Shown here: positions 1 to 64,000 of the stretch, one piece after another
Layout: each line of letters opens with the position of its first letter
How positions within the stretch are numbered: the first letter of the stretch is position 1
From: a virus
Strand: one strand, 5' to 3'
Virus record (IMG/VR): IMGVR_UViG_3300010373_000006
Span: 1 to 64,000 of that record
Length of the DNA stretch: 64,000 nucleotides
Position numbers and translations under genes: made by a program
The notes under the pieces: generated by a model
What the model was told of the DNA's origin: nothing
The model's database searches: none
Seen by the model: the letters and a program-made list of their open reading frames with translations, nothing else

Positions 1-15
1 ATGGAGCCCTTCTCT

Positions 16-470
16 GTGTAATGCCCGGCAGAAGGCTTTGGATTCTGCGACCCGGAGTAGAGGTCGGCGATTGCTCTCTCGGCGAGGGTGTAATGCCCGG
101 CAGAAGGCTTTGGATTCTGCGACGATCCAGGGGGGAACCTCCCTCCAGGAGTGCATGTGGTGTAATGCCCGGCAGAAGGCTTTGGATTCTGCGACCGCAG
201 CGAAACGATTACCCCGGATGACCTGTCGCGTCGTGTAATGCCCGGCAGAAGGCTTTGGATTCTGCGACTAATCTATAGCGGGTGGACACCAGTCGGCAAG
301 ATACGTGTAATGCCCGGCAGAGGGCCTTGCGCTCTGCGACTTCGCTCGACTATCGCCAATGACGATAGTCGTCTTTGCGTAATGCCCGGCAGAGGGCCTT
401 GCGCTCTGCGACCCACTCTGAATCAGAGTAGCCACGGAGATTCCATCCTTGCGTAACGCCCCGCAGGAAA
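16..470 (+). CRISPR. CRISPR-like array, six 36-bp repeats plus decayed terminal repeat
   Basis: Six 36-bp repeats start at 16, 88, 160, 233, 305 and 377 and are separated by unrelated spacers of 36, 36, 37, 36 and 36 bp. A seventh, decayed copy starts near 451 after a 38-bp spacer. Repeats begin GTGTAATGCCCGGCAGA and end TCTGCGAC. Each can fold a 6-bp stem (GCAGAA/TTCTGC in units 1-4, GCAGAG/CTCTGC in units 5-6), a compensatory change. The decayed copy on the right suggests that this is the leader-distal end, so the leader and any cas genes would lie left of the window. No cas gene is visible inside it. The repeat does not fix a type; 36/36 spacing fits several, including type V. Confidence 0.8.
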
Positions 471-480
471 CACACGACGC

Positions 481-948
481 ATGATCACCAAAGTCATCTC
501 CGGCGGTCAACTCGGCGTCGACCAGGCCGCCCTTAGTGTCGCCCGCCGCTTCAGCGTCCCCACCGGAGGCTACGCCCCTCGCGGCTGGCTGACCGAGACC
601 GGTCCCGCCCCCTGGCTGGCCGACTACGGGTTGGCGGAGTGCGACAGTCCGGACTATCCCGTCCGCACCCGCCTGAACGTCAAAGACTCTGACGCAACGC
701 TTTGGTTCGGCCGGACCGACAGCCGCGGCTTCGCGTCGACCCGATCCGCATGTCTGGCCTATGGCGTACCGTTCAAGGTCATGTCTCCGGGCATTCTCCC
801 CTCGCAGGTCGCCGACTGGCTTATCGGCGTCCAAACGGTCAACATTGCGGGGAACCGTGAGTCGGGCAACCCCGGCATTGGCGAGCGCGCGGAGGCGTTT
901 CTGTGTGAGGTATTCCGGGGGCTGGGGTTTAAGGAGAAGACGACGTGA
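481..948 (+). CDS. circularly permuted YpsA-like SLOG-domain protein
   Basis: This 155-residue protein opens with ISGGQLGVDQAAL, the nucleotide-binding signature of the circularly permuted YpsA/SLOG group (often annotated as putative molybdenum carrier). A central GRTDSRG segment also fits the Rossmann-like SLOG fold. SLOG domains bind nucleotide-derived ligands, and several act in defence or counter-defence; a role here in sensing or removing a defence signal is inference. It starts 10 bp after the CRISPR-like array and overlaps the next gene by 4 bp (ATGA type), so the two are probably co-translated. Confidence 0.7.
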   Translation: MITKVISGGQLGVDQAALSVARRFSVPTGGYAPRGWLTETGPAPWLADYGLAECDSPDYPVRTRLNVKDSDATLWFGRTDSRGFASTRSACLAYGVPFKVMSPGILPSQVADWLIGVQTVNIAGNRESGNPGIGERAEAFLCEVFRGLGFKEKTT

Positions 949-1295
949 AATACACGCCGAGCGAGCCGGTCTATCGGTACGTGCCTAAAGGTTGGTTTGT
1001 GCCAGTCGTTGGCGCACGGGAATGTCTTTGCGTCGATGGAGAGATCCGGGGATACGAATCTGTGGGCCAAGACGAGCCGTCTCGCTTGTTCGACACCCGC
1101 GAAGCCGCCCAGGCTACAATCGACCGCTACAACGCGGCACAGACAAGGCCGACGCCCGCGGAACTCCGAGCGGCCCTGGAGGCGATCGTACAGGCGTGGG
1201 AGGCAATCCCGAACAGGATCGACCCTACGCCGCAAAAGATTCACGACGCGATCAAGGCCGGCCGCAAGCTCCTGAAAGGATCGACCGATGCCTAA
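945..1295 (+). CDS. hypothetical protein, 116 aa
   Basis: I do not recognise this soluble 116-residue protein. Its start overlaps the stop of the SLOG gene by 4 bp. The C-terminal half (from about residue 68) is helical and charged, with the pattern PAELRAALEAIVQAWEAIPN, which resembles small phage proteins of unknown role. Codon use matches the neighbours. Confidence 0.55.
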   Translation: MKYTPSEPVYRYVPKGWFVPVVGARECLCVDGEIRGYESVGQDEPSRLFDTREAAQATIDRYNAAQTRPTPAELRAALEAIVQAWEAIPNRIDPTPQKIHDAIKAGRKLLKGSTDA

Positions 1296-1384
1296 GCAAA
1301 TCTGCGACCCGCAAGGCTTCGTCGGCAGGACGACCCGCTAAATCACGGCTTCCACCCCTCCCCTCCCCAATTCTCTCCCGCCCC

Positions 1385-1413
1385 TTGACTCCTGAACTCC
1401 CGTCCATCATACT
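1385..1413 (+). promoter_or_regulatory. predicted sigma70-type promoter
   Basis: TTGACT (1385-1390), a 17-bp spacer and CATACT (1408-1413) point rightward. The stretch 1296-1671 has no convincing gene; besides this site it holds a pyrimidine-rich tract (about 1349-1383), a small GGCT/AGCC hairpin near 1482-1495 and a second, weaker promoter-like pair, TTGCAA (1591-1596) and TAGCAT (1614-1619), also 17 bp apart. Confidence 0.45.
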
Positions 1414-1671
1414 GTACATCAGCTAACCAGCGTCGGGCACATCAAGACGCGCGGCGACCGTCCGCGTGCATCCCGTCTGAGGCTGGGTAGCCAGGGGTCT
1501 ATCGTCATGGCGCGCACCGAGGCGGTTGCGAGGGAGCGGCGTTTCGACGGTGACAGGGACGTGTCAAAAAACGTGCATAGTGTTGGGGCATTGCAATGTG
1601 CGAATGATCGGTCTAGCATGGGGGCTCCTTTCATCTTCGCGGAACGGAGAGAGGGAAAGGAGGGTTCGAGG

Positions 1672-1878
1672 TTGAACCGAGTTTTGGCCCCTAGCGTGCT
1701 GCCGTTCGCCGTCGTTCCCCATAAGGCCATTCGCGAAATCGACGGCTTTCGCTATCTCGTGAGTGTGTGGACCTATTCCCAGTGGGACCGCGTTGCTGAG
1801 CAAGACCGGCCTCGTACGGCTCAGCGAATCGGCGAACTCGGATGGATGGACATCCAACTCGAACCGGGCTCACTTTGA
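1672..1878 (+). CDS. small hypothetical protein, TTG start
   Basis: A 68-residue reading frame begins at TTG 1672, eight bases after the strong ribosome-binding sequence AAAGGAGGG. An ATG at 1507 opens the same frame but has no such site, so I prefer the TTG. The product (WTYSQWDRVAEQDRPR in the middle) is not recognised. It lies downstream of two promoter-like sequences and converges on the repressor gene, overlapping its end by 9 bp. Confidence 0.45.
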   Translation: MNRVLAPSVLPFAVVPHKAIREIDGFRYLVSVWTYSQWDRVAEQDRPRTAQRIGELGWMDIQLEPGSL

Positions 1879-2301
1879 AGCCCGCTTGTTCCTGTTCTTC
1901 GCCGACTTGTCGTCTTCGGCCTCATCGCCGTAGCCTTCCCCTTCGGGTGGAAGAGAAGACCCGCCGCGCATCAGCCGCTTCACGGCGGCTTCTTTTTTTA
2001 GCCCAAGCGATCGGAACGTTCCCAACACTTCACGCTCATCCGCGCTCATGAATACCTGACTCGGCTCCGTCACGTCAGGGTTTGCCAGGTACTCCACGGC
2101 CACGCCGAAGTGCCGAGCGATCCACTGCGCCCGAGATAGGTCCGGGGTGTACTCCCCCTTGAACCAGAGCGACACGGTGGACTTGCTGGTTTCCATGCCC
2201 GCCAGCGTCAGCAATTCGGCGAGCCGACGCTGAGTCGTGTCCGTTCGGGCGCAGAGCATTTTGAGTTTCGTCGCGAATTCCATGTCCACAATATTGGCCA
2301 T
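1870..2301 (-). CDS. XRE-family (CI-like) repressor
   Basis: The 143-residue product has a Cro/C1-type helix-turn-helix at about residues 12-62 (TTQRRLAELL ... SKSTVSLWFKGEYTPDLSRA) and an acidic/basic tail in place of a peptidase domain. It is transcribed leftward, divergently from a ribbon-helix-helix gene, with half-sites and an inverted repeat in between, which is the usual layout of a lysogeny switch. The start is uncertain: ATG 2301 or ATG 2283, neither with a good ribosome-binding site. DNA binding is clear from the family; its role as the lysogeny repressor is inferred from position. Confidence 0.8.
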   Translation of the reverse strand: MANIVDMEFATKLKMLCARTDTTQRRLAELLTLAGMETSKSTVSLWFKGEYTPDLSRAQWIARHFGVAVEYLANPDVTEPSQVFMSADEREVLGTFRSLGLKKEAAVKRLMRGGSSLPPEGEGYGDEAEDDKSAKNRNKRASK

Positions 2302-2325
2302 GTCAACGACTTATGGAAAAGTCCC

Positions 2326-2386
2326 TCCAATATTTTCGCCGCTGTCCAAAAATCTTGTTGATTGTCCAACAGGTTGGAGCTATAGT
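2326..2386 (+). promoter_or_regulatory. rightward early promoter with operator half-sites
   Basis: TTGATT (2358-2363), a 17-bp spacer and TATAGT (2381-2386) form a good promoter for the rightward operon. Between the boxes sits the inverted repeat TCCAAC-AG-GTTGGA (2365-2378). The half-site TCCAA recurs at 2326, 2345 and 2365, about 20 bp apart and so on one face of the helix. An 8-bp inverted repeat AATATTGG/CCAATATT (2290-2297, 2327-2334) overlaps the repressor start. These are likely repressor binding sites. Confidence 0.6.
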
Positions 2387-2437
2387 CTGGGTAGTCAGTT
2401 AACCAATCCACTAGCCACCCATAAAAGGAACAACATC

Positions 2438-2641
2438 TTGTCAGTTCACCCCGCGAAAACCGAACGCGACCGTGAACGGGTGACGGTCTACATCGACCCC
2501 GATCTGGCTTTGACGCTTCGGCGACAAAAGGCCGATACCCGCGTCGACATCTCGGACATCGTGCAGGACATCCTCCGCGACCACTACACGCCCGACAGCA
2601 AAGCCCGTACCCGCCGCGTCCAACCCGCCGGCACCAACTGA
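2438..2641 (+). CDS. ribbon-helix-helix DNA-binding protein, TTG start
   Basis: TTG 2438 follows AAAAGGA by 8 bases and gives a 67-residue protein. The core RVTVYIDPDLALTLRRQKADT followed by DISDIVQDILRDHY has the strand-helix-helix pattern of Arc/MetJ-type regulators. It is the first gene after the promoter at 2358-2386 and is divergent to the XRE repressor, so a Cro- or antirepressor-like role is plausible but inferred. Confidence 0.6.
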   Translation: MSVHPAKTERDRERVTVYIDPDLALTLRRQKADTRVDISDIVQDILRDHYTPDSKARTRRVQPAGTN

Positions 2642-2656
2642 CCCACCGGAGCGACG

Positions 2657-2764
2657 ATGACCGCCGCCGACGCCCTGTTCCTCCTCACTATGGGCCTGAT
2701 CATCGTCGGCCTCGCCACGATTGGCCGGCTCGCATTCCACGACAATGGAGACTCCCAGCGATGA
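2657..2764 (+). CDS. 35-aa single-span membrane peptide
   Basis: ATG 2657 follows GGAG by 6 bases. The 35-residue product is mostly one hydrophobic helix (residues 6-22, rich in Leu, Ile and Gly) with a short charged tail. Its end overlaps the next ATG by 4 bp. The function is unknown; superinfection exclusion or membrane regulation is only a guess for such early phage peptides. Confidence 0.45.
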   Translation: MTAADALFLLTMGLIIVGLATIGRLAFHDNGDSQR

Positions 2765-2934
2765 CGCTGACCGATTACCCGATGGTGTACGACTGCCCGC
2801 TACGCCAACACCGACGCCCGACCCGGCTCCAGCGCTTTGCGAGTCGCGCCCTGACGCTCTTCGTCGTCGGCGTGCTGGCCTGCTCACTGTACGTGCTGGC
2901 CGGCTGGGCGTGGGAGATGCTCGCCGGGCTGTGA
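2761..2934 (+). CDS. 57-aa membrane protein
   Basis: ATG 2761 overlaps the preceding stop. The product has a basic N-terminal part (LRQHRRPTRLQR) followed by one membrane span (about residues 31-50), so the N terminus is probably cytoplasmic. The family is not recognised. It belongs to the early rightward operon. Confidence 0.45.
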   Translation: MTLTDYPMVYDCPLRQHRRPTRLQRFASRALTLFVVGVLACSLYVLAGWAWEMLAGL

Positions 2935-3035
2935 CCGTGACTGTGCCTGCGTCGGGAGGAGATGAGGCACGCGCTGGTTTATTCGCGATGGGGCGAACGT
3001 TTATTAGACGAAATTTTCCGAGAAAGGAGACCGTG

Positions 3036-3776
3036 TTGACCGCAGTCGACGCCTTACCCCTGCCCGACCTCGAAACCTACCGTCTCGCGTACGGTAGTCA
3101 CCCCGACCGCTCCAACGGGCTGTGCGCCCTGGAACTCGTCGCGTGGATGGCCGGCGAAGCGCACAGCGATCATCCGGCATGTGCTGACGTCGTGATCGCA
3201 GCGTTCGTTCGGAGGCTCAACGATCGGATGGACGACGAAAATCGTCAACTGCTGAAGCCCTACCTACCGCGGCTAATCGGCACGGCGAACGGACCCGAGA
3301 TACAACGGCAACGCGCGTTCGTGTGCGCCGACTACGCGTGCCGCGTGTGGGTGCCCATTGCGCTCCGAGCGGCTGGACTGGAGGTTGAAGCGGCGCGGAT
3401 GGCGGCATTGCCAATGATCGCCGCCTGGTCCGCCGCCAAGTCCGCCGAGTCCGCCGCCTGGTCCGCCGCCAAGTCCGCCGAGTCCGCCGCCTGGTCCGCC
3501 GCCAAGTCCGCCGCCTGGTCCGCCGCCTGGTCCGCCTGGTCCGCCTGGTCCGCCGAGTACGCCGCCTGGTCCGCCGAGTACGCCGCCTGGTCCGCCTGGT
3601 CCTCCGAGTACGCCGCCGAGTCTGCGGGCAGGTCCGCTTGGTCTGCGGGCAGGTCCGCTTCCTTGTCCGCTGAGTCTGCCTCGTTTGCCGCTGAGGCCGC
3701 CAGGTCCGCCGCCGCGTCTAACATCAACTGGCAGGCATGCCTTGAGGCAATGCTTGCCGTAACCGACGGGAGATGA
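3036..3776 (+). CDS. protein with low-complexity WSA/KSA/ESA repeats
   Basis: TTG 3036 lies 6 bases after AAGGAG (GTG 3033 is an alternative start), giving 246 residues. The first 125 residues look like a normal globular domain (LPLPDLETYRLAYGSHPD, then a Cys-containing helical part). Residues about 128-225 are built from short units such as AAWSAAKSAES, AWSAEYA and AWSAGRSA, with a Ser-Ala pair every 3-5 residues. The last 20 residues are non-repetitive (INWQACLEAMLAV). Related repeat proteins occur in phages and planctomycetes without known function. The repeat DNA is prone to slippage. Confidence 0.6.
   Translation: MTAVDALPLPDLETYRLAYGSHPDRSNGLCALELVAWMAGEAHSDHPACADVVIAAFVRRLNDRMDDENRQLLKPYLPRLIGTANGPEIQRQRAFVCADYACRVWVPIALRAAGLEVEAARMAALPMIAAWSAAKSAESAAWSAAKSAESAAWSAAKSAAWSAAWSAWSAWSAEYAAWSAEYAAWSAWSSEYAAESAGRSAWSAGRSASLSAESASFAAEAARSAAASNINWQACLEAMLAVTDGR
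3418..3710 (+). repeat. in-frame short tandem repeats
   Basis: Imperfect 12-24 bp units built on GCCGCCTGGTCC and GCCGCCAAGTCCGCCGAG run through this stretch, all multiples of three so the frame is kept. Copies are nearly identical at 3424-3500 and drift further right, as expected from repeated unequal copying. Confidence 0.85.
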
Positions 3777-3783
3777 TTCCACG

Positions 3784-4179
3784 ATGTCTCCGACGATCTT
3801 CCTTGACTATCTCGGCCGCGCTCGTGGCGCTGCTCGCGTGGCCAACACGTTCCCCGAGCCCGAGTGCCTGGGTCGCGCCGTGGTCCTCACGACCGAAGCG
3901 GGCAAGTGCGCCCTCGCGGTCGACTGGCCGAGGCCGTACCACGACCAGACAGTACGCGACGACCTGATGTTCGCGCTGGACCAACTGTATCGGGCGGGCG
4001 AGGCCGGCAAGGCGGACGTCCGGGAGAAGGCGCTTGAGCGGGCGATGGCCCGACTCCAGCTCGCGGAAGCGACCACGGCCAACGCGGTCAAGGAAGCGGC
4101 GATCACGGTGGCACCGTCGACGGTCGACTGCGGCGGGGACCGGAGGCGGGCGCGCGGGGCGTTTCCGTGGCGCGTGTGA
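3784..4179 (+). CDS. hypothetical protein, 131 aa
   Basis: This soluble protein has no recognised domain. A central helical, Ala-rich segment (about residues 60-105) could be a coiled coil, and the C terminus is Arg-rich. ATG 3784 is preceded by GGGAG 11 bases upstream. It is part of the early rightward operon. Confidence 0.55.
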   Translation: MSPTIFLDYLGRARGAARVANTFPEPECLGRAVVLTTEAGKCALAVDWPRPYHDQTVRDDLMFALDQLYRAGEAGKADVREKALERAMARLQLAEATTANAVKEAAITVAPSTVDCGGDRRRARGAFPWRV

Positions 4180-4202
4180 ACGACGAGCGTGTGACCGACA
4201 CG

Positions 4203-4240
4203 AAAAAGGGTCGTCTCGGCGTGCCAGGTCGAGACGACCC
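4203..4240 (-). terminator. perfect 11-bp hairpin, leftward terminator signature
   Basis: GGGTCGTCTCG (4208-4218) pairs perfectly with CGAGACGACCC (4230-4240) around an 11-base loop. Read leftward the stem is followed by TTTTT, so it is a rho-independent terminator on the minus strand, although no minus gene lies nearby. Read rightward it is a strong leader hairpin 10 bases ahead of the next gene's ribosome-binding site. Confidence 0.55.
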
Positions 4241-4261
4241 GCAACCCAAACGGAGTAACCT

Positions 4262-4858
4262 GTGCTTACGCAATCGTATGCAGCGCCTATCGTCGGGTCA
4301 AGTCCCGGCTGCGACCTGTGCGAGCGTCCCCTTTCGATCGGGCGCTACGACGGGAAGCGATGGAACCTCGAAGGCCGGATTTGCACCGGGTGCCGCAACG
4401 AGCTGCTGGCGGAGGCCCGGCAGAAGCTCGGCAAGAGCACGGCGGCGTCCAAGGTCAAGCCATGCGCTGCGTGCGGCGACACTGGCGGCGAGGTCTCCCG
4501 GCTGACCGGGCTACCCAAGCGGTTCGACGCCTCGCCGTACGACATCGACGGCGAGGTGTGCGAGGCGTGCCGCACGAAGAACCGCAAGCGTCTGGCGAGG
4601 ATCGAGGCTTGCGAGAGGGAGGATCGCACCTGGGAGGCGCGGGGTATCGGCGGCCTGAACGGATCGACTGACGAGGAGCGCGAGCACATTCGATTGACGG
4701 CTGAGTACATCCGCGAGGAGCACTTCTTTGCGTGCTCTCTGAGGCTACGGGGACCGCGCGGCGTTTCGGCCGCCGGGGAACGTGACCCGCGGCGATCGCG
4801 CGTGAGCATGGACGGGCGCAGAAAGCATGCAAATCGAATGGGCGGGCAGGCGCTCTAA
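4262..4858 (+). CDS. multi-CxxC zinc-ribbon protein
   Basis: GTG 4262 follows CGGAG by 6 bases. The 198-residue product has four CxxC pairs in its first half (CDLC near 18, CTGC near 41, CAAC near 68, CEAC near 96), enough for two zinc ribbons. The second half is charged and helical, and the last 45 residues are Arg-rich. It probably binds nucleic acid or protein; the family is not recognised. Confidence 0.6.
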   Translation: MLTQSYAAPIVGSSPGCDLCERPLSIGRYDGKRWNLEGRICTGCRNELLAEARQKLGKSTAASKVKPCAACGDTGGEVSRLTGLPKRFDASPYDIDGEVCEACRTKNRKRLARIEACEREDRTWEARGIGGLNGSTDEEREHIRLTAEYIREEHFFACSLRLRGPRGVSAAGERDPRRSRVSMDGRRKHANRMGGQAL

Positions 4859-4891
4859 CCGAGGATCACGACACGAACGGAGGCATCAGGG

Positions 4892-5113
4892 ATGTTGGTT
4901 TTGTCACGACATGAGAACGAAAGCATCATCATCGACCTGTCGGACGTTGACGTGAACTCTCTCCCCGACAAGCGGATCACGATCATGGTCACGGAAATCC
5001 TTCACGAAAAAGTTCGCCTCGGCTTCACGGCCAACCGGGCGATTCCGATTCATCGGGATGACGTGCAGGTCCGGGTGGACCTTGAGCGGGAGAAGGGGAG
5101 GGATTCGGCATGA
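4892..5113 (+). CDS. csrA: CsrA/RsmA-type carbon storage regulator
   Basis: The 73-residue product begins MLVLSRHENESIIID and contains IRFTANRAIPIHRDDV-like core residues (LGFTANRAIPIHRDDVQVRV), the typical CsrA dimer fold that binds GGA motifs in RNA leaders. The ribosome-binding sequence ACGGAGGCATCAGGGATG itself carries GGA, so autoregulation is possible. The gene sits in the early operon and overlaps the acetyltransferase gene by 4 bp. Phage copies are thought to reprogram host or phage translation; here that is inference. Confidence 0.88.
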   Translation: MLVLSRHENESIIIDLSDVDVNSLPDKRITIMVTEILHEKVRLGFTANRAIPIHRDDVQVRVDLEREKGRDSA

Positions 5114-5574
5114 CCACGCTCACCAAGACAACCCTCGCCGTGCATGTCCGCTGGATGATCAGCCGCGACATGCCCGCCGTACTGGCAATCGAGAACACAC
5201 TGCGGAATCCGTGGTCCGAGGATGAGTTTCAGCGTCACCTACGCGAACGCCATTGCATCGGCATGGTGGTGGAGTGCGGCGAACGCGTGGTCGGGTTCTT
5301 CGTGTACTACCTTCGCAAAGGCCACATGGAGATCGCGAATTTCGCCGTGGCTCCCGAGGCCCGCCGGCGTGGAGTCGGGCGTCAGATGGCGAACCACCTG
5401 AAGGATAAATGCTTTTCGCATCAACGCTCGTACCTGCTGACGCACCTGAAGGACGACAACCTCACCGGGCACCTGTTCCTCAAGGCTATGGGTTGGGTGG
5501 CGGAGAGCGTGGTTCGCGGGGATGCGTGCGACTTCTACGAGTTTCGGCTTTGGCAGACAGGGGTGATCGAGTGA
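5110..5574 (+). CDS. GNAT N-acetyltransferase, RimI-like
   Basis: The 154-residue protein has the GNAT acetyl-CoA motif APEARRRGVGRQM (about residues 77-90), preceded by the strand MEIANFAV and followed by the C-terminal LKAMGWVAESV pattern seen in RimI-type enzymes. The N-terminal part (MPAVLAIENTLRNPWSEDEF) is also RimI-like. RimI acetylates the N terminus of ribosomal protein S18; the phage substrate is unknown. Overlap with csrA suggests coupled expression of two translation-related proteins. Confidence 0.8.
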   Translation: MTTLTKTTLAVHVRWMISRDMPAVLAIENTLRNPWSEDEFQRHLRERHCIGMVVECGERVVGFFVYYLRKGHMEIANFAVAPEARRRGVGRQMANHLKDKCFSHQRSYLLTHLKDDNLTGHLFLKAMGWVAESVVRGDACDFYEFRLWQTGVIE

Positions 5575-5777
5575 GGGACGACACATTAAAGGGTCTTGGC
5601 GTAGTGGCCCTGATATTGATCCTAGTCGGGCTCGCCCTGGCTGGCCCCTGGTTCACGATTCTCGCGCTCAACACGCTGTTCGGGCTGGCCATCCCGGTCA
5701 ATCTGTCAACGTGGGCGTCGGCGTTCTGGCTGTCGATTCTGGTCTACGGCGCGAGCAAAACGAGTAGCAAATCCTGA
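5571..5777 (+). CDS. two-span membrane protein, 68 aa
   Basis: GTG 5571 overlaps the TGA of the acetyltransferase gene. The product has two hydrophobic helices (about residues 8-26 and 28-60) and a short Ser/Lys tail. It is a small phage membrane protein of unknown function; a holin-like topology cannot be excluded but the position is early. Confidence 0.5.
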   Translation: MRDDTLKGLGVVALILILVGLALAGPWFTILALNTLFGLAIPVNLSTWASAFWLSILVYGASKTSSKS

Positions 5778-5795
5778 CCCGGCGGAGATCACGGC

Positions 5796-6002
5796 ATGAC
5801 CACCCTCAACGCCACTCTCATCTGTCAGCGCAAGCGTCCACACGCCACCCTCGCCGACGCGATGACCGCGCTACGCGGGATGGTGGACGCGACGCAGTTT
5901 CGGCTCCCGACGGGGCGGGTGCTGCACCCGTATCGGTGCGAGGTGTGCGGGCGGTGGCACTTGGGGAATCGGGTGGTGGAGAAGGAAGGGGTAAAAACAT
6001 GA
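5796..6002 (+). CDS. small zinc-knuckle protein
   Basis: The 68-residue product has two cysteine groups, C10 and CEVCGRWHLG near residues 47-56, a pattern common in small phage and planctomycete proteins (one CxxC followed by W-H-L). It overlaps the next start by 4 bp. The function is unknown. Confidence 0.6.
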   Translation: MTTLNATLICQRKRPHATLADAMTALRGMVDATQFRLPTGRVLHPYRCEVCGRWHLGNRVVEKEGVKT

Positions 6003-6562
6003 GCGTGACAACAGATCGAGACGACCCAGCGTTGCAACAAATCCTCGCCAATGGCCAGCAGGCGGCGTACCTCGTGCTCTCTGAAGACGAGCGAGCCAAA
6101 GGCTACGTGCTCCCGGTTCGGCGGGAGTATCGACATACGGCCTGCGGCACGAAAACCACGATGCCAACCGCGTGTGCCGAGACCTACGCTCGCGATCCAA
6201 AGTTCTATACCGGAACATTTTGCTGCGCGTGCAACAAGCACTTTCCGCTTTCGACGGAAGATGGCGAACCTGCATTTCTCTGGTGGCCCGATGGGGATCC
6301 GGTCGGGGCCGACGCCGAAGAAGCTCAAGCGTACCTCGCGAAGCGCCGGGCAGAGCAAGAGAACATGCGCGTCCGCGAACTCGAGCACCGACGGCTCTGC
6401 GCAATCGCGAATCTTGACGTGATCAAGTCGCACGAAAGGGCGGATTCCGCGTATCGCCAACGTCGCGTCGATTTGGGACTGCCGGACAAAGGCATGTTCG
6501 ATTGGTCCGCACAACAGATCGCCGACATGGAAGCCATAAAAGCCGGGAGACCGCTGCAATGA
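5999..6562 (+). CDS. conserved phage zinc-binding protein
   Basis: ATG 5999 overlaps the preceding stop; the product is 187 residues. The region YRHTACGTKTTMP ... ETYARDPKFYTGTFCCACNKHFPL carries Cys and CxxC groups of a conserved phage domain whose role I do not know. A charged helix follows (EEAQAYLAKRRAEQENMRVR). Confidence 0.6.
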   Translation: MSVTTDRDDPALQQILANGQQAAYLVLSEDERAKGYVLPVRREYRHTACGTKTTMPTACAETYARDPKFYTGTFCCACNKHFPLSTEDGEPAFLWWPDGDPVGADAEEAQAYLAKRRAEQENMRVRELEHRRLCAIANLDVIKSHERADSAYRQRRVDLGLPDKGMFDWSAQQIADMEAIKAGRPLQ

Positions 6563-6768
6563 ACCCCCAAGAGACATTCCTCGATCTGCTCATCGCTGCG
6601 ATGAAGGACGCCGCGCTTGAGCGGAAGCTTACCCAGCTTCAAACGCAGTTCGACCCGACCGAAACGGGACGCGGACCGCTGAAGCGGGTTCGGATCGTCG
6701 TGATACCCGATGAACTCGACCACACGTGGCCGGAGTATGTGCCGGCTGGCTATGCGGGGAGAGGCTGA
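6559..6768 (+). CDS. hypothetical protein, 69 aa
   Basis: ATG 6559 overlaps the TGA of the preceding gene by 4 bp. A helical N-terminal half (FLDLLIAAMKDAALERKL) is followed by a strand-like RVRIVVIPDELD. It is the last gene of the early rightward operon and is not recognised. Confidence 0.5.
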   Translation: MNPQETFLDLLIAAMKDAALERKLTQLQTQFDPTETGRGPLKRVRIVVIPDELDHTWPEYVPAGYAGRG

Positions 6769-6841
6769 AGCACACGCAAACCCACGGCCTGCACTGTTCG
6801 GCAGTCGGGCCGGCTCCTGTCGGGACGAGACCGGCAGGGGC

Positions 6842-6902
6842 AAAAAAACCACTGGCGGGCGCGACCGTCAAGGCCCTTCAAAGCTGGGCGGTCGCGTTCG
6901 CC
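6842..6902 (-). terminator. terminator of the leftward regulator gene
   Basis: Read leftward, GGCGAACGCGACCG pairs with CGGTCGCGCCCGCC (12 of 14 positions by normal pairing, the rest wobble or mismatch) and is followed after 5 bases by TTTTTTT (6842-6848). It lies just past the stop of the gene at 6914-7123. Confidence 0.5.
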
Positions 6903-6913
6903 GGGGCTACGAG

Positions 6914-7123
6914 TCAAGCCCCTTCCTCAAGACTCTCTTTGGCAATCTTCCCCACACGACGTCTCAGCGGCTCTCGAAGTATCTCGGTCAATAACTCAGC
7001 GACGGTGACGCCATCATGTTTCGCGACAATCTCAGCCCAGCCCAGCACCTTGGTATCAATCCTTGCCGTTCGGTCGGTTCGCTGGGAAGTCTTCGGACGC
7101 CCGCGTTGCCGCTTCTCAGTCAT
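6914..7123 (-). CDS. small regulator with GRPK hook and helix pair
   Basis: ATG 7123 follows GGAG by 9 bases; the longer frame to 7213 lacks a site. The 69-residue product starts TEKRQRGRPKTSQRTDRTARIDTKV and continues with two helices (GWAEIVAKHDGVTVAELLTEILREPLRRRV), a ribbon-helix-helix-like architecture. It is divergent from the operon at 7480 with shared inverted repeats, so it probably regulates both. Two similar small regulators occur at 11468-11698 and 29321-29572. Confidence 0.6.
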   Translation of the reverse strand: MTEKRQRGRPKTSQRTDRTARIDTKVLGWAEIVAKHDGVTVAELLTEILREPLRRRVGKIAKESLEEGA

Positions 7124-7156
7124 GACTTCGGACTCCATCACCCCGGGCACAATACC

Positions 7157-7296
7157 TCCAATCACTAGAACAAAGGGGATCGCGAGAGGAAAGCCCTTTC
7201 GCATTGGTTTCATTATATGTTTCGGTCACCGCAAAGCAAGATTCTAGCCGACGATTTGAGACACCGCTTGATTTCCAGTGATTGGAATCGTACAAT
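7157..7296. promoter_or_regulatory. divergent promoters with inverted operator copies
   Basis: Rightward: TTGATT (7268-7273), 17 bp, TACAAT (7291-7296). Leftward: TTGCTT (plus-strand 7234-7239), 16 bp, a perfect TATAAT (plus-strand 7212-7217). The 10-mer AGTGATTGGA occurs at 7277-7286 on the plus strand, inside the rightward promoter spacer, and at 7157-7166 on the minus strand, in the leftward leader. The rest of 7297-7479 is leader sequence with no gene I can support. Confidence 0.6.
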
Positions 7297-7479
7297 TTAC
7301 CCGGTGGCACCCAATGAACGCACCGCAGGCCAACGGGCAGTCAACGTGTCGGGGAGGCGGCTTCTCACCGTCTCTCGCCCAATGGTCGGCAGGATCGGGC
7401 GGTGTGCGGCGCGGCAAATGACGGGGGCCGCGCCGCCAGCCCCAAGAACGAAGCGAAGCGAGGAAGGGAGATAACGACC

Positions 7480-7842
7480 ATGACGACCCTCGAACGCGCC
7501 CTCGCCCGCGAATTCCGCCTACCCGACGGTCCCTGCCCAGAAGCACGGATCGACCGCACAGCACCGACCTACCACGGCGTACCGCTCGGGCTGTGGCAGG
7601 CGCACGGCTCGCCGCGGGAGGGGACGGAGCGATGGGAGCAACTCGTGGTTGCCGCGCGACGAGCCGACATCCGCCGACGGTTCGCGCCGGTCCTGATCGA
7701 CCTGGGGTACGGCCGAGCGCTCGAGGCGATCCTCGCGTGGGTGGCGAAGCGTGGGACGTTCGAGGGGTGCGAGGAGGTCGCGCCGTACCACTGGGCAGCG
7801 ATGGACGAGGCGCTAATGAGAGGGGAGGCCGACGAAAACTGA
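7480..7842 (+). CDS. hypothetical protein, 120 aa
   Basis: ATG 7480 follows GAAGGGAG by 9 bases. The soluble product (LAREFRLPDGPCPEARIDRT; YGRALEAILAWVAKRG) has no recognised domain. It is the first gene after the rightward promoter at 7268-7296 and overlaps the next start by 1 bp. Confidence 0.55.
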   Translation: MTTLERALAREFRLPDGPCPEARIDRTAPTYHGVPLGLWQAHGSPREGTERWEQLVVAARRADIRRRFAPVLIDLGYGRALEAILAWVAKRGTFEGCEEVAPYHWAAMDEALMRGEADEN

Positions 7843-8126
7843 TGGCCGTTTACGCTCGCCGACAACGCCCGACGCAGTTTACACCCTGGCCGTTCTACCA
7901 GCCAGGAGTGAACCTTGTTGCCGCTGAAACGCCGGACGAAATCGAGCGGGCCGCTAACACCTACATCCGCGACAGGGCGACTTGGCGCGACCTTGAAATC
8001 GCGCTCGAACTATCACGCAACAAGTACCACCGTGTTGGAGATATGCTTTTCGGCTTGTGGAACCGTAACGGTCGGGAAGAACTCCAGGTAATCCCAGCGT
8101 TTAGCCGACTTCGAGGGAGATCATGA
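7842..8126 (+). CDS. hypothetical protein, 94 aa
   Basis: ATG 7842 shares a base with the preceding TGA. The product is a mixed helical protein (ETPDEIERAANTYIRDRATW ... ALELSRNKYHRVGDML), basic at its end. It overlaps the following gene by 4 bp, which suggests a link with that recombination-type protein. The family is unknown. Confidence 0.5.
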   Translation: MAVYARRQRPTQFTPWPFYQPGVNLVAAETPDEIERAANTYIRDRATWRDLEIALELSRNKYHRVGDMLFGLWNRNGREELQVIPAFSRLRGRS

Positions 8127-9421
8127 GTACGGCATTAGCGCCGCGAGCAAACGGGCATGGCACACTGACGACCTTGCCATCGCTCGGCGCCGACCACGTC
8201 ATTGCAACGATGGAGACGACAAAGGCTGTCCGCACCTTCGTTCAGAACGAGATGAAGGACGGCCTAGACTTCGGGCTCATCCCCGGCGTTGCCAAGAAGT
8301 GTCTCTACAAACCGGGAGCCGAGAAGGTCAACCTTCTTTTCAACTGCTGGCCGCGACACCAGATCGAGCGGATTCCGGTCGAGTTCGGTGGTCCTTCGGT
8401 TGGACACATGGAAGTGGTCGTGAAAACGGAACTGATCAGCCGAGCGACCGACGAAGTGATCGGCGAGGGCTCGGGGTCATGCTCCACAATGGAGGGCCGC
8501 TACCGCTATCGCAAGGCCGGGCTCGTGTGCCCGAGCTGCGGACAGGAGAGCGTGATTCGCGGTAAGACGGAGTACGGCGGCGGCTTCATCTGCTTCGCGA
8601 AAAAGGGCGGCTGCGGTCAAAAGTTCCGAGACAATGACGCGGCCATTACCGGTCAGCCGCAAGGCCAGGCTGAAAACGAAAACGTTTGGGACGTGCGTAA
8701 CACGGTCCTCAAGATGGCGGTCAAGCGGGCCGATGTCGCGGCCGCGCTTTCGCTCGGGTGCCTCTCAGAAATCTTCACCCAGGACGTTGAAGACTTCAAG
8801 ACATTCGACATCGACGGAGGCAATGGGGACCACGGTACGCATAGCGAACCGGACGACCGCCCGACGCGCCATTCGGTCAACGAGGCATTCCCATCGCGTG
8901 AGCGTGAACGCGAGCGTCCCCAGAACAATAGCGGCCACGCATCAGGGCAATACGCCAGCCCCGAGCAAAGGGAAAAATACCTCGAGGGCCTGCGTGGTTG
9001 GATCGCTACGCAAAATGCCGCCTGGGTTGACTCCTGGCAAAACGCCACCGGCGCATGCACGCTCGACGGCCGCGATCTTCCCAAGGCGTGCGTCGAACCG
9101 ATGAATATTCATCAGGTTGACAGCCATCTCCTCAAGTGGTGCGTCGAAACGGGTCGTCTCGATCAACGCATCGTGCCCGAAGATACCAAGGTTCGGCAGC
9201 TCGGCCAGTACGTCGCAATCGTCTACTTCCGCGACAAGCGTGAACAACAGGCGATCGGACAAGAGATGAAGCGATACGCCAAGGAACAATTCGAGCGTCG
9301 GCGCGAGGACGTGTACCGGAAATGCCCGGACCTGATGGCGCCCGAAGATCGTGACGACGCGACTACCGCCGCTGTACCCGACGCTGGCGGGAACCCCGAC
9401 TACGAGAACGGCGGCGACTGA
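8123..9421 (+). CDS. conserved phage protein, possible Rad52-like annealing protein with zinc ribbon
   Basis: The 432-residue protein has an N-terminal domain (FVQNEMKDGLDFGLIPGV, KPGAEKVNLLF), a zinc ribbon inserted at about residues 136-172 (CPSC ... CFAKKGGC), then NTVLKMAVKRADVAAALSLG and FTQDVEDF. That K-x-A-x-K-R-A-x-x-A-A pattern resembles Sak/Rad52-type single-strand annealing proteins, and such proteins precede replication genes in many phages. The C-terminal third is a charged tail with a helical segment. I recognise a widespread phage family; the recombination role is inference. Confidence 0.5.
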   Translation: MSTALAPRANGHGTLTTLPSLGADHVIATMETTKAVRTFVQNEMKDGLDFGLIPGVAKKCLYKPGAEKVNLLFNCWPRHQIERIPVEFGGPSVGHMEVVVKTELISRATDEVIGEGSGSCSTMEGRYRYRKAGLVCPSCGQESVIRGKTEYGGGFICFAKKGGCGQKFRDNDAAITGQPQGQAENENVWDVRNTVLKMAVKRADVAAALSLGCLSEIFTQDVEDFKTFDIDGGNGDHGTHSEPDDRPTRHSVNEAFPSRERERERPQNNSGHASGQYASPEQREKYLEGLRGWIATQNAAWVDSWQNATGACTLDGRDLPKACVEPMNIHQVDSHLLKWCVETGRLDQRIVPEDTKVRQLGQYVAIVYFRDKREQQAIGQEMKRYAKEQFERRREDVYRKCPDLMAPEDRDDATTAAVPDAGGNPDYENGGD

Positions 9422-9468
9422 CCCACGACGGAGCGGGCGGGCACGGACGCCCTTTGGAGGCTGATAGC

Positions 9469-9804
9469 GTGGCACAAATGCTCCTCGATTTCGACGCGGC
9501 AACCACGGTCGCAACGACCTCGGAGCCGCTGACGATCGGGGAGCGGTTCCGGGCTTACGACGCACGGTTCCCGGTCGTGTTCACGCTCTTCAAGCGATTC
9601 GCCTACGAGGCCAAAGCCGCTGGCCGCACACGCTTCGGCGGCAAGGCAATTTGGGAACGCATCAGATGGTACTGTGATGTTGAGAAAGGAGGTGACGCGC
9701 CACGGCTAAACAACACCTACGTGAGCCGCTACGTGCGGAAGCTCTGCGAGGAGTGCCCGGACCTGGCGGACCTATTCGAGACCCGAGAACTCAAGAGCGA
9801 ATGA
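9469..9804 (+). CDS. conserved phage protein, GTG start
   Basis: GTG 9469 lies 8 bases after GGAGG. The 111-residue product carries FGGKAIWERIRWYCDVE and LNNTYVSRYVRKLCEECPDLADLFETR, a small conserved phage family found near replication and recombination genes. The biochemical role is not known to me. Confidence 0.6.
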   Translation: MAQMLLDFDAATTVATTSEPLTIGERFRAYDARFPVVFTLFKRFAYEAKAAGRTRFGGKAIWERIRWYCDVEKGGDAPRLNNTYVSRYVRKLCEECPDLADLFETRELKSE

Positions 9805-9816
9805 AAGGTGGTGATC

Positions 9817-10608
9817 GTGACCGAAGATCGCGACGACATGGCCTTCTGGTGGCCGATTTTGCAACGCTCTAGGGTTTCCGCCCCTAGGACGGTGCTTCTC
9901 ACGACCGACGTAGCGCTCTCGGACTTACTTGACGGCAAGACCCCGGAGAACTTCGACGGCTTTCTTTCGGCACTCCGCGCGATCTGCGACGGCATGGGCT
10001 ACCCATGCTTTCTCCGGACCGGCCAGACGAGCGGCAAGCACGACTGGCGGCGAACCTGCTACCTCAAGCGCGGCGAGGATCTGGTGAGCCACGTTGCCGC
10101 GCTGGTCGAGTTCTCCGAAATGGCCGACATGCTGGGACTCTCGACCCGGACGTGGGCCGTGAGGGAATTCCTGCAGTTGGAGCACTCATTCACGGCGTTC
10201 GACGGAATGCCGGTTGCTCGGGAGTTCCGGTGCTTTTTTGAGGGAGGGAAGTCCGAGCCGCTGTGCATGCACAGTTATTGGCCCGAAGATGCGATCCGCA
10301 ACGCTTCGGTGCCAGACTGGAAAGATCGGCTCGTCCTGATCAACTCGTGCAACCCGGACGATGTGAGTGATATTCAGGAGACGGTTCGCCGGGTGAGCCC
10401 ACACTTCGAGGGTAAGTGGTCCCTGGACGTTGTGCGGGCGAAGGACGGGCGGTTTTACGTGACCGACATGGCCGAGATGGAGCGGTCATTCCACTGGCAG
10501 GGTTGCCCCAACGATCCGCACCCTGAGCACCATCGACCCGAACTGACGGACGAGGAGCGGAACGTGATGGCGAGCGCGTGGTTGGTACCCGAAACCGAAA
10601 GGAGGTGA
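9817..10608 (+). CDS. ATP-grasp-like protein (D123-type)
   Basis: GTG 9817 directly follows the long ribosome-binding sequence AAAGGTGGTGATC; GTG 9808 and 9811 are alternatives. The 263-residue product shows ATP-grasp features: CFLRTGQTSGKHDW (nucleotide-binding loop region), VREFLQLEH, ARE-x-R-C-F-F, and WSLDVVRAKDGRFYVTDMAEM near residues 203-225, where the acidic metal ligands are expected. It resembles cell-division-cycle 123-like ATP-grasp proteins of phages. The substrate is unknown; ligation of a carboxylate and an amine is the family chemistry. Confidence 0.6.
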   Translation: MTEDRDDMAFWWPILQRSRVSAPRTVLLTTDVALSDLLDGKTPENFDGFLSALRAICDGMGYPCFLRTGQTSGKHDWRRTCYLKRGEDLVSHVAALVEFSEMADMLGLSTRTWAVREFLQLEHSFTAFDGMPVAREFRCFFEGGKSEPLCMHSYWPEDAIRNASVPDWKDRLVLINSCNPDDVSDIQETVRRVSPHFEGKWSLDVVRAKDGRFYVTDMAEMERSFHWQGCPNDPHPEHHRPELTDEERNVMASAWLVPETERR

Positions 10609-10610
10609 TC

Positions 10611-10904
10611 TTGTCTCTCGCCGACATCATCCGCCAATGCAAGGCCGCGACCCGTCGCCTCACGGCGACCAAGCCAGCGCGCAAGCCGCCCATCGGCCCC
10701 CGCCGCGCGGCATGGGGCAAGTCGCGATATCGCGGGGTCTACGTGACGCCCTACGGCCGCTGGCATGTTCAGATTCGCGTCGGGGGCAGGCTGTACGACG
10801 GTGGGACGTACCGCGACGAGGCCGTGGCGGCGGGAGCGTACAACGTGCTGGCGGCGGAACTGCTGAGGGATAAGGCGCGGCTCAATGTGATCGAGGGGAG
10901 GTGA
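10611..10904 (+). CDS. AP2-domain DNA-binding protein, TTG start
   Basis: TTG 10611 follows GAAAGGAGGTGATC, a 14-base match to the 16S rRNA tail. The 97-residue product has a basic N-terminal arm and one AP2/ERF-like domain: SRYRGVYVTPYGRWHVQIRV, then a G-x-Y-x-D-E-A-x-A-A-x-A-Y motif and KARLN. In phages this domain is often part of HNH homing endonucleases; here no HNH motif is attached, so it may be a stand-alone DNA-binding protein. Confidence 0.75.
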   Translation: MSLADIIRQCKAATRRLTATKPARKPPIGPRRAAWGKSRYRGVYVTPYGRWHVQIRVGGRLYDGGTYRDEAVAAGAYNVLAAELLRDKARLNVIEGR

Positions 10905-10907
10905 TCT

Positions 10908-11216
10908 GTGCCCGACGACCTCAATGACATCTCGAGGGTCGACTATTTCGAGGCCGTCTTGGCGCTTCGCAAATCGCCAAAGGAGATCGCGGTTTTCGTC
11001 TGCCACTTCGGCGGCTCCGCTTCAGACGTTACTGATCTGATCGAGTTTTGGAACGGCCTGACGGACATGGTTCCTTGGCAAGACCACCGTCGGTTTACAA
11101 GGGCTTGGCTTGCGACGTGCGCGTTTAGCCGGGATGCGGCAAAGGAACGCGACATACTCCGGGCGTTCATCTGGGGCGCGGCGAGAACGCTTAATCTCAC
11201 GAAGGAAGAGAGGTGA
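10908..11216 (+). CDS. hypothetical protein, GTG start
   Basis: GTG 10908 follows GGGGAGGTGATCT, which overlaps the previous stop. The 102-residue protein is acidic at the N terminus and helical (YFEAVLALRKSPKEIAVF; FTRAWLATCAF). It is not recognised. It is one of four consecutive genes with the same long ribosome-binding sequence. Confidence 0.5.
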   Translation: MPDDLNDISRVDYFEAVLALRKSPKEIAVFVCHFGGSASDVTDLIEFWNGLTDMVPWQDHRRFTRAWLATCAFSRDAAKERDILRAFIWGAARTLNLTKEER

Positions 11217-11219
11217 TCT

Positions 11220-11411
11220 GTGTCCGACGAAGCCGAACTGCAATGCGGCTGGTGCTTCCAACCCATCGCGGGCGGCTTCACGCGCTACTTCACCGAGGAC
11301 GAGGAGCCTCTTCACGAGAAGTGCCACGCGGAATACTGCGAATTCCTGGACGACGACGGCACGGATGACGAGTGGGAGGAGGTGGACGAAGAACCGCAGA
11401 TCATCTGGTGA
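11220..11411 (+). CDS. small acidic zinc-binding protein
   Basis: GTG 11220 follows AGAGGTGATCT. The 63-residue product has CGWC near residues 9-12 and a second pair, C35 and C40, enough for one zinc site, and a strongly acidic C-terminal half. DNA mimicry is conceivable for such an acidic tail but is speculation. Confidence 0.55.
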   Translation: MSDEAELQCGWCFQPIAGGFTRYFTEDEEPLHEKCHAEYCEFLDDDGTDDEWEEVDEEPQIIW

Positions 11412-11423
11412 TCATCCGACCTC

Positions 11424-11465
11424 GCGGGGAGCGCGCTGCTTGGGGGCGGGCGCTCTCCGCACCTC
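11424..11465. terminator. hairpin between convergent genes
   Basis: GCGGGGAGCGC (11424-11434) pairs with GCGCTCTCCGC (11450-11460) with one mismatch; rightward it is followed by ACCTCTTTT. It sits between the end of the rightward group and the end of the leftward regulator. Confidence 0.45.
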
Positions 11466-11467
11466 TT

Positions 11468-11698
11468 TTACTTCTCGCCGAGAATCTTCTTTGCCTCTGC
11501 CTTCAGTTCGCGCTCAACGACGGGCCGGAGCGCTTGCGAAACGTATTTGCCCAGGTCCATTTTCTTCATGCCTGACACCTGGACCGCTTTGTCGTAAACG
11601 TCTTGCTCGATCCGCACCGTGACCGTGGGTTCCCCTTTGGGACGCCCTGATTTTCTTGGTTGAGCCATTGGTTCCAGTTCCAGAAGCGCCGTCTGCAT
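11468..11698 (-). CDS. ribbon-helix-helix-type regulator
   Basis: ATG 11698 lies 4 bases after AAAGGAGG. The 76-residue product contains RKSGRPKGEPTVTVRIEQDVYDKAVQVSG followed by a helix-rich tail, the strand-helix-helix order of CopG/Arc-like proteins with a GRPK basic motif as in the gene at 6914. It is divergent from the tRNA-like/Mom region and probably controls the promoter at 11789. Confidence 0.65.
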   Translation of the reverse strand: MQTALLELEPMAQPRKSGRPKGEPTVTVRIEQDVYDKAVQVSGMKKMDLGKYVSQALRPVVERELKAEAKKILGEK

Positions 11699-11788
11699 CC
11701 AACCTCCTTTCAAAGTCTATCGGGTGATTCGGTCAACCTGCAACAAGATTATAGACAAGAGTTTCCGTGTGTCAATCGCAAGGTAACG

Positions 11789-11817
11789 TTGACACTGAAT
11801 CACAAGAATCGTAGAAT
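11789..11817 (+). promoter_or_regulatory. strong predicted promoter
   Basis: A perfect TTGACA (11789-11794), a 17-bp spacer and TAGAAT (11812-11817) make this one of the best promoters in the window. Transcription should begin near 11824, some 33 bases ahead of a tRNA-like fold and 122 bases ahead of the Mom-like gene. Confidence 0.65.
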
Positions 11818-11856
11818 TAGGCACTATGAAGAAAACCGAGGAGAAAATCGTGAATC

Positions 11857-11928
11857 GCGCGGGAGGTGTTCAAGGTGGCACGGCGTCCAACCAGGACGCA
11901 GGGGGCGGTTCGATCCCGGCCTCCGCGC
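11857..11928 (+). tRNA. tRNA-like element, probably degenerate
   Basis: A cloverleaf can be drawn. The acceptor GCGCGGG (11857-11863) pairs with 11922-11928, or a longer stem forms with one bulged G. The D arm GTGT/GCAC encloses a GG-containing loop. The anticodon stem GCGTC/GACGC (11883-11887, 11895-11899) is perfect. The T arm contains GGTTCGATCC with loop TTCGATC (11909-11915). Defects are an A instead of the invariant T before the anticodon position (loop CAACCAG), no clear U8 and one T-stem mismatch, so an amino acid cannot be assigned. It sits behind a strong promoter and may be a decayed tRNA or a tRNA mimic. Confidence 0.4.
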
Positions 11929-11945
11929 TTTCGTTTCGCATTGGG

Positions 11946-12563
11946 ATGAAGTGTGACGCTTTTGAGTTGGTGAAGCGGTTTCATTACTCGCATCGCATCC
12001 CTTCGAATATCCAACTTATCACAAGTCTTCATTCTCCGTGTGGTCTTTTCGGAGACGCGGGTGAGCCTGTGGCTGCGGCGATTTGGACGTTCCCGCCGAC
12101 GCGATGGAGTGAGATCGTTTGGGAACTCGCCCGACTTGTTCGTCGCCCTGGCCCAAGAATTCCCTTAACTCTTCTGATTCGTTTGTCCTGTTCGCATCTC
12201 AGGACATCCGGCGCGGATTTACTTGTCTCATTCGCCGACGCCACGCACGGGCATCACGGAGGCATCTATCAGGCGTGCGGCTGGCGTTACGGCGGCTTTC
12301 GTTCACCACGAATGGACGGCGTTCTCTACGAAGGCAAATTCATTACCGGAAGACGGGCGAATCATCTTTGGGGAACACAGTCTCCCGATCGTCTTGCTTC
12401 GCAGGGAATCACTGTTGATCCCCACTACGACGAAGGGAAACACCTCTATTGGAGGGCCTTATCGCGAACTGGCGAGGCCAAGGCGAAACGGCTCAGTTTG
12501 AAGGATCTCCCTTATCCGAAGCCGTCAAGAATCGACTCCCTCTCAACCCCTGGACAGCGATGA
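11946..12563 (+). CDS. Mom-like DNA modification protein
   Basis: From ATG 11946 the 205-residue product matches the Mom family of GNAT-fold enzymes: FELVKRFHYSHRIPSN at the start, GLFGDAGEPVAAAIW, WELARLV, and SFADATHGHHGGIYQACGWRYGG followed by H-L-W-G-T. Phage Mu Mom converts adenine in DNA to a carbamoylmethyl form that blocks restriction enzymes. An alternative start, GTG 11850, has a better ribosome-binding site (GAGGAG, 6 bases) but would translate through the tRNA-like element as a Gly-rich leader. Family recognition is good; the actual base product is inferred. Confidence 0.7.
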   Translation: MKCDAFELVKRFHYSHRIPSNIQLITSLHSPCGLFGDAGEPVAAAIWTFPPTRWSEIVWELARLVRRPGPRIPLTLLIRLSCSHLRTSGADLLVSFADATHGHHGGIYQACGWRYGGFRSPRMDGVLYEGKFITGRRANHLWGTQSPDRLASQGITVDPHYDEGKHLYWRALSRTGEAKAKRLSLKDLPYPKPSRIDSLSTPGQR

Positions 12564-12572
12564 CGTAGCGAC

Positions 12573-13634
12573 GTGGCTAAACCGCAACCTTCAGCGTGGG
12601 GAAAACTGAGTCAGGGGCAGAAATACATGCCCTGGGCATTGGACATTGCACGCGCCGTGTTCGCGCTCGGATTAGGGGAAAACGTCGGCATGCTCTTCTG
12701 GCACGTGGTCGAACAATCCTGGGCTCTCCCCCGCTTTCGCACTCGCGACAAGTGGTCGGATCCGCTCCCCGTATTGCTCAAGTGCTCCGACCTCGCCGAC
12801 GAGTGGGGAACGTCGCGGCAGCGGGTCCACGAGGCCAAGAAGTGGCTGGTCGCGTCACGCTTAATTTTGGAAGATTCGGACGGCGTTTGGGTCAATAAGA
12901 ATGCCCATGAATGGATCAATCCGAAGTGCGGCCAACCGCTCTTGAATGCAAAACAACTTGCTTATGCCACCGCTGCAAGGAGTCGCGGTGAGAGTGAAAC
13001 CTGTCACGGTACACCGTTACAAGATGACACGCATGGATGTCACGGTACACCGTTACAAGAGGGCGATAAGTGTCACGGTCTACCGTTACAACCCACACAT
13101 GCATGTCACGGTCTACCGTTACAAAATGACGACGTTTGTCACGGTACACCGTTACAAAATCCCTCGCGCGTAGAAGATCGCGTGCGCGAAAATAATAAAA
13201 AATCTGAAAAAGAAAATACTACTACTGAAGCCGAAGTAGACGCGGTTGATTCGTGGGCTCAAGGCGCATTCCGAGATCGCGGCATCTACGAACTCCAGAA
13301 CATCGGCCCCAACGTTCGCCTCTGGGTACGATCCCGATTCAAGGCCGCTTGGATCAGGGAGGCTCTTCTGGCCGGCGCAGCAAACGATCCCACGCACATC
13401 GTCAGATACGCCAACGGGTGCCTTCGGAAATGGGAAAAGGCCGGAGCTTCGACATCCGAGCAGGAAGCCGCGAAGGCTGCCAAAAAGGCTGAGTCCGAAC
13501 CGATCGTCTACCACGTCGCCTCCCCCGACGCCGACGTCCGGCTCGCTCGCATCGAAGCGAACCAACGTGAGAAGAACCGGAAACTTCAAGCCGAACTCGC
13601 GGCGAAGCATGCCGCGAAGGAGATGCCCCAATGA
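12573..13634 (+). CDS. phage replication initiator, lambda O-like, containing the origin
   Basis: The 353-residue product (GTG 12573; ATG 12627 is possible) has an N-terminal winged-helix-type domain (LLKCSDLADEWGTSRQRVHEAKKWL at about residues 66-90), a linker with five CHGTPLQ/CHGLPLQ repeats (about 145-195), and a C-terminal charged helical part. It immediately precedes DnaB with a 4-bp overlap. The linker DNA is an iteron array followed by an AT-rich stretch, the same arrangement as lambda O, where the origin lies inside the initiator gene. Initiator function is inferred from this layout. Confidence 0.7.
   Translation: MAKPQPSAWGKLSQGQKYMPWALDIARAVFALGLGENVGMLFWHVVEQSWALPRFRTRDKWSDPLPVLLKCSDLADEWGTSRQRVHEAKKWLVASRLILEDSDGVWVNKNAHEWINPKCGQPLLNAKQLAYATAARSRGESETCHGTPLQDDTHGCHGTPLQEGDKCHGLPLQPTHACHGLPLQNDDVCHGTPLQNPSRVEDRVRENNKKSEKENTTTEAEVDAVDSWAQGAFRDRGIYELQNIGPNVRLWVRSRFKAAWIREALLAGAANDPTHIVRYANGCLRKWEKAGASTSEQEAAKAAKKAESEPIVYHVASPDADVRLARIEANQREKNRKLQAELAAKHAAKEMPQ
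13002..13157. repeat. five origin iterons
   Basis: Five 21-bp copies of TGTCACGGT(A/C)(C/T)ACCGTTACAA start at 13002, 13038, 13071, 13104 and 13137, that is 36, 33, 33 and 33 bp apart, close to whole helical turns. Each has an inner near-palindrome ACGGT/ACCGT. They are in frame with the protein and encode its CHGxPLQ repeats. Confidence 0.85.
13183..13230. other. AT-rich unwinding region of the predicted origin
   Basis: Immediately right of the iterons, GAAAATAATAAAAAATCTG and the following AAAGAAAATACTACTACTG are strikingly A-rich on one strand in an otherwise GC-rich gene. This is where a duplex-unwinding element would be expected. Confidence 0.65.
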
Positions 13635-15028
13635 CGCTTGCATTCAAGCCTCAGCACGACCGCCCGGCACCGATGCCGCCGCGGCTCCCGCCCCAGAACC
13701 TCGAAGCTGAGCGAAGCGTTCTCGGCGCGGTGCTGATCGACAATGCCACGATGAACGAAATCGCGACGATTCTTCGGCCCGATGATTTCTACCGCGACAC
13801 ACACCAGATCGTCTATCGAGCCATGCTCGACATGCGGAACGGCGGGAAGCCGATCGACACCTTGACGCTCGCCGACACGCTCATTCATCGCGGGCAGTTC
13901 GACGAAGTCGGTGGGGACGAATTTCTGGCCAGTCTGTTCGACTGTACGCCTCACGGTGCCAACGGTAAGCACCACGCGGAAATCGTTCGAGAGAAAGCGA
14001 TCAAGCGTGAGTCGATCGCTGTAGCGAACGAGATTTTGCGGGACGGGTACGCCGAAGAGACAACGGCTGACGAATTCCTTACGTCTGCGGAACGCCGGAT
14101 TTTTACCATCACGGCATCGCGTATCAAATCCCGCGTGGTGACCGGCGCTCAGGCGGCCGCGGCGGCACTGGAAAACATCTATGCCCGGCTCGAAGGTTCC
14201 GCGCAGGGGATTCAGACTGGGCTTCACGCCATCGACGAAGTGATCGACGGTTTGCGGCCCGGCAACCTGATCATCATCGCGGCTCGTCCGAGCCAGGGGA
14301 AAAGCGCTCTGGCGATGAACCTTGCCGAACGCGCGGCCTACCAGGCTGGGATTTACACCAGCTTCATCAGCCTCGAAATGGACTACGAGGAACTTGGCAA
14401 ACGGCTCCTATCGAGCCAGAGCCGTATCGACGCCGGCCGTTTCAAGGCACCGGAAAGGCTGACGCAGAATGACCTCGGGTTGCTCGCGCGGAAGGTTCAC
14501 GAATTGACCGGAGGCCAGCTCGATATCGACGACACGCCGGGGCGGACGATCTCTCAAATCGGCGCGATCGCGAGGCACCTGAAGGCCACGAAGGGTCTTG
14601 GCCTGATGATTGTCGACTACCTCGGGAAGATCGACGGTCAGCCCCAAAGAGGCGAGTCCCGACAGGCCGAAGTATCGCGGATCTCCTCGGGACTGAAGAA
14701 CATCGCCCGCGAGGTTCAGATCCCGATGGTTGTGCTCCATCAACTCAACCGCCAGAGCGAACTGCGTGAGGACCGACGGCCGCGGCTCGCGGACCTCCGC
14801 GACTCCGGCCAGATCGAGGCTGATGCCGATGTGGTCGTGCTCTTGCACCGGCATGAGTTTTACCATCCCGGCGAGCGCGCGAACGAGGCCGACGCGTTCA
14901 TCGCGAAGAACCGGATGGGAGAGACGAAAGCTGTCCGTCTCGCGTTCTTCGGCGGTGTTTCGCGGTTCGAGAACCTGGCGCACTCGAATCAGAATTGCCA
15001 AAGCGACTGGGAAGAAAAGGTCTTCTGA
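13631..15028 (+). CDS. dnaB: replicative DNA helicase DnaB
   Basis: The 465-residue protein has the DnaB N-terminal domain (PPQNLEAERSVLGAVLIDN; DFYRDTHQIVYRAML) and the RecA-fold helicase domain, with Walker A AARPSQGKSALAMN near residues 217-230, ISLEM, MIVDYLGKI (Walker B) and the LHQLNR/LADLRDSGQIEADADVV segment. Length and order match cellular DnaB. It unwinds DNA ahead of the phage fork after loading by the upstream initiator, with which it overlaps by 4 bp. Confidence 0.95.
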   Translation: MTLAFKPQHDRPAPMPPRLPPQNLEAERSVLGAVLIDNATMNEIATILRPDDFYRDTHQIVYRAMLDMRNGGKPIDTLTLADTLIHRGQFDEVGGDEFLASLFDCTPHGANGKHHAEIVREKAIKRESIAVANEILRDGYAEETTADEFLTSAERRIFTITASRIKSRVVTGAQAAAAALENIYARLEGSAQGIQTGLHAIDEVIDGLRPGNLIIIAARPSQGKSALAMNLAERAAYQAGIYTSFISLEMDYEELGKRLLSSQSRIDAGRFKAPERLTQNDLGLLARKVHELTGGQLDIDDTPGRTISQIGAIARHLKATKGLGLMIVDYLGKIDGQPQRGESRQAEVSRISSGLKNIAREVQIPMVVLHQLNRQSELREDRRPRLADLRDSGQIEADADVVVLLHRHEFYHPGERANEADAFIAKNRMGETKAVRLAFFGGVSRFENLAHSNQNCQSDWEEKVF

Positions 15029-15038
15029 AAGGGGCGCC

Positions 15039-15356
15039 ATGAGTGTTCATTGCATGCGAATCAGAGGCGACACGCTAGCGGTTCGACTCAATCGAATCGC
15101 TCGCAATCTGCGGAACATCGGCCCCGGCGAGGACGCCCACGAAGCGGCCGAGCGCATCGCGAGAGACGTGGAGGATCTTTTGTACGAGGCATCGCAAGAC
15201 CCTCACGCGGGCTCGATGTCGATGTCCGACGTGATGCGAGAACTCTGCAATCCGCGCTCGTGGCGCGCCTGCCTCGAACAAGAACTGAGGACGAATCCCG
15301 ACGCGTTGCTCGATTGGTGGCGGTACGGACTGCCCGAAGAGGCGGCGATTGGTTGA
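15039..15356 (+). CDS. hypothetical protein, 105 aa
   Basis: ATG 15039 follows AAAGGGG. The product is helical and Arg-rich (VRLNRIARNLRNIGPGEDAH; AAERIARDVEDLLYEA), ending in an acidic segment. Its position after dnaB suggests a replication accessory, but nothing in the sequence identifies it. Confidence 0.55.
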   Translation: MSVHCMRIRGDTLAVRLNRIARNLRNIGPGEDAHEAAERIARDVEDLLYEASQDPHAGSMSMSDVMRELCNPRSWRACLEQELRTNPDALLDWWRYGLPEEAAIG

Positions 15357-15403
15357 CACCCACGTTCTGACCTCCAACCCTAACCGAAAGGCCCCGACCC
15401 ATC

Positions 15404-15634
15404 ATGCCCGACTACGACGCCGAGACCTGCCGACTGGTGGCTGATTCTGAATCCTGGGTAGCCCGCTGTGAGGCTGACTGGCTCGCAGCCAAGGAACAAA
15501 CCAGGGCGTGCAAGGAAACGTACGACGAGGCCGTCGCGGGCCTACGGACGCTGATCCGGCAGCGCAAGGCTGGTGTGCAGGAGTTGCCGCTGAGCGACCC
15601 CGAAGACGAACCGAGCGGGAGGCTGAACCGATGA
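15404..15634 (+). CDS. hypothetical protein, 76 aa
   Basis: This is a small, mostly helical acidic protein (ETCRLVADSESWVARCEADW, then a Lys/Arg-rich helix). ATG 15404 follows GAAAGG. It overlaps the next start by 4 bp. It is not recognised. Confidence 0.5.
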   Translation: MPDYDAETCRLVADSESWVARCEADWLAAKEQTRACKETYDEAVAGLRTLIRQRKAGVQELPLSDPEDEPSGRLNR

Positions 15635-16041
15635 ACCACACCATCCTCGAATCCCTTGCCCGCCGCTCGCTTGGCCAACCCGAGACATGGTCGGCCTTTC
15701 GCTGGGAATCGCTCCGCGCTGGCAACGAGGCTATCGGCTGGAAACTCAGAGGCGCGGTCGCTCCGCCCAGGCTTCGCGGCATAGCCAAGGGGCGACCGAA
15801 CTGGAAGCGGCGCGACAAATCAACGGAGTGCGAAATCATCATCAGTGTCGCGCAGTACAACGCCTTCGAGACCGAGTGGGTCAAGCAAACCGGGAGATGT
15901 CCCGATTGCGCGGGGAAGGCTACCGCGTTCGTGGGCTGGTCGCGGGACGAGGGCGTAAAGACGCGGCCTTGTCCGGAGTGCCAGGGAACGGGAAAGGTCG
16001 CGTCTGTCGTCACACCAACACCCCAGGGAGCCAACCCTTGA
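15631..16041 (+). CDS. protein with DnaJ-like zinc centre
   Basis: The 136-residue product ends with two cysteine pairs, CPDCAGKATAF and CPECQGTGK, the CxxCxGxG style of the DnaJ zinc finger, but has no J domain. The N-terminal 85 residues are basic and not recognised. It may act in protein-protein or nucleic acid binding. Confidence 0.55.
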   Translation: MNHTILESLARRSLGQPETWSAFRWESLRAGNEAIGWKLRGAVAPPRLRGIAKGRPNWKRRDKSTECEIIISVAQYNAFETEWVKQTGRCPDCAGKATAFVGWSRDEGVKTRPCPECQGTGKVASVVTPTPQGANP

Positions 16042-16382
16042 CCACCCTCGCCGCCCAACTCGCCGCCGTCCGCGATCTGCTCCTCGAAGGCCGCCGCTGG
16101 GTGCGCACCAACGCCACCGAATGCCGGCGGAATCTCGCGGAAGCCGCCCAGCGGCTTGATAGCGTGATCTACAGTGACCTGACCGGGAATTTCCCCGTCG
16201 GAGGCCCCGAAACGCCCTACGCGGCCTTCTGTGCGATTCTGGAGCGAACCCGCGATAACCTGCTCGCGGGGGCTAAGTGCATCCTTGCGTGCCCGGCGGC
16301 GACGATAGGGGCGATCGATCTGGCGGCATGGGAGCTGGCGGTGGAGGTGGGGAGGATGGAGAGGGAGCCCGAGACGGAATGA
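16038..16382 (+). CDS. hypothetical protein, TTG start
   Basis: TTG 16038 lies 7 bases after AGGGAG and overlaps the previous TGA. The 114-residue product is helical and Arg-rich at first (LLLEGRRWVRTNATECRRNL) and Ala-rich later. It overlaps the methyltransferase start by 4 bp. It is not recognised. Confidence 0.5.
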   Translation: MTTLAAQLAAVRDLLLEGRRWVRTNATECRRNLAEAAQRLDSVIYSDLTGNFPVGGPETPYAAFCAILERTRDNLLAGAKCILACPAATIGAIDLAAWELAVEVGRMEREPETE

Positions 16383-17788
16383 ATTTTGACTATATGCGGA
16401 GATCACGATTGAAGACCATCGTAGCGGCCGATCTGTTTGCGGGTGCCGGCGGAACCTCCACCGGCTTGATCGAAGCGTGCGAATTGCGCGGCTTGAAACT
16501 GAAATTGACCGCGGTGAACCACTGGCCGGTCGCGATCGAGACTCATGCCGCGAATCACCCCGCGGCTGAGCATCACTGCACCGGATTGGATTCGGTCGAT
16601 CCGCGCAGGATATGCCCTGGAAGGCTCGACGTGTTGATGGCGAGCCCCGAATGCACTCATCACAGTAATGCCCGCGGCGGCAAGCCCTGTGACGACCAGA
16701 GCCGGTCCACGGCCTGGCATGTCGTGCGCTGGGCGGAAGCACTGAGACCGCGCGCGATTTTGGTGGAGAACGTGCGGGAGTTCGAGGGGTGGGGACCACT
16801 GGGCACCAATGGACGCCCGTTGAAATCCAAAAAAGGGGCAATCTTTCACGCCTGGGTCAACGCGCTCGAGGCGATCGGCTACAAGGTCTCGTGGCGACTG
16901 GTGAACGCGGCAAACTACGGAGGGGCCACGACTCGAACGCGCCTGTTCGTGGAAGCCGTGCGAGGCCGATGCCAGATCCATTGGGCTGAGATCAGCCACG
17001 AACGAGACCCGCAACCCGGCCTATTCGGTACGCTTCGTCCCTGGCGCGCGGCTCGTGAGGTCATTGACTGGACGTTGCCCGGCAAGTCGATCTTCGGGCG
17101 CAAGACACCGCTGAAGCCGAATACCATTGCACGTATCATGGAAGGAATCCGGCTGTTCTGGGGAGTCGATCCCGAGCCGTTTTTGGTGCGGCTCCGCGGC
17201 ACTTCGGCGGCACATATCGGCTCATCAGCACTACCGGTCTCTGAGCCAATCCCGACACTCACAGCCGGTCGGAACATTGGCTTGTGCGAGCCCTTCGTGA
17301 TCGGTCAGCACTCCGGCGCGGTCCCACGCTCGGTTCATCAGCCCATGCCGACCGTTGCGGGCGCCGGTGCGATATCAATAGTTCAACCGTTTTTGGTCCC
17401 CACGAACTACGGCGAGCGCGAAGGGCAGCGCCCTCGTACGCATTCTGTTGGCGCTCCTCTGCCGACCGTCGTCGGCTCAGGCACTCACGGCCTGGTTGAG
17501 CCCTTCATGGTCTCGTACTACAGCAATGGCCAGCCTCTCTCGATCCACGATCCGCTCGACACCATAACAGGCAGGGATCGCTTCGGGTTGGTGACGCCCT
17601 CTGGTGCGATCATTGCCGACGTGTTGTTTCGCATGCTCCAGCCTCACGAGCTTGCCGCGGGTATGGGTTTCCCGGCCGGCTACAGGTTCGCCGGGAACCG
17701 CGGGGACGTGGTGAAGCAGATCGGCAACGCGGTAGAGGTCAACGTTGCCAGGGCGCACCTGAACGAGTTACTGGGAGTCGTGGCATGA
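16379..17788 (+). CDS. DNA cytosine-5 methyltransferase
   Basis: The 469-residue protein has C5-methylase motif I (DLFAGAGGTSTGL, about residues 18-30), the catalytic cysteine in a variant motif IV (SPECTHHSNARGG instead of P-C-Q), motif VI ENV, motif VIII-like TTRTRLF and a C-terminal GNAV motif. Between VIII and X are four related blocks of the type EPFLV ... P-x-P-T-x-x-x, probably the target recognition region. It is expected to methylate cytosine in phage DNA against restriction. It overlaps the nuclease gene by 4 bp. Confidence 0.9.
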   Translation: MNFDYMRRSRLKTIVAADLFAGAGGTSTGLIEACELRGLKLKLTAVNHWPVAIETHAANHPAAEHHCTGLDSVDPRRICPGRLDVLMASPECTHHSNARGGKPCDDQSRSTAWHVVRWAEALRPRAILVENVREFEGWGPLGTNGRPLKSKKGAIFHAWVNALEAIGYKVSWRLVNAANYGGATTRTRLFVEAVRGRCQIHWAEISHERDPQPGLFGTLRPWRAAREVIDWTLPGKSIFGRKTPLKPNTIARIMEGIRLFWGVDPEPFLVRLRGTSAAHIGSSALPVSEPIPTLTAGRNIGLCEPFVIGQHSGAVPRSVHQPMPTVAGAGAISIVQPFLVPTNYGEREGQRPRTHSVGAPLPTVVGSGTHGLVEPFMVSYYSNGQPLSIHDPLDTITGRDRFGLVTPSGAIIADVLFRMLQPHELAAGMGFPAGYRFAGNRGDVVKQIGNAVEVNVARAHLNELLGVVA

Positions 17789-18222
17789 CCACCCGCACCA
17801 AACCCCTCCGCCCCGGCCGCACCGAAAAGCAGGTCACGCAGGAGGTGCTCGAAGCGCTTCGCATGTTCGGCCTTGAGCCGGTCCGTCAGAACGTGGGCGG
17901 CGGGGTCAATCCGTCGGGCCGCTACGTCGCGTTCGGCGAACCAGGACAGGCCGACTGGAAGGCTGAGCTCCCCGACGGCCGCACGCTGTTCATCGAACTC
18001 AAACGCGAGGGGTTTGACCCGGCAAAACTACGCGGAGAGAAGCAAGCCCACTTCGCCCGGCAACTCGAAAAACTGCGCCACGAGAACGAACGCGGAAACG
18101 TGGCGTTTTGGACGGATAATGCGGTGTTGATTACGAAGGTACTTCCGATCATCCTCGCGGGCGGTCGCGTTACCGAAGACGTGGATGGCCGGCTGGTGGT
18201 TGAACCGAGGGGAGGCGAGTGA
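17785..18222 (+). CDS. VRR-NUC family nuclease
   Basis: The 145-residue protein has the compact PD-(D/E)xK fold of VRR-NUC enzymes: an N-terminal Glu helix (EKQVTQEVLEAL), the GEPGQADWKAEL motif carrying the catalytic Asp, and FIELKREG with the catalytic Glu and Lys, then a Gln-bearing helix. Such stand-alone phage nucleases cut branched or flapped DNA; the substrate here is inferred. Confidence 0.85.
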   Translation: MTTRTKPLRPGRTEKQVTQEVLEALRMFGLEPVRQNVGGGVNPSGRYVAFGEPGQADWKAELPDGRTLFIELKREGFDPAKLRGEKQAHFARQLEKLRHENERGNVAFWTDNAVLITKVLPIILAGGRVTEDVDGRLVVEPRGGE

Positions 18223-18254
18223 TCGGGATGGGTGAACAGACTGGAATCCAATGC

Positions 18255-18283
18255 TTGACTTTTGACAGTTATTTTGATATGAT
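18255..18283 (+). promoter_or_regulatory. promoter for the HNH gene
   Basis: TTGACT (18255-18260), a 17-bp spacer and TATGAT (18278-18283) lie 74 bases ahead of the HNH start, separated from it by a leader with an inverted repeat around the GGCCGG/CCGGCC stretch. A private promoter fits a homing endonuclease that arrived as a unit. Confidence 0.55.
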
Positions 18284-18356
18284 CGTTGGGCCGGCTCGGG
18301 ATGGTGGTACATCCCGGCCGACCACTTCACAACGAACCCTTTTGGGAGGGAACGTC

Positions 18357-18986
18357 ATGCCCCAGAAGCCTATTCCTGCGCGCCTCCGAGGTCAAATCCA
18401 AGTTACGCCGGAATCGCTTTTTCCGGAGATCCTCCGGGTTGGCGGGCTTACCGTCGAACCGGATGGCTCGATTTGGAGGACACTCGTTAATCGTGGCGGG
18501 CATCTGCTTCCGTGCGAAAAACGCAGGGCCGAGCACTGCACTTCCACTCAGGCCGGTGAGCGCTATCTCCAAGTGCGAGCGATGGTTGGAGGCCATCGCT
18601 ACTGCGTCTGCGCTCACAGGATCGTTTACTGGAAGTTCTTTGGGACAATGCCGGAAGACAAGGAAGTCAATCACGCCAATGGCCGCAAGACCGACAATCG
18701 TCCGGTGAACCTCGAACTGGTTAGCTCGTCTGAGAATACCCGCCACGCTCATCGAACCGGACTCAAAGATCAATACGGCCAACGAAATCCTGCCGCCAAG
18801 TTGACTGATCGGCAAGTGGCCGAAATTAGGCTTGCCTATGCCTGTGGCGGGATTTCTCAGCAATCGCTGGCGGAAGAATATGGGGTGAGGTTTCAGCACA
18901 TTTCTCGGCTGATTCGGGGTCAACGTCGTGGCAAACAGGCTGGCCCTGTTTCGAGTTGCGACCACAGACGAAAGGGGAACGGCTAA
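18357..18986 (+). CDS. HNH homing endonuclease with helix-turn-helix
   Basis: ATG 18357 follows GGGAGGG by 6 bases. The 209-residue product has an HNH_3-type core: CAHRIVYWKFFGTMPEDKEV, then NHANGRKTDNRPVNLELVSS and SENTRHAH. A C-terminal helix-turn-helix follows (LTDRQVAEIRLAYACGG ... HISRLIRG). This is the usual build of free-standing phage homing endonucleases, which cut cognate DNA to spread their own gene. It has its own promoter and interrupts the metabolic gene row. Confidence 0.85.
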   Translation: MPQKPIPARLRGQIQVTPESLFPEILRVGGLTVEPDGSIWRTLVNRGGHLLPCEKRRAEHCTSTQAGERYLQVRAMVGGHRYCVCAHRIVYWKFFGTMPEDKEVNHANGRKTDNRPVNLELVSSSENTRHAHRTGLKDQYGQRNPAAKLTDRQVAEIRLAYACGGISQQSLAEEYGVRFQHISRLIRGQRRGKQAGPVSSCDHRRKGNG

Positions 18987-18990
18987 CGAA

Positions 18991-19893
18991 ATGGGTAATT
19001 ACTCGAACATCCAATGGTGCGACTCTACGGTCAACGGCACCACGGGTTGCGACGGCTGTGAGTTGTGGCCCGGGCCTTGCTACGCCGGCTATCTCCACAC
19101 CACACGGTTGGCCCTGTCGCTTCCCGCGCTCTACGCCCGCGATTTCACGGAAGTGCGGCTTGCCCCCGGCCGGATGGTCAAGGCTGCCGGGTGGGCCGAC
19201 ATGAGGGGCCGCGCTCGCCCCACGAAGCCCTGGATTCCACCCGAAACACCCCGCCTCATCTTCGTTGGGGACATGGGGGATCTGTTCTCGAAGGCCGTAC
19301 CATTCGATTACGTCTACAAGGAAGTCATTGTCAACGCACGTTCGGCCAAGGGTTCCCGACACAATTGGCTCCTGCTGACGAAGTACCCCCGGCGCATGGC
19401 TGAGTTCGCAGATTTGCTCATCAGCCAGAATGACCCTTGGCCTGAAAACGTCTGGGCCGGAACGTCGGTCACGCGAGCCAAGACCCTGAGCCGTCTTGAT
19501 CACCTGAAGCGCGTCCCCGCTCGAATTCGCTACGTCAGCGTCGAGCCGATGCTAGAGAATATCGACCTCACCCCTTACTTGAGGTGGCTCTCTTGGGCGA
19601 TTCTGGGTGGCGAGAGCGACCAGTCGCCGCACAAGGCCCGCCCCTTCGATCTCGCATGTGCACGCTCGATCCGCGATCAGTGCAAGACCGCTGGGGTGCC
19701 GTTCTTCCTGAAGCAACTCGGGAGTCGTCCTTACGACTCAAATATCAAGATGCATGCTCGGAACCAGGAGCGCGTCACGAACGAAGTCTCGCTCCGCGAC
19801 TCCCACGGCGGCGACATGACCGAGTGGCCCGAGGATCTTCGCGTGCGGGAGATGCCCGAGGTTGGCGCTGTGGTGACAGGAGCATCGTCATGA
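18991..19893 (+). CDS. DUF5131 / phage Gp37-Gp68 family protein
   Basis: The 300-residue product matches the DUF5131 family: SNIQWCDSTVNGTTGC at the start with nearby Cys residues (CDGCELWPGPCYAG), IFVGDMGDLF, WLLLTKYPRRM, VWAGTSV and WAILGGESDQ. These proteins are widespread in phages and have a radical-SAM/TIM-barrel-like core; no reaction is established to my knowledge. A weak GGGGAA site precedes ATG 18991. Confidence 0.75.
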   Translation: MGNYSNIQWCDSTVNGTTGCDGCELWPGPCYAGYLHTTRLALSLPALYARDFTEVRLAPGRMVKAAGWADMRGRARPTKPWIPPETPRLIFVGDMGDLFSKAVPFDYVYKEVIVNARSAKGSRHNWLLLTKYPRRMAEFADLLISQNDPWPENVWAGTSVTRAKTLSRLDHLKRVPARIRYVSVEPMLENIDLTPYLRWLSWAILGGESDQSPHKARPFDLACARSIRDQCKTAGVPFFLKQLGSRPYDSNIKMHARNQERVTNEVSLRDSHGGDMTEWPEDLRVREMPEVGAVVTGASS

Positions 19894-20120
19894 AGACCGC
19901 AACCGCGACGTGCAAGCCCATCCTGTTTTCCGGGCCGCTACACGATCGGTGTCGGCGCCGGGGAATTGATTGTCTACTGCAAGAGGCTCTCGGACGTCTC
20001 GCAGGCTCCGATCGGGTTCTGCGGCGTGAAGGTGACGGCGAAGTTCACGGGCGCGTTCTTCCGGTCCAGGGAAGCCCGCTCGCCAACGGCCCTACCGATC
20101 CGGAGAACCCTGAGCCATGA
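19890..20120 (+). pseudogene. small gene with apparent frame disruptions
   Basis: ATG 19890 overlaps the previous stop and the frame ends at TGA 20120, overlapping the next start, so the ends look genuine. Third-position G+C is high in this frame only for about the first 15 codons and the last dozen. In between (about 19930-20080) the +1 frame instead has near-uniform G or C at third positions and reads RYTIGVGAGELIVYCKRL and QAPIGFCGVKVTAKFTG. This suggests two compensating indels, a sequencing error or recoding. The protein family is not recognised. Confidence 0.5.
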
Positions 20121-21118
20121 GCGACGCGGCCCCCTCTGCCCCCAAAGAAATCCGGTTCTACCGGGCGAGCGAAAAGCCCTACGGTTGCTTTTCCAACTTA
20201 TACCGCAGGCCCTTCGAATTCGAGGGCAAGACCTACTCCACGGCGGAAGCCGCCTACCAGGCCGGGAAACCCCGGGCTGACGCCGTGCGCCGCTGGATCC
20301 TCGATGCGCCGTCCCCCTCTCTCCTCGCCATGGCGGCCCATGGCCTGGCCTACTGGGACATCGCGCCCGGCTGGAGCAAGAACCGCCGCACTCGCATGAA
20401 GGCCGTCGTCCAGGCGAAGTTCGCCCAGCACAAGGACCTGGCGGATCTCCTCGTCGGTACGGGCGCGGCCCGGCTCGTGGAAACGGGCACGGTCGATAAC
20501 GACGTGAACCGCCGCTGGGGCGAGGTGAAGGGCGTCGGCGAAAACGGACTGGGGATCATCCTGATGGAAGTCCGGGGCGAACTGGGCGGCACAGGCGTCA
20601 TTGCACGCACACCGCCACGCCTCGGGCTCGATCCCAGTCGCCCCTTGCTGTTTCTGGATATTGATGGCGTACTCAATTGTTCGTTCAATAGCCGAGAGCA
20701 AATCGGCATGTTCCATGTCGAACCGGTCCTGGCTTTTCGCAAGTTCCTCCAGGCCGTGACGCCCCAGGTGGTCTTATCGTCCACCTGGAGGAGCATCATC
20801 CATGCGGGCTACATGACCGTGAAGGGCTTTGAATCGCTCTTGCTCACGCACCGGATTCGCTGTGAGCTCATCGACGTGACCGCGAAGGACCTGGGCGACG
20901 TCGACCCCTTTCAGCGCCCGACCCGCGCCGCTCAGATTGCCGACTGGCTCAACCAGCATCACATGGAACAGCCCTATGTCGTGATTGACGACGACGATGA
21001 TGGGATCTCGGCGGCGGGGCATCCCTTTGTGCAGACGAATGGGGCCTTCGGGTTCACTGCGGAGGATGGCGAACGGGCGATTCAATTGCTTGAGGAGCAA
21101 AGGAAGGTTTTAACATGA
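20117..21118 (+). CDS. NADAR - HAD-like fusion protein
   Basis: Residues about 10-155 form a NADAR (YbiA-like) domain: FYRASEKPYGCFSNLY, FEFEGKTYSTAEAAYQAGK, KAVVQAKFAQH and the DNDVNRRWGEVKGVGENGLG end motif. Residues about 172-330 form a HAD-like domain starting LLFLDIDGVLNCSF with a conserved LSSTWR and VVIDDDDD. NADAR proteins act on ADP-ribosyl compounds, and some remove ADP-ribose from guanine in nucleic acid; HAD domains of this type occur in RNA-repair proteins. A role in undoing host damage to nucleic acids is inferred. Confidence 0.8.
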   Translation: MSDAAPSAPKEIRFYRASEKPYGCFSNLYRRPFEFEGKTYSTAEAAYQAGKPRADAVRRWILDAPSPSLLAMAAHGLAYWDIAPGWSKNRRTRMKAVVQAKFAQHKDLADLLVGTGAARLVETGTVDNDVNRRWGEVKGVGENGLGIILMEVRGELGGTGVIARTPPRLGLDPSRPLLFLDIDGVLNCSFNSREQIGMFHVEPVLAFRKFLQAVTPQVVLSSTWRSIIHAGYMTVKGFESLLLTHRIRCELIDVTAKDLGDVDPFQRPTRAAQIADWLNQHHMEQPYVVIDDDDDGISAAGHPFVQTNGAFGFTAEDGERAIQLLEEQRKVLT

Positions 21119-21351
21119 AGACGAATTACCTTAAACGGGTGGTCAAAGCCGAGTATCAACTCGCCGCCGCCCAGGAGCGGGAGCGGAGGCTGCGGGAAGC
21201 ATGCGCGGACGCGCTAGAAGCCGTAGGCAGTGTCCCGATCAACGACAAAAACAAACGCGATCCCGACACCCTAGCGGCGCTGCATGCCTGCCTGATCTTG
21301 ACTACCGCCCTGGCCGACGAACCCGCGAAAGGACCCAGCAATGCCCGATGA
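21115..21351 (+). CDS. hypothetical coiled-coil protein, 78 aa
   Basis: ATG 21115 overlaps the previous stop by 4 bp. The product is mainly one long charged helix (EYQLAAAQERERRLREACAD) followed by a second helix. It is a small phage protein of unknown function that overlaps the next gene by 11 bp. Confidence 0.5.
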   Translation: MKTNYLKRVVKAEYQLAAAQERERRLREACADALEAVGSVPINDKNKRDPDTLAALHACLILTTALADEPAKGPSNAR

Positions 21352-21724
21352 ACCCCTGAAGCTTCTACCGTGCCCGTTCTGCGGTCACGACTCACCGGAT
21401 TTCGAGCGGCTGGGCGATCGTCGTCAATCCTGCATCGTCGTGTGCGGGATGTGTGGTTGTCGGCACGAAAGCAGCGACGAAGGACGTTGGAACGGATCGT
21501 CGTGGAACCGCCGCGTAAAGCCGTTGGAGACAAAAACAACCGTTCATTACGGCGTCCAGGAAAAGCGCAAGCACGACGAATCCGCGACGTGGGCGCGATT
21601 CGTGGAATACGACACCCATAAAGCCGCCGTAGAAGAGATGACGCATCTCCGAAAACTGAATCCGATTGCGAAGGATTGGGATTTTCGCGTGGTCAAGATC
21701 ACGACGGAGGCATGCAATGAGTGA
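21341..21724 (+). CDS. Lar-like restriction-alleviation zinc protein
   Basis: The first 58 residues match the Lar family: LLPCPFCGHDSPDFERLG, CIVVCGMCGCR, and the closing W-N-x-R motif (SSWNRR). Lar-type phage proteins lower type I restriction, in the classical case by boosting the modification activity. The C-terminal 65 residues are an extra domain (VHYGVQEKRKHDESATWARF) not seen in Lar. It overlaps the next gene, which is of the same kind. Confidence 0.65.
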   Translation: MPDEPLKLLPCPFCGHDSPDFERLGDRRQSCIVVCGMCGCRHESSDEGRWNGSSWNRRVKPLETKTTVHYGVQEKRKHDESATWARFVEYDTHKAAVEEMTHLRKLNPIAKDWDFRVVKITTEACNE

Positions 21725-22289
21725 ACCGCTGAGCCCCTGCCCCTGGTGCCCCAACGGCGGCGAGCCCGAAGTCTACCGCCCCATGCAGGTCGCGGCGACG
21801 CATCGTTTCCATGTGCGGTGCAAGGCATGCGGTGCGATGGGGCCGTACACGGAAACGGACGGGCGCGAGGCCGCGATTGCGGGGTGGAACCGCCGTGCGG
21901 AGCCGATGCTGAGCGATGCCGTGGTGGATCAACTGATCACCCACGAGCCAGCGATGACACTCACGGCTAAGGCTGGGCGAACCCACACGACGCCCGAACA
22001 ATGGACGGCCATGATCGTGACGAAAACCGAGCGTGGCATGAGGTGGATGACCGATGGGTTTGCATCGCTGGCTGAAGCCCGCGCGGCCGTGCGGAAGGCG
22101 ATGTTGGGAGAGACCGATACCACCAGGGCAGACCCGGTGGTCGAGAAAACACCAGGGGAGTCTCCCGCCGAGACGCTTGGGAAATTGCGAGCCGCGGCCC
22201 GAAAGGCCCTTGAGACCCTGGACCGCAGCGGCCTGGGTTTGAGCGCGGCCGCGTTCGACGAGCTTCGCGCGGCGGTGGCGGAAGGCTGA
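21717..22289 (+). CDS. second Lar-like zinc protein with extra C-terminal domain
   Basis: ATG 21717 lies inside the preceding gene's last codons. The 190-residue product has CPWCPNGGEP, C-x-x-C (VRCKACGAMGP) and REAAIAGWNRR, again the Lar layout, then a middle domain (WTAMIVTKTERGMRWMTDGF) and a helical tail. Two adjacent Lar-like genes suggest duplication followed by divergence. Confidence 0.6.
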   Translation: MSEPLSPCPWCPNGGEPEVYRPMQVAATHRFHVRCKACGAMGPYTETDGREAAIAGWNRRAEPMLSDAVVDQLITHEPAMTLTAKAGRTHTTPEQWTAMIVTKTERGMRWMTDGFASLAEARAAVRKAMLGETDTTRADPVVEKTPGESPAETLGKLRAAARKALETLDRSGLGLSAAAFDELRAAVAEG

Positions 22290-22310
22290 GCCGGGGAAGG
22301 GGGAGACGAC

Positions 22311-22997
22311 GTGAAGGTCTATCTTGCATCGCCGAATACGCAACAGCAGGCAGAGCACGCCGCCGATATGCCGGTGTTGCTCTCGTTTGCGTGCTATTCG
22401 AGTTGGCAGGATAGATATCAGCAAACCTATTCCCGCATCCTGATCGACTCGGGCGCTTACTCGGAACTCAACAGCGGCAAGATGATCGAACTCCCGGCCT
22501 ACATCGACTGGGCGGCGCGATGGACTGGCCACGCCGACGCCGTGGCAGGACTCGACGACATTCGCGGTGACTGGAAGCGGTCGCTTGCGAACTACGAGCG
22601 ATTCCCCGGCGGGTTTCCCACCTTTCATGAGACCGACCCGCCCGAACTTCTGGATGAGTTGATCCCTATGGCTCGCGAGCGTGGCGGATGGCTGGGAATC
22701 GGACTCTTACCGCCGCGCGAGGGAAAAGAGACGTGGGTTCGCGAAACGTGCTCTCGAATCCCCGACGACCTTCACGTTCACGGCTGGGCACTTAGGCGAT
22801 ACACGCACGTTCGGCGGCTCGATTCCGTCGATTCAACAAATTGGTGGCGCGATGCTATGAAACTGCGAACACTTCCGGACTTATCGCACCTGACGTATGG
22901 TGAATGCCTTGAAATCGTCGTGAAGCGCTACCAGCGATGGGGGCGAGAGGTTCGCGAGTCCAAGGGAATGCCGCTTTTTGATGAGGTGGTATCATGA
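22311..22997 (+). CDS. DpdA-like DNA transglycosylase (TGT superfamily)
   Basis: The 228-residue product carries LIDSGAYSELNSG near residues 42-54, matching the D-S-G-(A/G)-(F/Y) catalytic motif of tRNA-guanine transglycosylases and phage DpdA, followed by DAVAGLDDIRGD and GGWLGIGLLP barrel segments. DpdA swaps guanine in DNA for a 7-deazaguanine. The stop overlaps the start of queE by 4 bp, which strongly supports a deazaguanine role. It is shorter than many TGT proteins, and the exact base inserted cannot be told from sequence. Confidence 0.65.
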   Translation: MKVYLASPNTQQQAEHAADMPVLLSFACYSSWQDRYQQTYSRILIDSGAYSELNSGKMIELPAYIDWAARWTGHADAVAGLDDIRGDWKRSLANYERFPGGFPTFHETDPPELLDELIPMARERGGWLGIGLLPPREGKETWVRETCSRIPDDLHVHGWALRRYTHVRRLDSVDSTNWWRDAMKLRTLPDLSHLTYGECLEIVVKRYQRWGREVRESKGMPLFDEVVS

Positions 22998-23629
22998 AGA
23001 CCTACGCCGTGAAGGAAATGATCAAGACCCTCCAGGGCGAGGGCTTCCACGCGGGCCGCGCGGCGATCCTCTGCCGGTTCGCGGGCTGTAACCTCTGGTC
23101 GGGGCGTGAAAAGGATCGCGCCTCGGCCGTCTGTCGGTTCTGCGATACGGATTTCATCGGCGTCAACGGCGAGAACGGAGGGCGGTACACGGCGGCAACG
23201 CTCGCATCGCGAGCTGCCGAATTATGGGGTAGCGATCGCACGCACCGTTTCATTTTTCTCACCGGCGGGGAACCGATGCTACAGGTCGATTCGGTGTTGA
23301 TCGACGCGCTGCATCGCTTCGGATTCTTCGTACAGGTCGAGACCAACGGGACGCTGCCGGTGCCGCCCTGCCTGGATTGGATCACGGTGAGCCCGAAGGC
23401 TGGTGCCGAATTCAGGCAAATGAGCGGGCAGGAGTTGAAGTTGGTCTATCCGCAGGCCGGCGCGGAACCCGAGCGATACGCCGGATTGACAGGCTTCCGC
23501 GACTTCCTTTTGCAGCCGATGGATGGCCCGGCGAAAGAGGCGAACACGCGAGCGGCAATCGAGTATTGCTTGGCTCATCCGCAATGGAGGCTCAGCACGC
23601 AAGTTCATAAACTGATCGGTGTGCGATAG
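22994..23629 (+). CDS. queE: 7-carboxy-7-deazaguanine synthase QueE
   Basis: The 211-residue radical-SAM enzyme begins VKEMIKTLQGEGFHAGRAA and has the QueE-specific cluster motif C32-x14-C47-x2-C50 followed by DTDF, then FLTGGEPMLQ, VETNGT, SPKAG and the closing LSTQVHKLIGVR. QueE contracts 6-carboxytetrahydropterin to 7-carboxy-7-deazaguanine. QueC, QueD and FolE homologues are not in this window, so precursors must come from the host or elsewhere in the phage. It is translationally coupled to the DpdA-like gene. Confidence 0.92.
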   Translation: MKTYAVKEMIKTLQGEGFHAGRAAILCRFAGCNLWSGREKDRASAVCRFCDTDFIGVNGENGGRYTAATLASRAAELWGSDRTHRFIFLTGGEPMLQVDSVLIDALHRFGFFVQVETNGTLPVPPCLDWITVSPKAGAEFRQMSGQELKLVYPQAGAEPERYAGLTGFRDFLLQPMDGPAKEANTRAAIEYCLAHPQWRLSTQVHKLIGVR

Positions 23630-23643
23630 AAGGGGGAGACGAC

Positions 23644-23844
23644 GTGAGCGGCGAAACGGTGTCGGTGGAGTATCGGGTGCAGTACCGGCGACGCGGTTTG
23701 GCGTTTGGCTGGGCAACAGAAGGTACGCTTCACTGCGACGAATCGAAAGCGCTCGAGGATGTGGCGGCGTTTCGACGGGCAGACTCGGCGTACGAATGGC
23801 GGGTGGTGCGGGTGACGAAGGAAGTGGTGGGGGAGGCTGACTAA
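23644..23844 (+). CDS. hypothetical protein, 66 aa
   Basis: GTG 23644 follows GGGGGAGA. The small beta-rich product (VSVEYRVQYRRRGLAFGWAT ... YEWRVVRVTKEVV) is not recognised. It lies just after queE, but nothing ties it to that pathway. Confidence 0.5.
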   Translation: MSGETVSVEYRVQYRRRGLAFGWATEGTLHCDESKALEDVAAFRRADSAYEWRVVRVTKEVVGEAD

Positions 23845-23867
23845 CCGGCCAGCGAAAGGGAGAGACG

Positions 23868-24296
23868 ATGGGATATTCGACCAGTTTCACAGGCGTGCTC
23901 AAATTCACGAGCGAACCGACCACGCCGCAACTCAAACTTCTGGGCACCATTCTCGGCGAAGATCCCAGCGATCATGCCGAATGGGTGCATCACAGCGTCG
24001 GCAACGTGTCCTACATCCAACTTGAGGTTGCGCGGGACTACTCCGGCCTTCAGTGGGACGGTACGGAGAAGTTTTACGAGGCGGTCAACGCCGTGAATCT
24101 CGTGCTTGCGGTGATGCGCGAGGAGTTTCCCGACTTCGGTTTGTCAGGCGAACTCACCGCCCAAGGTGAGGATAACGACGACCGCTGGAGGCTGGTTATC
24201 GGCGACGACGGGCGTGCAAAGAAAGTTGACGTGCCGTTAACCGGGCGAAAGGTGATCTGTCCTCATTGCCGGGAGACGTTTCGGTTAGATGACTGA
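23868..24296 (+). CDS. conserved phage protein, 142 aa
   Basis: The product starts GYSTSFTGVLKF and contains GLQWDGTEKFYEAVNAVNLV and ELTAQGEDNDDRWRLVI, a domain common in phages and sometimes plasmids, with no assigned function. A C-terminal CPHC pair is added. From 24297 to 24428 there is purine-rich sequence with a small GCCCGC/GCGGGC hairpin and no gene. Confidence 0.6.
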   Translation: MGYSTSFTGVLKFTSEPTTPQLKLLGTILGEDPSDHAEWVHHSVGNVSYIQLEVARDYSGLQWDGTEKFYEAVNAVNLVLAVMREEFPDFGLSGELTAQGEDNDDRWRLVIGDDGRAKKVDVPLTGRKVICPHCRETFRLDD

Positions 24297-24428
24297 GGGC
24301 CGTCACTGGGACGCATCCGGAAAACACGCGAGGAGACTGATCGGGACTGGGCGAGGGGCGTTAGGCCCGCAACATGGGAGCGGGCGGGATGAGGCAGGGA
24401 GGGGCTGAGGGGGAGGATCGGGGGCGAG

Positions 24429-24758
24429 ATGAGCATCGAGACGATCGTGATTCCGAAAGTGCTGACACCACGCGAAGCGTCTGAGCGATCCGGGATTTCG
24501 GTCGCGTCACTGGTGGCGTTCATTCGCGTGCATCGCTATCCGTTCACCGAACTCGTACCGGGCGGCAAGCCGGGAGACCGCGGGCGAGGCCGCTGGGGGC
24601 TTACTCTCGCGCAACTGGCGCACATCGTCGATAAGCAGGTCCGCAGGTTCGAGCCCCCGGCGACCTCGCCATCCGAGAAGCCGGAGCCATCGCTTGTATC
24701 CCCGGATGGAAAGTCACGTCTTCGCGGGGGGCACAGGCGCCGATCCGGGACGCTTTGA
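24429..24758 (+). CDS. excisionase-like helix-turn-helix protein
   Basis: The 109-residue product has a MerR/Xis-type winged helix (LTPREASERSGISVASLVAF ... RWGLTLAQLAHIV) and a basic tail. It faces the integrase gene and overlaps its end by 45 bp, the normal xis-int neighbourhood. Excisionase function is inferred from the fold and position. Confidence 0.65.
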   Translation: MSIETIVIPKVLTPREASERSGISVASLVAFIRVHRYPFTELVPGGKPGDRGRGRWGLTLAQLAHIVDKQVRRFEPPATSPSEKPEPSLVSPDGKSRLRGGHRRRSGTL

Positions 24759-26015
24759 CCGTCTAAAAAGTTTCTCAGCCGCAACCTGTAAATGGCTGTC
24801 GAGCAAGTGCCCGTAGTGCTTATAGATCATGTCGGGGGACGTGCCCGTTAGCTGAGCAACGGTCGCCACATCGACGCCGTGCATGAGCAGAGTCGAGATT
24901 GCCGTGTGTCGCCAGCGGTAGTTCACGAGCCGGTTGTCGCCCTTGTCCTGGATGAGCACTTCCGCCAGTTTTCGTTCTGCGGAACGCACATCTTCTCCGC
25001 CCCGGATTCGCTCCCGAATACTTTCCTGCCGCGCGATCAACTCGGTTCGGATTCTCTTCACGGTAATCGAGAGTGTTGAGCCATCCTCCCACGGCTCGTT
25101 CATTCCGCGCCCGGCAAACCCGCCGTGGTGGACGAACACCCATTCGCTGTTGGGTGGCGTGCGGTCGAACACTCGCCGCAGAGCTCGGGAGAGCAGGGGG
25201 GAGAAGTAGATCGTTCGCGGCTTACCCGTCACCTTGCCGGCCTTCCATCGCCGGTAGGGGATGATCGCCTTGGCTGCCGAGTGTCCGGCCGGCGTCTGCC
25301 AGGCATTCCATTTGATGTCTTCCCATTTGAGCCGACAGAGTTCCTTGGGGCGGCATCCTGTGTTGATCAGGCAACGCTCGAGCAAGATCGTCAGCCGCTC
25401 GTACCGTGAGAGCGTGTAGGTTCGTGGCGTTCGTGTTCGCCAGTACCCGATGAACGCAGCCGCCTCGATGGTCTCGGCATGACGCTCGGGTGAGCGCGGA
25501 ATCATCGGAGCTCTGTACCCTCGGATCGGGTTGTCTGCAATCAATCGCTGGGGAGCCTTCGCCGCCCAGTTGAATGCGGCCCGCGCTGACGCGCAGACAT
25601 TCCGGGCATATACCGGCGAGTAATCCGAGAGCAGGTCTTCGCCGAACGCGGTGACTTCCTCGGGGGAGACGGACGGCACCGGGCGCGTCCCGAACACGTC
25701 GCAAAACATCCCCAGGTGCCGCTGTTTGTTTCGTTGTTCGGTGATCGAGTGTTTCCCTTCCTTGACCCGATCCTCGTACCACTTCAGGTAACGTTCAAAC
25801 ACCCAATCGACCGAGTTCTCGATCACGACGGGAACCACGTTATCGCGTCGGGCGCGTTCGGTCTTCAGCCATTCCCAGGCTGCTCCTTCATCCTTTTCGC
25901 CGATCGTTTCGGGGGCATAAACCTCGGTCGCGCGGCCCTTGGAATCGACCTCTCCAATGTTGGCGTACCAGCGTTTTTTTCCCTTGTGCCAACGCGCTCC
26001 AGCCTTGCGAGGCAT
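24714..26015 (-). CDS. int: tyrosine integrase
   Basis: ATG 26015 follows GGAGG by 7 bases, giving 433 residues. An N-terminal arm-binding part (ARWHKGKKRWYANIGEV) is followed by a SAM-like core-binding domain and the catalytic domain with TGCRPKELCRLKW (first Arg), a beta-hairpin Lys region, YRWRHTAISTLL (second Arg; Tyr in place of the usual His, as in many integrases of this type), and the nucleophile in YKHYGHL. It catalyses integration and excision at the adjacent attP. It lies 149 bases left of a terminator and tRNA-like attP core. Confidence 0.92.
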   Translation of the reverse strand: MPRKAGARWHKGKKRWYANIGEVDSKGRATEVYAPETIGEKDEGAAWEWLKTERARRDNVVPVVIENSVDWVFERYLKWYEDRVKEGKHSITEQRNKQRHLGMFCDVFGTRPVPSVSPEEVTAFGEDLLSDYSPVYARNVCASARAAFNWAAKAPQRLIADNPIRGYRAPMIPRSPERHAETIEAAAFIGYWRTRTPRTYTLSRYERLTILLERCLINTGCRPKELCRLKWEDIKWNAWQTPAGHSAAKAIIPYRRWKAGKVTGKPRTIYFSPLLSRALRRVFDRTPPNSEWVFVHHGGFAGRGMNEPWEDGSTLSITVKRIRTELIARQESIRERIRGGEDVRSAERKLAEVLIQDKGDNRLVNYRWRHTAISTLLMHGVDVATVAQLTGTSPDMIYKHYGHLLDSHLQVAAEKLFRRSKRPGSAPVPPAKT

Positions 26016-26087
26016 CGGTTTTCCTCCGTTGAGGCCAGTCGTGCAACCCACCTAACTGTGTCGCCTATTAGCCATTTGGTCAAGCCG

Positions 26088-26125
26088 GAACGTCCGATGG
26101 AACGTCTCGTAAGAACGTCTGATGG
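26088..26125. repeat. left integrase arm-type sites
   Basis: GAACGTCCGATGGAACGTCT (26088-26107) is followed by GAACGTCTGATGG (26113-26125). The first unit matches the right-hand site at 26370-26389 in 19 of 20 bases. Repeats on both sides of an integration core are typical of arm sites bound by the integrase N-terminal domain. Confidence 0.6.
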
Positions 26126-26162
26126 CAAACGAAGGGATTCGGTTTCGGCATTTGCGGCGCAT

Positions 26163-26186
26163 TAAAAAACCCTGGTTTCCCAGGGT
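26163..26186 (-). terminator. rho-independent terminator after the tRNA-like sequence
   Basis: Read leftward, ACCCTGG-GAAA-CCAGGGT is followed by a run of T (plus-strand A at 26164-26169). It would end the transcript of the tRNA-like sequence just upstream of the integrase gene. Confidence 0.7.
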
Positions 26187-26199
26187 CTTTCTACTACAA

Positions 26200-26271
26200 T
26201 ACACCCGAAGGGACTCGAACCCCTAACCGTCGGTTCCGAAGACCAACAATCCTGGCTGAACAGCCGGATAT
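26200..26271 (-). tRNA. tRNA-Arg(TCG)-like sequence, probable attP core
   Basis: Read leftward, the 3' part is a clear tRNA: anticodon stem TTGGT/ACCGA with loop CTTCGGA (anticodon TCG), a T arm with TTCGAGT, and the acceptor strand CGGGTGT plus A. The 5' acceptor strand ATATCCG can pair with it using two wobbles, but the D arm is abnormal (GGCTGTTCAGCC palindrome). It therefore fits either a degenerate phage tRNA or, better, an attP core that copies the 3' end of a host tRNA-Arg gene and would restore that gene on integration. No CCA is encoded. Confidence 0.6.
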
Positions 26272-26335
26272 CGGTTTTCATAAACTCGTTACGGCGTACC
26301 GACTTACGGCGGGTGGCATTTACTTCAAACGTCCT

Positions 26336-26363
26336 ATAATACCACGAAAATAGGGCGATGCAA
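26336..26363 (-). promoter_or_regulatory. leftward promoter for the tRNA-like sequence
   Basis: On the minus strand TTGCAT (plus 26358-26363) and TATTAT (plus 26336-26341) are 16 bp apart, pointing at the tRNA-like sequence and the integrase. The right arm-type repeat lies just upstream, so integrase binding could affect this promoter. Confidence 0.45.
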
Positions 26364-26369
26364 GGGGTA

Positions 26370-26390
26370 GAACGTCTGATGGAACGTCTT
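26370..26390. repeat. right integrase arm-type site
   Basis: GAACGTCTGATGGAACGTCT at 26370-26389 repeats the left arm site at 26088-26107 in the same orientation, about 280 bp away on the other side of the att core. From 26391 to 26485 I see no gene. Confidence 0.6.
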
Positions 26391-26485
26391 AATTCGACGT
26401 TCGTTTATGATCGGGGTATGCGAATGGCGTGTTGGTTTGGGCCGAACTATTCGGAATCGCCGAAGGGTTGGACGGGCCGCGCGGC

Positions 26486-26514
26486 AAAAACCCCGCGTCG
26501 GAGGGCACGCGGGG
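26486..26514 (-). terminator. terminator of the leftward accessory operon
   Basis: Read leftward, CCCCGCG and CGCGGGG form a perfect 7-bp stem around a 10-base loop, followed by TTTTTG. It lies 60-90 bases past the last minus-strand gene of the operon that starts at 29272. Confidence 0.75.
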
Positions 26515-26572
26515 AGAGGAGATGCGGTTGCGAGGCCCGGCGGTCAGGCCGGAGCGCGACGGGAAGGTGTGG

Positions 26573-27061
26573 TCAAACAGCGTAAAGGCCACGGCCAACC
26601 CTTCGAAGGTGGCCCAAGGCCACGCAAGCGCTCAAAAACGTGTAGGCCGCCGATCGCGAACAGTTGAGCCGGTCACACGCCTGCCGGATCGTAACCGGGT
26701 AGGGGCACAAGAGTGCTCGCCGTTCGGCGGTCCTGTCGACGCTGGCCGCCGCTAACACCCCAGTCTTCGCGAGCTGACGGTACTCTCCCTGTCGTCTTCG
26801 CCGCACTGATTCGCGTTGCGTATATCCGGCCTGCGGTCCGCGCGCCGTCAACGTCTGACTGGAGTCTCGGTTGGCATTGTGTTGCCGCTGGTTCTCGCTC
26901 CACTCCCCGCAAACCAGAGGCGAACCAACCGGTATCCCGAATTTGAGGCGGTAAGCCTCGTCGTTCATCTTATGACGCCGAAGGAGGTGGGTCGGTAGCG
27001 CTCGATACCACCGCCCACATTCGAGGCAAAGGATGCGATCTTCGTGGCGAGGCTGGTCCAC
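26573..27061 (-). CDS. Ros/MucR-type zinc-finger regulator with C-terminal winged helix
   Basis: GTG 27061 lies 8 bases after GGGAG; 162 residues. The N-terminal part matches MucR/Ros: LCLECGRWYRALPTHLLRRH (zinc ligands Cys, Cys, His, His), then MNDEAYRLKFGIPVGSPLV. The C terminus (PVTIRQACDRLNCSRSAAYTFL) looks like a helix-turn-helix. It is a likely transcription regulator, the last gene of the minus operon. Confidence 0.75.
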   Translation of the reverse strand: MDQPRHEDRILCLECGRWYRALPTHLLRRHKMNDEAYRLKFGIPVGSPLVCGEWSENQRQHNANRDSSQTLTARGPQAGYTQRESVRRRRQGEYRQLAKTGVLAAASVDRTAERRALLCPYPVTIRQACDRLNCSRSAAYTFLSACVALGHLRRVGRGLYAV

Positions 27062-27076
27062 GGCGTCGACTCCCAC

Positions 27077-27319
27077 TCAGGCGGTCGGTAAAACCGTGAA
27101 CCACGGTTGCCCGTTTTCGTCGCACAAGCCGTCCCACCGCATCGGGTATATGTGGATTCGTCCATCCTCGGTCTCTCGGGCCGCAAACGTCGGCTCCGGC
27201 TCGTCGTCAATCGCGTTAATCAGGTCTCCGATCGCCCAGTCCCGCGATCCGTCCTTGACGGTTGCGTACGGGCGATTCTTTGAGATTTCGGTCAAGACGT
27301 TGATCAGGGTCGCTGCCAT
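27077..27319 (-). CDS. hypothetical protein, 80 aa
   Basis: ATG 27319 lies 9 bases after GAGGAG. The product (TLINVLTEISKNRPYATVKD ... HIYPMRWDGLCDENG) is a small acidic protein of unknown function. Its leader is one of two copies of a 43-bp repeat (see 27331-27408). Confidence 0.5.
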   Translation of the reverse strand: MAATLINVLTEISKNRPYATVKDGSRDWAIGDLINAIDDEPEPTFAARETEDGRIHIYPMRWDGLCDENGQPWFTVLPTA

Positions 27320-27330
27320 CGGGGTCATCT

Positions 27331-27408
27331 CCTCATCTCGTGTCTCGATCTCAGAAAAACGGCACGGGCCATTCCCCTCTCGGGAGAGAGGGGGTAGGTT
27401 CGGGCCGC
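27331..27408 (-). repeat. repeated 5' leader, copy 1
   Basis: This leader lies between two minus genes. Positions 27366-27408 are identical over 43 bp to 28607-28649, and the similarity continues to the ribosome-binding site. Read leftward it holds the hairpin CCCCTCTC-TCCC-GAGAGGGG and a later TTTTT, then GATGAGGAG. It could be an attenuator, a processing site or a protein-binding leader. Confidence 0.75.
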
Positions 27409-27411
27409 TGT

Positions 27412-28161
27412 TCACAATTCGCAATGGTGCTCATCACTTCTCCGCGCCTCCATCTCAGCCAGCCGCTTCATGTCCTCCATCGCCGCTTCGTTGTCCTCGA
27501 AAAATCGCACCGGCGAGACACGCTCCGGTGAACTCGCGTCGTAAATCATCATTGCGGCGAGTGGCGTATCGAAAAATCGCTCCAGGGCACTCCCGGCCTC
27601 GCCTGCGAGATGGACGACCCAGCCGGCGCGACAGTGGGTCTTGTCGCACTCGTGCCAAGTGTCCATTTTGAGCGCATCGCAGTTCGACGCCGATGCATAA
27701 ACGGCCTGATGGATGTGCGCGATCGTCGGCGTTGGCGGAGGGCCGAATTGACCGGAGGCGACCGCGTCAGGATCACCTTGGCAGCGCGAGCAGCCCGAGC
27801 AGTCCGAGCAGCGCGAGCAGTCCGAGCAGCGCGAGCAGTCCGAGCAGTCCAAGCAGAGCGAGCAGCGCGAGCAGCGCGAGCAGCGCGAGCAGCCCGAGCA
27901 GCCCGAGCAGCCCGAGCAGCCCGAGCAGCCCCAGCAGTCCGAGCAGTCCGAGCAGTCCGAGCAGTCCAAGCAGAGCGAGCAGCGCGAGCAGCCCGAGCAG
28001 CGCGAGCAGTCCGAGCAGTCCGAGCAGCCCGAGCAGCCCGAGCAGTCCGAGCAGCCCGAGCAGCCTTTTAGGCTGTCCAGGGCCTCCCTTGCGGCCTCAA
28101 TGCTGCCGAAATATTTGGCCGAGCATTTGTTGCCGTTGCTGTCTTCTACCCACGTTTCCAT
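27412..28161 (-). CDS. cysteine-rich (Cys-Ser-x)n repeat protein
   Basis: The 249-residue product starts with a 32-residue normal segment (WVEDSNGNKCSAKYFGSIEA), then about 95 residues in which cysteine recurs every third position (C-S-G, C-S-D, C-S-R, with rare C-L-D and C-W-G), then a globular C-terminal domain (DTWHECDKTHCRAGWVVHLA, ALERFFDTPLAAMMIYDAS, VRFFEDNEAAMEDMKRLAE). The C-terminal domain is known in other phages next to varied repeats. A repeat with a Cys every third residue could bind metal or form a beta-solenoid; this is inference. ATG 28161 follows AAGGA by 8 bases. Confidence 0.7.
   Translation of the reverse strand: METWVEDSNGNKCSAKYFGSIEAAREALDSLKGCSGCSDCSGCSGCSDCSDCSRCSGCSRCSLCLDCSDCSDCSDCWGCSGCSGCSGCSGCSRCSRCSRCSLCLDCSDCSRCSDCSRCSDCSGCSRCQGDPDAVASGQFGPPPTPTIAHIHQAVYASASNCDALKMDTWHECDKTHCRAGWVVHLAGEAGSALERFFDTPLAAMMIYDASSPERVSPVRFFEDNEAAMEDMKRLAEMEARRSDEHHCEL
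27783..28064 (-). repeat. 9-bp tandem repeat array encoding Cys-Ser-x
   Basis: About thirty 9-bp units of the form GAGCAG(T/C/C)CC or GAGCAGCGC on the plus strand run without interruption; the reading frame is kept and only the third residue of each triplet varies. Larger blocks are duplicated as well, for example the segment containing CCAAGCAGAGC at 27847 and 27965. Confidence 0.9.
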
Positions 28162-28286
28162 GCTTTCTGTCCTTCAAAAAAATGCCTTGCGCCTCCGCCT
28201 CGGCCAGACAAAGGCCGTCGATCTCCGCCCGGCCGGAAGCGCTCCGACCGGGCAATCTCGCACCCTCCGCAGAGGGTAAGCCGCGC

Positions 28287-28313
28287 CCCGGCGGTCAGGC
28301 CGGAGCGCGACGG
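28287..28313. repeat. 27-bp repeat, second copy at 26536-26562
   Basis: The 27 bp starting CCCGGCGGTCAGGCCGGAGC occur identically at 26536-26562 and here, both in non-coding spots at the 3' side of minus-strand genes. Each can fold CCGGC/GCCGG around GGTCAG. The stretch 28162-28328 has otherwise only the leader of the Cys-rich gene. Confidence 0.7.
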
Positions 28314-28328
28314 TCGGAGAGGCCATAC

Positions 28329-28559
28329 TCAGACCTCTCTCCACAGCCCGGCGGACTTCATGGTGGCCAGTTCGCCTCGCCCCACTCTGGTTCCAGCGGC
28401 TTGGCGGCAACCACTGAGGATCTGGCATCCCCCTGATTTCGCATATAACCGCGCTTTGGCGAGGTCGGTGAATGTCGCGTAGATGGGGCACTCATCGCCA
28501 TAGCGTCCCTCGGCGGCCAGCACAGCGAAAACTCCGGTCATGTTTAGTGTCGCATTCAT
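28329..28559 (-). CDS. hypothetical protein, 76 aa
   Basis: ATG 28559 lies 9 bases after GAGGAG. The product (MTGVFAVLAAEGRYGDECPI, then ATFTDLAKARLYAKSGGCQI) looks like a small phage protein with a beta-alpha unit; the A-R-x-Y-A-K segment recurs in unrelated phage small proteins. The function is unknown. Its leader is copy 2 of the repeat described at 27331. Confidence 0.5.
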   Translation of the reverse strand: MNATLNMTGVFAVLAAEGRYGDECPIYATFTDLAKARLYAKSGGCQILSGCRQAAGTRVGRGELATMKSAGLWREV

Positions 28560-28569
28560 CGGTCAAATC

Positions 28570-28649
28570 TCCTCATCTCGGGTCTCAAGGTCTCAGAAAA
28601 ACGACGCGGGCCATTCCCCTCTCGGGAGAGAGGGGGTAGGTTCGGGCCG
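28570..28649 (-). repeat. repeated 5' leader, copy 2
   Basis: This is the second copy of the leader at 27331-27408, with the 43-bp identical part at 28607-28649 and the same hairpin, T-run and GATGAGGAG order in front of the gene at 28329-28559. Confidence 0.75.
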
Positions 28650-28651
28650 TT

Positions 28652-28867
28652 TCAGGGCACCAGCGGTCGAAAGCCGACGCGTCCGGGCACTTGGCACCAC
28701 CAGCCCTCTGTAATTGTGCCGTCTGCGTTGACCCGGATCGCACAGACGCCGTGCGGGTCGACGATGTTGCGAGGCCGAACGATTCGCGTCTGCGGGTCGA
28801 CGACGAGCAGTTCCCCTCCTGTGTAATAACGTCGGCGGGCAATGGATTCGAGTTGTTCGGCGTTCAT
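28652..28867 (-). CDS. hypothetical protein, 71 aa
   Basis: ATG 28867 lies 9 bases after GAGAGG (ATG 28876 is too close to it). The product ends with a beta-rich part (ELLVVDPQTRIVRPRNIVDP, CAIRVNADGTITEGWW). It is not recognised. Its 145-base leader, 28868-29011, folds CCTCGCC-ACAC-GGCGAGG inside a longer CGTCCGC/GCGGACG pairing and may be regulatory. Confidence 0.5.
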   Translation of the reverse strand: MNAEQLESIARRRYYTGGELLVVDPQTRIVRPRNIVDPHGVCAIRVNADGTITEGWWCQVPGRVGFRPLVP

Positions 28868-28874
28868 CGGGGTC

Positions 28875-28900
28875 ATCCTCTCGCGTTCGGGGTTGGGTTC
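28875..28900 (-). repeat. 26-bp leader repeat, second copy at 29216-29241
   Basis: ATCCTCTCGCGTTCGGGGTT and the following GGGTTC occur in both leaders of the two genes at the 5' end of this operon, ending in each case at the ribosome-binding site. The leaders of these two genes are thus related to each other, as the leaders of two later genes are. Confidence 0.75.
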
Positions 28901-29011
28901 GCAATGGGGCCGTGGCCTTGCGACCACGGAACGGGTGCGGCCTTTCGTCCGCAGGAGGTCTCCGCTTCAGCTTCAATGGGGCCTCGCCGTGTGGCGAGGA
29001 AGCGGACGGAA

Positions 29012-29209
29012 TCACTCGGCGGCGATCGTGTGGTTGCCCTCCCAATCCTGCACCTCGACGCGGCAACCGCCCTTGGCCAGCGTCCGGAGGTAGTCGTACG
29101 GGACATCCCGGTCCATCTCGGCGTGGCCCACATAGGTCACGGTGTAGGTGTTGCCGCTGGTCCGGGTCGCGTTTGCAATTTCCGGGCTCGTCTTGGTCTT
29201 GGTCGTCAT
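29012..29209 (-). CDS. hypothetical protein, 65 aa
   Basis: ATG 29209 lies 8 bases after GAGAGG. The product has a Thr/Lys-rich start and a beta-rich body (NTYTVTYVGHAEMDRDVPYD, KGGCRVEVQDWEG). It is the first gene of the minus operon after the promoter at 29272-29300. The function is unknown. Confidence 0.5.
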   Translation of the reverse strand: MTTKTKTSPEIANATRTSGNTYTVTYVGHAEMDRDVPYDYLRTLAKGGCRVEVQDWEGNHTIAAE

Positions 29210-29271
29210 CTTTCGATCCTCTCGCGTTCGGGGTTGGGTTCTCGTCTTCGTTTCCTCGTCTCCACACTTAC

Positions 29272-29300
29272 AATATACACCCTGTTCCATCATCCGTCAA
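29272..29300 (-). promoter_or_regulatory. promoter of the leftward accessory operon
   Basis: On the minus strand TTGACG (plus 29295-29300), a 17-bp spacer and TATATT (plus 29272-29277) form a strong promoter. The -35 box overlaps the operator-like GTCAACAGCGTAGAC (29296-29310), so the regulator encoded just upstream could repress it. Confidence 0.65.
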
Positions 29301-29320
29301 CAGCGTAGACGGATAAAATA

Positions 29321-29572
29321 TCACTCGGCTGCGATTTCGGGGCGCAAGTCGATATCCTGCCCGAAGATAAAACTTCGGAAATTCTCTGGGTCGTCGCCCT
29401 TTTTCCGCTTCGGCGCACGCGAAATCAGGTCACGCACGGCCTGCCGGGCGACATGCGCCATGGGCATTCCGGCCCGTCGTGCGATATCGGCCAATGCGGC
29501 GTGCTCATCGTTGGTCAGGTCGAGGCGGACGGCCTTTGCGGCCGGCGCGCGTGCTGGGGTGCCCTTGGCCAT
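29321..29572 (-). CDS. ribbon-helix-helix regulator
   Basis: ATG 29572 lies 9 bases after AGGAG. The 83-residue product has the strand KAVRLDLTNDEHAALADIAR followed by a helix pair (AGMPMAHVARQAVRDLISRA), typical of RHH proteins, and a charged tail. Related 15-bp palindromic motifs lie on either side of the gene, suggesting autoregulation and control of the operon that follows. Confidence 0.65.
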   Translation of the reverse strand: MAKGTPARAPAAKAVRLDLTNDEHAALADIARRAGMPMAHVARQAVRDLISRAPKRKKGDDPENFRSFIFGQDIDLRPEIAAE

Positions 29573-29619
29573 TGAGTGTCGCTCCTGTGTGCGGGTGAGT
29601 GTGGACAGATGCCTATAGT

Positions 29620-29634
29620 GTATACGCTGTAGAC
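29620..29634. promoter_or_regulatory. operator-like palindrome upstream of the RHH gene
   Basis: GTATACGCTGTAGAC, whose complement GTCTACAGCGTATAC matches GTCAACAGCGTAGAC at 29296-29310 in 13 of 15 positions. The copy here is in the divergent region between the RHH gene and the rightward gene at 29746. A weak rightward pair, TTGAAT and TACACT, near 29728-29757 may be a promoter. Confidence 0.55.
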
Positions 29635-29745
29635 GGAATCCGCAAGGCAACCCTCCGGAATCTCCGGATAGTTCCCTCCGTCCATCCCATTCTCGCAATT
29701 ATCACATCCCGTATCGGAAGAAATCTCTTGAATTGTCTCCCAAAT

Positions 29746-30480
29746 ATGGCGTACACTCTCCCGCCAGCGGAAGCAACCAGGCGAGTTGCCTCCGTCCAAC
29801 CCAATGGCGGGCGACCCTTGGGCGACATCCTATCCTCAGACGCGGGCGACCTACTCCGCGTGCTCCAATCCGAGAGCGCGCAGGCCGGTGTCGCATCGCT
29901 CGCGTGGGCCGACGAGCGGTATGCCGCGGCACTGGCCGAACTCCTCGGCGGCGGACAGGCGGTTCTCTCCGAAGGTGCCGTAGTCGTCGCCGTGGACGCA
30001 TCCGGTGAGCCCCTACCCTGGGTCGCCGAATGGCAGGCCCCCGTCGATCCTCCAGAGCGATACCAGCCTCAGAGCGTCGATCCCGACCGGCTCGATCGGC
30101 ACACCGCGACCCGGCCTGATCGGCGACGCAACGGCGAGCGGTACGACCCGGCGATTGCGTGGCAGGGCGAGGACTGCCTGACGCGCGGGGTCAGCCTCCA
30201 GTGGACTGAGGCCCTCCGGACGCATGCCCGCGACTGTCCCGCATGCGGGGGAGCGATGCTCTCGCGCACGGAGGTGTGCCTGTGCTGCGACTCGCGCCCG
30301 GAGTATGAGGCCGCGCAGAAGGCGCTGGCCGGCCGCCACGATCGTCCACGGTACAAGCCCGACCCGAAGCGGGCGGGAGGCCGGGGCAAGGCGACGGGGC
30401 ACGACCTGCCGGCGGTGGACCCCAAAGCGAAGCGACCGAACGCGTGGAAGAAACCGAGACGGAAAGGGGGAACGCGGTGA
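29746..30480 (+). CDS. hypothetical protein with C-terminal zinc pair
   Basis: The start is uncertain: ATG 29746 has no ribosome-binding site, and TTG 29728 is an alternative. The 244-residue product is helical at first (DLLRVLQSESAQAGVASLAW), has a Pro/Asp-rich middle and carries CPACGG and CLCCDSRPEYEAA near residues 162-185, then a basic tail. It overlaps the next gene by 4 bp. It is not recognised. Confidence 0.5.
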   Translation: MAYTLPPAEATRRVASVQPNGGRPLGDILSSDAGDLLRVLQSESAQAGVASLAWADERYAAALAELLGGGQAVLSEGAVVVAVDASGEPLPWVAEWQAPVDPPERYQPQSVDPDRLDRHTATRPDRRRNGERYDPAIAWQGEDCLTRGVSLQWTEALRTHARDCPACGGAMLSRTEVCLCCDSRPEYEAAQKALAGRHDRPRYKPDPKRAGGRGKATGHDLPAVDPKAKRPNAWKKPRRKGGTR

Positions 30481-31016
30481 AAGCGTGCTCAGAGTGCGGT
30501 AGTGAGTTTGGACATCTCGATACGTGCTCGCGGTCCCGGCGGCATGCAGGTTCGAACGCGGAGACGCCGAGCGTTCGAAGTTCCGACGGGCTTATGGCGG
30601 TAGTTGAGCCGGAGAGGCGCCCTTTGTGCGCGGAGTGCGGGTCGGCGTGGGGCAAGCCGCATGAGGGAACCTGCCCGAAGTCGCCGTTTTTCAAGCCGCC
30701 AGCGAAGTCGAAGGGGCAAGTTCCAACGGCGGAAATGGAGAGGGTCGTGAGTGCCAAGGCGAAAACAGAACAGGCCGAAGCGCCGCCCAAGGCGGAGGCC
30801 AACGACGACCGGCCGCGCGTTCAGGCCCGCCCGTATGTGGAGCACGACGGCTTCTTGGTGCCGAAACCCGAGCCGCTTTCGTCTATCCGCCGTGAGCTCG
30901 CGGCGATGGCAGCCGTGAGTGAGGCGCTCGAGGGGCTGGAGGCGGAATCGGCGCGGCGCGTGCTCGACTGGGTGGTGGATGTGATGGAGCTAGGGGGAGA
31001 GGGGGTGGAAAACTGA
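30477..31016 (+). CDS. two-zinc-knuckle protein with helical C terminus
   Basis: GTG 30477 follows AAAGGGGGA. The 179-residue product has CSECGSEFGHLDTC and CAECGSAWGKPHEGTC, two similar knuckles, a Lys/Ala-rich linker and a helical end (RRELAAMAAVSEALEGLEAE). The two knuckles look like an internal duplication. The function is unknown. Confidence 0.55.
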   Translation: MKACSECGSEFGHLDTCSRSRRHAGSNAETPSVRSSDGLMAVVEPERRPLCAECGSAWGKPHEGTCPKSPFFKPPAKSKGQVPTAEMERVVSAKAKTEQAEAPPKAEANDDRPRVQARPYVEHDGFLVPKPEPLSSIRRELAAMAAVSEALEGLEAESARRVLDWVVDVMELGGEGVEN

Positions 31017-31027
31017 GCCGACGACCT

Positions 31028-31279
31028 GTGCTGACGCTGGCAATGGACTACGAGCCGCCCTGGGTTGACGGCCACGCCATGCGGATGGTTTGGCGCCGCG
31101 ATTTCATCATCGCCGTCGCCGGAACGATGGGCGCGTCGTCGGGGTTCATCGCCGATGGGCTCGCGCACGGCGCCACGCTCAGCGAACGGCAGATCCGGCG
31201 CATCCTTCACTCGGAAGTGATGTCCGAGCCGACGATCAAGAAACTGCATGAATTGCTGTGTCAATCGCGTGGGGCGTGA
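31028..31279 (+). CDS. hypothetical protein, possible DNA-binding helix pair
   Basis: GTG 31028; 83 residues. IADGLAHGATLSERQIRRIL followed by SEPTIKKLHELL has the spacing of a helix-turn-helix, so DNA binding is possible. It is not recognised otherwise. Confidence 0.5.
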   Translation: MLTLAMDYEPPWVDGHAMRMVWRRDFIIAVAGTMGASSGFIADGLAHGATLSERQIRRILHSEVMSEPTIKKLHELLCQSRGA

Positions 31280-31315
31280 CCGAGCGACCGGATCTAATAG
31301 GGATAGGAGACCATC

Positions 31316-31588
31316 TTGACCAACGCTTCCATCGTCGCTCGCCTCGCCACGATCCGCCAGCACTCAGCCGAGACGTACGTGATGCACGAACTCGACCGGC
31401 TGACGAACGACCTGCAAGCCGAGCCCGACGCCGCCGCGACGCCGCCTGCGTTCGACCTGGTGGCGGAAGGCAGGCCGACGGTCCTCGAACGGCTGAGCGC
31501 TCTGGAGGGCACGGTGGCAAAACTGAGAACCGAACGGCAGGCGGAGACAAAGCGAATCCTTGCGGCAATCGCTGGGGACGCACCGTGA
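31316..31588 (+). CDS. hypothetical coiled-coil protein, TTG start
   Basis: TTG 31316 lies 6 bases after AGGAG. The 90-residue product is helical at both ends, with a heptad-like C terminus (VLERLSALEGTVAKLRTERQ). It may be a structural or assembly accessory. The function is unknown. Confidence 0.5.
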   Translation: MTNASIVARLATIRQHSAETYVMHELDRLTNDLQAEPDAAATPPAFDLVAEGRPTVLERLSALEGTVAKLRTERQAETKRILAAIAGDAP

Positions 31589-31650
31589 ACGACCTTCCTC
31601 CCGAACGTGCCGAACTCGTGACGTTCCCGGATCGGAGACCCTTGAGGTGA
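31585..31650 (+). CDS. 21-aa peptide, tentative
   Basis: GTG 31585 overlaps the previous stop and the frame ends at TGA 31650, overlapping the next start. The peptide (MNDLPPERAELVTFP ...) could be real or just a coupling device between its neighbours. Confidence 0.25.
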   Translation: MNDLPPERAELVTFPDRRPLR

Positions 31651-31856
31651 TCCTGTCCGACCCAACGCTGCTCACGCCGATTGCGGACCCGGCTCCGGTC
31701 TACTGCGATCGTTGCAGCCAACGCTCTGGCTTTCGCGTCTATCATGCTGGCGACTGCCCGCAGGCCCGCGAAGACGCCGTGATCCGCGACGCTCGCGAAC
31801 TCCTCGAATCCCGCGGCTACACGGTGATGCCGCCCAGTAGAGACGAGTCTATCTGA
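31647..31856 (+). CDS. small zinc-pair protein, 69 aa
   Basis: GTG 31647 lies within GAGGTGATCCTG; by analogy with the genes at 10908 and 11220 the real start might be CTG 31653. The product has CDRCSQRSGF and a later Cys (GDCPQAREDA). The function is unknown. Confidence 0.45.
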   Translation: MILSDPTLLTPIADPAPVYCDRCSQRSGFRVYHAGDCPQAREDAVIRDARELLESRGYTVMPPSRDESI

Positions 31857-32068
31857 TGATTGATCCCAGCCTTATCGCTGAACGCACCGCGGCCTACGAG
31901 ATGCGCGACACCGCCGACAAGCGTATCGTCGCCGCCGATGCCGCGATCCTCGCCGTGATGAACGACGGTGACATGGTAACGACCCACCCGACGGACGTGC
32001 CGGTCATCATGCGCGTCGGTAACGAAATCAAGGACGGCCTGCTCAAATCGGTGCACGCCCTCCAATGA
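31856..32068 (+). CDS. hypothetical protein, 70 aa
   Basis: ATG 31856 shares its A with the previous stop. This is a helical protein (IAERTAAYEMRDTADKRIVA) followed by a small beta part (VTTHPTDVPVIMRVGNEI). It overlaps the next gene by 4 bp. It is not recognised. Confidence 0.5.
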   Translation: MIDPSLIAERTAAYEMRDTADKRIVAADAAILAVMNDGDMVTTHPTDVPVIMRVGNEIKDGLLKSVHALQ

Positions 32069-32607
32069 GCGACGCCACAAAACTCCCGCATGGGATCGAA
32101 CCACTGCCGCCAAGGGGGAGGGGATCGCGCACCTCCGTAGACCCCGCGCGGCCGTGTGGTAAGCGCCCGGTTGCCCTCTGGGTTGGCGGTGGCTGCCTTG
32201 GCGCTTTCGTGCTGTCGCTCGTGCTGGGGCTGGTTGGAGTCGTCACATACGATCACTGGCCGGTGCATGTCGACCCGCCGAACCCGACGCCCTCGCCGAT
32301 CGAGGGGACGCTCTGGGTAACGCTGGTGTACGACCCCGACGCTCCCGGCGTGGACTTCGCGCGAATGGAGGCCGACCCCGCGCTCGAGGAGGGAATCGTC
32401 AAGCTTGGCGGTCATCTTCGCAAATTCACCGAAGAGTCGAAGGTGCTCGACGACAAGGGCCTGCGGCGCTTCGTCGCGGCTAGCGGCGTGCCGACCCTCA
32501 TCATCCAGGCAGAAGGCGAGAAACGGGTCTACGCCAAGCGCTGTCCCACGTCCGCCTCAGAAGTCGTCGCCGCCGCGCGGCTGTACAAAGAGGGTAAGTT
32601 CAAGTGA
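32065..32607 (+). CDS. membrane-anchored protein, thioredoxin-like outside domain
   Basis: The 180-residue product has one membrane span (about residues 36-60) after a basic, Pro-rich N terminus. The C-terminal domain (TLWVTLVYDPDAPGVDF ... FVAASGVPTLIIQAEGEKRV) has the strand order and the cis-Pro-like G-V-P-T of a thioredoxin fold, without a CxxC centre. It probably sits in the cytoplasmic membrane facing out. It overlaps the peptidase gene by 4 bp. Confidence 0.5.
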   Translation: MSDATKLPHGIEPLPPRGRGSRTSVDPARPCGKRPVALWVGGGCLGAFVLSLVLGLVGVVTYDHWPVHVDPPNPTPSPIEGTLWVTLVYDPDAPGVDFARMEADPALEEGIVKLGGHLRKFTEESKVLDDKGLRRFVAASGVPTLIIQAEGEKRVYAKRCPTSASEVVAAARLYKEGKFK

Positions 32608-33407
32608 CCTCGACTGATCCCCTCGTTACTGACGCCTCGGGCAAGCCGATTTATGGCATGGGACTCGTCTCGTCGGCTTCCGAACGTCATCTCATGGCCG
32701 CGTTCGGCGACCATTACCCGGTTGTGCCGCGCGACCAGTGGAAGCCGATCAGTTTCAAGGATGTCTACCCGTTCAAGATTCTCAATCAAGGTGGGCACGG
32801 CTCATGCGTCGGGCATGGAACCGGAACCGCTGCGAACAAGGTGTGGCAGCGTAACGGAGGTGCCCCGCACACGTTCTCCTCGTGCTTTGTCTACGGAATG
32901 ATCAACGGCGGACGGGACGCCGGCGCGTCGATCGTCGCGGCCCTACACAGCCTTGAACGCGATGGGGTTTGTTTTCAGGAGCAGGTTCCCGAGGGCATGG
33001 TTTACGCTAGCCAATTCCCGCCCGAGGCCCAGCAAATCGCTAATCGCTTCAAGGGGTGGAAAGGCTTTGTTTGCTCGTCCGTCGATGAAATGGTTTCCGG
33101 TTTGCTTCACGGCGGCATGCCGGTCTACGGGGTGGCGGTCGGTGGTGCCTTTCAGGGCTATCGCTCCGGCTGGATTCAGGTGTCTGGCGGTTGGGCAAAC
33201 CACTGTGTCACGGCCGACGGACTGATCAACGAAGGCGGCGTCTGGGGCTTGGACGGAATTAACTCCTGGGGTGAAGCGTGGGGCGACAAGGGGCGATTCA
33301 AGATCCGCCTGGAGTCGATCGCGCGTGATGAACTGTTTGTGCTCATGGCGCCTCCTGACGATCCGCAGGAAACCTCGTTGCCTCCGAAGGTGGAAACTCT
33401 CGCATGA
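32604..33407 (+). CDS. papain-like (C1A) cysteine peptidase
   Basis: The 267-residue protein has the C1A active-site set: Gln62 in ILNQGGHGSCVGHG, catalytic Cys68, His200 in GGWANHCVTADG and Asn220 in GINSWGEAWGDKGRFKI, the last also matching the N-S-W-G signature. No signal peptide or propeptide is evident. Papain-type enzymes are uncommon in phages; possible roles are virion or lysis protein processing or attack on host proteins. It is coupled by 4-bp overlaps to membrane and secreted proteins on both sides. Confidence 0.85.
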   Translation: MTSTDPLVTDASGKPIYGMGLVSSASERHLMAAFGDHYPVVPRDQWKPISFKDVYPFKILNQGGHGSCVGHGTGTAANKVWQRNGGAPHTFSSCFVYGMINGGRDAGASIVAALHSLERDGVCFQEQVPEGMVYASQFPPEAQQIANRFKGWKGFVCSSVDEMVSGLLHGGMPVYGVAVGGAFQGYRSGWIQVSGGWANHCVTADGLINEGGVWGLDGINSWGEAWGDKGRFKIRLESIARDELFVLMAPPDDPQETSLPPKVETLA

Positions 33408-34120
33408 TCACGCTCACATTGATCGCCTTGCTTACAACAACCCCGGACGGTCTTCCCCCGAAAGTCGATCCGGCTCCCGCGCAATCCGCTTCGCTACCGC
33501 GGACCCCGGCTGGGGTGGCAACGATCGCTCCCGTTGCCGCCTCGCCGGTTAAATCCACCACCGAACCGCTCGTCAGTCCCGCCCCCCTTCCGCCGGCTGG
33601 GGAGGCGGTCGTGTCGGTCCGCACGCCGCCGGCCGCCTCCCTCCCGTCCGCGACGAGACCGGGCGAATGCCTGTGCGTGCGATGCGATTGCGACCCATGC
33701 AGCTGTAATTACGCGAGAAACGGACGCGGAGAGAAGGTCGCGATTGTCGACGATAATCCTTCGCCATCCAAAGAGGATCTGTACGCCTCCGGCATGCCTT
33801 GCCGATTTTGCGGCTACCGCTACACAGTTTCGGCATTAGGCGGCAACCCATGTCCGAAATGTCACTGGGTTCCACCGGATAAGGTTGCGCCTCGATCGCT
33901 CCATCGCCTCGCCGACTCATCTAGGCAGGTCTGGACCTCGCCTGACCCGGCATGGATTCGCATCTGGGTGGCGCAGGAAAACACCCGGCTCGCCGCGCAG
34001 AGACGACCCGCCCCGGTGACGTACGCCGCGCCGGCCTATGCGGGGTCGTGTGCGACGGGGCAATGTCCGAACGCGGCCTACACGTATCAACGGGGCTTTT
34101 TCGGGTTCCGCGGCCGATGA
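33404..34120 (+). CDS. exported Pro-rich, Cys-rich protein
   Basis: The 238-residue product begins with a short hydrophobic stretch (ITLTLIALLTT) that may be a weak signal sequence, then a Pro/Ala-rich spacer to about residue 85, a cluster CLCVRCDCDPCSCNY, and a zinc ribbon CRFCGYRYTVSALGGNPCPKC. The end has CATGQC and aromatic Gly repeats. It is not recognised; the envelope location is inferred. Confidence 0.5.
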   Translation: MITLTLIALLTTTPDGLPPKVDPAPAQSASLPRTPAGVATIAPVAASPVKSTTEPLVSPAPLPPAGEAVVSVRTPPAASLPSATRPGECLCVRCDCDPCSCNYARNGRGEKVAIVDDNPSPSKEDLYASGMPCRFCGYRYTVSALGGNPCPKCHWVPPDKVAPRSLHRLADSSRQVWTSPDPAWIRIWVAQENTRLAAQRRPAPVTYAAPAYAGSCATGQCPNAAYTYQRGFFGFRGR

Positions 34121-34590
34121 CCTATGCCCACGCCTTCGCGGCCCTCGTCATGATCTACCTACAGCGGACGTGGCTCCCAATCCTGGCCGGCGTGATCCTG
34201 GGTAGCCTCTTGACCCTCGCCGCATTCACGCTGGCCGACCCGCCAGCGCCGGCGCTCACCGACCTGCGATTCGCCGCTCCCGCCGGCCCGGCGCTCTCGA
34301 CGGAGCACCTGACGGCCAAGGTCGCACCGATCGTCCAAAAGCACCTGATCGACGCCAAGGCGGATATCGTGGCGCACGCGGGCGGGCTGGTTGAGCGTAC
34401 GGCAGTGCGGGTCGGGTTTCCGATTGCGGTGCGCGAAGTGCCTCCGGTTGTGGAGCACGGCATAGATGCGGTGGTCGACGAGTTCGGACAGTTCAGCATT
34501 CGCGACCTCGTGAAATTCCTCGATGGGCACGCCAAGGCTAAGGGCTACGCCTCGCCGCGACTTCTTACGGAACTCAAGGCCGCCCAGTGA
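34117..34590 (+). CDS. membrane-anchored protein, 157 aa
   Basis: ATG 34117 overlaps the previous stop. One strong hydrophobic helix (WLPILAGVILGSLLTLAAF, about residues 19-38) is followed by a mostly helical outside domain. It may be an anchor or spanin-like envelope protein; evidence for spanin function is weak. Confidence 0.5.
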   Translation: MTYAHAFAALVMIYLQRTWLPILAGVILGSLLTLAAFTLADPPAPALTDLRFAAPAGPALSTEHLTAKVAPIVQKHLIDAKADIVAHAGGLVERTAVRVGFPIAVREVPPVVEHGIDAVVDEFGQFSIRDLVKFLDGHAKAKGYASPRLLTELKAAQ

Positions 34591-34745
34591 ATGACGACGA
34601 CCTCGAAACGCTCACGTCCCGGCTACTCGTGGCCCTGTACGTGATCGTCTTCACGGCGCTGATTGCACTGGTCTTGCTGGCCAACCACGATCCACCCGCG
34701 AAGCCGCGGCCCGCGCGGTCCCCGTTTGTGAAAGCCCACCGATGA
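34587..34745 (+). CDS. 52-aa single-span membrane protein
   Basis: GTG 34587 overlaps the previous TGA. An acidic N terminus (NDDDLETLTSR), one span (LLVALYVIVFTALIALVLLA) and a basic tail are visible. The charge pattern and position make it a holin or anti-holin candidate, unproven. Confidence 0.5.
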   Translation: MNDDDLETLTSRLLVALYVIVFTALIALVLLANHDPPAKPRPARSPFVKAHR

Positions 34746-34840
34746 ACGACGACGACCGGGATCGGCTGTCGGCGGGTGTGATCTGTGTCATTGTATGCGT
34801 GGCGGTGGCATGCGTTTCATTGGTCGCGGTGTGTACATGA
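34742..34840 (+). CDS. 32-aa membrane peptide
   Basis: ATG 34742 overlaps the previous TGA. NDDDRDRLSAG leads into a single hydrophobic helix rich in Val and Cys. It resembles the preceding protein in its acidic start, which hints at duplication. It overlaps the next gene by 4 bp. Confidence 0.45.
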   Translation: MNDDDRDRLSAGVICVIVCVAVACVSLVAVCT

Positions 34841-35214
34841 CCTTCCGCGAATGGGCCGCTTACTGCGGCAAAGGTGCTCTCTGGCTGATACGGCATACGG
34901 GCGAAATGTTGCGAGACGGCATCGCGTCGTTCCTCCGTTGGCTCGGTCCGGTCGCCGGCGCCGTCAAGGGTGAACTCTCGAAGGAAGAGGCTCGCAAGGT
35001 GCTGGCCGCCGCGGGAATTACCGCGATGAGCGCGGCATCAACCGAGGCCGCGCGAGCCGCATTTATTCACAACGTTGAACTCTGGTCGGTCGTGGGTATT
35101 CCGTGCCTCCTGGCTATCGCTATCGCCGTACTCGAATCCGGCCGCCGCGCTGCACACGGCGAGCCTCCAACCAACCCGGAGCCATCGAAAGATGACCACC
35201 CTACCGCGACTTGA
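34837..35214 (+). CDS. membrane protein, 125 aa
   Basis: ATG 34837 overlaps the previous stop. An amphipathic N-terminal half (MTFREWAAYCGKGALWLIRH), an Ala-rich helix and one membrane span near residues 83-101 (VVGIPCLLAIAIAVLESG) are visible. The function is unknown; it is part of the envelope or lysis group. Confidence 0.5.
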   Translation: MTFREWAAYCGKGALWLIRHTGEMLRDGIASFLRWLGPVAGAVKGELSKEEARKVLAAAGITAMSAASTEAARAAFIHNVELWSVVGIPCLLAIAIAVLESGRRAAHGEPPTNPEPSKDDHPTAT

Positions 35215-35527
35215 AGCGATTTTCCCGATCGAACGGGATGGCGGGAAGTATGACCGCTTGTTGCTGCTCGCCGCGCTTTGCATCGCCCTTCCGATGGCCA
35301 TCGCGCAGGTCATGAACGGCGACGGCCCCTGGTGGGTTCCGGTAATCGTCATCGTGATCGGAGCCGGTCCGAGCGTGTGGGAGAAGGTCGCCGAGTATCG
35401 CAAGCGCAAGCGAACCCACGAAGAGTCGGCCGAGAATGCACGGCTACGGCATCAAATCATCGAACTGCAAGCGACCATTAACGAGTTGCACGAGCGAATT
35501 CTCGCATTGGAGATTCGGCCCAAATGA
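35192..35527 (+). CDS. two-span membrane protein with coiled-coil tail
   Basis: ATG 35192 lies inside the previous gene's end. Two hydrophobic helices (about 22-39 and 46-61) are followed by a basic coiled coil (ENARLRHQIIELQATINELH). Such topology is seen in phage holin-associated proteins; the role is inferred. Confidence 0.5.
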   Translation: MTTLPRLEAIFPIERDGGKYDRLLLLAALCIALPMAIAQVMNGDGPWWVPVIVIVIGAGPSVWEKVAEYRKRKRTHEESAENARLRHQIIELQATINELHERILALEIRPK

Positions 35528-35970
35528 GCGAACCCGAGACGATCGAGAAAACCGTCCCCACGACCTTAGCCGCAACCTCGCCGCCCAGCCCCCCGCACAA
35601 GCCGTGGTATGAAACCGTCGGCGACACGATCCAGGACGGTGCAGCCGCCGTCGGCCACGTCGTCGCGACCAGCCTGCACGCCGCTGGTGGCGCGATCGAG
35701 AGCATTCTACCGGCGGTTGAGGCGGAGGGCGAAAAGATCATCTCCGCCGAGCTGCCCGCGGCGGCTGCGTTCGCGCTCGATTACCTCGATCGGAACAAAA
35801 AAGAGTACGGCGACAAGGTCGCCGCGATGGTGCTGACTGCCGTGCTGGCCAAGGTGCCGGGCCTGGACCTGGCGGCATCGACGCTTTCGCCGCTGATCGT
35901 CGAGGAGTTCGACGCGCTGGTGGGGGTGCTGGAGACGGAATTGAAGACGTTGGGAGGGACGAGCAAGTGA
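35524..35970 (+). CDS. hypothetical Ala-rich protein, 148 aa
   Basis: A Pro/Thr-rich start is followed by helical, Ala-rich segments (AAAVGHVVATSLHAAGGAIE; AMVLTAVLAKVPGLDLAAS). Amphipathic rather than membrane-spanning. It is not recognised. It overlaps both neighbours by 4 bp. Confidence 0.5.
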   Translation: MSEPETIEKTVPTTLAATSPPSPPHKPWYETVGDTIQDGAAAVGHVVATSLHAAGGAIESILPAVEAEGEKIISAELPAAAAFALDYLDRNKKEYGDKVAAMVLTAVLAKVPGLDLAASTLSPLIVEEFDALVGVLETELKTLGGTSK

Positions 35971-36311
35971 CATCGTTTTTTGGGATCATCGGCGCCCTTA
36001 CGCTTCTCAGTATCGCTAACGGCTTGGCGGCTATCGGAATTGGCTATGCCGTCGAGCGGTTTGAGGATCGCAGCAATCGGCGGAACCGGGAATGCAGGGC
36101 TCAGGCCATCCGCGAGTTCGGAGATCGCCTTGAACAAGATGCGTGGTGGTTCAGCGAAGACGTTCCGACGATGAACCTGATCGCTGTGATCGCAAGACAC
36201 CTATCGCGCTCTGGCGGTTTCCCGCTCGATGACGTGCACGCAAAGTGGCGAAAAGACCGCGAAGCGCACAAGCCGATTCCAGTACCAGAAACAACGGAGG
36301 TAACGTCGTGA
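35967..36311 (+). CDS. membrane-anchored protein, 114 aa
   Basis: GTG 35967 overlaps the previous TGA. One N-terminal span (FFGIIGALTLLSIANGLAAI) precedes a charged helical part. The function is unknown. Confidence 0.5.
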   Translation: MTSFFGIIGALTLLSIANGLAAIGIGYAVERFEDRSNRRNRECRAQAIREFGDRLEQDAWWFSEDVPTMNLIAVIARHLSRSGGFPLDDVHAKWRKDREAHKPIPVPETTEVTS

Positions 36312-36535
36312 TCATCTTCGGCGCATTCACGATTATGCATCTGTTGGCGATTTTGTTCTTTCACTTCCTGCCCGGCCTATGCGGGGCGGCGGTGTTCATC
36401 TTCAAGGGCTACGGGCAAGCGAGGCCGACGAGCGGGAGCCTGGTCCGGGGCATCATCGCGGTGATGTGCCTGGTGTGCGGCGGGGTCGGGGGGCTGTTCG
36501 TGGCGCTGTGCTTGCCGGAGTGGCCGGAGCAGTGA
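36308..36535 (+). CDS. two-span membrane protein, 75 aa
   Basis: GTG 36308. Two hydrophobic segments (about residues 2-30 and 47-68) are joined by a short basic loop. It is a holin-like size and topology, just ahead of a CAP-domain gene; the holin role is a guess. Confidence 0.5.
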   Translation: MIIFGAFTIMHLLAILFFHFLPGLCGAAVFIFKGYGQARPTSGSLVRGIIAVMCLVCGGVGGLFVALCLPEWPEQ

Positions 36536-36846
36536 CCGACCCAACCGGTTTCCTCCCCCTCCTGAACGCCGCGCGCGAGGCCGAGGGCCTACCGCCGCTC
36601 ACGTTCGACGACGACCTCTCCGCCTATGCGGCACGCAACAACGCTCAGCAGCACCGGTTCAACCGCATCGGACACTTCACGAAGCCGCCCAGAGCCTCGC
36701 AGTGTGCGGGGATGGCGGAGAGCGCGGCGGACCTCCTGCACGCGCTGCTGAACGACCCGCCGCATCGGGTGATCCTGATGCGCGATACGGCGACGCGATG
36801 CGGGGTGGGGCGTGCGTCGGAATACTGGACGGTGAATGTGGTATGA
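36532..36846 (+). CDS. CAP/SCP-domain protein
   Basis: GTG 36532 overlaps the previous stop. The 104-residue product matches CAP domains: LLNAAREAEGLPPLTFDDDL, then A-x-N-N-A-Q-Q-H-R-F and a later E-S-A-x-D-L-L-H-A-L-L-N segment with the H-R-x-I-L motif. The second usual His/Glu pair is partly kept. Bacterial CAP proteins are mostly secreted and of uncertain activity; no signal peptide is seen here. Confidence 0.65.
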   Translation: MTDPTGFLPLLNAAREAEGLPPLTFDDDLSAYAARNNAQQHRFNRIGHFTKPPRASQCAGMAESAADLLHALLNDPPHRVILMRDTATRCGVGRASEYWTVNVV

Positions 36847-36849
36847 GGT

Positions 36850-37022
36850 TGTGAACGTATCAAACTATCGGTACACCGTGATAGATTTGTGCGATAATAT
36901 GGGTAATATGATACGACTAGGAAGGGCGAAAATCGGGGTGACGAAACCTCGTCATTCGCGTCATTTCAGCACACGATCATATCAACGAATGCGTATCAAA
37001 TTGATAAAAAAACTCCGATTTC
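36850..37022. promoter_or_regulatory. AT-rich control region ahead of the late genes
   Basis: This stretch is much richer in A+T than its surroundings. CGTATCA occurs at 36856 and 36992 on the plus strand and at 36909-36915 on the minus strand. The 11-mer CGGTACACCGT (36869-36879) is the core of the origin iterons. GATAAT (36893-36898) may be a -10 box, though no good -35 is present. It is probably the late control region. Confidence 0.45.
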
Positions 37023-38570
37023 ATGCGATTTTTTATGGGTCCTTCCGCTTATGCGTTGCGAAGGACGTCGCACCGGGAACAGCCCATTTATGCAATACAC
37101 TTTCTTTTTTTGAGCGTTTCGCCCTTGAGCCAAGCCAGCAAAGCCCGTCGTTCTGACGCCCGAAAACCCGCGCAAGATGAGCCCGTAAAGGCGCTTGCGC
37201 CCGTCTCGCGAGTCACGATCGACGCCCTGACGCCCGACCCCGCGAACCTCCGCAAGCACACCGATCGCAACGTCGCGGCGGTGGACGCCAGCGTGAAGCG
37301 TTTCGGTCCCGCACGCTCGATCGTGATCGACGAAAACGGCGTCGTTTGCGCCGGAAATCGCACGCTCGAAAGCGCCAAAGCGGCGGGTTTCACCGATGTT
37401 TTGATCGTTGACCCCGAGCCGGGGCAGTTGGTCGCGGTGCGGCGCAAGGACTGGAGCCCCACCGAGGCGGTCGCGTACGGCATCGCGGACAACCGCTCGT
37501 CGGACCTCGGGGCGAACTCGTGGGAAGACGTGGCGCTGGCCGAGACGCTTCGGGCGATGCAGAGCGAGGCGTTCGATCTGGGAGCGGTCGGGTTTACGGG
37601 GGACGAGGTTGACGAGCTGGTGAAGGGGCTGGGGAATGCGTTGGTGGGTGGTGAAGGGGGATCGAGCGGCGAAGACCAAGGCGCTCAGCACGACAAGGCC
37701 GACGAATTGCAGGCGAAGTGGGACGTGAAGACGGGCGACCTGTGGGTGATCCCGAGCAAGACCGGGAAGGGCGAACATCGACTGCTGTGCGGGGACTCGA
37801 CGAAGGCGGAGGACGTGGCGAGGGTGATGGCGGGGGAGAAGGCGGACCTGTGCTTCACGAGCCCGCCCTACGGCCAGCAGCGCGATTACGAGAGTGGTGG
37901 TATCGGCGACTGGGATGCGCTCATGTGTGGCGTGTTCGGCAATCTGCCGATGGCGGACGCAGGGCAGGTGCTCGTCAACCTCGGGCTCATTCATCGGGAC
38001 GGCGAGTGGATTCCGTACTGGGATGGGTGGATTCAATGGATGAGAGAGCAAGGATGGAGGCGGTTTGGGTGGTACGTGTGGGATCAAGGAAGCGGGTTGC
38101 CAGGCGACTGGAATGGCCGGCTTGCGCCATCGCATGAGTTCGTGTTTCACTTCAATCGGGAGCCAGTCAAACCCGAAAAAACTGTGGCCAAGAAACCGGA
38201 AAGCGTGCGAGATAGAACCGGCGACACCACCATGAGAGGCGACGATCCTGTCGGTCGAACATGGTCGTCCGGCGAAGCCTCGCTTCAGACTCATAAGGTT
38301 TCCGACAGCGTTATACGGGTTCAGCGGCAATGCGGCCCTGTGATGAAAGACACCCATCATCCGGCGGTTTACCCGGTAGGTTTCCCTGAATTCGCAATGA
38401 AATCTTGGCCTGGTATTGCCTACGAGCCCTTCTCCGGTTCCGGAACTACCATCGTCGCCGCCGAGCAAACCGGTCGCCTCGCGAGAGGCATTGAGATATC
38501 GCCCAAGTACGTCGCCGTCGCCCTTGAACGGCTCGCCGGTCTCGGTCTCGAACCCCGCCGCGCATCATGA
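37023..38570 (+). CDS. ParB-like domain - DNA N-methyltransferase fusion
   Basis: The 515-residue frame starts at ATG 37023, but the first 30-45 residues are poorly supported and TTG 37110 or a later start is possible. A ParB N-terminal domain follows (VTIDALTPDPANLRKHTDRN, VCAGNRTLESAKAAG). The methylase part has the catalytic TSPPYGQQRDY near residue 280 and the AdoMet motif FSGSGTTIVAAEQTGR near 470, the beta-class order (catalytic motif first). SPPY can serve N6-adenine or N4-cytosine. Such fusions precede terminase genes in many phages. Confidence 0.85.
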   Translation: MRFFMGPSAYALRRTSHREQPIYAIHFLFLSVSPLSQASKARRSDARKPAQDEPVKALAPVSRVTIDALTPDPANLRKHTDRNVAAVDASVKRFGPARSIVIDENGVVCAGNRTLESAKAAGFTDVLIVDPEPGQLVAVRRKDWSPTEAVAYGIADNRSSDLGANSWEDVALAETLRAMQSEAFDLGAVGFTGDEVDELVKGLGNALVGGEGGSSGEDQGAQHDKADELQAKWDVKTGDLWVIPSKTGKGEHRLLCGDSTKAEDVARVMAGEKADLCFTSPPYGQQRDYESGGIGDWDALMCGVFGNLPMADAGQVLVNLGLIHRDGEWIPYWDGWIQWMREQGWRRFGWYVWDQGSGLPGDWNGRLAPSHEFVFHFNREPVKPEKTVAKKPESVRDRTGDTTMRGDDPVGRTWSSGEASLQTHKVSDSVIRVQRQCGPVMKDTHHPAVYPVGFPEFAMKSWPGIAYEPFSGSGTTIVAAEQTGRLARGIEISPKYVAVALERLAGLGLEPRRAS

Positions 38571-38755
38571 CCCCCACCGGCCTGACCCCTCGCCGCCTCG
38601 CCGAAGTCCTCTCGAAAGTCTCTGGCTCCCCCGTCACCGCTGAGTCCATCGAATCCGACATCGCAAGCGGTGCCCCGATCAATCCCGATGGCACGCTGAA
38701 TCTCATCCGCTACGCCGCCTGGCTCCTCAAGAATGAGCGACCCGACCGCAACTGA
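38567..38755 (+). CDS. small DNA-binding-like protein, possible small terminase
   Basis: The 62-residue product (TPRRLAEVLSKVSGSPVTAE ... NLIRYAAWLLKNE) looks like a helix-turn-helix unit and resembles the first 70 residues of the large terminase that follows, ending in the same L-I-x-Y-x-A-W-L pattern. A role as the small terminase or as a DNA-recognition unit is inferred. Confidence 0.5.
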   Translation: MTPTGLTPRRLAEVLSKVSGSPVTAESIESDIASGAPINPDGTLNLIRYAAWLLKNERPDRN

Positions 38756-38767
38756 TCTATCCGATCC

Positions 38768-41065
38768 ATGAGCGACACGCCCTCCCCTGACCTGCGGAAG
38801 CTCGGTCCCGCCGAGCTCTGCCGGTTACTCAATTCCACCGAACTCGGAACCGTCTTGACCGAACGGCGCTTGACCCTCCAGCGCAACCGTGCCGGCCTGC
38901 GCGTCGGCTCCGGGCGGCATATCGACCTGATCAAATACGTCGCGTGGCTCGTTGGCGAACGGCACGCGCCTCGGCCTGCCACGATCCCGATGGCGCAGGG
39001 GTACGAGCGCGTCAAGGAAGCCGCACGGCAACGGGCCAGCGAGATCGCCAAGAGCGGTCGAGACATCGGGGAACTGCCCACGGTTGCCGATGCTGAACGC
39101 AGGGCGGCCTGCCAGTTCAATTACCGGCTGTTCTGCGAATCGTACTTCCCGCAAACCTTCAGCCTCGCATGGAGCGAGGATCATTTGAAGGTTATCGGCC
39201 AGATCGAAACCTCCGTCCTTCAAGGCGGTCTGTTCGCCACCGCGATGCCGCGAGCATCCGGCAAGACCGCCCTCGCCGAAGCGGCCTGCATCTGGGCATC
39301 CCTCTACGGGCACCGTGACTTCATGGCGCTCATCGGCTCAGACGAGGGCCACGCCGGCCAGATGCTTAACTCCATCAAAGCCGAACTGGAGGGCAACGAC
39401 GAACTCATCGCCGACTTCCCCGAGGTTTGCGTCCCGATCGAAAAACTCGAGGGGATCGCCAACCGATGCGCCGGCCAGCTCTACCAGGGCGAGCGAACCC
39501 GGATCGGCTGGACTGCCAGCGAAGTCATCCTCCCGACCGTCAAGGGCTCGGCCGCATCGGGTGCGATCATCAAGGTCGCGGGCATCACCGGCGGCCTGCG
39601 CGGCATGAAGTTCAAGCGTCCGGATGGCAAGACTGTTCGCCCCTCGCTGGTGGTCGTCGACGACCCGCAAACCGACGGATCGGCGCACTCCCCAAGCCAA
39701 TGCCAGACGCGCGAACGCATCCTCGCGGGTGCGATCCTCGGCCTCGCCGGACCCGGCAAGAAAATCTCCGGCATCATGCCCTGCACGGTAATCGCCACCG
39801 GCGACATGGCCGACAACATCCTCGACCGCGACAAGCATCCCGAATGGAACGGGACGCGCACGAAGATGATTTACAGCTTCCCGACGAACGAAAAGCTCTG
39901 GGAAGAGTACGCGCGCATCCGCTCCGATGGACTGAAGGCCGAGCAAGGGATCACCGAAGCGACCGAATTCTATCGCGAGAACCGCGAAGCGATGGATGAG
40001 GGTGCAAAAGTCGCGTGGGAAGAGCGATTCGAGCATGACGAGATATCCGCAATCCAGCATGCGATGAACTTGAAGTTGCGGGATGAGCGCGCGTTCTTCG
40101 CCGAGTACCAGAACGAGCCCATGAAGGACGCGGACGCTCGCCCCGACGACCTCACGCCCGACCAGATCACCGCCAAGCTAAACCGCCACGCAAAGGGCAC
40201 TGTCCCTCTTGGCAGCGACAAGATCACCGCATTCATCGACGTGCAAAAGTCGCTCCTGTACTACGCGGTTGTGGGCTGGGAAGACGGCTTCACCGGCAAT
40301 CTTCTGGCCTACGGTGCCTTCCCCGAGCAGAACCGCCATTACTTCACGCTCCGCGACGCCAAGCAATCCATCGCCGACGTGATCAAAGCCCCCGACCTGG
40401 AAGGCCAGATTTACGGGGCGCTCGAAATGCTGACCGGAGCGCTCTTGGGTCGCGGATGGCCGAGAGACGACGGCGTTGATCTGAAGATTGAGCGCCTGTT
40501 GATTGACGCCAACTGGGGCGACTCCACGGACATCATTTACAAGTTTTGCAGGCAGTCGCAGCACTCGGCCATCCTCACCCCGGCGCACGGAAAATACATC
40601 GGCGCGTCATCCTCCCCGATGCGTGAATGGCCGAAACGCGAGGGCGAACGCCGCGGACAGAACTGGATTCTCCGGTCAGGCGCGAAGCGAAGCGTTCGGC
40701 ACGTCATCGTTGATACGAACTTCTGGAAGTCCTTCCTACACAATCGCCTCTCCGTGCCGATGGGCTCGAAGTCCACGTTCACGCTGTACGGCGAGAAGTC
40801 GGCCACACACGAAATGCTGGCCGATCATCTGTGCTCCGAGTACCGCGTTCGCGTGGAGGCGAAGGGCGCGGGCAGGTCGATCGACGAATGGAAGTTGAAA
40901 CCCGAACGCCCTGACAACCACCTGTTCGACTGCCTCGTGGGCTGTTGTGTTGGCGCGTCGATGCAAGGCGTTTCGTTGGACGAATCGACCGTTGCGGCGG
41001 CTCCGAAAAAGACGCGCGTCTCATTCAAGGATCTTCAGGCCCAACGACGACAGGCGCGAGCCTGA
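38768..41065 (+). CDS. terminase large subunit
   Basis: The 765-residue protein has an N-terminal helix-turn-helix-like unit, then the ATPase domain with Walker A MPRASGKTALAEAA near residues 160-172, Walker B SLVVVDDPQ near 297-304, and a nuclease-type C-terminal half (TAFIDVQKSLLYYAVVGW, LLIDANWGDSTD, DNHLFDCLVGC). It packages DNA into the prohead and cuts it. The size and the added N-terminal unit are larger than in most phages. Confidence 0.88.
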   Translation: MSDTPSPDLRKLGPAELCRLLNSTELGTVLTERRLTLQRNRAGLRVGSGRHIDLIKYVAWLVGERHAPRPATIPMAQGYERVKEAARQRASEIAKSGRDIGELPTVADAERRAACQFNYRLFCESYFPQTFSLAWSEDHLKVIGQIETSVLQGGLFATAMPRASGKTALAEAACIWASLYGHRDFMALIGSDEGHAGQMLNSIKAELEGNDELIADFPEVCVPIEKLEGIANRCAGQLYQGERTRIGWTASEVILPTVKGSAASGAIIKVAGITGGLRGMKFKRPDGKTVRPSLVVVDDPQTDGSAHSPSQCQTRERILAGAILGLAGPGKKISGIMPCTVIATGDMADNILDRDKHPEWNGTRTKMIYSFPTNEKLWEEYARIRSDGLKAEQGITEATEFYRENREAMDEGAKVAWEERFEHDEISAIQHAMNLKLRDERAFFAEYQNEPMKDADARPDDLTPDQITAKLNRHAKGTVPLGSDKITAFIDVQKSLLYYAVVGWEDGFTGNLLAYGAFPEQNRHYFTLRDAKQSIADVIKAPDLEGQIYGALEMLTGALLGRGWPRDDGVDLKIERLLIDANWGDSTDIIYKFCRQSQHSAILTPAHGKYIGASSSPMREWPKREGERRGQNWILRSGAKRSVRHVIVDTNFWKSFLHNRLSVPMGSKSTFTLYGEKSATHEMLADHLCSEYRVRVEAKGAGRSIDEWKLKPERPDNHLFDCLVGCCVGASMQGVSLDESTVAAAPKKTRVSFKDLQAQRRQARA

Positions 41066-41080
41066 GAAGGGAAGCCGCCG

Positions 41081-41350
41081 ATGTCCGCAATTGACGATGC
41101 CGCCGCAGCCGACGCCGCCCTTGTCTCCGCCTTGGGTGGCCCGCAGCGCGTTACCGGCGACGCGGGCTCGGTGGAGCAATTCAAACTTGCCGACCTGATC
41201 GCCGCTCATAAGTACCTCGCCTCCATCGCAGCGTCGACGACGCGCAACCGCGGGCTCCGCTTCAACAAACTCACGCCCGATGGCACCGCAGGTCGTCGCC
41301 GATGCGGCGGCTTGACGGACGATCGCTGGCCCTACGGTTTCGGCGGCTAA
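41081..41350 (+). CDS. small head protein, gpW-like position
   Basis: The 89-residue product is helical at first (EQFKLADLIAAHKYLASIAA) and basic later. It sits between terminase and portal, where lambda and its relatives encode gpW-type joining proteins, and the size fits. Sequence identity to gpW cannot be judged here. Confidence 0.5.
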   Translation: MSAIDDAAAADAALVSALGGPQRVTGDAGSVEQFKLADLIAAHKYLASIAASTTRNRGLRFNKLTPDGTAGRRRCGGLTDDRWPYGFGG

Positions 41351-41359
41351 TACGCAACC

Positions 41360-42850
41360 ATGATCCTCGGTCCTAACGGCCAACCCTTAACGCGACCACA
41401 AGCCGCGGCGCCGAAGGTGCGCGCACGCTATGACGCCGCGGTCACCGACCACGAGAACAAGAACCACTGGGCGAACGTTGATCACTTCTCCGCGCGTGCC
41501 GCGAACAACATCCAGGTTCGCCGCATCCTCCGCGACCGAGCACGGTACGAACGAGCGAACAACTCCTACTGTGCCGGCATCATCCTCACTCTCGCCAACG
41601 ACACCATCGGCACCGGGCCACGTCTTCAGGTCAACACCGAAGACGAATCGCTGAACGAAACCATCGCGAAGGCATGGGAAGAATGGTCGCGCTGTGCGGG
41701 TCTCGCCCAGAAGCTCCACACGATGCGTCAGAGCCGCGCCGTCGACGGTGAGGCGTTCGCGCTCCTGGTGACGAACCCCCGACTCGGCACGGACGTACAA
41801 CTCGACCTCAAACTACTCGACGCCGAGCAGGTCTCCACGCCATTCCCCTACCCGCTCAACCCGCACGTCGATGACGGGATGGTTATCGACGATCAGGGTA
41901 ACGTCGTGGAATGGCACGTACTGAAATATCACCCGGGCGATATGTTCTATTACGGGTTCCCGTTCCAGTTTGACCGCCTATCGCCGTCCCATGTCATCCA
42001 GTGGTTCCGTGCTGATCGTCCCTGGCAATTCCGCGGCGTACCCGAGATCACACCCGCCCTTCCGCTGTTCGCGCAACTGCGCCGCTACACGCTCGCCGTG
42101 CTCGCCGCTGCCGAAACCGCCGCGGACTTCGCCGCCGTCATTCAGACCGACATGCCGCCGGACTCGGATGACTTCGAGGTTGGCACGCCGTTCGAGACGA
42201 TGCCGATCGACAAACGGATGATGACCACGCTTCCCGCCGGCTACAAACTCGGCCAGTTCAAGGCTGAACAGCCCGCGCAAAACTACGAGATGTTCAAAGA
42301 CGCGATCCTCAATGAGATCGCACGATGCATGAACATGCCGTTCAATGTGGCGGCTGGAAATAGCAAGAACTACAACTATTCCAGTGGCCGTCTGGATCAC
42401 CAGACGTACCACAAGGCCATCGGCGTCGATCGCAATCATCTCGAACGAAACGTTCTCGAACCTGTCTTCACAGCCTGGGTAGCCGAAGCACGGCTTGCGA
42501 CGAGCATCATTCCGGCCGACCTCCAGACGATTCCCTACCAGTGGTACTGGGACGGTTTCGGCCACGTCGACCCTGCCAAGGAAGCCAACGCGCAGGAAAC
42601 CCGGCTCGCGTCATGCACGACCACGCTTGCTCACGAGTGTGCGCGAGAAGGCCGCGACTGGAGACAGGTCATCCGGCAGCGCGCACGCGAAATCGCCGAG
42701 ATGCGATCCCTTGGTCTGCCTATCGCCGAGCCGAGCGGAACCGTGCTCGCGCCCGAAGTGGACGAGTCCGACGACACCATCGCGCCGCCCGCATCTGCCG
42801 CGCATCGCGGTCGCAACGGGTTCCTGTCGCATTACCGGAATGGAGATTGA
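41360..42850 (+). CDS. portal protein, lambda family
   Basis: The 496-residue product matches the lambda-type portal family: YDAAVTDHENKNHW near the start, RRILRDRARYERANNSYC, DEFRG-like RPWQFRGVPEITPAL, AAETAADFAAVIQT, and the SSGRLDHQTYHKAI segment. It forms the ring through which DNA enters the head. It follows the terminase as expected. Confidence 0.9.
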   Translation: MILGPNGQPLTRPQAAAPKVRARYDAAVTDHENKNHWANVDHFSARAANNIQVRRILRDRARYERANNSYCAGIILTLANDTIGTGPRLQVNTEDESLNETIAKAWEEWSRCAGLAQKLHTMRQSRAVDGEAFALLVTNPRLGTDVQLDLKLLDAEQVSTPFPYPLNPHVDDGMVIDDQGNVVEWHVLKYHPGDMFYYGFPFQFDRLSPSHVIQWFRADRPWQFRGVPEITPALPLFAQLRRYTLAVLAAAETAADFAAVIQTDMPPDSDDFEVGTPFETMPIDKRMMTTLPAGYKLGQFKAEQPAQNYEMFKDAILNEIARCMNMPFNVAAGNSKNYNYSSGRLDHQTYHKAIGVDRNHLERNVLEPVFTAWVAEARLATSIIPADLQTIPYQWYWDGFGHVDPAKEANAQETRLASCTTTLAHECAREGRDWRQVIRQRAREIAEMRSLGLPIAEPSGTVLAPEVDESDDTIAPPASAAHRGRNGFLSHYRNGD

Positions 42851-42853
42851 TCA

Positions 42854-45349
42854 ATGGCAGAAACCTTGAATAGCGCAGGCGATTCGCACGCACATTCCTT
42901 GATTGGAAGCGGCGCCGTAGACAAGACAAGTTCATGGTCCTTCAGTGCCGCCGATGGCAACGCACTGCTTGGCCCAAACGGCGACGACTGGGGGCGTTTT
43001 GGCGCCTGCCATCTTGGTATCAATAGTGACTCGCCCGACCAGACGCGCGGGCATTGGTCCTATCCGTTCGCGAAACTCAAGGATGGCAAGACGACACTCT
43101 TTCGCTCTGCCATCACAGCGATTCGCCAGCGCGCCGGCCAGCAAGGAAGCACCGCGATTTTCGATGCAGCCGGGCGGCTCCTCGAACAGATCGACGGCAA
43201 GAAGAATGCTCAGTCATCGGCTCCGGTCACGCTTCGCGCTGTGGCCACGTTCGACGCAGAGGCCGCGGCGACAAACGACGCAGATCCCGCCGCGCCACGC
43301 AAGCCGCCCACGTTCACGATGGTCGCCAACACCGGCTCCGTCCCGATGCGACTGGAAGGCTGGCGTTACCCGGTCGTGCTCGACTTCGCCGGCGCCAACA
43401 TCCCGAGCCAATCCCTGCCGATCCGCCTTCACCATGACTCGGCGCAAGGCGTAGGCCACACCACGTCAATCGGCTTCGACAACGGCAACATGGTTGCAAA
43501 AGGTGTTGTCTCGCGTGATACGCCATCATCTCGTGATGTGACCAGTTCTGCGAAGAACGGCTTCCCCTGGCAGGCAAGTGTCGGCGCCTCGCCGGATCAA
43601 GTCGAGTTCGTCAAAGAGGGCCAGAGCGCGACCGCTAACGGCCGCATGTTCTCCGGCCCAGTGAATATCGTCCGCTCGTGGACGCTCGGCGAAATCAGTT
43701 TCGTCGACCGCGGCGCGGATGGTCAGACGTCGGCAACCGTTGCCGCGTCGCTTCCCGTTGGCTCCCAGAAAGGGAAACCATCAATGTTTGAGCAATGGTT
43801 ACAGGCCAAGGGGATCGACCCGACGGCCATCAGCGATGAGATCAAGACAGCGCTCCGTGCGGCGTACGACGCCGAGCAGGAACTGAAGGCCAATGCGGCA
43901 ATGACTGCTCAGACCGTACAGGTCAACGCAGCCAACGGTGCCGCGCAAAACGGAGTCCAGGCCAACCCGTCCATCGCCGCGACCCTTGAGCAGATCGTGC
44001 AGGCTCAGCGCGATGAGGATACTCGCGTCCGGCGGATCACGGAGATCGCAGCCGAGCACATCGCAAAGCAGCCTTGGCGGCTTGACCAGTTCGAGAAGTT
44101 GGCCAAGACGGCAATCGCCGCCAAGTCCACCGTGGCCGAATTCGAGCTCAACGCGCTTCGCCTCCGTGCCGAGAGCGGCGCGGGACCGGCCGTGCATGTC
44201 GGTGCGAGCCCCGACAGCGAAAAGAGCCAGAGCGTCCTTGAGGCTGCGATCTGCAAGACCGGACGTCTCACCAACATCGAGAAGCACTTCGACGCGCGTA
44301 CCCTCGAAGCGGCCGACAAGCACTTTCGGTACGGCATCGGCCTTCAGGAAGTGCTGATGTGCGGTGCCGCAGCCAACGGCTATCGCGGTCAGGTCAGCGA
44401 CGTCCGCGGCTTGCTCCGCGCGGCGTTCCAGACGGAGATTCGCGCGGAAGGATTCTCGCTTGTCAACATCCCCGGTATCTTGTCCAACGTCATGAACAAG
44501 TACCTCGTTGACTACTTCAACTCCGTCGAGTCTGCTTGGCGAATCATCGCCGCGATCCGCAACGCTCGCGACTTCAAGCAGATCTCGTCCTACAGCCTGA
44601 CCGGCGATCTTCAGTACGACCTGATCGGGCCGACCGGCGAGATCAAGAGCGGTTCGGTCGGGCAGACGTCGTACAACAACCAGGTCGCGACCTACGGCAA
44701 GATCCTTGCTATTACGCGGCAGGACATCATCAACGATGACCTCGGCGCCCTGATGCGTATTCCGCAACGCCTCGGTCGCGGTGCGGCACTGAAGATCAAC
44801 GACGTCTTTTATACGACGCTCCTCGCTGGCGTCGGCTCGTTCTGGGTCAGCGGCAACAACAATCTGATCACCGGCGCCACGACGACCTTGACCGCTGTTG
44901 GCTTGACCGCGGCATTGCTCAAGTTCCGCCAGCAGACCGATCCCGACGGCAAGCCGCTGGGCATCACGCCAAAGATTCTGCTCGTGCCTCCCGAACTGGA
45001 GGTTACGGGCAAGCAGTTGATGAACTCCGCATTCTTCAATACCGGCGGTTCCGCCACGACCGCGCAGGTTCCTAACATGAACACATGGCAGGGTGCGTAT
45101 AACCTTGCCGCGTCGACCTACCTCTCAAACGCGAACTACACCGGCTACTCGACAACCGCGTGGTTCTTGCTCGCCGATCCGATGGACATGCCTACCATCG
45201 AGGTTGCGTTCCTCAATGGTCGTGAAGTGCCGATGATCGAATCGGCCGAGGCCGAGTTCGACACGCTTGGCATCCAGGTCCGCGGCGTCCATGACTTCGG
45301 CGTCGCCCTTCAGGAGCAACGCGGCTCCGTTCGCTCCGCAGGCGCGTAA
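42854..45349 (+). CDS. prohead protease - scaffold - major capsid polyprotein
   Basis: One 831-residue frame combines three functions that are usually separate genes. Residues about 25-110 are a family-typical N-terminal region (WSYPFAKLKDGKTTLFRSAI). Residues 150-310 are a prohead protease with His193 in RLHHDSAQGVGH and Ser in PWQASVGASPD. Residues 320-440 are a charged helical scaffold. From about 455 the Mu gpT-like major capsid follows (MNKYLVDYFNSVESAWR, DDLGALMRIPQRLGRGAAL, LLVPPELE). Self-cleavage during maturation is expected. No internal stop or second start with a strong site was seen. Confidence 0.85.
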   Translation: MAETLNSAGDSHAHSLIGSGAVDKTSSWSFSAADGNALLGPNGDDWGRFGACHLGINSDSPDQTRGHWSYPFAKLKDGKTTLFRSAITAIRQRAGQQGSTAIFDAAGRLLEQIDGKKNAQSSAPVTLRAVATFDAEAAATNDADPAAPRKPPTFTMVANTGSVPMRLEGWRYPVVLDFAGANIPSQSLPIRLHHDSAQGVGHTTSIGFDNGNMVAKGVVSRDTPSSRDVTSSAKNGFPWQASVGASPDQVEFVKEGQSATANGRMFSGPVNIVRSWTLGEISFVDRGADGQTSATVAASLPVGSQKGKPSMFEQWLQAKGIDPTAISDEIKTALRAAYDAEQELKANAAMTAQTVQVNAANGAAQNGVQANPSIAATLEQIVQAQRDEDTRVRRITEIAAEHIAKQPWRLDQFEKLAKTAIAAKSTVAEFELNALRLRAESGAGPAVHVGASPDSEKSQSVLEAAICKTGRLTNIEKHFDARTLEAADKHFRYGIGLQEVLMCGAAANGYRGQVSDVRGLLRAAFQTEIRAEGFSLVNIPGILSNVMNKYLVDYFNSVESAWRIIAAIRNARDFKQISSYSLTGDLQYDLIGPTGEIKSGSVGQTSYNNQVATYGKILAITRQDIINDDLGALMRIPQRLGRGAALKINDVFYTTLLAGVGSFWVSGNNNLITGATTTLTAVGLTAALLKFRQQTDPDGKPLGITPKILLVPPELEVTGKQLMNSAFFNTGGSATTAQVPNMNTWQGAYNLAASTYLSNANYTGYSTTAWFLLADPMDMPTIEVAFLNGREVPMIESAEAEFDTLGIQVRGVHDFGVALQEQRGSVRSAGA

Positions 45350-45366
45350 TCGGTAACGGCATCTCA

Positions 45367-45391
45367 GCCGGCCGAGGCGTTCTCGGCCGGC
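45367..45391. terminator. hairpin after the capsid gene
   Basis: GCCGGCCGAG and CTCGGCCGGC form a perfect 10-bp stem with a GCGTT loop, followed by ATCGTTTC rather than a full T-run. It may partly stop transcription or protect the capsid message, as often seen after major capsid genes. Confidence 0.55.
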
Positions 45392-45419
45392 ATCGTTTCA
45401 TACCGCAATGGAGTCATTC

Positions 45420-45668
45420 ATGAAGGTCACATTGACTACGAATCTCGGTCTCATCGACGCCAAACGGCTCGGAATCGGCGCCGCAATGGAGGGCGACACG
45501 ATCGACGCTGACGACCCCTCTGCGGGCGAACTGATCAAGCGCGGCTGGGCCATTCCCGCCACCGCGAAGACCACCCCGGCAACCGCCGACATCAAGGCCG
45601 TCCCTCCGACCGGCGATCTGAAAAGCGCACCCAAGGGCGCGCCCACATCGGACAAGGGCCAGGCGTAA
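45420..45668 (+). CDS. small head-region protein, 82 aa
   Basis: ATG 45420 lies 6 bases after TGGAG (ATG 45408 lacks a site). MKVTLTTNLGLIDAKRL and GELIKRGWAIPA resemble small phage proteins found after the capsid gene; the rest is Pro/Lys/Thr-rich. Its TAA overlaps the next ATG. Confidence 0.5.
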   Translation: MKVTLTTNLGLIDAKRLGIGAAMEGDTIDADDPSAGELIKRGWAIPATAKTTPATADIKAVPPTGDLKSAPKGAPTSDKGQA

Positions 45669-46978
45669 TGCAAACACCCGAGTCCTCAGACCGCCGCCTG
45701 TTTCTCGCGATGCCCGGCTACGGAGAGATGACTGCCGGCGCCGCGCGCGGCTTCTGGCGATCGACCCGACTCCCGGACACTCACGTCTATTACGAGTATC
45801 GCGAAGGATCGCTCCTCGCCGCGAACTTCAATAGCCTGTGGGTCTCCGCGCTGAATCGCGTCCATCGAGGCCAGCGCGTCGATTACTTCGCGATGCAACA
45901 CGCGGACGTTGAGCCACAGGACTGGTGGCTCGATACGCTCATCGACGAACTCGAATCCAGGGATCTTGATATCCTCGGATGCGTCGTGCCGATCAAGGAC
46001 ACTCGCGGCACGACGTCGCTCGCCTTGGCACGCGATGACGGCGATGACTGGCGGCCACTGTGCCGGTTGACGATGGAGGAGGTATACCGTCTGCCGCCGA
46101 CGTTCACGAGCGACGATACCGGCCATCCGCTCCTACTCAACACCGGCCTTTGGGTCTGTCGGTTCGATCCGTCGTGGGTCACGAAGGTTCACTTCACGAT
46201 CAACGATCGCATTGTCCAGGAGCGTTCGACGGGCGAATATCGCGCGCAGACCGAGCCCGAGGACTGGTACTTCTCCCGGCTCTGCCACGAGCTCAAGCTC
46301 CGCGTTGGCGCCACGCGGAAAATCATATTGACGCACCGCGGGGCTGCATCGTTCACGAATGTTCGCCCCTGGGGTGAGTCCTACGATTCGGCCTGGGTGG
46401 ATGAGAGTCCTATCCCGGACGATCTTCCCGGCTTCGCGTTTCCCTTCGATGTGGCCGGCTGGCTCCATCCCGAGGAGGGTCGACAACTCGCGCGGCTCGC
46501 GTCCGGTAAGCGAGTGCTTGAGATCGGCTCATACTGCGGCGCCTCGACGATCTGCCTCGCGCAGACCGCTGCCAGCGTCGTCACGGTTGATCCGCACGAC
46601 GGACGAGCGACTCCGGTCCCGCAACCGACGCTGGAAAACTTGACCAACAATCTCGCGCGCTTTGGTGTGGCGGATCGGGTCGAAATCTGCGTCGGCACGT
46701 TTGCCGAATGGTCAGTATCGCTGAAGGAAGCATGTTTCGATTTGATATTCATCGACGGCGCGCACGACGCCGATTCGGTCGCCGCCGATATCGCGTGCTC
46801 CCTCGATTTGCTTGCACCGGGCGGCACCCTCGTGTTTCACGACTACCGCTCGAACGAGCCCGCAGTTACAGCCGCCGTCGATGATCTGATCGCATCGGGC
46901 GGTGAACTGGTCTCCGCCTGTTCGTCTCTGGCCGTGGTTCGACCCCCGGCCTCGGTTTCTTTACCCCTGGAGGTCTGA
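45668..46978 (+). CDS. glycosyltransferase - methyltransferase fusion
   Basis: Residues about 8-255 form a GT-A-like domain (FAMQHADVEPQDWWLDTLID with an acidic motif, DILGCVVPIKDT, LLLNTGLWVCRFD, RAQTEPEDWYFSRL). Residues about 270-430 form a class I AdoMet methyltransferase (VLEIGSYCGASTICLAQ, VVTVDPHDG, FDLIFIDGAHDADSVAADI, LVFHDY). The gene sits between the capsid and the decoration-like gene, so glycan or methyl tags on head proteins are possible; a target on host surface or DNA cannot be excluded. Confidence 0.75.
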   Translation: MQTPESSDRRLFLAMPGYGEMTAGAARGFWRSTRLPDTHVYYEYREGSLLAANFNSLWVSALNRVHRGQRVDYFAMQHADVEPQDWWLDTLIDELESRDLDILGCVVPIKDTRGTTSLALARDDGDDWRPLCRLTMEEVYRLPPTFTSDDTGHPLLLNTGLWVCRFDPSWVTKVHFTINDRIVQERSTGEYRAQTEPEDWYFSRLCHELKLRVGATRKIILTHRGAASFTNVRPWGESYDSAWVDESPIPDDLPGFAFPFDVAGWLHPEEGRQLARLASGKRVLEIGSYCGASTICLAQTAASVVTVDPHDGRATPVPQPTLENLTNNLARFGVADRVEICVGTFAEWSVSLKEACFDLIFIDGAHDADSVAADIACSLDLLAPGGTLVFHDYRSNEPAVTAAVDDLIASGGELVSACSSLAVVRPPASVSLPLEV

Positions 46979-46981
46979 TCC

Positions 46982-47335
46982 ATGACTCAGGCAATCTTTC
47001 GCCACGGCGAGCCGACGATGATCGACTACACGCCGTCGGCAGGCAACGTGAATGCGGGCGATGTTGTGCTACTCGGCAACACAACCGGGCTCACGCTCGG
47101 CATCGCACATCACGACATCACAAACAACGCGCTAGGCGCCCTCGCTGCCGGCGGCGGCATCTACGATGTGGTCAATCTCAACAACGCAGCGAACTACGCA
47201 AAGGTGTGGTGGGATACTACCAACACAAAAATCACGACCGTGAGCACGAACAATGCTCTCTTCGGATTCGTGGTCGAGAACGGCGGCGGCGGTGCCAATA
47301 CGACCTGCCGCGCGAAGCACTTCCCCAACGTCTAA
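46982..47335 (+). CDS. DUF2190-type capsid decoration protein
   Basis: The 117-residue product (IDYTPSAGNVNAGDVVLLGN, LGIAHHDITNNALGALAAGG, YDV ... NAANYAKVWWDTTNTKITT) matches DUF2190, a small beta-rich head protein thought to decorate the shell. The gap 47336-47446 holds an 8-bp hairpin AGGCTGAG/CTCAGCCT (47352-47380) and no gene. Confidence 0.75.
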   Translation: MTQAIFRHGEPTMIDYTPSAGNVNAGDVVLLGNTTGLTLGIAHHDITNNALGALAAGGGIYDVVNLNNAANYAKVWWDTTNTKITTVSTNNALFGFVVENGGGGANTTCRAKHFPNV

Positions 47336-47446
47336 GTCTGACGTTGGGTTCAGGCTGAGTCGGTCGCCCCGGCTCAGCCTCATTCGTATAAACATGGTGG
47401 CTCGGATGGCTCGCGCGTTCTGACCGACGGCGGAGAACCTGGCGAA

Positions 47447-47908
47447 ATGAATTACACCGCGCTACATACCTACATCGCTACCGATCCCGATTCCCTCGGG
47501 CTCACGTCGGCTACGCGCTCCGAGAAAACCGCCATTCTCAACACGCCCGGCAACCGGCTCTCCACAGCGAAGACATGGACGAAAACGGTTGCTCAGGTGC
47601 CCGTCGCAAACGTCCTCGCGTGGGCAGCGGCAGGCCCACTCGCAAAGATCACGGACGCGAGCAATGACACGAATAACGCCGCGCGGTCGATAGCTCTGGC
47701 GGCCCTCAAAATCTTCAGCGGGGCGTTCACGATCTACGACGCAAGCGACCCAACGAACCAGGCTCTACTTGCCGCGCTCGTTAGTGCTGGCCTCTGCACG
47801 CAGGACCAGGCCAACGCGCTTCCGGTGCTGCCTGCCAGTGCCGCCGAAAACCTATTGGGGTCCGGCACCGTGCTCACCGATCAAGACATCGAAAGGGCCG
47901 GGTTTTAA
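47447..47908 (+). CDS. head-tail region protein, 153 aa
   Basis: The product (YTALHTYIATDPDSLGLTSA, TVAQVPVANVLAWAAAGPLA, helical C terminus) resembles a family found between head and tail genes in several siphoviruses. The function is not known; a head completion role is likely by position. Confidence 0.55.
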   Translation: MNYTALHTYIATDPDSLGLTSATRSEKTAILNTPGNRLSTAKTWTKTVAQVPVANVLAWAAAGPLAKITDASNDTNNAARSIALAALKIFSGAFTIYDASDPTNQALLAALVSAGLCTQDQANALPVLPASAAENLLGSGTVLTDQDIERAGF

Positions 47909-47910
47909 GC

Positions 47911-48534
47911 ATGGCCACCAACACTACACCGGTCTTCAGCGAAGTCGCCGTTCTCGCGGCCCAGAGCCTCGCCAAAGGCTCCATCGTGCGCGGCACGATC
48001 GACCTCACCGCATACCCCGGCGCGTATATCCTGCCCCGCATCGGTCGCGGTGGCACCACGGCCCTCGGGACGGCAATCTCCGTGTTGATTCGGCGCGTCT
48101 ACGGAGGGTCGTCGGGGACGCGCATTCACCCGGCGTCAGGACAGAATCGCCTCGGAGGCACGACGGCTGCGGCAAGCACGACCTGCGCAACAAGCGATAG
48201 CAACTCGGGGCAGAGCGTGCTCACGGTCTCCAGCGGGACCGGCTTTGCGGCGGGCGACCTGCTCTGCATCGCCGATGCCGGTCTCACGCGGACAGAGTTC
48301 GGCCGCATCGCCAAGATTTCGGCGGCGGTCATCACGCTGGATGCGCCGCTTCAGTACACGCACACGTCCGCAGCCGCCGACACGGTGCGAAACCAGTCGG
48401 ACGTGTTCACGCCGATCTGGTGTCCGGGCGGGGCCTTGTGGGAAGTGATCTTCGATTACGGGGCATCGGCGTCAGGCGAGACGGTGGTGGTCGAGGCGCT
48501 GGCCCAGAAGTACACGAGCGATATCACCCAATGA
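47911..48534 (+). CDS. virion protein, 207 aa
   Basis: A beta- and Ser/Thr/Gly-rich protein (GTIDLTAYPGAYILPRIGRG, SVLTVSSGTGFAAGDLLCI) with the look of a structural or decoration component. It overlaps the next small gene by 4 bp. The family is not recognised. Confidence 0.55.
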   Translation: MATNTTPVFSEVAVLAAQSLAKGSIVRGTIDLTAYPGAYILPRIGRGGTTALGTAISVLIRRVYGGSSGTRIHPASGQNRLGGTTAAASTTCATSDSNSGQSVLTVSSGTGFAAGDLLCIADAGLTRTEFGRIAKISAAVITLDAPLQYTHTSAAADTVRNQSDVFTPIWCPGGALWEVIFDYGASASGETVVVEALAQKYTSDITQ

Positions 48535-48626
48535 ACACGGAACCAAAGACGCTGTCCGCTGAAGAGGTCGCACGACTCTATGCGACACCTTGGATTCGAT
48601 TGCGCGGCGAGAAGCCAAGTAAGTGA
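48531..48626 (+). CDS. 31-aa peptide
   Basis: ATG 48531 overlaps the previous stop, and the frame closes at TGA 48626, overlapping the next GTG. The peptide (TEPKTLSAEEVARLYATPWI) is short but perfectly tiled between genes, which favours its being real. Confidence 0.45.
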   Translation: MNTEPKTLSAEEVARLYATPWIRLRGEKPSK

Positions 48627-49450
48627 ACTTCAACCGCGCCTCACACCTCTGGCACGGCTTCGACGGCACCCAACAGCCGCCTCCGGGGTGGGAGTTGGAC
48701 CCGGATGATGAGTTCGGGGATGCGGCGCTGTCGCTTCTTCCGAGCGATAATAAATTCTATGATTATGGATACAAGAATCTTTCGGCGGGAAACGTCGGGA
48801 CAATCACAGGATACGCAGGGTCCAGCGGGCCGCTACTCAGTTTCGGCGGCTCGCAGACGATTCCGATCACGTTTTATCCGCCGCCGTTAGGATTCATGGC
48901 GATGGCGGTCACTTTCCAGACCACGGTTTCGGGTGCTCAAAACTCGATCCTCGGGTTCAACTCCAACTCGAATGGTATCTCTATTGGATTACATGATCGC
49001 GATATGTATCTAGATTCAAGTGGCTTTCTGAAGTTTTATGTGTTTAATGGTAGTTCTCAGACTGTGACGTCGAATGCAGCACTCAATGACGGCAAACCGC
49101 ACAGTGTAGTTGGGGTCATCAACGGCAAGCTTTGCATGTATGTTGATGGAGTGCTACAAACCTCAACTGTTTCCAGCGTCAATAATGGATACAACGGCTA
49201 TAGTGCTGGTTCGTGCTACCTCGTGATAGGGGCGTGCGCTCAGGGGACGCCAGGGTATTTCACCGGCCAACTGGGTTCGGTCTCAGTTTTCAACCGCGCC
49301 CTCATCCCCTCCCAGATCGCCGACCTCTACTACACGCCGTTCCGTGGGTTCCGACCGCCGGCGGGGCGGAGGGTGGTTGTGGCGCAACCGTCGTCCTCAT
49401 GGCCCTGGTGGATCTCCCAGGGATCACCGCTCGGCGCAGGGGTACTCTGA
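48623..49450 (+). CDS. concanavalin A-like (LamG) domain virion protein
   Basis: GTG 48623; 275 residues. The core (MAVTFQTTVSGAQNSILGFN, LNDGKPHSVVGVINGKLCMY, DGVLQTS, GQLGSVSVFNRALIPSQIADLY) has the order of a LamG/laminin-like jelly roll that binds carbohydrate. Codon use in about 48750-49200 is richer in A+T than in neighbours, suggesting recent transfer. It is a likely receptor- or glycan-binding virion protein. Confidence 0.7.
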   Translation: MNFNRASHLWHGFDGTQQPPPGWELDPDDEFGDAALSLLPSDNKFYDYGYKNLSAGNVGTITGYAGSSGPLLSFGGSQTIPITFYPPPLGFMAMAVTFQTTVSGAQNSILGFNSNSNGISIGLHDRDMYLDSSGFLKFYVFNGSSQTVTSNAALNDGKPHSVVGVINGKLCMYVDGVLQTSTVSSVNNGYNGYSAGSCYLVIGACAQGTPGYFTGQLGSVSVFNRALIPSQIADLYYTPFRGFRPPAGRRVVVAQPSSSWPWWISQGSPLGAGVL

Positions 49451-49451
49451 T

Positions 49452-50612
49452 ATGTTTCTCCAGCGCAATACTGCCGGGCAGGTCTTCACGCTTCCGGGCA
49501 CACTGCGCCTTGTCGCAGACGGTTCGGCCGTTACGAGCGGCGCGTCTCTGACGTGGATCAAGGACGGCACCGGCTCCGCATCGGCAGGCACGCTGACGCA
49601 TGTCTCGGATGGGTGCTATACCTACGCTCCCTCCCAGGGAGAGACGGACGCGAAAATCTGCGGGTGGGTTCTGAGCAAGACGGGCGCGGCGGGCCTGGCG
49701 GGGAGCATCCGGACGACGAACGCGGACCCGAACGACGGGGTGAGGCTCGCGCTCACGGCACTCCCCAACGCGAACGCCAATGCCAACGGCGGCCTGCCGA
49801 TCCTGAGCGTCTCGGGCACCACGCTCGCCTACACGGTCAGCACCCTCACCACCTACACCGGAAACACACCGCAGACCGGCGACCCGTACGCCGTCCTCAC
49901 CGATGGCACGCACGGCAACGCCGCGCTGCACACGCAGATCGGCGCGCCCTGGCAGGTCGGTACGAAGTATGGGGTGACGCTCGCGGCAACAGACGTGACG
50001 GGGAACCTCGCGGCGGATCTCCAGACGATCAAGACGCAAAGCGTTACTTGCGCGGCTGGAGTCACATTCCTACCGAACGTTGGCACCGCAACTCACGCGC
50101 TGGTCGTCGACACGTCCGGCAACGTGATCCTCGCGGCCTCGCAGCCGACCTATGCACCGGCCCTCGCTGGGTCCGCTCCGTCCTGGTATACAGCCCCAGA
50201 TAATACCGACATCGCTACGATCCTGACGGATGTTGGCAATCTCATAACGACCGTCGGCGTAGCGGGCGCTGGCCTGACGGGTATTCCGGGACTCACCGAT
50301 CCCTGGGATGTCTCCCTGCCGGGAAGCTATGCACAGGGCAAGGCCGGCTACATCATCGGCCATCAACTCGGCGGCACGTTCACCACCGCGACGAGCTCTG
50401 TATTCACGACGGCCTCCCTGGCAAACGTCGGCTCCGCTCTGACCGATCCCTATCTCGCGGCTCGCCAGTACGGCAAGGTCGACCCGCCCGCGACCGATGG
50501 CAGTCAAATCTTCTACTCGCCGCCCAACGCATCGGACGGCGGCAACGTGGCCAAGGTCAAGTTCACCCCGACCTATCCGCAAGGTGGCCGTAGCGTGGTG
50601 CTCGATCCGTAA
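49452..50612 (+). CDS. virion protein, beta-rich, 386 aa
   Basis: The product is Thr/Ala/Gly-rich with an Ig-like or fibre-like first half (TLRLVADGSAVTSGASLTWI) and a long linker-like second half. Position between head and tail genes suggests an appendage or fibre. The family is not recognised. Confidence 0.55.
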   Translation: MFLQRNTAGQVFTLPGTLRLVADGSAVTSGASLTWIKDGTGSASAGTLTHVSDGCYTYAPSQGETDAKICGWVLSKTGAAGLAGSIRTTNADPNDGVRLALTALPNANANANGGLPILSVSGTTLAYTVSTLTTYTGNTPQTGDPYAVLTDGTHGNAALHTQIGAPWQVGTKYGVTLAATDVTGNLAADLQTIKTQSVTCAAGVTFLPNVGTATHALVVDTSGNVILAASQPTYAPALAGSAPSWYTAPDNTDIATILTDVGNLITTVGVAGAGLTGIPGLTDPWDVSLPGSYAQGKAGYIIGHQLGGTFTTATSSVFTTASLANVGSALTDPYLAARQYGKVDPPATDGSQIFYSPPNASDGGNVAKVKFTPTYPQGGRSVVLDP

Positions 50613-51067
50613 TGAGCCGCGGCTTTCCCGACTTCGATCTACCTTCGCTGCCCAGGGTTCCCGCCAGCGGCCGGAACGTGCTGCGCACCGGGTTGGCGTG
50701 GTTGACACAGCAGATGCAAACGAACGTTAGCGAAGCGATCAGCTACGCACGCCAGTATGCGTATGTCGACACGCGTGCAACGCTTGGCAAGAAACTCCTG
50801 AAACTGGACGACGGCAACGGCGGGTTTCAAATCCAGTGGACGGACATGGATTTCCTGATCGCGTCTGCCGGATTCACGTTTGACGATATCAATCTCATCG
50901 TTCCGCAGCCCGGCGACCAGATTTTCCTGACCCTGGCGGGTGACATCGTGGTCCAGGAGTTCGAGGTCTGCCAGTACGGCAATGATCCGTGTTATCGCTG
51001 GGCTGATCCCTTTCAGTCGATGTACCGCATTCACGCAAAGTACATCGGCCAAGAGGCGTATAGCTGA
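50612..51067 (+). CDS. head closure / neck protein candidate
   Basis: The 151-residue protein (TGLAWLTQQMQTNVSEAISY, IVPQPGDQIFLTLAGDIVVQ, ADPFQSMYRIHAKYI) is in the usual place of a head-tail joining protein of siphoviruses; the last segment describes the typical end of such proteins. Function by position. Confidence 0.55.
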   Translation: MSRGFPDFDLPSLPRVPASGRNVLRTGLAWLTQQMQTNVSEAISYARQYAYVDTRATLGKKLLKLDDGNGGFQIQWTDMDFLIASAGFTFDDINLIVPQPGDQIFLTLAGDIVVQEFEVCQYGNDPCYRWADPFQSMYRIHAKYIGQEAYS

Positions 51068-51528
51068 TGCCTGATGCCGAAGCGGTCGCGATTGCGAAAG
51101 CCGTGGTCACAGCGCTGAACGGCGCAACGCTTTCGGAGACGTTCACGGCGGTTCGCTCGTACGCACCGTATACCGATATCAAGGATCTCACGGATCTCAC
51201 GGTCAAGGTCTTCAGCGGCGACTGGGTGCCGACTCCGATCGCGCGCAAGATGACCGACAACGAGTTTTTGGTTGATATCGGAATACAACAGAAACTTACC
51301 GCAGGTTTGAACACAGACGCCGAGATTTGCGCGTTCTGCGATCCACTCGTATACCTCGTTCAACAGATCGTTGATTTGTTTCAGATGGAGCCATTGCAAG
51401 GCTACTCGACCGCGGCCTGCATGGTGACGCAGCCCGCCCCGGTCTACGACCCCGAAGAAATCCGCACGCAGCGGGTCTTTACCAGCGTGATCCGTATCAC
51501 GTTCAGGGAAACGCGAACGCTCGCGTGA
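51067..51528 (+). CDS. tail completion protein candidate
   Basis: The 153-residue product (VRSYAPYTDIKDLTDLTVKV, QKLTAGLNTDAEICAFCDPL, VFTSVIRITFRETR) matches the general pattern of minor tail or connector proteins just upstream of an HK97 gp10-like gene. It shares one base with the previous stop. Function by position. Confidence 0.55.
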   Translation: MPDAEAVAIAKAVVTALNGATLSETFTAVRSYAPYTDIKDLTDLTVKVFSGDWVPTPIARKMTDNEFLVDIGIQQKLTAGLNTDAEICAFCDPLVYLVQQIVDLFQMEPLQGYSTAACMVTQPAPVYDPEEIRTQRVFTSVIRITFRETRTLA

Positions 51529-52004
51529 ACCTCCTCACGATCAACGCGGCGAAGAGTAACTTCTTCGACCGCCTCACCGTCATTACCGCTGCGGGACAGG
51601 CGCGAGTGCGCGTCTTCTCCCGGTTCGGGAGCCATGTTCGCCGGCGCGCCAAGTCTTCGATCCGAAAGCGAAAAAAGTCAAGCAAGCCAGGGCAGGCGCC
51701 TTCGTCTCACGTCGGCACGCTCAGACGACTGATTTTCTTCTCATATGATCGCAATCGCAACTCGGTTGTGATGGGCCCCACGCTCATCAACCACCCAACG
51801 GGCGCTCCGGAAATCCTCGAATACGGCGGCAACACGGTTGTCGACGACGTGCGATGGGTGAGCGGCCCCAAGTACGGCAACCGGCGGCAACGCATCGCCA
51901 CAACGAAACGCGTGAAGATCGCGGCGCGGCCCTACATGGGGCCTGCGTTCAAGGCAGAACTGCCGGGACTTCCGGCCATGTGGAAAGACTCAATTCGCAA
52001 GTGA
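51525..52004 (+). CDS. HK97 gp10-like tail completion protein
   Basis: GTG 51525; 159 residues. The basic N-terminal half, the HPTGAPEILEYGG turn and the closing AARPYMGPAFKAELP motif fit the HK97 gp10 family, which joins tail to head. Confidence 0.65.
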   Translation: MNLLTINAAKSNFFDRLTVITAAGQARVRVFSRFGSHVRRRAKSSIRKRKKSSKPGQAPSSHVGTLRRLIFFSYDRNRNSVVMGPTLINHPTGAPEILEYGGNTVVDDVRWVSGPKYGNRRQRIATTKRVKIAARPYMGPAFKAELPGLPAMWKDSIRK

Positions 52005-52030
52005 CCTTTCATATCGGGAGACTTTGAATC

Positions 52031-52519
52031 ATGGCCGGCGCAACACGTGGAAAAGACTTCAAGATTTACATCAACACCGATGCGTCGCCGTACGGCTACT
52101 CCGGTTCGCCGACGTGGACCGAGTGGAACATCGTCCGCGATGTCACGCGGAACCTCGGCAATATTATGGCCGATTCGAGCATTCGCGCGACCGAGTTCTA
52201 CCTCGAAGTGCCGACGCTCACGCAGTTGACGATTGACGCACAATCGGTCTACGTCCCGAGTGACGTGTGCCTCCAGGAGCTCGAAGCGGCGTTCTACGAC
52301 AAGGAAGCCGTTGAGATCGTCGTGCTCGATGGGCCGATTGGAACGATCGGCTCGCGTGGCGTGTACTTCGTCGCGAACGTCACGAAGTTCAACGACACGG
52401 AAGCGCTCGAAGGCGTCGGCATGGTGGACGTCACGCTGTCGCCATCCGGACTCGACACGGCTCATCTTCCCGCGCGTGTCCAAGTCCTTGCTCCCAACGT
52501 GCTCACCCCAATGAGTTGA
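52031..52519 (+). CDS. major tail tube protein
   Basis: The 162-residue product (KDFKIYINTDASPYGYSG, MADSSIRATEFYLEVPTLTQ, FYDKEAVEIVVLDGPIGTIG) has the size and beta pattern of siphovirus tail tube proteins and lies directly ahead of the chaperone and tape measure genes. No sheath gene is present, so the tail is non-contractile. Confidence 0.65.
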   Translation: MAGATRGKDFKIYINTDASPYGYSGSPTWTEWNIVRDVTRNLGNIMADSSIRATEFYLEVPTLTQLTIDAQSVYVPSDVCLQELEAAFYDKEAVEIVVLDGPIGTIGSRGVYFVANVTKFNDTEALEGVGMVDVTLSPSGLDTAHLPARVQVLAPNVLTPMS

Positions 52520-52530
52520 GGTGACTTCAC

Positions 52531-53028
52531 GTGCATACGTTCAAGGATAACTCCGATCGGGTCTGGACGCTCTCCATCAACGTCAACGCCGTCAAGCGGT
52601 GCCGCGCGCTCGTCAGCGTCGACCTCTACGGCCTCATCACGGATGGGTTCAAAGGGCTCGGCGAACTGCTCGGCGACCCGCCGAAGTTCGTCGATGTCCT
52701 CTATGTGCTCTGTATGGACGAGGCTAACAAGCGCGACGTGTCCGATGACGTGTTCGGACAGTCGATGGGCGGCGACACATTGGAACTCGCTGCCGATGCG
52801 TTCACGGATGAACTCATAAATTTTTCCCCGCCGCGCCTGAGACCGGGCCTGAAAAAAGTGGTGGCGGCGAGCAAGGCCCTGACGGAGAGGATGACGGCGA
52901 TTCTGGAGGAGAGGATCGACCAACTGGATCTCGCCTCGATAGCGGACAGATTGACCGGCTCATCTGGAAACTCGCCGGCATCGTCGGAATCGACCCAGGA
53001 CCGTTCACCCTCCGAGAACTCGACCTGA
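52531..53028 (+). CDS. tail assembly chaperone (gpG-like)
   Basis: GTG 52531; 165 residues if no frameshift occurs. HTFKDNSDRVWTLSINVNAV and the following helical part fit the tail chaperone family. A -1 slippery heptamer A-AAT-TTT lies at 52818-52824; shifting there joins this protein to the downstream frame, as in lambda gpG-gpGT. Confidence 0.7.
   Translation: MHTFKDNSDRVWTLSINVNAVKRCRALVSVDLYGLITDGFKGLGELLGDPPKFVDVLYVLCMDEANKRDVSDDVFGQSMGGDTLELAADAFTDELINFSPPRLRPGLKKVVAASKALTERMTAILEERIDQLDLASIADRLTGSSGNSPASSESTQDRSPSENST
52818..52824 (+). other. programmed -1 frameshift site
   Basis: AAATTTT read as A-AAT-TTT in the chaperone frame has the canonical X-XXY-YYZ form. Slipping back one base enters a frame that is open from TGA 52806 to the stop at 53285 and contains the next gene. 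The fusion would have about 98 plus 153 residues. Confidence 0.7.
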
Positions 53029-53285
53029 TGGCGGACGGTCGCAGTTTCGCGATGTGGGGGCACACGTCAAACATCATGGCTCTGCTGGCAAACATCCATC
53101 GCGACCCGAAGAAATCCCGCCCGTTCGGTCCTTCCCAGTTCAACCCGCACGCCGCGCGTCAGTCTCAGTCGCGTAAGCGGCGAACGACCGTCGAGCAACT
53201 GGCAAACGACATCATGCGCGTCGTGGGTGGCGAGAAGCGGAAACGGCGACCGCTCACAGGTCTCAATCCGCCGAGAGATTCATAA
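53028..53285 (+). CDS. tail assembly chaperone T-like part
   Basis: From ATG 53028 the product has 85 residues, but the same frame is coding-like much further upstream (QIDRLIWKLAGIVGIDPGPF, TLRELDLM) and has no convincing start there. It is therefore probably made mainly as the C-terminal part of the -1 frameshift product. GHTSNIMALLANIHRDPKKS is typical of the T part. Confidence 0.7.
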   Translation: MADGRSFAMWGHTSNIMALLANIHRDPKKSRPFGPSQFNPHAARQSQSRKRRTTVEQLANDIMRVVGGEKRKRRPLTGLNPPRDS

Positions 53286-53288
53286 GAG

Positions 53289-55553
53289 ATGGCAAGCGCA
53301 AGCAATATTCGCGCAGGCCGCGCGTTCGTCGAACTCGGCAGCACCGACGTCAATTTCAACAAGGGGCTCGACAAGGCCCTGCGCCGGATTCAGACGTTCG
53401 GGCGCAGCGTTGCCACGATCGGCCAACGTGTTGTGCAAGGCGGCATCTTCGCCGCTACGCCGTTCGCGCTGGCCGGGAAGTCCTTTGCGTCGTACGAGCA
53501 GGCGATGGCGCGTGTCAAGGCCATCACCAACGCTACCGGCGACCAGTTCTCCGCGCTGGGCAACCTCGCGAAGAAACTCGGTCGCGATACGCAGTTCTCG
53601 GCCGCTGACGCTGCGAAAGCGATGGGTAACTTCGCGCAGGCTGGATTCTCGGTCAACGAGATTCTGAAAGCCACCGGGCCGACACTCGACCTCGCCGCAA
53701 CCGCTCAGATCGGCATCGCCGAGGCGGGTGACATCGCAGCGAAGATCCTCCGCGGGATGGGACTCGATGTGAGCCAACTGTCGGGCGTGATCGACGTTCT
53801 CGCGAAGGCCGCGACGACCAGTAATACCGATATCGTCATGCTTGGCGATGCGTTCAAATTCGTTGGCCCCGTTGCGAAGTCCGCGGGCGTTTCGCTGGAG
53901 GAAATCACCGCCGCGATCCAACTGCTGTCGAACGCCGGCATTCAGGGCGAACTCGCGGGAACAAGCCTCCGCGGCATCCTTCTAAGCCTGACATCGCCGT
54001 CCGAAAAGGCGGAAAAGGAACTCGCCAAGCTCGGCATCCGAATCAAGGACGGCAAGGGCGATTTCGTCGGGCTCATCAGTGTAGTCGGGCAACTGCAAAA
54101 AGCGCTTGCCGGCATGGGCAACGCACAGCGGCTCGAAATCCTCGGCCACATCTTCCCCGACCGTCAAGCCGCCGGCGCTATGGAACTCGTGGCGCAGGGA
54201 GCCGATCATCTCGCCTCCGCGACCAAGGCTCTGGGCGGCGCGGCCGGGACTGCGGCACGTGTGGCTGCCGTGCAGCTCGACACAATGTCAGGCGCTGCTG
54301 AAATGGTCATGTCCTCTCTCGAAGGGCTTGGCCTGGAAGTCGGCGAGGCGCTGAACCCCGTTCTCCGCAAGGCCGCGACATTCCTGGTTGACCTGCTCAA
54401 CGCGCTCGCAGCGACCGCCAAGGCTAGCCCCGATTTGATTATCGGGATGGCGAAGACAGTAGCCGTGAGCATCGCGGCCGGCGCAGCGATCGCGGGCCTC
54501 GGCGTCGCATTGAGCACAGCAGGTGCCGCTCTCGCCGTGATCCTTTCGCCGCTCGGCATAATCGCAACTGCGCTCGGCGCGGGAGTGGCCGCGTGGGCGA
54601 AATGGACCGAGGGAGGACAACTCGCGATCGCTGGGTTCCTTCCGCTCTTGGACAGCATGAAAGAAACCGCGACCACGACGTTCAAGGCGATCAGCGACGC
54701 GCTCAAGGGCGGTGATCTGGCGCTCGCGGGCAAGGTTCTCTGGGCGGGTCTCAGAGTCGAATTCCTCAAAGGCAAAAACTATGTGATGGATGTATTTTCA
54801 GAAATCGCGATGTTTGCAAAGAACACATGGAGCGATATCAGTCCCGAGTTCGACAAGACGCTCGTGAATGCGTTTTTCGGAATTCTGCATACATGGGTTG
54901 ATGTCAGCGACGCGATGGTCACGACATTTAATCAGGCACTTGAAGAGATGGCCAAGAACGTTGTTGCGATGTTCGTTGGGCCGATCGGCGAGGCTCTTGG
55001 CGCTGCGCTAGGAGTCGATCTCGTAACTCCGCTGAAGAACGTCGGAGTTCTCGAATCTGACGAAAAGAAGGCGTTCCGCGAGGACAGACGGCAGACGCGG
55101 CATGAGCAGTTGAATCAAGACAATCAGGGCATTCTTAATGATATCGACGCCGAGGAACAGGACAACGCCCGGCGTCACGCGGAAGAGCGCGCGTTCGACC
55201 CAGGCATTGAGCAGCGCCGGACCGATCTCCAGAAGGCTCAGGACGAACTCAACGCACTCACTCAGGAGGCCGCCAAAGAGGCGTCGCGCGTCACGTCAAG
55301 CACTGGCCCCACGACCACATTCCCGTCGCAACCCAGGAGTCCAGGCGAACTCCCCGACGTCGAGGAGAACGTGAGGGCCGCGGTTCGCAAGGGCGAATCC
55401 ATCGGCACGTTCAACGCCTCTGCGGTCAGCCGGCTGGGCGCTGGCAAGTCTCTCACATCGCTGATGGAAAACCAGATCAAGGCAACCGAGTCCGTGGAAA
55501 AACAACTCGCCAAACTCAATGAGAAGGCCCGCCGCGGCCTGGCATTCGGCTAA
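53289..55553 (+). CDS. tail tape measure protein
   Basis: The 754-residue product has the TP901-1-type tape measure core (MARVKAITNATGDQFSALGN, ADAAKAMGNFAQAGFSVNEI, EITAAIQLLSNAGIQGELAG, TSLRGILLSLTSPSEKAEKE), hydrophobic segments near residues 385-440 and a long charged coiled-coil end. It sets tail length; by the usual rule of about 1.5 angstrom per residue the tail would be roughly 110 nm. Confidence 0.92.
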   Translation: MASASNIRAGRAFVELGSTDVNFNKGLDKALRRIQTFGRSVATIGQRVVQGGIFAATPFALAGKSFASYEQAMARVKAITNATGDQFSALGNLAKKLGRDTQFSAADAAKAMGNFAQAGFSVNEILKATGPTLDLAATAQIGIAEAGDIAAKILRGMGLDVSQLSGVIDVLAKAATTSNTDIVMLGDAFKFVGPVAKSAGVSLEEITAAIQLLSNAGIQGELAGTSLRGILLSLTSPSEKAEKELAKLGIRIKDGKGDFVGLISVVGQLQKALAGMGNAQRLEILGHIFPDRQAAGAMELVAQGADHLASATKALGGAAGTAARVAAVQLDTMSGAAEMVMSSLEGLGLEVGEALNPVLRKAATFLVDLLNALAATAKASPDLIIGMAKTVAVSIAAGAAIAGLGVALSTAGAALAVILSPLGIIATALGAGVAAWAKWTEGGQLAIAGFLPLLDSMKETATTTFKAISDALKGGDLALAGKVLWAGLRVEFLKGKNYVMDVFSEIAMFAKNTWSDISPEFDKTLVNAFFGILHTWVDVSDAMVTTFNQALEEMAKNVVAMFVGPIGEALGAALGVDLVTPLKNVGVLESDEKKAFREDRRQTRHEQLNQDNQGILNDIDAEEQDNARRHAEERAFDPGIEQRRTDLQKAQDELNALTQEAAKEASRVTSSTGPTTTFPSQPRSPGELPDVEENVRAAVRKGESIGTFNASAVSRLGAGKSLTSLMENQIKATESVEKQLAKLNEKARRGLAFG

Positions 55554-55556
55554 TCC

Positions 55557-56366
55557 ATGTCCGCAACGATCAGCGAAGTCACCAAGTCTCGGCCCTTCAC
55601 CTATGGAGGGACTACCGAGCAGACGGTTATTTATATTATCGTCGGGACTACCGATGACGCCGAAGTCTATAGCCTGCTCGGCTCGACTGCGCCCACCGTT
55701 TTCAATGGGCTCATCCGCGAGAACTACGAGGGTGAACCGCTCGGCAATGGCGTGTGGATCGGCCGCGTCACGTATCAGAAAATCAATAATAATAATGAAT
55801 ACACGTTCAAGACAGGCGGCGGTACACAGAAGATTACGCAGGCGCTTCATACGACGATCTATGACTTTGTGACCGGCTATGATTACTACGGCGATGACGT
55901 CGGCACTGGCCCCGACTTCGGCGGCGCGATTGGCGTCGATGGTGACAAGGTTGAAGGCGTGGACATCACGGTCCCGGCGTACGAGTTCAGCGAAACCCAC
56001 TACATCGCCGAGGCGTCGGTCACAGACACGTACAAGCAAACGCTTGCGGAACTCACGGGCAAGGTCTGCAATAGCGCCTTCAAGGGATTCCAGGGCGGCG
56101 AGGTGATCTTCAACGGTGCCACCGGGGCACTGCGCGGGGATGGCCAGTGGGGAATCACATTCGACTTCGCGGTATCGCGCAACGCCAGCGGCCTCGAAGT
56201 GGGTGGCATCACCGGAATTGACAAGGATGGATGGGATTACCTGTGGGTCTACTACGAGGACTTCGAGGATGAGGCCGCGTACGCAATCGTCAAGCGACCC
56301 GTCGCGGTCTACGTCTCGCAGGTCTACTATCGTGCCGACTTCTCGGCGCTCGGTATCGGGACGTAA
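55557..56366 (+). CDS. tail tip protein candidate, 269 aa
   Basis: A beta-rich acidic protein (RPFTYGGTTEQTVIYIIVGT, IGVDGDKVEGVDITVPAYEF) directly after the tape measure, where distal tail or baseplate hub proteins are encoded. The family is not recognised; the role is by position. Confidence 0.55.
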   Translation: MSATISEVTKSRPFTYGGTTEQTVIYIIVGTTDDAEVYSLLGSTAPTVFNGLIRENYEGEPLGNGVWIGRVTYQKINNNNEYTFKTGGGTQKITQALHTTIYDFVTGYDYYGDDVGTGPDFGGAIGVDGDKVEGVDITVPAYEFSETHYIAEASVTDTYKQTLAELTGKVCNSAFKGFQGGEVIFNGATGALRGDGQWGITFDFAVSRNASGLEVGGITGIDKDGWDYLWVYYEDFEDEAAYAIVKRPVAVYVSQVYYRADFSALGIGT

Positions 56367-56384
56367 CGGGAGGCCAGTTCTCGC

Positions 56385-57428
56385 ATGCCGCCTCCCGAAT
56401 CCCTGAAGCACGTCCGGCCCGGTCAACTTTGGGCACCACCGGACGCAACGACCTGGAACGCATTGGTTGACGCCGGGCGCGCCAATCAGCTCCAGCAATA
56501 CGACCAGACGCGGGACGGAAACCCCGTCTTTCGGCAGGGCGACATCATCCGCGTCAAGAACGTCGCGGGGCTCGATCTGCTGCGCAATTCAATTGTGGGC
56601 CTGCAAGAGCCGATCTTCCTGCCGACGACCGACAAGAGCCGTGCAACGAATGCGTTTGTCCGCGAGGTGACGTTCCGCGGTACGATCCCTTCGAGCACGT
56701 TCCAAGGCAAGTTTGCCGTGCTGCTCGATCCCATCGGCATCGGCAAAATTGGACGCGCCTACGTCGCGGGCGTGTGCCCGGTCAAGGTCAACATCCGAAG
56801 CGCAGGCGATACGTGCTGTGATGTCGAGAACGACGACACGACACAACTCTACTCGATGAGCCAGGGAGGCTCAGCCCAGATCCTATGGGCGCAGAAGCAA
56901 GAGATGGACGATCCGACCGGCCCACAGTGGGCTTACGTTCGGTTGGGAACGAACTGTCGAATCTGCTGCCATTCGTCGAGTTCATCGTCAACGTCGACCT
57001 CACAAGGCTGCCCAAACGATTGTGGCAACTGCGGCACAACCCAGGCTCCATGCGAATTCCCGGCGCTGGTAAGCCGTATTCAGGAGATCATGCCACCGCA
57101 CGTCCCTAACGGCCAGTGCATGAATGCACAATACAACATGGTGTACCAGGGAAATTGCACCTGGCATGCGCCAACCGGGGATACCGGCGACGAGTCATGT
57201 CCGCCGGGTCAACTCCCGCACTACCCGCAAAACACAACAGCCGCAACGCTCTTTCATAGCGGCGACCACTGGGTATTTTTCCTGTCTGATGGCTTTCATT
57301 ATGCGGAATGGGACGGACCCGCGCTAGGGTGTTTTGTGGCCCAGGACTATCATCCCGCCACCACATTGAGCGCCTTGAGTCAGGAACCCGATCCCGGCGC
57401 GTCCGTATTCTTCAATACCGGCGCATGA
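56385..57428 (+). CDS. Cys-rich tail-region protein
   Basis: The 347-residue product has an N-terminal beta-rich domain (PDATTWNALVDAGR, IVGLQEPIFLPTTDK), a Ser-rich hinge with Cys residues at about 200-225 (CRICCHSSSSSSTSTS, CPNDCGNCG), and a C-terminal domain with further Cys. The hinge resembles one found in planctomycete virion or host surface proteins. It may be a tail fibre or adhesin. Confidence 0.55.
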   Translation: MPPPESLKHVRPGQLWAPPDATTWNALVDAGRANQLQQYDQTRDGNPVFRQGDIIRVKNVAGLDLLRNSIVGLQEPIFLPTTDKSRATNAFVREVTFRGTIPSSTFQGKFAVLLDPIGIGKIGRAYVAGVCPVKVNIRSAGDTCCDVENDDTTQLYSMSQGGSAQILWAQKQEMDDPTGPQWAYVRLGTNCRICCHSSSSSSTSTSQGCPNDCGNCGTTQAPCEFPALVSRIQEIMPPHVPNGQCMNAQYNMVYQGNCTWHAPTGDTGDESCPPGQLPHYPQNTTAATLFHSGDHWVFFLSDGFHYAEWDGPALGCFVAQDYHPATTLSALSQEPDPGASVFFNTGA

Positions 57429-57432
57429 GACC

Positions 57433-58635
57433 ATGAGCGAACACAAGTGCACTTGCATGTCTCCTGGCTGGTGTCCGGTCTTCAACCGCCCTGTCATGGG
57501 TCGCGTTTTCGACCTGTGCCGAGGCGAGGCCGGCGTTGATATGCAGATGAGGGAAAAGGTTATCGAGCACTGGCGGACGTTCAAGGACCGTCAAGACCGC
57601 AGTATCGTCGACGCGCCCGGCGGCTGCGATGATTCACACAATGCCGATGATCACTACGCGCTCTCATTCTCGAAGCACGGCCGGATGTCCCTGCACGACG
57701 CGCGCGGCGAGGCCGACGATTCGCTGCGCGATCAGTATCCCGGCGTGTGGTACTTCCTCGGAGGCGGCCCAAGTCTCGCCGATGTCGACCTGTCTACACT
57801 CACTGGGCGGCAAGTGCTGGCGGTTAACTCGTGCTGCGAACTCTTCCCGCAACCTACCGTGTGGCTCGGCGTCGACCAGCCCGACGATCCGCCCGATCGA
57901 TTCCGTGGCGTGCCGTGGGAAGATGCGAGCGTGATCAAGTTCCTGCCTCGCGCATGGGCGGGATGCGACGCGGGTGGCGAGTTTACCTATGAGCGGCTGA
58001 ACACGCATTTCTTCCTGCGCAACCATCGGTTCGACGCTGGGCAGTTCCTGAGCGAGCGTAGCGTGAACTGGGGAGCCGACGCACCCTACGGCTCGGGGCG
58101 TAGCGTGATGCTCGCGGCCTTGAAACTGCTCTGGTATCTGGGGGCATCGCGTATCGTTTTGCTAGGCGTCGACTGGCACATGGACCCCGCGAGACCCTAT
58201 GCACACTCCGCACCGAAGGATGAAGTAGGCTGCGCGTCGAACAACGACAAGTTCCGCATCCTCGAAGCCCGCTTCCGCATCCTCGGTCCGATCCTCGAAC
58301 GAGCCGGGATGACCGTCGTGAACGCGACGGAACGAAGCCGCCTTGAGGCGTTCCCGCGAACCACGCTGGATTACGAGCTCCGTAGCGAAGCGATGTTCAC
58401 CGAGCGGAAGGTCGCGAGCCTGACGCCGGAGGAGACCGCGACCCGAAGCGCTCAAGCGGTCGCGTCGATGAAATACAGCCGCGAGCAGACTGCGAGGGCG
58501 AAAGCGTGCCCGTTCCGCGATTGCAAGACGTGCAACGGCGAGGCGGCGTGCAGCTCAGGGAAGGGCAATCTCGCGGGCGGTTCGCGATCCACACTCGACC
58601 ACTGCCGGGAGTGCATCATGGATCTGGTCATCTAA
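57433..58635 (+). CDS. DUF115/MAF-like glycan-transfer protein
   Basis: The 400-residue product has a Rossmann-like core, YFLGGGPSLADVDLSTLTGR followed by VLAVNSCCELFPQPTVWLGV, and IVLLGVDWHM further on, the pattern of DUF115/motility-associated and related sialyltransferase-like proteins. N- and C-terminal cysteine clusters (CTCMSPGWC; CPFRDCKTCNGEAAC) are added. It begins a row of seven overlapping modification genes. The substrate is unknown. Confidence 0.65.
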   Translation: MSEHKCTCMSPGWCPVFNRPVMGRVFDLCRGEAGVDMQMREKVIEHWRTFKDRQDRSIVDAPGGCDDSHNADDHYALSFSKHGRMSLHDARGEADDSLRDQYPGVWYFLGGGPSLADVDLSTLTGRQVLAVNSCCELFPQPTVWLGVDQPDDPPDRFRGVPWEDASVIKFLPRAWAGCDAGGEFTYERLNTHFFLRNHRFDAGQFLSERSVNWGADAPYGSGRSVMLAALKLLWYLGASRIVLLGVDWHMDPARPYAHSAPKDEVGCASNNDKFRILEARFRILGPILERAGMTVVNATERSRLEAFPRTTLDYELRSEAMFTERKVASLTPEETATRSAQAVASMKYSREQTARAKACPFRDCKTCNGEAACSSGKGNLAGGSRSTLDHCRECIMDLVI

Positions 58636-58638
58636 ACG

Positions 58639-59313
58639 ATGCTGTACATCCTCACCCCAACCGATCAACGTCCGGTCGCGTTCGCACTCCTCGAAAAGTG
58701 GCTCGGCGCGCAGGACTGGTCCGGACCGTTTCGGTGGATCGTCGGCACTCGCGACGCATCGCCGTATGCCTTTAGGATGAATCAAATTGTCGTGGAGCGC
58801 GAAGACACGAAGGCGCTTCATCCGCTGTGCTCAAACCTGCTCGCATGCTTCGACGCCCTGGACATCGAGCCGGGCGATTTGGCGCTGATCTGCGAAGACG
58901 ACGATTACTACGCGCAGGAGTATCTGCGCCGGCTCGTTTCGCTGGCCGATGGCGTATCGCTCGCAGGGCAGTCCCTTGCGCGGTATTACCATGTCGGCTC
59001 GCGTCGATATCAACAGAACCACAACACGGCGCATGCGTCGCTCTGCCAGACGGCTTTCCGGGCGGACGTGCTGCCGCTGCTGAGAGAGATTTGCCTGCGC
59101 GGGAATCCGTCGATCGACAGGCGACTATGGGACGAATGGCGCGGAACGAAGCGGTTGGAGCCGTCGCAACACCATATCGGATGCAAGGGCCTGCCGGGCA
59201 TCAAGGGCGTTGGCCTGGGGCACCGGGCGCACTTTGGGCGGTCGGATGCTGATGGACGCATGGCGGTGGAGTGGGGGTTGCCGAGGGAGTATGATCGGTT
59301 CAGGTGGAAATGA
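58639..59313 (+). CDS. GT-A glycosyltransferase
   Basis: The 224-residue product is a nucleotide-sugar-type transferase: an N-terminal strand-loop (MLYILTPTDQRP) and the acidic metal motif in ALICEDDDYYAQEYL near residues 82-96. It follows the DUF115-like gene after 3 bases. Donor and acceptor are not predictable. Confidence 0.65.
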   Translation: MLYILTPTDQRPVAFALLEKWLGAQDWSGPFRWIVGTRDASPYAFRMNQIVVEREDTKALHPLCSNLLACFDALDIEPGDLALICEDDDYYAQEYLRRLVSLADGVSLAGQSLARYYHVGSRRYQQNHNTAHASLCQTAFRADVLPLLREICLRGNPSIDRRLWDEWRGTKRLEPSQHHIGCKGLPGIKGVGLGHRAHFGRSDADGRMAVEWGLPREYDRFRWK

Positions 59314-59320
59314 GAGACCA

Positions 59321-60295
59321 ATGATGCATTCGATTCCGTCAACAATGGTTCCTCCCAGCAAGGCGCGTCCCGGAATCTGGCGGGGCGGTATCTTGCAGAT
59401 CATGGTCACGCGCGCATGTGATCTCGCTTGCCACCACTGTACGCAGGGAAGCAATCTGGGCGGCAAGCCCGTTATCATGACACCCGACGAGTTCGAGCAA
59501 GCCGTAGTCAGTATGGCAGGCTACTTCGGGGTCGTCGGCGTGTTTGGCGGCAACCCCACGATTTCGCCCCACTTCAGCGAGTATTGCCGAATCCTTCGCA
59601 AGCACGTTCCGTTCGGCCAGCGAGGATTGTGGTGCAACAACCTGAGAGGAAAAGGCGCGGACGCTCGGGTGACCTTCAACCCGAGGCACTCGAACATCAA
59701 CGTACATCTGAACTCTGACGCACACGCCGAGTTTGTCCGAGACTGGCCGGAATCGGTTCCGTACCTCAAGGGGAATGACCGGGATAGTGTGCATAGTTCA
59801 CCCTGGGTGGCCATGAAGGACGTCGAGTCCGACGAGTCGAAGCGATGGGCGATGATCGGCGCTTGCGACGTAAATCAGCACTGGTCAGCCCTCATCGGCC
59901 TGGTTCCGGGGCGTGGCCTGAGAGCGTTCTTTTGCGAAATCGCATACGCGCAGGCCGCGTTGCACGCGGATAACCCCGATTGGGACGGGACCGGGCGGCC
60001 CATGCCTGATACGGGGCTCGAAGTCGTACCAGGATGGTGGCGCAGGCCGATGGCGGATTACGAGCACCAGGTCCGCACGCACTGCCACAACTGCGGAATT
60101 CCCCTGCGTCGGAAAGGGCAACTTGCGATCGGTGGAGAAAAGGAAGAGTTCAGCGAGACCCACCGGCACATTGCAAGACCGAAAATCAAGAGCCGGCCCG
60201 TCGAGTTTGTGCAACTCGGTGGTATCGTCTCACGCCCGACGAGACCGGCGACGCAATACCTTCCAAATGTCACACCGGGGTACAGGGGCCAATGA
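59321..60295 (+). CDS. radical SAM enzyme
   Basis: ATG 59321; 324 residues. The cluster motif is C33-x3-C37-x2-C40 (RACDLACHHCTQGSN), followed by GVFGGNPTISPHFSEY in place of the usual G-G-E-P. A C-terminal C-H-N-C pair (THCHNCGIPL) could hold a second metal site. It is expected to start radical chemistry on a sugar or peptide; the neighbours suggest a glycan or virion modification. Confidence 0.75.
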   Translation: MMHSIPSTMVPPSKARPGIWRGGILQIMVTRACDLACHHCTQGSNLGGKPVIMTPDEFEQAVVSMAGYFGVVGVFGGNPTISPHFSEYCRILRKHVPFGQRGLWCNNLRGKGADARVTFNPRHSNINVHLNSDAHAEFVRDWPESVPYLKGNDRDSVHSSPWVAMKDVESDESKRWAMIGACDVNQHWSALIGLVPGRGLRAFFCEIAYAQAALHADNPDWDGTGRPMPDTGLEVVPGWWRRPMADYEHQVRTHCHNCGIPLRRKGQLAIGGEKEEFSETHRHIARPKIKSRPVEFVQLGGIVSRPTRPATQYLPNVTPGYRGQ

Positions 60296-61014
60296 TGACC
60301 GCTCGATACCCCTGCGGCTGCGTCAACGTGCGCCACGCACCCACCGGCGCCTTCCGCTGTCTCTCGAAGTGCGCTCATCATCGCGCCATGCAGATGAGCC
60401 CGGTCATGCTGGACGAAGCGTACTACACGAAACTCGGCGTCCTGAAGGATGGGAAACTGGCCGAGACGAACCACGTCGCAGAACTGAGGGAGGCGCTGGG
60501 AGAATGGCCGTCCCCAAAGAATTATCGAGCGACCGCGAGCAATCCATATCCTGTTGCCATCGAGTTGGGCTGTGGCGCAAGCCCCTATGTCGGCAGCCTG
60601 ATCGGCGCTGGATTCTGGTACTTGGGAATCGACCAATCCCGATGGGCTGTTGATTGGGTCGAAACCATTGACCCGCGATCGAAAACTGTCGCGCGCGATG
60701 TCGACGAGTTCCTGATCGCGACCGAAGCCAAATCGTCCGTTCCTCTAATACTCGCCGCCCACGTCTTCGAGCACCTTCCGGACGCGCCTTCTTCCATCCG
60801 TAAGGCTGCGCAAGCGCTCATGCCCGGCGGCGAGTTCTGGATCGTCGTTCCCGACGACAGCGACCCAGTGAATCCCGATCACTTGTGGTTCTTCAACGAA
60901 GCGTCATTACGCCGAACCGTCGAACTCGCGGGCCTGACGGTCCTTCGCCTCGAGACCCGCCGCTACATCGCACGCGAAAACTTCCTCTACCTTCGGGCTA
61001 TCAAACCACAGTGA
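60292..61014 (+). CDS. AdoMet methyltransferase with N-terminal Cys cluster
   Basis: ATG 60292 overlaps the previous stop. The 240-residue product starts with CGCVNVRHAPTGAFRCLSKC, then has the class I motif VAIELGCGASPYVGSLIGAG, YLGIDQSRWAVDW, AAHVFEHLPDAPS and LMPGGEFWIVVPDD. It is a likely O- or C-methyltransferase of a sugar or small molecule. Confidence 0.75.
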   Translation: MMTARYPCGCVNVRHAPTGAFRCLSKCAHHRAMQMSPVMLDEAYYTKLGVLKDGKLAETNHVAELREALGEWPSPKNYRATASNPYPVAIELGCGASPYVGSLIGAGFWYLGIDQSRWAVDWVETIDPRSKTVARDVDEFLIATEAKSSVPLILAAHVFEHLPDAPSSIRKAAQALMPGGEFWIVVPDDSDPVNPDHLWFFNEASLRRTVELAGLTVLRLETRRYIARENFLYLRAIKPQ

Positions 61015-61538
61015 TCGTCTTCGGCATCGGCATGCCCAAAACCGGGACATGCTCGCTCACCGCCGCGCTAAACCGTCTCGGCGTCCCATGTCTTCACGAC
61101 CCAAGCCCGCACCAAGCCCGGCTCATCCTGCGCGGTGAGCGCGTCGAGCCCTACCAGGCGGCATGCGGGCATACGCTGTATCGCCAGTGGTATCGGCTCT
61201 ACGAGCGGTATCCTGCGGCGAAATTCGTGCTCACGAGCCGCCCAAAAGAGGAGTGGCTGACCTCGCGCGTCGCTCATGTCTACCGCGAACGCGTGGCCGG
61301 CGGCCCCTGGCAGCACATCGACACGAGACGGGACGCGAGCGACTACGACGCACACTACAGGGCGGTTCGGCGGTTCTTCGGCCGCCGGCCTGGCTTCGTC
61401 GAGTTGCCGCTAGGGAGCGGCTGGGCACCGCTGTGCGGTGTGCTTGGAATGCCCGAACCCGACGAGCCCTACCCGCACGAGAACACCGCAATCGGCGGCC
61501 TGAGACGACTGCTTTCCGCAATGGAAAACGCGCGTTGA
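61011..61538 (+). CDS. sulfotransferase
   Basis: GTG 61011 overlaps the previous stop. The 175-residue product has the PAPS-binding loop in GIGMPKTGTCSLTAALNRLG (residues 5-24) and the second PAPS motif in FVLTSRPKEEWLTSRV near residue 73. It is smaller than most sulfotransferases but both key motifs are present. It would transfer sulfate from PAPS to a hydroxyl, probably on the glycan made by the neighbouring enzymes. Confidence 0.75.
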   Translation: MIVFGIGMPKTGTCSLTAALNRLGVPCLHDPSPHQARLILRGERVEPYQAACGHTLYRQWYRLYERYPAAKFVLTSRPKEEWLTSRVAHVYRERVAGGPWQHIDTRRDASDYDAHYRAVRRFFGRRPGFVELPLGSGWAPLCGVLGMPEPDEPYPHENTAIGGLRRLLSAMENAR

Positions 61539-62143
61539 TCGAACTATCAACCGAGATCTCTCATCGCGTGGATTTCGCGCTGCTTTGCAATGCGCGCGGA
61601 TTCAAGGATGCGGTCGAGATCGGTACGGACCTCGGGCGGTTCGCGAAAGACTTCCTCGATAGGTTCAAAGGTAATTGGTTATTCTGCGTTGATCCTTACG
61701 AGCCGCATCCGGACTTTTCGTATGACCGGAGCGGAGACCTGATCGTTGCCGCACAGGCGCTTGCGCCGCATCACGGCCGGTTCCGATTCGTCCGCGCGCG
61801 GTCAACCGATGCCGTTGCGTGGGTGGCACGAGTGATCAGCCCTGAGTTTATTTATATCGACGGATCACACGAGGAGCCCGACGTTACGGCCGATTTGCTG
61901 GCGTGGTGGGACATCCTGCCGACGCGCGGCATGCTCGCGGGCCATGACTTCGACGACGATCACCCCGGCGTGATCGAGGCCGTCACCGCATTCGCCGGTG
62001 CGCGAAACCTGACCGTGAGGCTGACGCACGAAAAGGACGCGCCGCCATCCTGGTATATCTACAAGAAAGAACCGGAGATTCTGTTTCACCGATTCTTCAG
62101 GTTTGATGAGTCGGCGAACGCTGCGTACACGAGGGCCACGTGA
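61535..62143 (+). CDS. AdoMet methyltransferase, TTG start
   Basis: TTG 61535 overlaps the previous stop. The 202-residue product has VEIGTDLGRFAKDFLDRF, WLFCVDPYEP, PEFIYIDGSHEEPDVTADLL and MLAGHDFDDDHP, a Methyltransf_24-like pattern similar to the C-terminal half of the capsid-region fusion protein. It overlaps the next gene by 4 bp. Confidence 0.7.
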   Translation: MIELSTEISHRVDFALLCNARGFKDAVEIGTDLGRFAKDFLDRFKGNWLFCVDPYEPHPDFSYDRSGDLIVAAQALAPHHGRFRFVRARSTDAVAWVARVISPEFIYIDGSHEEPDVTADLLAWWDILPTRGMLAGHDFDDDHPGVIEAVTAFAGARNLTVRLTHEKDAPPSWYIYKKEPEILFHRFFRFDESANAAYTRAT

Positions 62144-62970
62144 TGCCAGAAATTCGCGGAATCACCATCGCCGTAGGCGCGCCCTACGCGTTCACGCTCG
62201 GGATCTGCCTGCCGCGCAACATGCGGCACTTCTCGGAGTGCACTGTGGTCACGACGCCCGACGACCACGCGGTGAAGGCCGTTGCGTCGAAGGTGCCCGG
62301 CGTGCGTGTCGTTGAGACGGATGAGTTTTTCGCGCATGGCGCGAAGTTCAACAAGGGGCTCGCGATGGAGCGCGGGTTTTCCGAAATGGGTCGACATGGA
62401 TGGATCTGGATATGGGACGCCGACTGTCTGTTTCCGGACTTCGTCCCATTCGAGCGTCTCCAGTTCGGCAAGCTTCACGGCTGCCGCCGCCGCATCCTTC
62501 AAGACCCGCGACGCTGGCATACTGGGCTTCCGTGGTCCGCGTGTCCGCCGTGCCGCAACGAAGGGCCGATCGGGTTCACGCAAATCTTTCATGCCGACGA
62601 CCCGGTCGTCAAGGATCGGCAGCCCTGGTACGACGTGAGTTTCGGCCACGCAGGCGGAGGGGACGCGGCGTTTTTGCGGCACTGGACGGGCGATAAACAT
62701 GTCGCGTTGCCGATGGACGTACTGCATCTCGGTCCGCGCGACACGAATTGGTTCGGGACCGACGAAGCGTCACGTCAACTTATGTCGGAATTTGTCGTGC
62801 GTAATCGCTGGACGAAGCGACGACCAGAACTGAACGGCAAGCACCCTGACGAATCCGTGTCGATCCCGCATCGTGTTCACGTTCCCGGCTACGGGATCAG
62901 CGATTTCGAGTTGCCATTCGTCCGTCACCGACAGCAAGCGGAACAGACGTCGATTACCACTGCACCCTGA
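62140..62970 (+). CDS. GT-A glycosyltransferase
   Basis: GTG 62140 (or ATG 62143); 276 residues. ITIAVGAPYAFTLGICLPRN begins the fold and IWIWDADCLFPDFVPF carries the D-x-D metal motif near residue 94. The C-terminal part has H-x-G and R-D-T-N-W segments. It is the last gene of the modification row; its end overlaps a minus-strand gene by 17 bp. Confidence 0.7.
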   Translation: MMPEIRGITIAVGAPYAFTLGICLPRNMRHFSECTVVTTPDDHAVKAVASKVPGVRVVETDEFFAHGAKFNKGLAMERGFSEMGRHGWIWIWDADCLFPDFVPFERLQFGKLHGCRRRILQDPRRWHTGLPWSACPPCRNEGPIGFTQIFHADDPVVKDRQPWYDVSFGHAGGGDAAFLRHWTGDKHVALPMDVLHLGPRDTNWFGTDEASRQLMSEFVVRNRWTKRRPELNGKHPDESVSIPHRVHVPGYGISDFELPFVRHRQQAEQTSITTAP

Positions 62971-63187
62971 TTCGGCCCTGGCCTTTTCGCAGCGGCTCGT
63001 CTTGTGGGCCATGCACAGGAGTCCCGAGCTTGTGACTGCGCTCCCAGGTAAGACACATGCCGAAATTCATGAGCGGCCCTGCGTCGAGCAAGTAGAGCGC
63101 GCCAACCGTGAGCCAAAAGGCGAATCCACTGATCACGACGACAACGTGAAGAAACCGGCGTATCGACGACCATGTCTGCTTGTGCAT
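62954..63187 (-). CDS. single-span membrane protein, 77 aa
   Basis: ATG 63187 lies 9 bases after GGAG; the longer frame to 63211 lacks this. One membrane helix (FLHVVVVISGFAFWLTVGAL) is followed by a polar tail. It converges on the preceding gene. The function is unknown. Confidence 0.55.
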   Translation of the reverse strand: MHKQTWSSIRRFLHVVVVISGFAFWLTVGALYLLDAGPLMNFGMCLTWERSHKLGTPVHGPQDEPLRKGQGRIRVQW

Positions 63188-63289
63188 GGGTTTGGGCTCC
63201 ATAGAGAGCATTCGGCCGGCTCGGGGTAATCTTTACGTCGCGATCTTTCGATTTCCGACTAACGCGATTTTATGGCAAGTGTAGCGCGC

Positions 63290-63318
63290 AAAAAAGCCCC
63301 TATCAAGGCGATAGGGGC
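63290..63318 (-). terminator. strong leftward terminator
   Basis: Read leftward, GCCCCTATC and GATAGGGGC form a perfect 9-bp stem with a 5-base loop, followed by TTTTTT (plus-strand A at 63290-63295). Outer GCGCGCA/TGTGCGCGC sequences could extend the structure. It ends transcription of the gene at 63569; 63319-63568 holds no gene I can support. Confidence 0.8.
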
Positions 63319-63568
63319 AAATTTGTGCGCGCACAAACCCGCCCCGGTCCCTCCCGAGACCGAGGCGTGATCGCGTCGATACCTCGTTCTCCTCCGTTCC
63401 GTTCAGTGCCCAACCCGCCGCGCTGCCCAGCGGAATGCGTAGCAGCCGACGACGAGCCAGGCGAAGATTTCCATTGCAAGGGTCAGGGAAAGGGCCTCCA
63501 AAAAGGGGAAGGGTCATCCGCAAGGCCCGGTCGGGGACGACCCGAGGGGCGCGGATGGGGTGGGCGGG

Positions 63569-64000
63569 TTAGGGGATGGTGGCTTTCGTGATGGCGGTGC
63601 GAAGTGTCGCGACTGCCATGTTGATATCGGCAGGAAACGTTGCGTTTTGGGTCAAAGCGGTAACAGCAGCTTGGCACGCCGCAAGCAGGTCAGGCGCGGC
63701 GACGATGAGCCTCGCTCTGCGGGTCCGCTCCTCATGCGGAACGCCGATATTCTTGGGCGGCGGACACTCTCGGCCTGTTGTCTTGGCAATTGCTGCTCTT
63801 GCGCTGTTCCAGAGCGTCACGCACTCTTCGGACATGTCCTCCGGGTCGTAGAATGCGTCCTCGCACTGGGAGACATATTCTTTGGCGATCGCAAGCAGAT
63901 CGGGACTCGCCGCGATGAGCCGGGCGTTTGCTTCGCATTCCTCAGTTGAGCGTGCGAACATGTCGCCATCGGTCTGGCAGATGCTCCAGTCGTCGTGGCA
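63569..64000 (-). CDS. conserved phage protein with repeated A-R-L-I motif (partial)
   Basis: The frame is open beyond the window edge, so the start is missing. An ATG at 63961 exists, but the residues before it (DWSICQTDGD) look coding. The motif ANARLIAASPDLLAIAKEYV is repeated as TRRARLIVAAPDLLAACQAA, a pattern common in phage small proteins of unknown function. Internal duplication is likely. Confidence 0.6.
   Translation of the reverse strand, partial: CHDDWSICQTDGDMFARSTEECEANARLIAASPDLLAIAKEYVSQCEDAFYDPEDMSEECVTLWNSARAAIAKTTGRECPPPKNIGVPHEERTRRARLIVAAPDLLAACQAAVTALTQNATFPADINMAVATLRTAITKATIP

Follow-up and report, generated by a model that had tools for sequence, protein, structure and literature searches.

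An O-like initiator gene with an internal palindrome array

The locus lies in the window, the stretch of DNA analysed here, which covers 64,000 bases of a 69,197-base virus record in IMG/VR. An O-like replication initiator gene containing the presumed origin is followed, with a 4-bp overlap, by a gene for a phage DnaB replicative helicase (Table 1). Directly upstream of the initiator gene is a Mom-family DNA modification gene (11826-12563, + strand; PF25680, 1e-17), and the early region also encodes a DUF5131 protein (18928-19893, +) and a weak radical SAM match (22994-23629, +). The record carries an integrase gene together with terminase, portal, head-protease and tape-measure genes, and therefore represents a temperate tailed phage. 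Elsewhere in the window, a ParB-like/nuclease domain is fused to an N6/N4 DNA methyltransferase in a gene immediately preceding that for the terminase (37023-38570, +), and an 831-residue protein, apparently the product of a fused gene, matches both head maturation protease and major head protein families (42854-45349, +). Two ORFs without a Pfam match contain in-frame DNA repeats, with 9 copies at 2721-3776 (+) and 15 at 27412-28161 (-); these are either repetitive proteins or spurious ORFs.

Table 1 Features of the initiator-helicase locus, in window coordinates
Feature	Position	Strand	Details
O-like replication initiator gene, contains presumed origin	12573..13634	+	353 aa, GTG start
Predicted winged-helix DNA-binding domain	12627..12992	+	~residues 19-140; AlphaFold2 pLDDT mostly 82-97; aligned to Phage_rep_O relatives
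Predicted recognition helix	12813..12851	+	SRQRVHEAKKWLV; residues 81-93; helix 82-94 in AlphaFold2 model
Iteron 1	13002..13021	+	TGTCACGGTACACCGTTACA
Iteron 2	13038..13057	+	TGTCACGGTACACCGTTACA
Iteron 3	13071..13090	+	TGTCACGGTCTACCGTTACA
Iteron 4	13104..13123	+	TGTCACGGTCTACCGTTACA
Iteron 5	13137..13156	+	TGTCACGGTACACCGTTACA
A+T-rich, A-rich stretch	13189..13238	+	Presumed DNA-unwinding element
Initiator C-terminal part, presumed helicase-contacting region	13239..13634	+	Position only, by lambda O analogy
DnaB replicative helicase, phage	13631..15028	+	PF03796 5e-81, PF00772 2e-33, phrog_19 2.5e-93

Midway through the initiator gene (13002-13156) are five perfect copies of a 20-bp interrupted palindrome, TGTCACGGT(AC/CT)ACCGTTACA, on which a 21-bp repeat unit (TGTCACGGTNNACCGTTACAA) is centred. 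An earlier note on this DNA had described five 21-bp in-frame iterons at 33-36-bp steps encoding CHGxPLQ, followed by an A-rich stretch and dnaB, and this description held throughout. TGTNACGGTNNACCGTNACA has five exact matches at steps of 36, 33, 33 and 33 bp, all in the single frame of the initiator ORF and encoding CHG[T/L]PLQ; the dyad symmetry of the sites was absent from the note. When up to three mismatches were allowed, shuffled windows had a mean of 0.2 matches to TGTNACGGTNNACCGTNACA, and none reached five. No further copies of the palindrome occur elsewhere in the 69,197-bp virus record, and a spaced-palindrome DNA pattern search of viral contigs returned nothing beyond the window.

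Six of the seven iteron codons are invariant across all five copies, each with synonyms available (P ~1e-8 under independent synonymous choice). The invariant leucine codon is TTA, which makes up 3% of the leucine codons in nine neighbouring ORFs. The sole variable codon (ACA/CTA) is non-synonymous and coincides with the palindrome centre. Between the iterons, the spacer sequences have diverged. The invariance of the codons, including TTA, and the placement of the variable one at the centre of symmetry therefore point to selection on the DNA.

Position 13189, just downstream of the last iteron, is the start of both the most A+T-rich 30-bp segment (90%) and the most A+T-rich 50-bp segment (76%) of the whole 64 kb. 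The order of iterons, A+T-rich tract and dnaB is that of the parts of a lambda/P22-type origin. As in O-type origin-in-initiator replicons, a palindromic iteron family lies midway along the initiator gene, an A+T-rich unwinding region directly 3' of it, and a helicase gene next to the initiator; the iteron pitch falls outside the ~18-24 bp usual for O-type replicons, a range that is perhaps not defining. GC skew, which had been proposed as a check on the origin, gave no support, with no turn at the iteron site.

The initiator is a divergent relative of lambda O

Compared directly with Phage_rep_O (PF04492), the initiator scores 17.0 bits (E = 0.0088), below the gathering cut-off of 28.7 and over profile positions 51-95 only; it matches phrog_186 (helicase loader) at 4e-5. 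The phage and plasmid collections yielded a single significant relative, encoded on the plasmid pEP7_03 (29% over 143 residues, E = 4e-12). Single-protein scans of viral and genome contigs with the initiator or DnaB recovered no close relative, and a DnaB alignment was needed. A profile built from the window protein and its pEP7_03 homologue finds initiator L008 at 3e-10, then L015 and L011. L008 lies above the Phage_rep_O cut-off (32.2 bits), as does L011, which joined by iteration (8.7e-23 to PF04492). Across this bridge of L008, L015 and L011, profile comparison identifies the window protein as a divergent, distant relative of lambda O and P22 gp18. The earlier note had proposed a lambda O arrangement with unrelated sequence; the origin-in-initiator layout stands, with P22 18-12 a closer match than lambda O-P, but the protein is not unrelated. 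In L011 (2842-3987), a Phage_rep_O initiator, an HNH endonuclease domain (PF01844, 5.5e-7) is inserted in the linker beside the iterons.

AlphaFold2 predicts an N-terminal winged helix with a weak loop at residues 51-65. Residues 143-210, coinciding with the iteron-encoded segment, are disordered in the model, and the C-terminal part consists mostly of helices of low-to-moderate confidence, with high confidence at 318-350. Foldseek searches returned generic winged helices alone, none with an E value under 0.001.

RepA_N plasmid initiators (pSK41 and pAD1 type) likewise have origin repeats within their coding sequence, downstream of the part that encodes a winged helix, but they belong to a different protein family and are not known to have a dnaB neighbour. 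No RepA_N domain was found in the window initiator in Pfam at E values up to 0.1.

Iterons are widespread within related initiator genes

We surveyed 154 non-identical related initiator genes with a dyad-aware detector, scoring as positive a gene that beat all 20 of its codon shuffles. A simple 14-mer repeat detector was dropped, as it failed on P22 and picked up in-frame protein repeats in control ORFs. A mid-gene iteron family was found in 127 of the 154 initiators, a fraction that is not an independent count since exact duplicates alone were removed, near-identical loci were kept and many of the surveyed genes are closely related to one another; the mean relative position was 0.45. By contrast, 1 of 126 other ORFs from the same loci passed, and this comparison favours the earlier proposal of an origin inside the initiator gene. 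The window gene scores highest of the 154, above all of its codon shuffles.

In 112 of the 127 iteron-bearing genes (again not independent counts), the copies are spread over two or three frames, which argues that the DNA rather than the peptide is selected. Together with the mixed frames and inversion seen in pEP7_03 (below) and the predicted disorder of the encoded segment, this supports the view, also put forward in the note, that the CHGxPLQ repeat would be mainly a by-product of the DNA sites.

The pitch of the window array is unusual, in that relatives mostly space their iterons at 17-24 bp, with an additional 29-bp group. Of the six instances of a 33-bp pitch among the surveyed genes, the window accounts for three and pEP7_03 for two. 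Adjacent spacings across the 127 genes form separate modes at 18-19, 22-24 and 29 bp, which are not multiples of one helical turn. We did not keep as a rule the idea that 33 bp represents 22-23 bp extended by one helical turn in unchanged phase, given that relatives also use 18-19 and 29 bp.

Recognition helices and half-sites covary weakly

Across 56 representatives, similarity of the recognition helix correlated weakly with similarity of the half-site (Mantel r = 0.19, P = 0.005; P = 0.03 given the rest of the domain), and a set of 33 representatives gave P values of 0.012 and, given the rest of the domain, 0.028. The window helix, RQRVHEAK, is most similar among 55 representatives to that of L110, RQRVYEAK, an initiator from an uncultured IMG/VR phage whose half-site is also the most similar (one of its sites is TGTCACGGAAAAACGTTACA, against TGTCACGGTACACCGTTACA in the window). 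Outside the helix, similarity between the two proteins is near background. The L110/L090 and L109/L091 initiators have a half-site, TGTNACGG, nearly identical to that of the window, but differ in pitch (22-23 bp plus a 56-bp gap) and share ~20% overall protein identity with the window initiator. The second and fourth best helix matches of the window do not share its half-site, so the pairing with L110 is suggestive, and not proof, that the window initiator reads its own iterons.

A homologous cassette in a phage-plasmid

pEP7_03 (CP151670.1) is a circular 40.9-kb plasmid of Isosphaeraceae bacterium EP7 in which, as in the window, the homologous initiator gene lies directly upstream of DnaB. 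Its palindromes likewise lie mid-gene, 44, 33 and 33 bp apart, and thus share the gene position and the 33-bp pitch of the window array. Their core, CAACG-N4-CGTTG, is unlike that of the window, and whereas the window copies all lie in one frame, pEP7_03 uses two, with one copy in another frame and one inverted. Deposited as a plasmid, it encodes ParA, integrase, terminase, major head and tail families and has two genes with caspase domains; judged by its sequence, it is a planctomycete phage-plasmid.

We scanned 46 of its 48 annotated proteins, leaving out two of ~50 residues. No recognized plasmid replication initiator appeared among the matches listed for these proteins (25 of 26 Pfam and 25 of 32 PHROG families). 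The O-like gene and DnaB are the replication candidates of pEP7_03, the O-like gene being the sole initiator candidate among the matches listed. A homologue of the window cassette therefore probably maintains a free replicon. The uncultured phage itself probably infects a planctomycete, a host assignment drawn from pEP7_03 alone.

Comparison with the lambda and P22 origins

The closest known arrangement is gene 18-ori-gene 12 of P22 (NC_002371), nearer than lambda O-P. There, as in the window, the origin (annotated at 32840-32984) lies inside the O-like gene 18, and the DnaB-like gene 12 follows with a 4-bp overlap. P22 gp18 is too distant from the window protein for direct Pfam membership of the latter, and the P22 iterons have another sequence and lie 20-24 bp apart, against 33-36 bp in the window. 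In lambda, four annotated iterons lie inside O, followed by P; they are 18-bp hyphenated inverted repeats that occupy, together with an A+T-rich tract, the central part of O (PMC6022878, PMC7466680). The lambda iterons occupy mixed frames at a pitch of 20-24 bp with the half-site ATCCCTC, whereas those of the window share one frame and a longer pitch. Lambda brings in the host DnaB via P, whereas the window encodes a DnaB next to its initiator.

A probable phage origin embedded in its initiator gene

The locus is very probably where replication of this temperate tailed phage starts, with the origin lying inside the phage's own O-type initiator gene; we infer binding and origin activity from comparison with known systems. 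The N-terminal winged-helix domain would bind each of the five 18-20-bp palindromes as a dimer. By the lambda model, the assembled initiator complex would then melt the A+T-rich stretch downstream and, by the P22 18-12 arrangement, the C-terminal part would load the helicase from the next gene. The CHGxPLQ segment would serve as a disordered linker, its sequence dictated largely by selection on the DNA sites.

Three other explanations of the repeats were considered. They could be a protein feature, with CHGxPLQ a motif for zinc or partner binding and the DNA likeness a result of recent duplication; the five copies do share one frame with spacings that are multiples of three, and deletion of iteron 4 in lambda also abolishes O activity in trans (PMC6022878), so the iteron-encoded segment may not be wholly dispensable. 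This reading fits poorly, however, with spacers that have diverged around invariant codons, rare TTA among them, with perfect dyad symmetry, with a variable codon that changes a residue at the palindrome centre, with predicted disorder, and with homologues whose repeats, similarly placed in the gene, use several frames or are inverted. We consider a protein-level origin of the repeats highly unlikely.

Palindromes bound by winged helices are typically operators, and the array might instead serve autoregulation or be another control site; in lambda, O binding could also affect transcription through the gene. The palindromes nevertheless sit 430 bp inside the gene and not at a promoter, with the A+T-richest tract beside them and dnaB after it; lambda and P22 have their annotated origins at this very position, which is conserved over a large family, making a role as operators rather than origin very unlikely. 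Extremely unlikely, in our assessment, is an array for some other protein, such as a parS-like partition site, placed inside the initiator gene by chance. Palindrome arrays are typical of parS and the window encodes the ParB-like/methyltransferase protein described above, but its gene is 24 kb away, a phage whose initiator has the same helix also has matching half-sites, and iterons occur inside initiators family-wide.

With an origin embedded in the initiator gene as the preferred reading, the pitch may have structural implications. Sites of 18-20 bp at a 33-bp pitch leave gaps of 13 bp, so neighbouring initiator dimers may contact each other differently from those of lambda O. More tentatively, and as a conjecture that we consider less likely than not, there may be a planctomycete O-type branch with palindromes ~33 bp apart, too far for lambda O-some contacts and so requiring a melting complex of different geometry, in which the same cassette also keeps phage-plasmids, pEP7_03 for example, as replicons.

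The mechanism is classical and the family known; what is new is the divergent branch and its unusual 33-bp pitch. The finding extends the lambda/P22 design to phages that probably infect Planctomycetota, a phylum in which few replicons are known, and the compact cassette (~2.5 kb) is a candidate vector origin. As the survey indicates, the binding sites of most O-type initiators lie within their own genes, in frames that drift freely, so that each gene combines a protein and the DNA that it targets. The O family would thereby be a self-labelled resource for work on how winged helices recognize DNA and on selection that acts at once on coding and on binding sequence.

Follow-up and report, generated by a model that had tools for sequence, protein, structure and literature searches.

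What would a virus do with a radical SAM enzyme, two methyltransferases and a sulfotransferase encoded directly behind its tail genes? The question is raised by IMGVR_UViG_3300010373_000006, a virus contig of 69,197 bp whose genes include those for integrase, DnaB, terminase, portal, capsid and tape measure, and the first 64,000 nucleotides of which (the window) were analysed here. Together with what related viruses carry at the same place, the gene content suggests that a phage of Planctomycetota decorates its own tail with modified sugars.

A gene run continuous with the tail module

Seven genes (g1 to g7) span 57433-62970 on the plus strand, as do all features given by coordinates below. 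An earlier note had described them as a compact run behind the tail genes, and this is confirmed. Gaps of 3 bp (g1/g2) and 7 bp (g2/g3) are followed by overlaps of 1, 4, 4, and 4 bp, and the upstream tail gene ends at 57428, 4 bp before g1. The GC content of the seven genes is 0.59-0.66, and both this and third-position GC agree with the remaining phage genes, so nothing in their composition indicates a foreign host island. That possibility, named in the same note as the case that would undo its reading, is excluded by the flanking phage genes and the unchanged composition. A terminator-like site near 63300 lies on the minus strand and is not part of the g1-g7 operon.

Three tail genes precede the run. 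The tape measure protein (53289..55553, 754 aa; PHROG tape measure 7e-94, PhageMin_Tail 2e-50) has relatives of about 40% identity in IMG/VR. The next, small tail gene (55557..56366, 269 aa) is 46-49% identical to its relatives and served as the lineage marker for comparison. Planctomycetota account for 72 of its 80 best genome matches, and it has no match among 50,697 deposited phage records. Last comes a Cys/Ser-containing tail protein (56385..57428, 347 aa), the candidate glycan acceptor, with homologues at the same position in 155 fetched loci. It contains an SSSSSSTSTS linker between Cys clusters (residues 197-206, 56973..57002). This Ser/Thr stretch is only ten residues long and a long Ser tract is absent. 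In relatives (e.g., loci L053 and L094) the tail protein has poly-Ser regions of hundreds of residues. All six serine codons are used in those tracts, which argues that they are maintained at the protein level.

Secure and weak enzyme assignments

The sulfotransferase g5 (61011..61538, 175 aa) can be assigned securely from its sequence and predicted structure. It matches Sulfotransfer_4 (PF17784) at 1.5e-27, with 97.3 bits against a curated cut-off of 22.8. Its structure model (pLDDT 92.5) resembles the solved sulfotransferase structures of SgdX2 (Z 17.4) and Cpz8 (Z 17.1; Foldseek 1e-11) over 156-168 residues. The predicted 5'-phosphosulfate loop is GMPKTGT and the 3'-phosphate motif is RPKEEWLTS, and T11, T13, R77, and S85 are invariant in 18 aligned members. 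His54 occupies the presumed catalytic position, where relatives have Asp, Glu, Asn or His, mostly an acidic residue. Cpz8 and SgdX2 share fold, family and PAPS-type loop with g5, but g5 is shorter and has His where most relatives are acidic. Cpz8 also differs in belonging to an antibiotic pathway (caprazamycin, according to the PDB title). The contig has no APS kinase, so PAPS must be supplied by the host.

Is such an enzyme unusual in a phage, as the earlier note held? Among deposited phages it is, for tblastn with g5 and with one relative gave no sulfotransferase match in the 50,697 records. However, g5 relatives occur in 18 IMG/VR loci, and sulfotransferases recur at the same site in relatives.

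The radical SAM and methyltransferase assignments, made from family profiles, are secure as well. g3 (59321..60295, 324 aa) matches Radical_SAM at 3e-9 (37.6 bits, cut-off 29.5) and its CxxxCxxC motif reads CDLACHHC. Four further conserved cysteines (C182, C205, C255, and C258) possibly hold an auxiliary cluster. g4 (60295..61014, 239 aa) is a class I SAM methyltransferase of the Methyltransf_23 family (8e-12; 45.6 bits, over the cut-off) with the glycine motif ELGCGASPY, and g6 (61535..62143, 202 aa) is one of the Methyltransf_24 family (1e-12; 49.2 bits, over the cut-off) with the motif EIGTDLG. The gene set for a methylated, possibly sulfated glycan that had been proposed earlier is well supported as a gene set, and the glycan itself would be its predicted product.

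The same note had also named transferases at g1, g2, and g7. Here the profile evidence makes for weak glycosyltransferase assignments. g1 (57433..58635, 400 aa), a DUF115/GT42-like protein with a Cys-rich C-terminus, scores 14.7 bits against MptE-like/DUF115 (E 0.027; cut-off 34.6) and 4e-12 against PHROG 4603, "alpha-2,3-sialyltransferase". Its structure model is poor (pLDDT 50.5) and the top fold match, the sialyltransferase CstII (E 0.067), is a hint only. It may resemble the Maf/DUF115 flagellin glycosyltransferases and GT42 sialyltransferases in its DUF115-like motifs and weak CstII match, but unlike them falls below the Pfam cut-off and has the Cys-rich end. A suspected link between this end and a small ORF of locus L168 was unsupported. 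g2 (58639..59313, 224 aa) has no family match, gave none against the GT2 profile, and is GT-A-like by an acidic motif only. g7 (62140..62970, 276 aa) reaches 13.7 bits against GT2 (E 0.06; cut-off 23.3). Both have a DxD-like acidic motif (EDDD at residues 86-89 of g2, DAD at residues 93-95 of g7), which is short and weak evidence. Matching g2 and g7 as profiles against the GT2 proteins of relatives also gave a negative result.

Different cassettes at the same site

Where else does this gene order occur? In deposited phages, direct tblastn found no relative of g2, g3, g5, or g7, and g1 gave only weak matches, in Caulobacter and Brevundimonas jumbo phages. Single-sequence IMG/VR scans with g1, g3, and g5 also gave nothing; relatives were recovered afterwards with alignment-based scans. 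g1 then has relatives in 39 other loci. The search for the same order, proposed earlier, did succeed for a core: L168 carries g3, g6, and g7 homologues (66, 48, and 52% identical), the g6 gene adjoining the other two, behind the same tail genes. L168 contains the sole relative of g7 in IMG/VR, and no relative of g7 is found in 294 planctomycete genomes. g3 is 61% identical to a gene of L110, a locus with a radical SAM gene and no recognised glycosyltransferase. This suggests that the L110 enzyme may act on a substrate other than a glycan.

Relatives whose tail genes are 40-50% identical have other glycan cassettes in this position. L005 has GT-like, 2OG-like and Sulfotransfer_3 genes; L004 has GT4, radical SAM and GT2 genes; L094-L096 have GT4, GT2, Sulfotransfer_4 and methyltransferase genes; and L053, from the isolate TBK1r, has a GT25-Sulfotransfer_3 fusion, GT2-like genes and a radical SAM gene. 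The sulfotransferases found in these positions, fusions to GT25 included, belong to two or more Pfam families. The glycosyltransferase families are clear in these cassettes, whereas in the window they are weak.

The cassettes accompany large poly-Ser tail proteins. A cassette follows in 14 of 14 loci with such a protein, which is all the readable poly-Ser loci, and in 10 of the 82 others (Fisher 8e-11). The loci are clustered on the tree, where the association comes down to about five changes. Independent tree pairs all agree with the association, in a number too small for significance. HMM seeds were drawn partly from poly-Ser loci, a source of bias, and with the clustering this gives the association limited weight. 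Among 35 hand-picked genes adjoining poly-Ser proteins, Pfam matches are mostly to glycosyltransferases, sulfotransferases, radical SAM and FkbM. For 94 same-site genes from loci without a cassette, there is one GT2 match among the 25 commonest families.

What is modified?

The reading preferred here, with a probability of roughly one half, is that a cytosolic cassette O-glycosylates a tail protein and adds methyl and sulfate caps. g1-g7 would form the end of a late tail operon, with products working in the infected cell's cytoplasm. The glycosyltransferase-like g1, g2, and g7 would assemble a short O-linked glycan on Ser/Thr of a virion protein, the likeliest being the Ser/Cys tail protein encoded just upstream. 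g3 may remodel a sugar, for example by epimerising or deoxygenating it; g4 and g6 would methylate the glycan, and g5 would sulfate it with host PAPS. The cassette would be one variant of a module at the tail site, the contents of which are swapped among Planctomycetota phages, and would probably serve to tune tail binding or to shield the tail. Several points count against this reading: the shortness of the window's own Ser/Thr stretch, the limited weight of the poly-Ser association, the weak assignments of g1, g2, and g7, His54 in g5, and the radical SAM gene of L110. Nor was any nucleotide-sugar gene recognised among those window genes that were scanned.

Could the glycan belong to the host surface instead? 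The earlier note had left virion and host surface side by side. Glycosyltransferases with methyltransferases are typical of serotype conversion, and a phage with an integrase could alter a surface polysaccharide or glycolipid, and so the receptor, in superinfection exclusion or lysogenic conversion. The one full-length host relative of g3 among the 294 planctomycete genomes has an O-antigen-type ABC ATPase on one side and a glycosyltransferase-like gene on the other, which speaks for this explanation and for the preferred reading alike. However, g1-g7 lack membrane segments (top 19-residue hydropathy 1.64) and include no recognised flippase or polyprenyl-phosphate transferase. They lie in the tail module and not beside the integrase, and cassettes co-occur with poly-Ser tail proteins. 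These points favour the virion and make a host-surface role unlikely.

Somewhat less likely again is that the cassette acts on a different virion protein, such as the capsid or tail tube, both of which bear glycans in mycobacteriophages. The head module of the window does contain a candidate glycan gene, an uncharacterised N-terminus fused to Methyltransf_24 (45668..46978, 1e-21), and at the corresponding place L170 has a GT-like gene and a g3-like radical SAM gene. Against this, the Ser protein is the cassette's immediate neighbour, and the presence of a cassette goes together with large Ser tracts.

Action on phage DNA or nucleotides is improbable. In its favour, a Mom-like gene, several DNA methyltransferases (C5 among them) and a QueE-like radical SAM gene are encoded by the phage, and nucleotide modification by glycosyltransferases and sulfotransferases is stated to have been reported in phages (PMC10829341). 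However, these genes are distant from the cassette, which is in the tail module, and the L168 and L094-L096 cassettes have the same tail context. The least probable explanation, cargo that has no role in the virion and was gathered at a site of unrelated genes, draws on the restriction-modification, BREX and SAVED-domain genes found there in other loci, but cassette content is consistently glycan-related and accompanies the poly-Ser protein in every readable poly-Ser locus.

Relation to known systems and meaning

On the best reading, the cassette is a new version of phage virion glycosylation, which is itself already known. Mycobacteriophages use phage-encoded glycosyltransferases to attach O-linked glycans to their capsid and tail tube. 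Virion glycosylation has been noted for phage Maravista (PMC11256854). The present phage would share with mycobacteriophages the phage-encoded (here candidate) glycosyltransferases and the proposed O-linked virion glycan. It differs in its unrelated lineage and hosts, in having up to seven genes including a radical SAM enzyme, two methyltransferases and a sulfotransferase, in a Ser-rich tail protein as candidate acceptor, and in that its glycan is a prediction. The serine-rich repeat glycoprotein loci of Gram-positive bacteria (PMC7948813, PMC5207161) likewise place a Ser-rich protein beside cytosolic glycosylation genes. Unlike those loci, this one has a phage tail protein in place of a cell-wall adhesin, different glycosyltransferase families, sulfotransferases and no recognised accessory Sec genes. 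The open-access papers searched contained no description of a tail cassette of this kind from planctomycete phages.

A wider generalisation is tentative and on the doubtful side: that Planctomycetota phages bear sulfated glycoprotein tails, their poly-Ser proteins receiving O-glycans in the cytoplasm that phage sulfotransferases then cap, bifunctional GT25-sulfotransferase enzymes among them, with exchangeable cassettes giving serotype-like variation. The lineage marked by the small tail gene is abundant in Planctomycetota genomes and unmatched among deposited phages. One of its cassettes is in the cultured isolate TBK1r, which makes the idea of a tail glycan directly testable. If it is true, virions can bear sulfated, methylated sugars made by the phage's own genes, and the tail surface would be a fast-changing trait governed by exchangeable cassettes.

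Gene run and predicted enzymes

The virus contig is 69,197 bp long, and the window covers its first 64,000. Its late genes are ordered terminase, portal, capsid-protease fusion, tape measure, a small tail gene (55557-56366, 269 aa) and the gene for a Cys/Ser protein (56385-57428, 347 aa). Only 4 bases past the latter begins gene 1 (57433-58635) of a seven-gene cassette, followed by genes 2 (58639-59313), 3 (59321-60295), 4 (60295-61014), 5 (61011-61538), 6 (61535-62143) and 7 (62140-62970), beyond which genes lie on the opposite strand. The coordinates and spacing that an earlier note gave for this run are correct, with a 1-bp overlap at one junction. The TTG start of gene 6 is backed by a relative aligning from residue 1.

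Family profile and modelled fold both assign gene 5 to the sulfotransferases. It matches Pfam Sulfotransfer_4 (1.5e-27), and its confident structure model (pLDDT 92.5) matches Cpz8 and SgdX2, two sulfotransferases of solved structure (Foldseek 1e-11, Z 17). His54 occupies the presumed catalytic position, which is acidic in most relatives. Gene 3 is a radical SAM enzyme in which four conserved cysteines besides the radical SAM motif are possible ligands of a second cluster, and genes 4 and 6 are class I methyltransferases. Weak but agreeing signals suggest that gene 1 is a DUF115/GT42-like transferase, and genes 2 and 7 are putative glycosyltransferases, for which the evidence is DxD-like motifs only.

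Several other genes of the contig may be mentioned. DNA-modification genes at 11826-12563, 16277-17788, 22994-23629 and 37023-38570 encode a Mom-like protein, a C5 DNA methylase, a QueE-like radical SAM protein and a ParB-DNA methyltransferase fusion. A NADAR domain-HAD_SAK_2 fusion lies at 20117-21118. The protein encoded at 27412-28161 (minus strand), for which no family match was found, carries a long tripeptide repeat of the CSGCSDC type. Past the window end lies a Cas12m-like effector (contig 66470-68671, L002:10471-12672; PADLOC Cas12u1 6.5e-68, PDB Cas12m 1e-57), and after it a CRISPR array (68857-69186, L002:12858-13187) that reaches the contig end and whose five 36-nt repeats are spaced at 72-73 nt. 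Together these are a predicted phage-borne type V-M-like CRISPR system.

Tail-gene lineage and the variable site

None of 50,697 deposited phage records matches the 269-aa tail gene, which is common in Planctomycetota (72/80 best genome hits). One complete planctomycete genome, CP087563.1, holds six copies of the tail module (L047, L068, L074, L076, L080, L088), as though prophages were multiplying or being retained. Relatives keep the gene order tape measure, small tail gene, Cys/Ser protein.

Gene content downstream of the Cys/Ser protein differs between loci. L005 carries GT-like genes, a 2OG-like gene and a Sulfotransfer_3 gene; L004, GT4, radical SAM and GT2 genes; L094-L096, GT4, GT2, a Sulfotransfer_4 gene and a methyltransferase; and L053, in the isolate TBK1r, a GT25-sulfotransferase fusion (similar fusions occur in L070 and L086), GT2-like genes and a radical SAM gene. 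The locus nearest to the window, L168, has homologues of genes 3, 6 and 7 (66, 48 and about 54% identity) and lacks genes 1, 2, 4 and 5. The window cassette can thus be viewed as a three-gene core (genes 3, 6 and 7) and four further genes; these four, including the sulfotransferase, would have been gained or lost after the two loci diverged.

Downstream of the tail protein, relatives most often carry a gene of ~480 aa that matches Hint domains weakly (L022:13267-14820 and 53 other loci). Within L009-L167, the loci that lack a glycan cassette often hold BREX, restriction-modification or SAVED-domain genes after the tail module, as if the site collects defence genes too; part of these may lie outside the prophage end.

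Association with poly-serine proteins

In many relatives the Cys/Ser protein contains hundreds of serines (402 in L053), and all six serine codons are used. Among loci with readable downstream sequence, a cassette is present in 14/14 poly-Ser loci vs 10/82 others (Fisher 8e-11), a contrast whose weight is limited by HMM seeds drawn partly from poly-Ser loci. This bias is lessened by a Pfam check. For 94 genes that occupy this site in cassette-free loci, the 25 commonest families include a single GT2 hit, next to restriction-modification, BREX and SAVED genes, whereas 35 chosen genes adjoining poly-Ser proteins belong mostly to glycan families. The tree of the small tail gene sets a second limit, with no more than about five to seven changes of the traits; the direction is always the same in independent pairs, whose number is too small for a significant test. 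The window is a mild case of this pattern, since the Ser/Thr stretch of its Cys/Ser protein is just ten residues, between cysteines.

Proposed mechanism

No membrane segments were found in genes 1-7, so cytosolic modification of an adjacent phage protein is the simplest reading. On the most likely reading, the cassette would make a glycan in the cytosol on the phage protein encoded next door. The glycosyltransferases would add sugars onto serine/threonine of this neighbour, the radical SAM enzyme would alter a sugar, and the chain would be capped by methylation and sulfation that draw on host SAM and PAPS. A sugar substrate for gene 3 fits the neighbours of a host relative, which has an O-antigen-type ABC ATPase on one side and a glycosyltransferase-like gene on the other. 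However, L110 has the radical SAM gene and no recognised glycosyltransferase, which counts against the sugar-remodelling scheme. The head module holds glycan-type genes too (45668-46978 in the window, and in L170); therefore, the capsid or further proteins of the virion could also be modified.

Relation to known systems

Phage-encoded virion glycosylation is known in mycobacteriophages. Putative glycosyltransferases have been mentioned for phage Maravista (PMC11256854), serine-rich glycoproteins of Gram-positive bacteria are encoded beside their own glycosyltransferases (PMC7948813, PMC5207161), and listed metagenomic viral genes include sulfotransferases (PMC10829341). What seems to be new is how these features combine: an exchangeable cassette at a tail site includes sulfotransferases as well as radical SAM enzymes and is linked to a poly-serine tail protein, in a lineage unrepresented among deposited phages.
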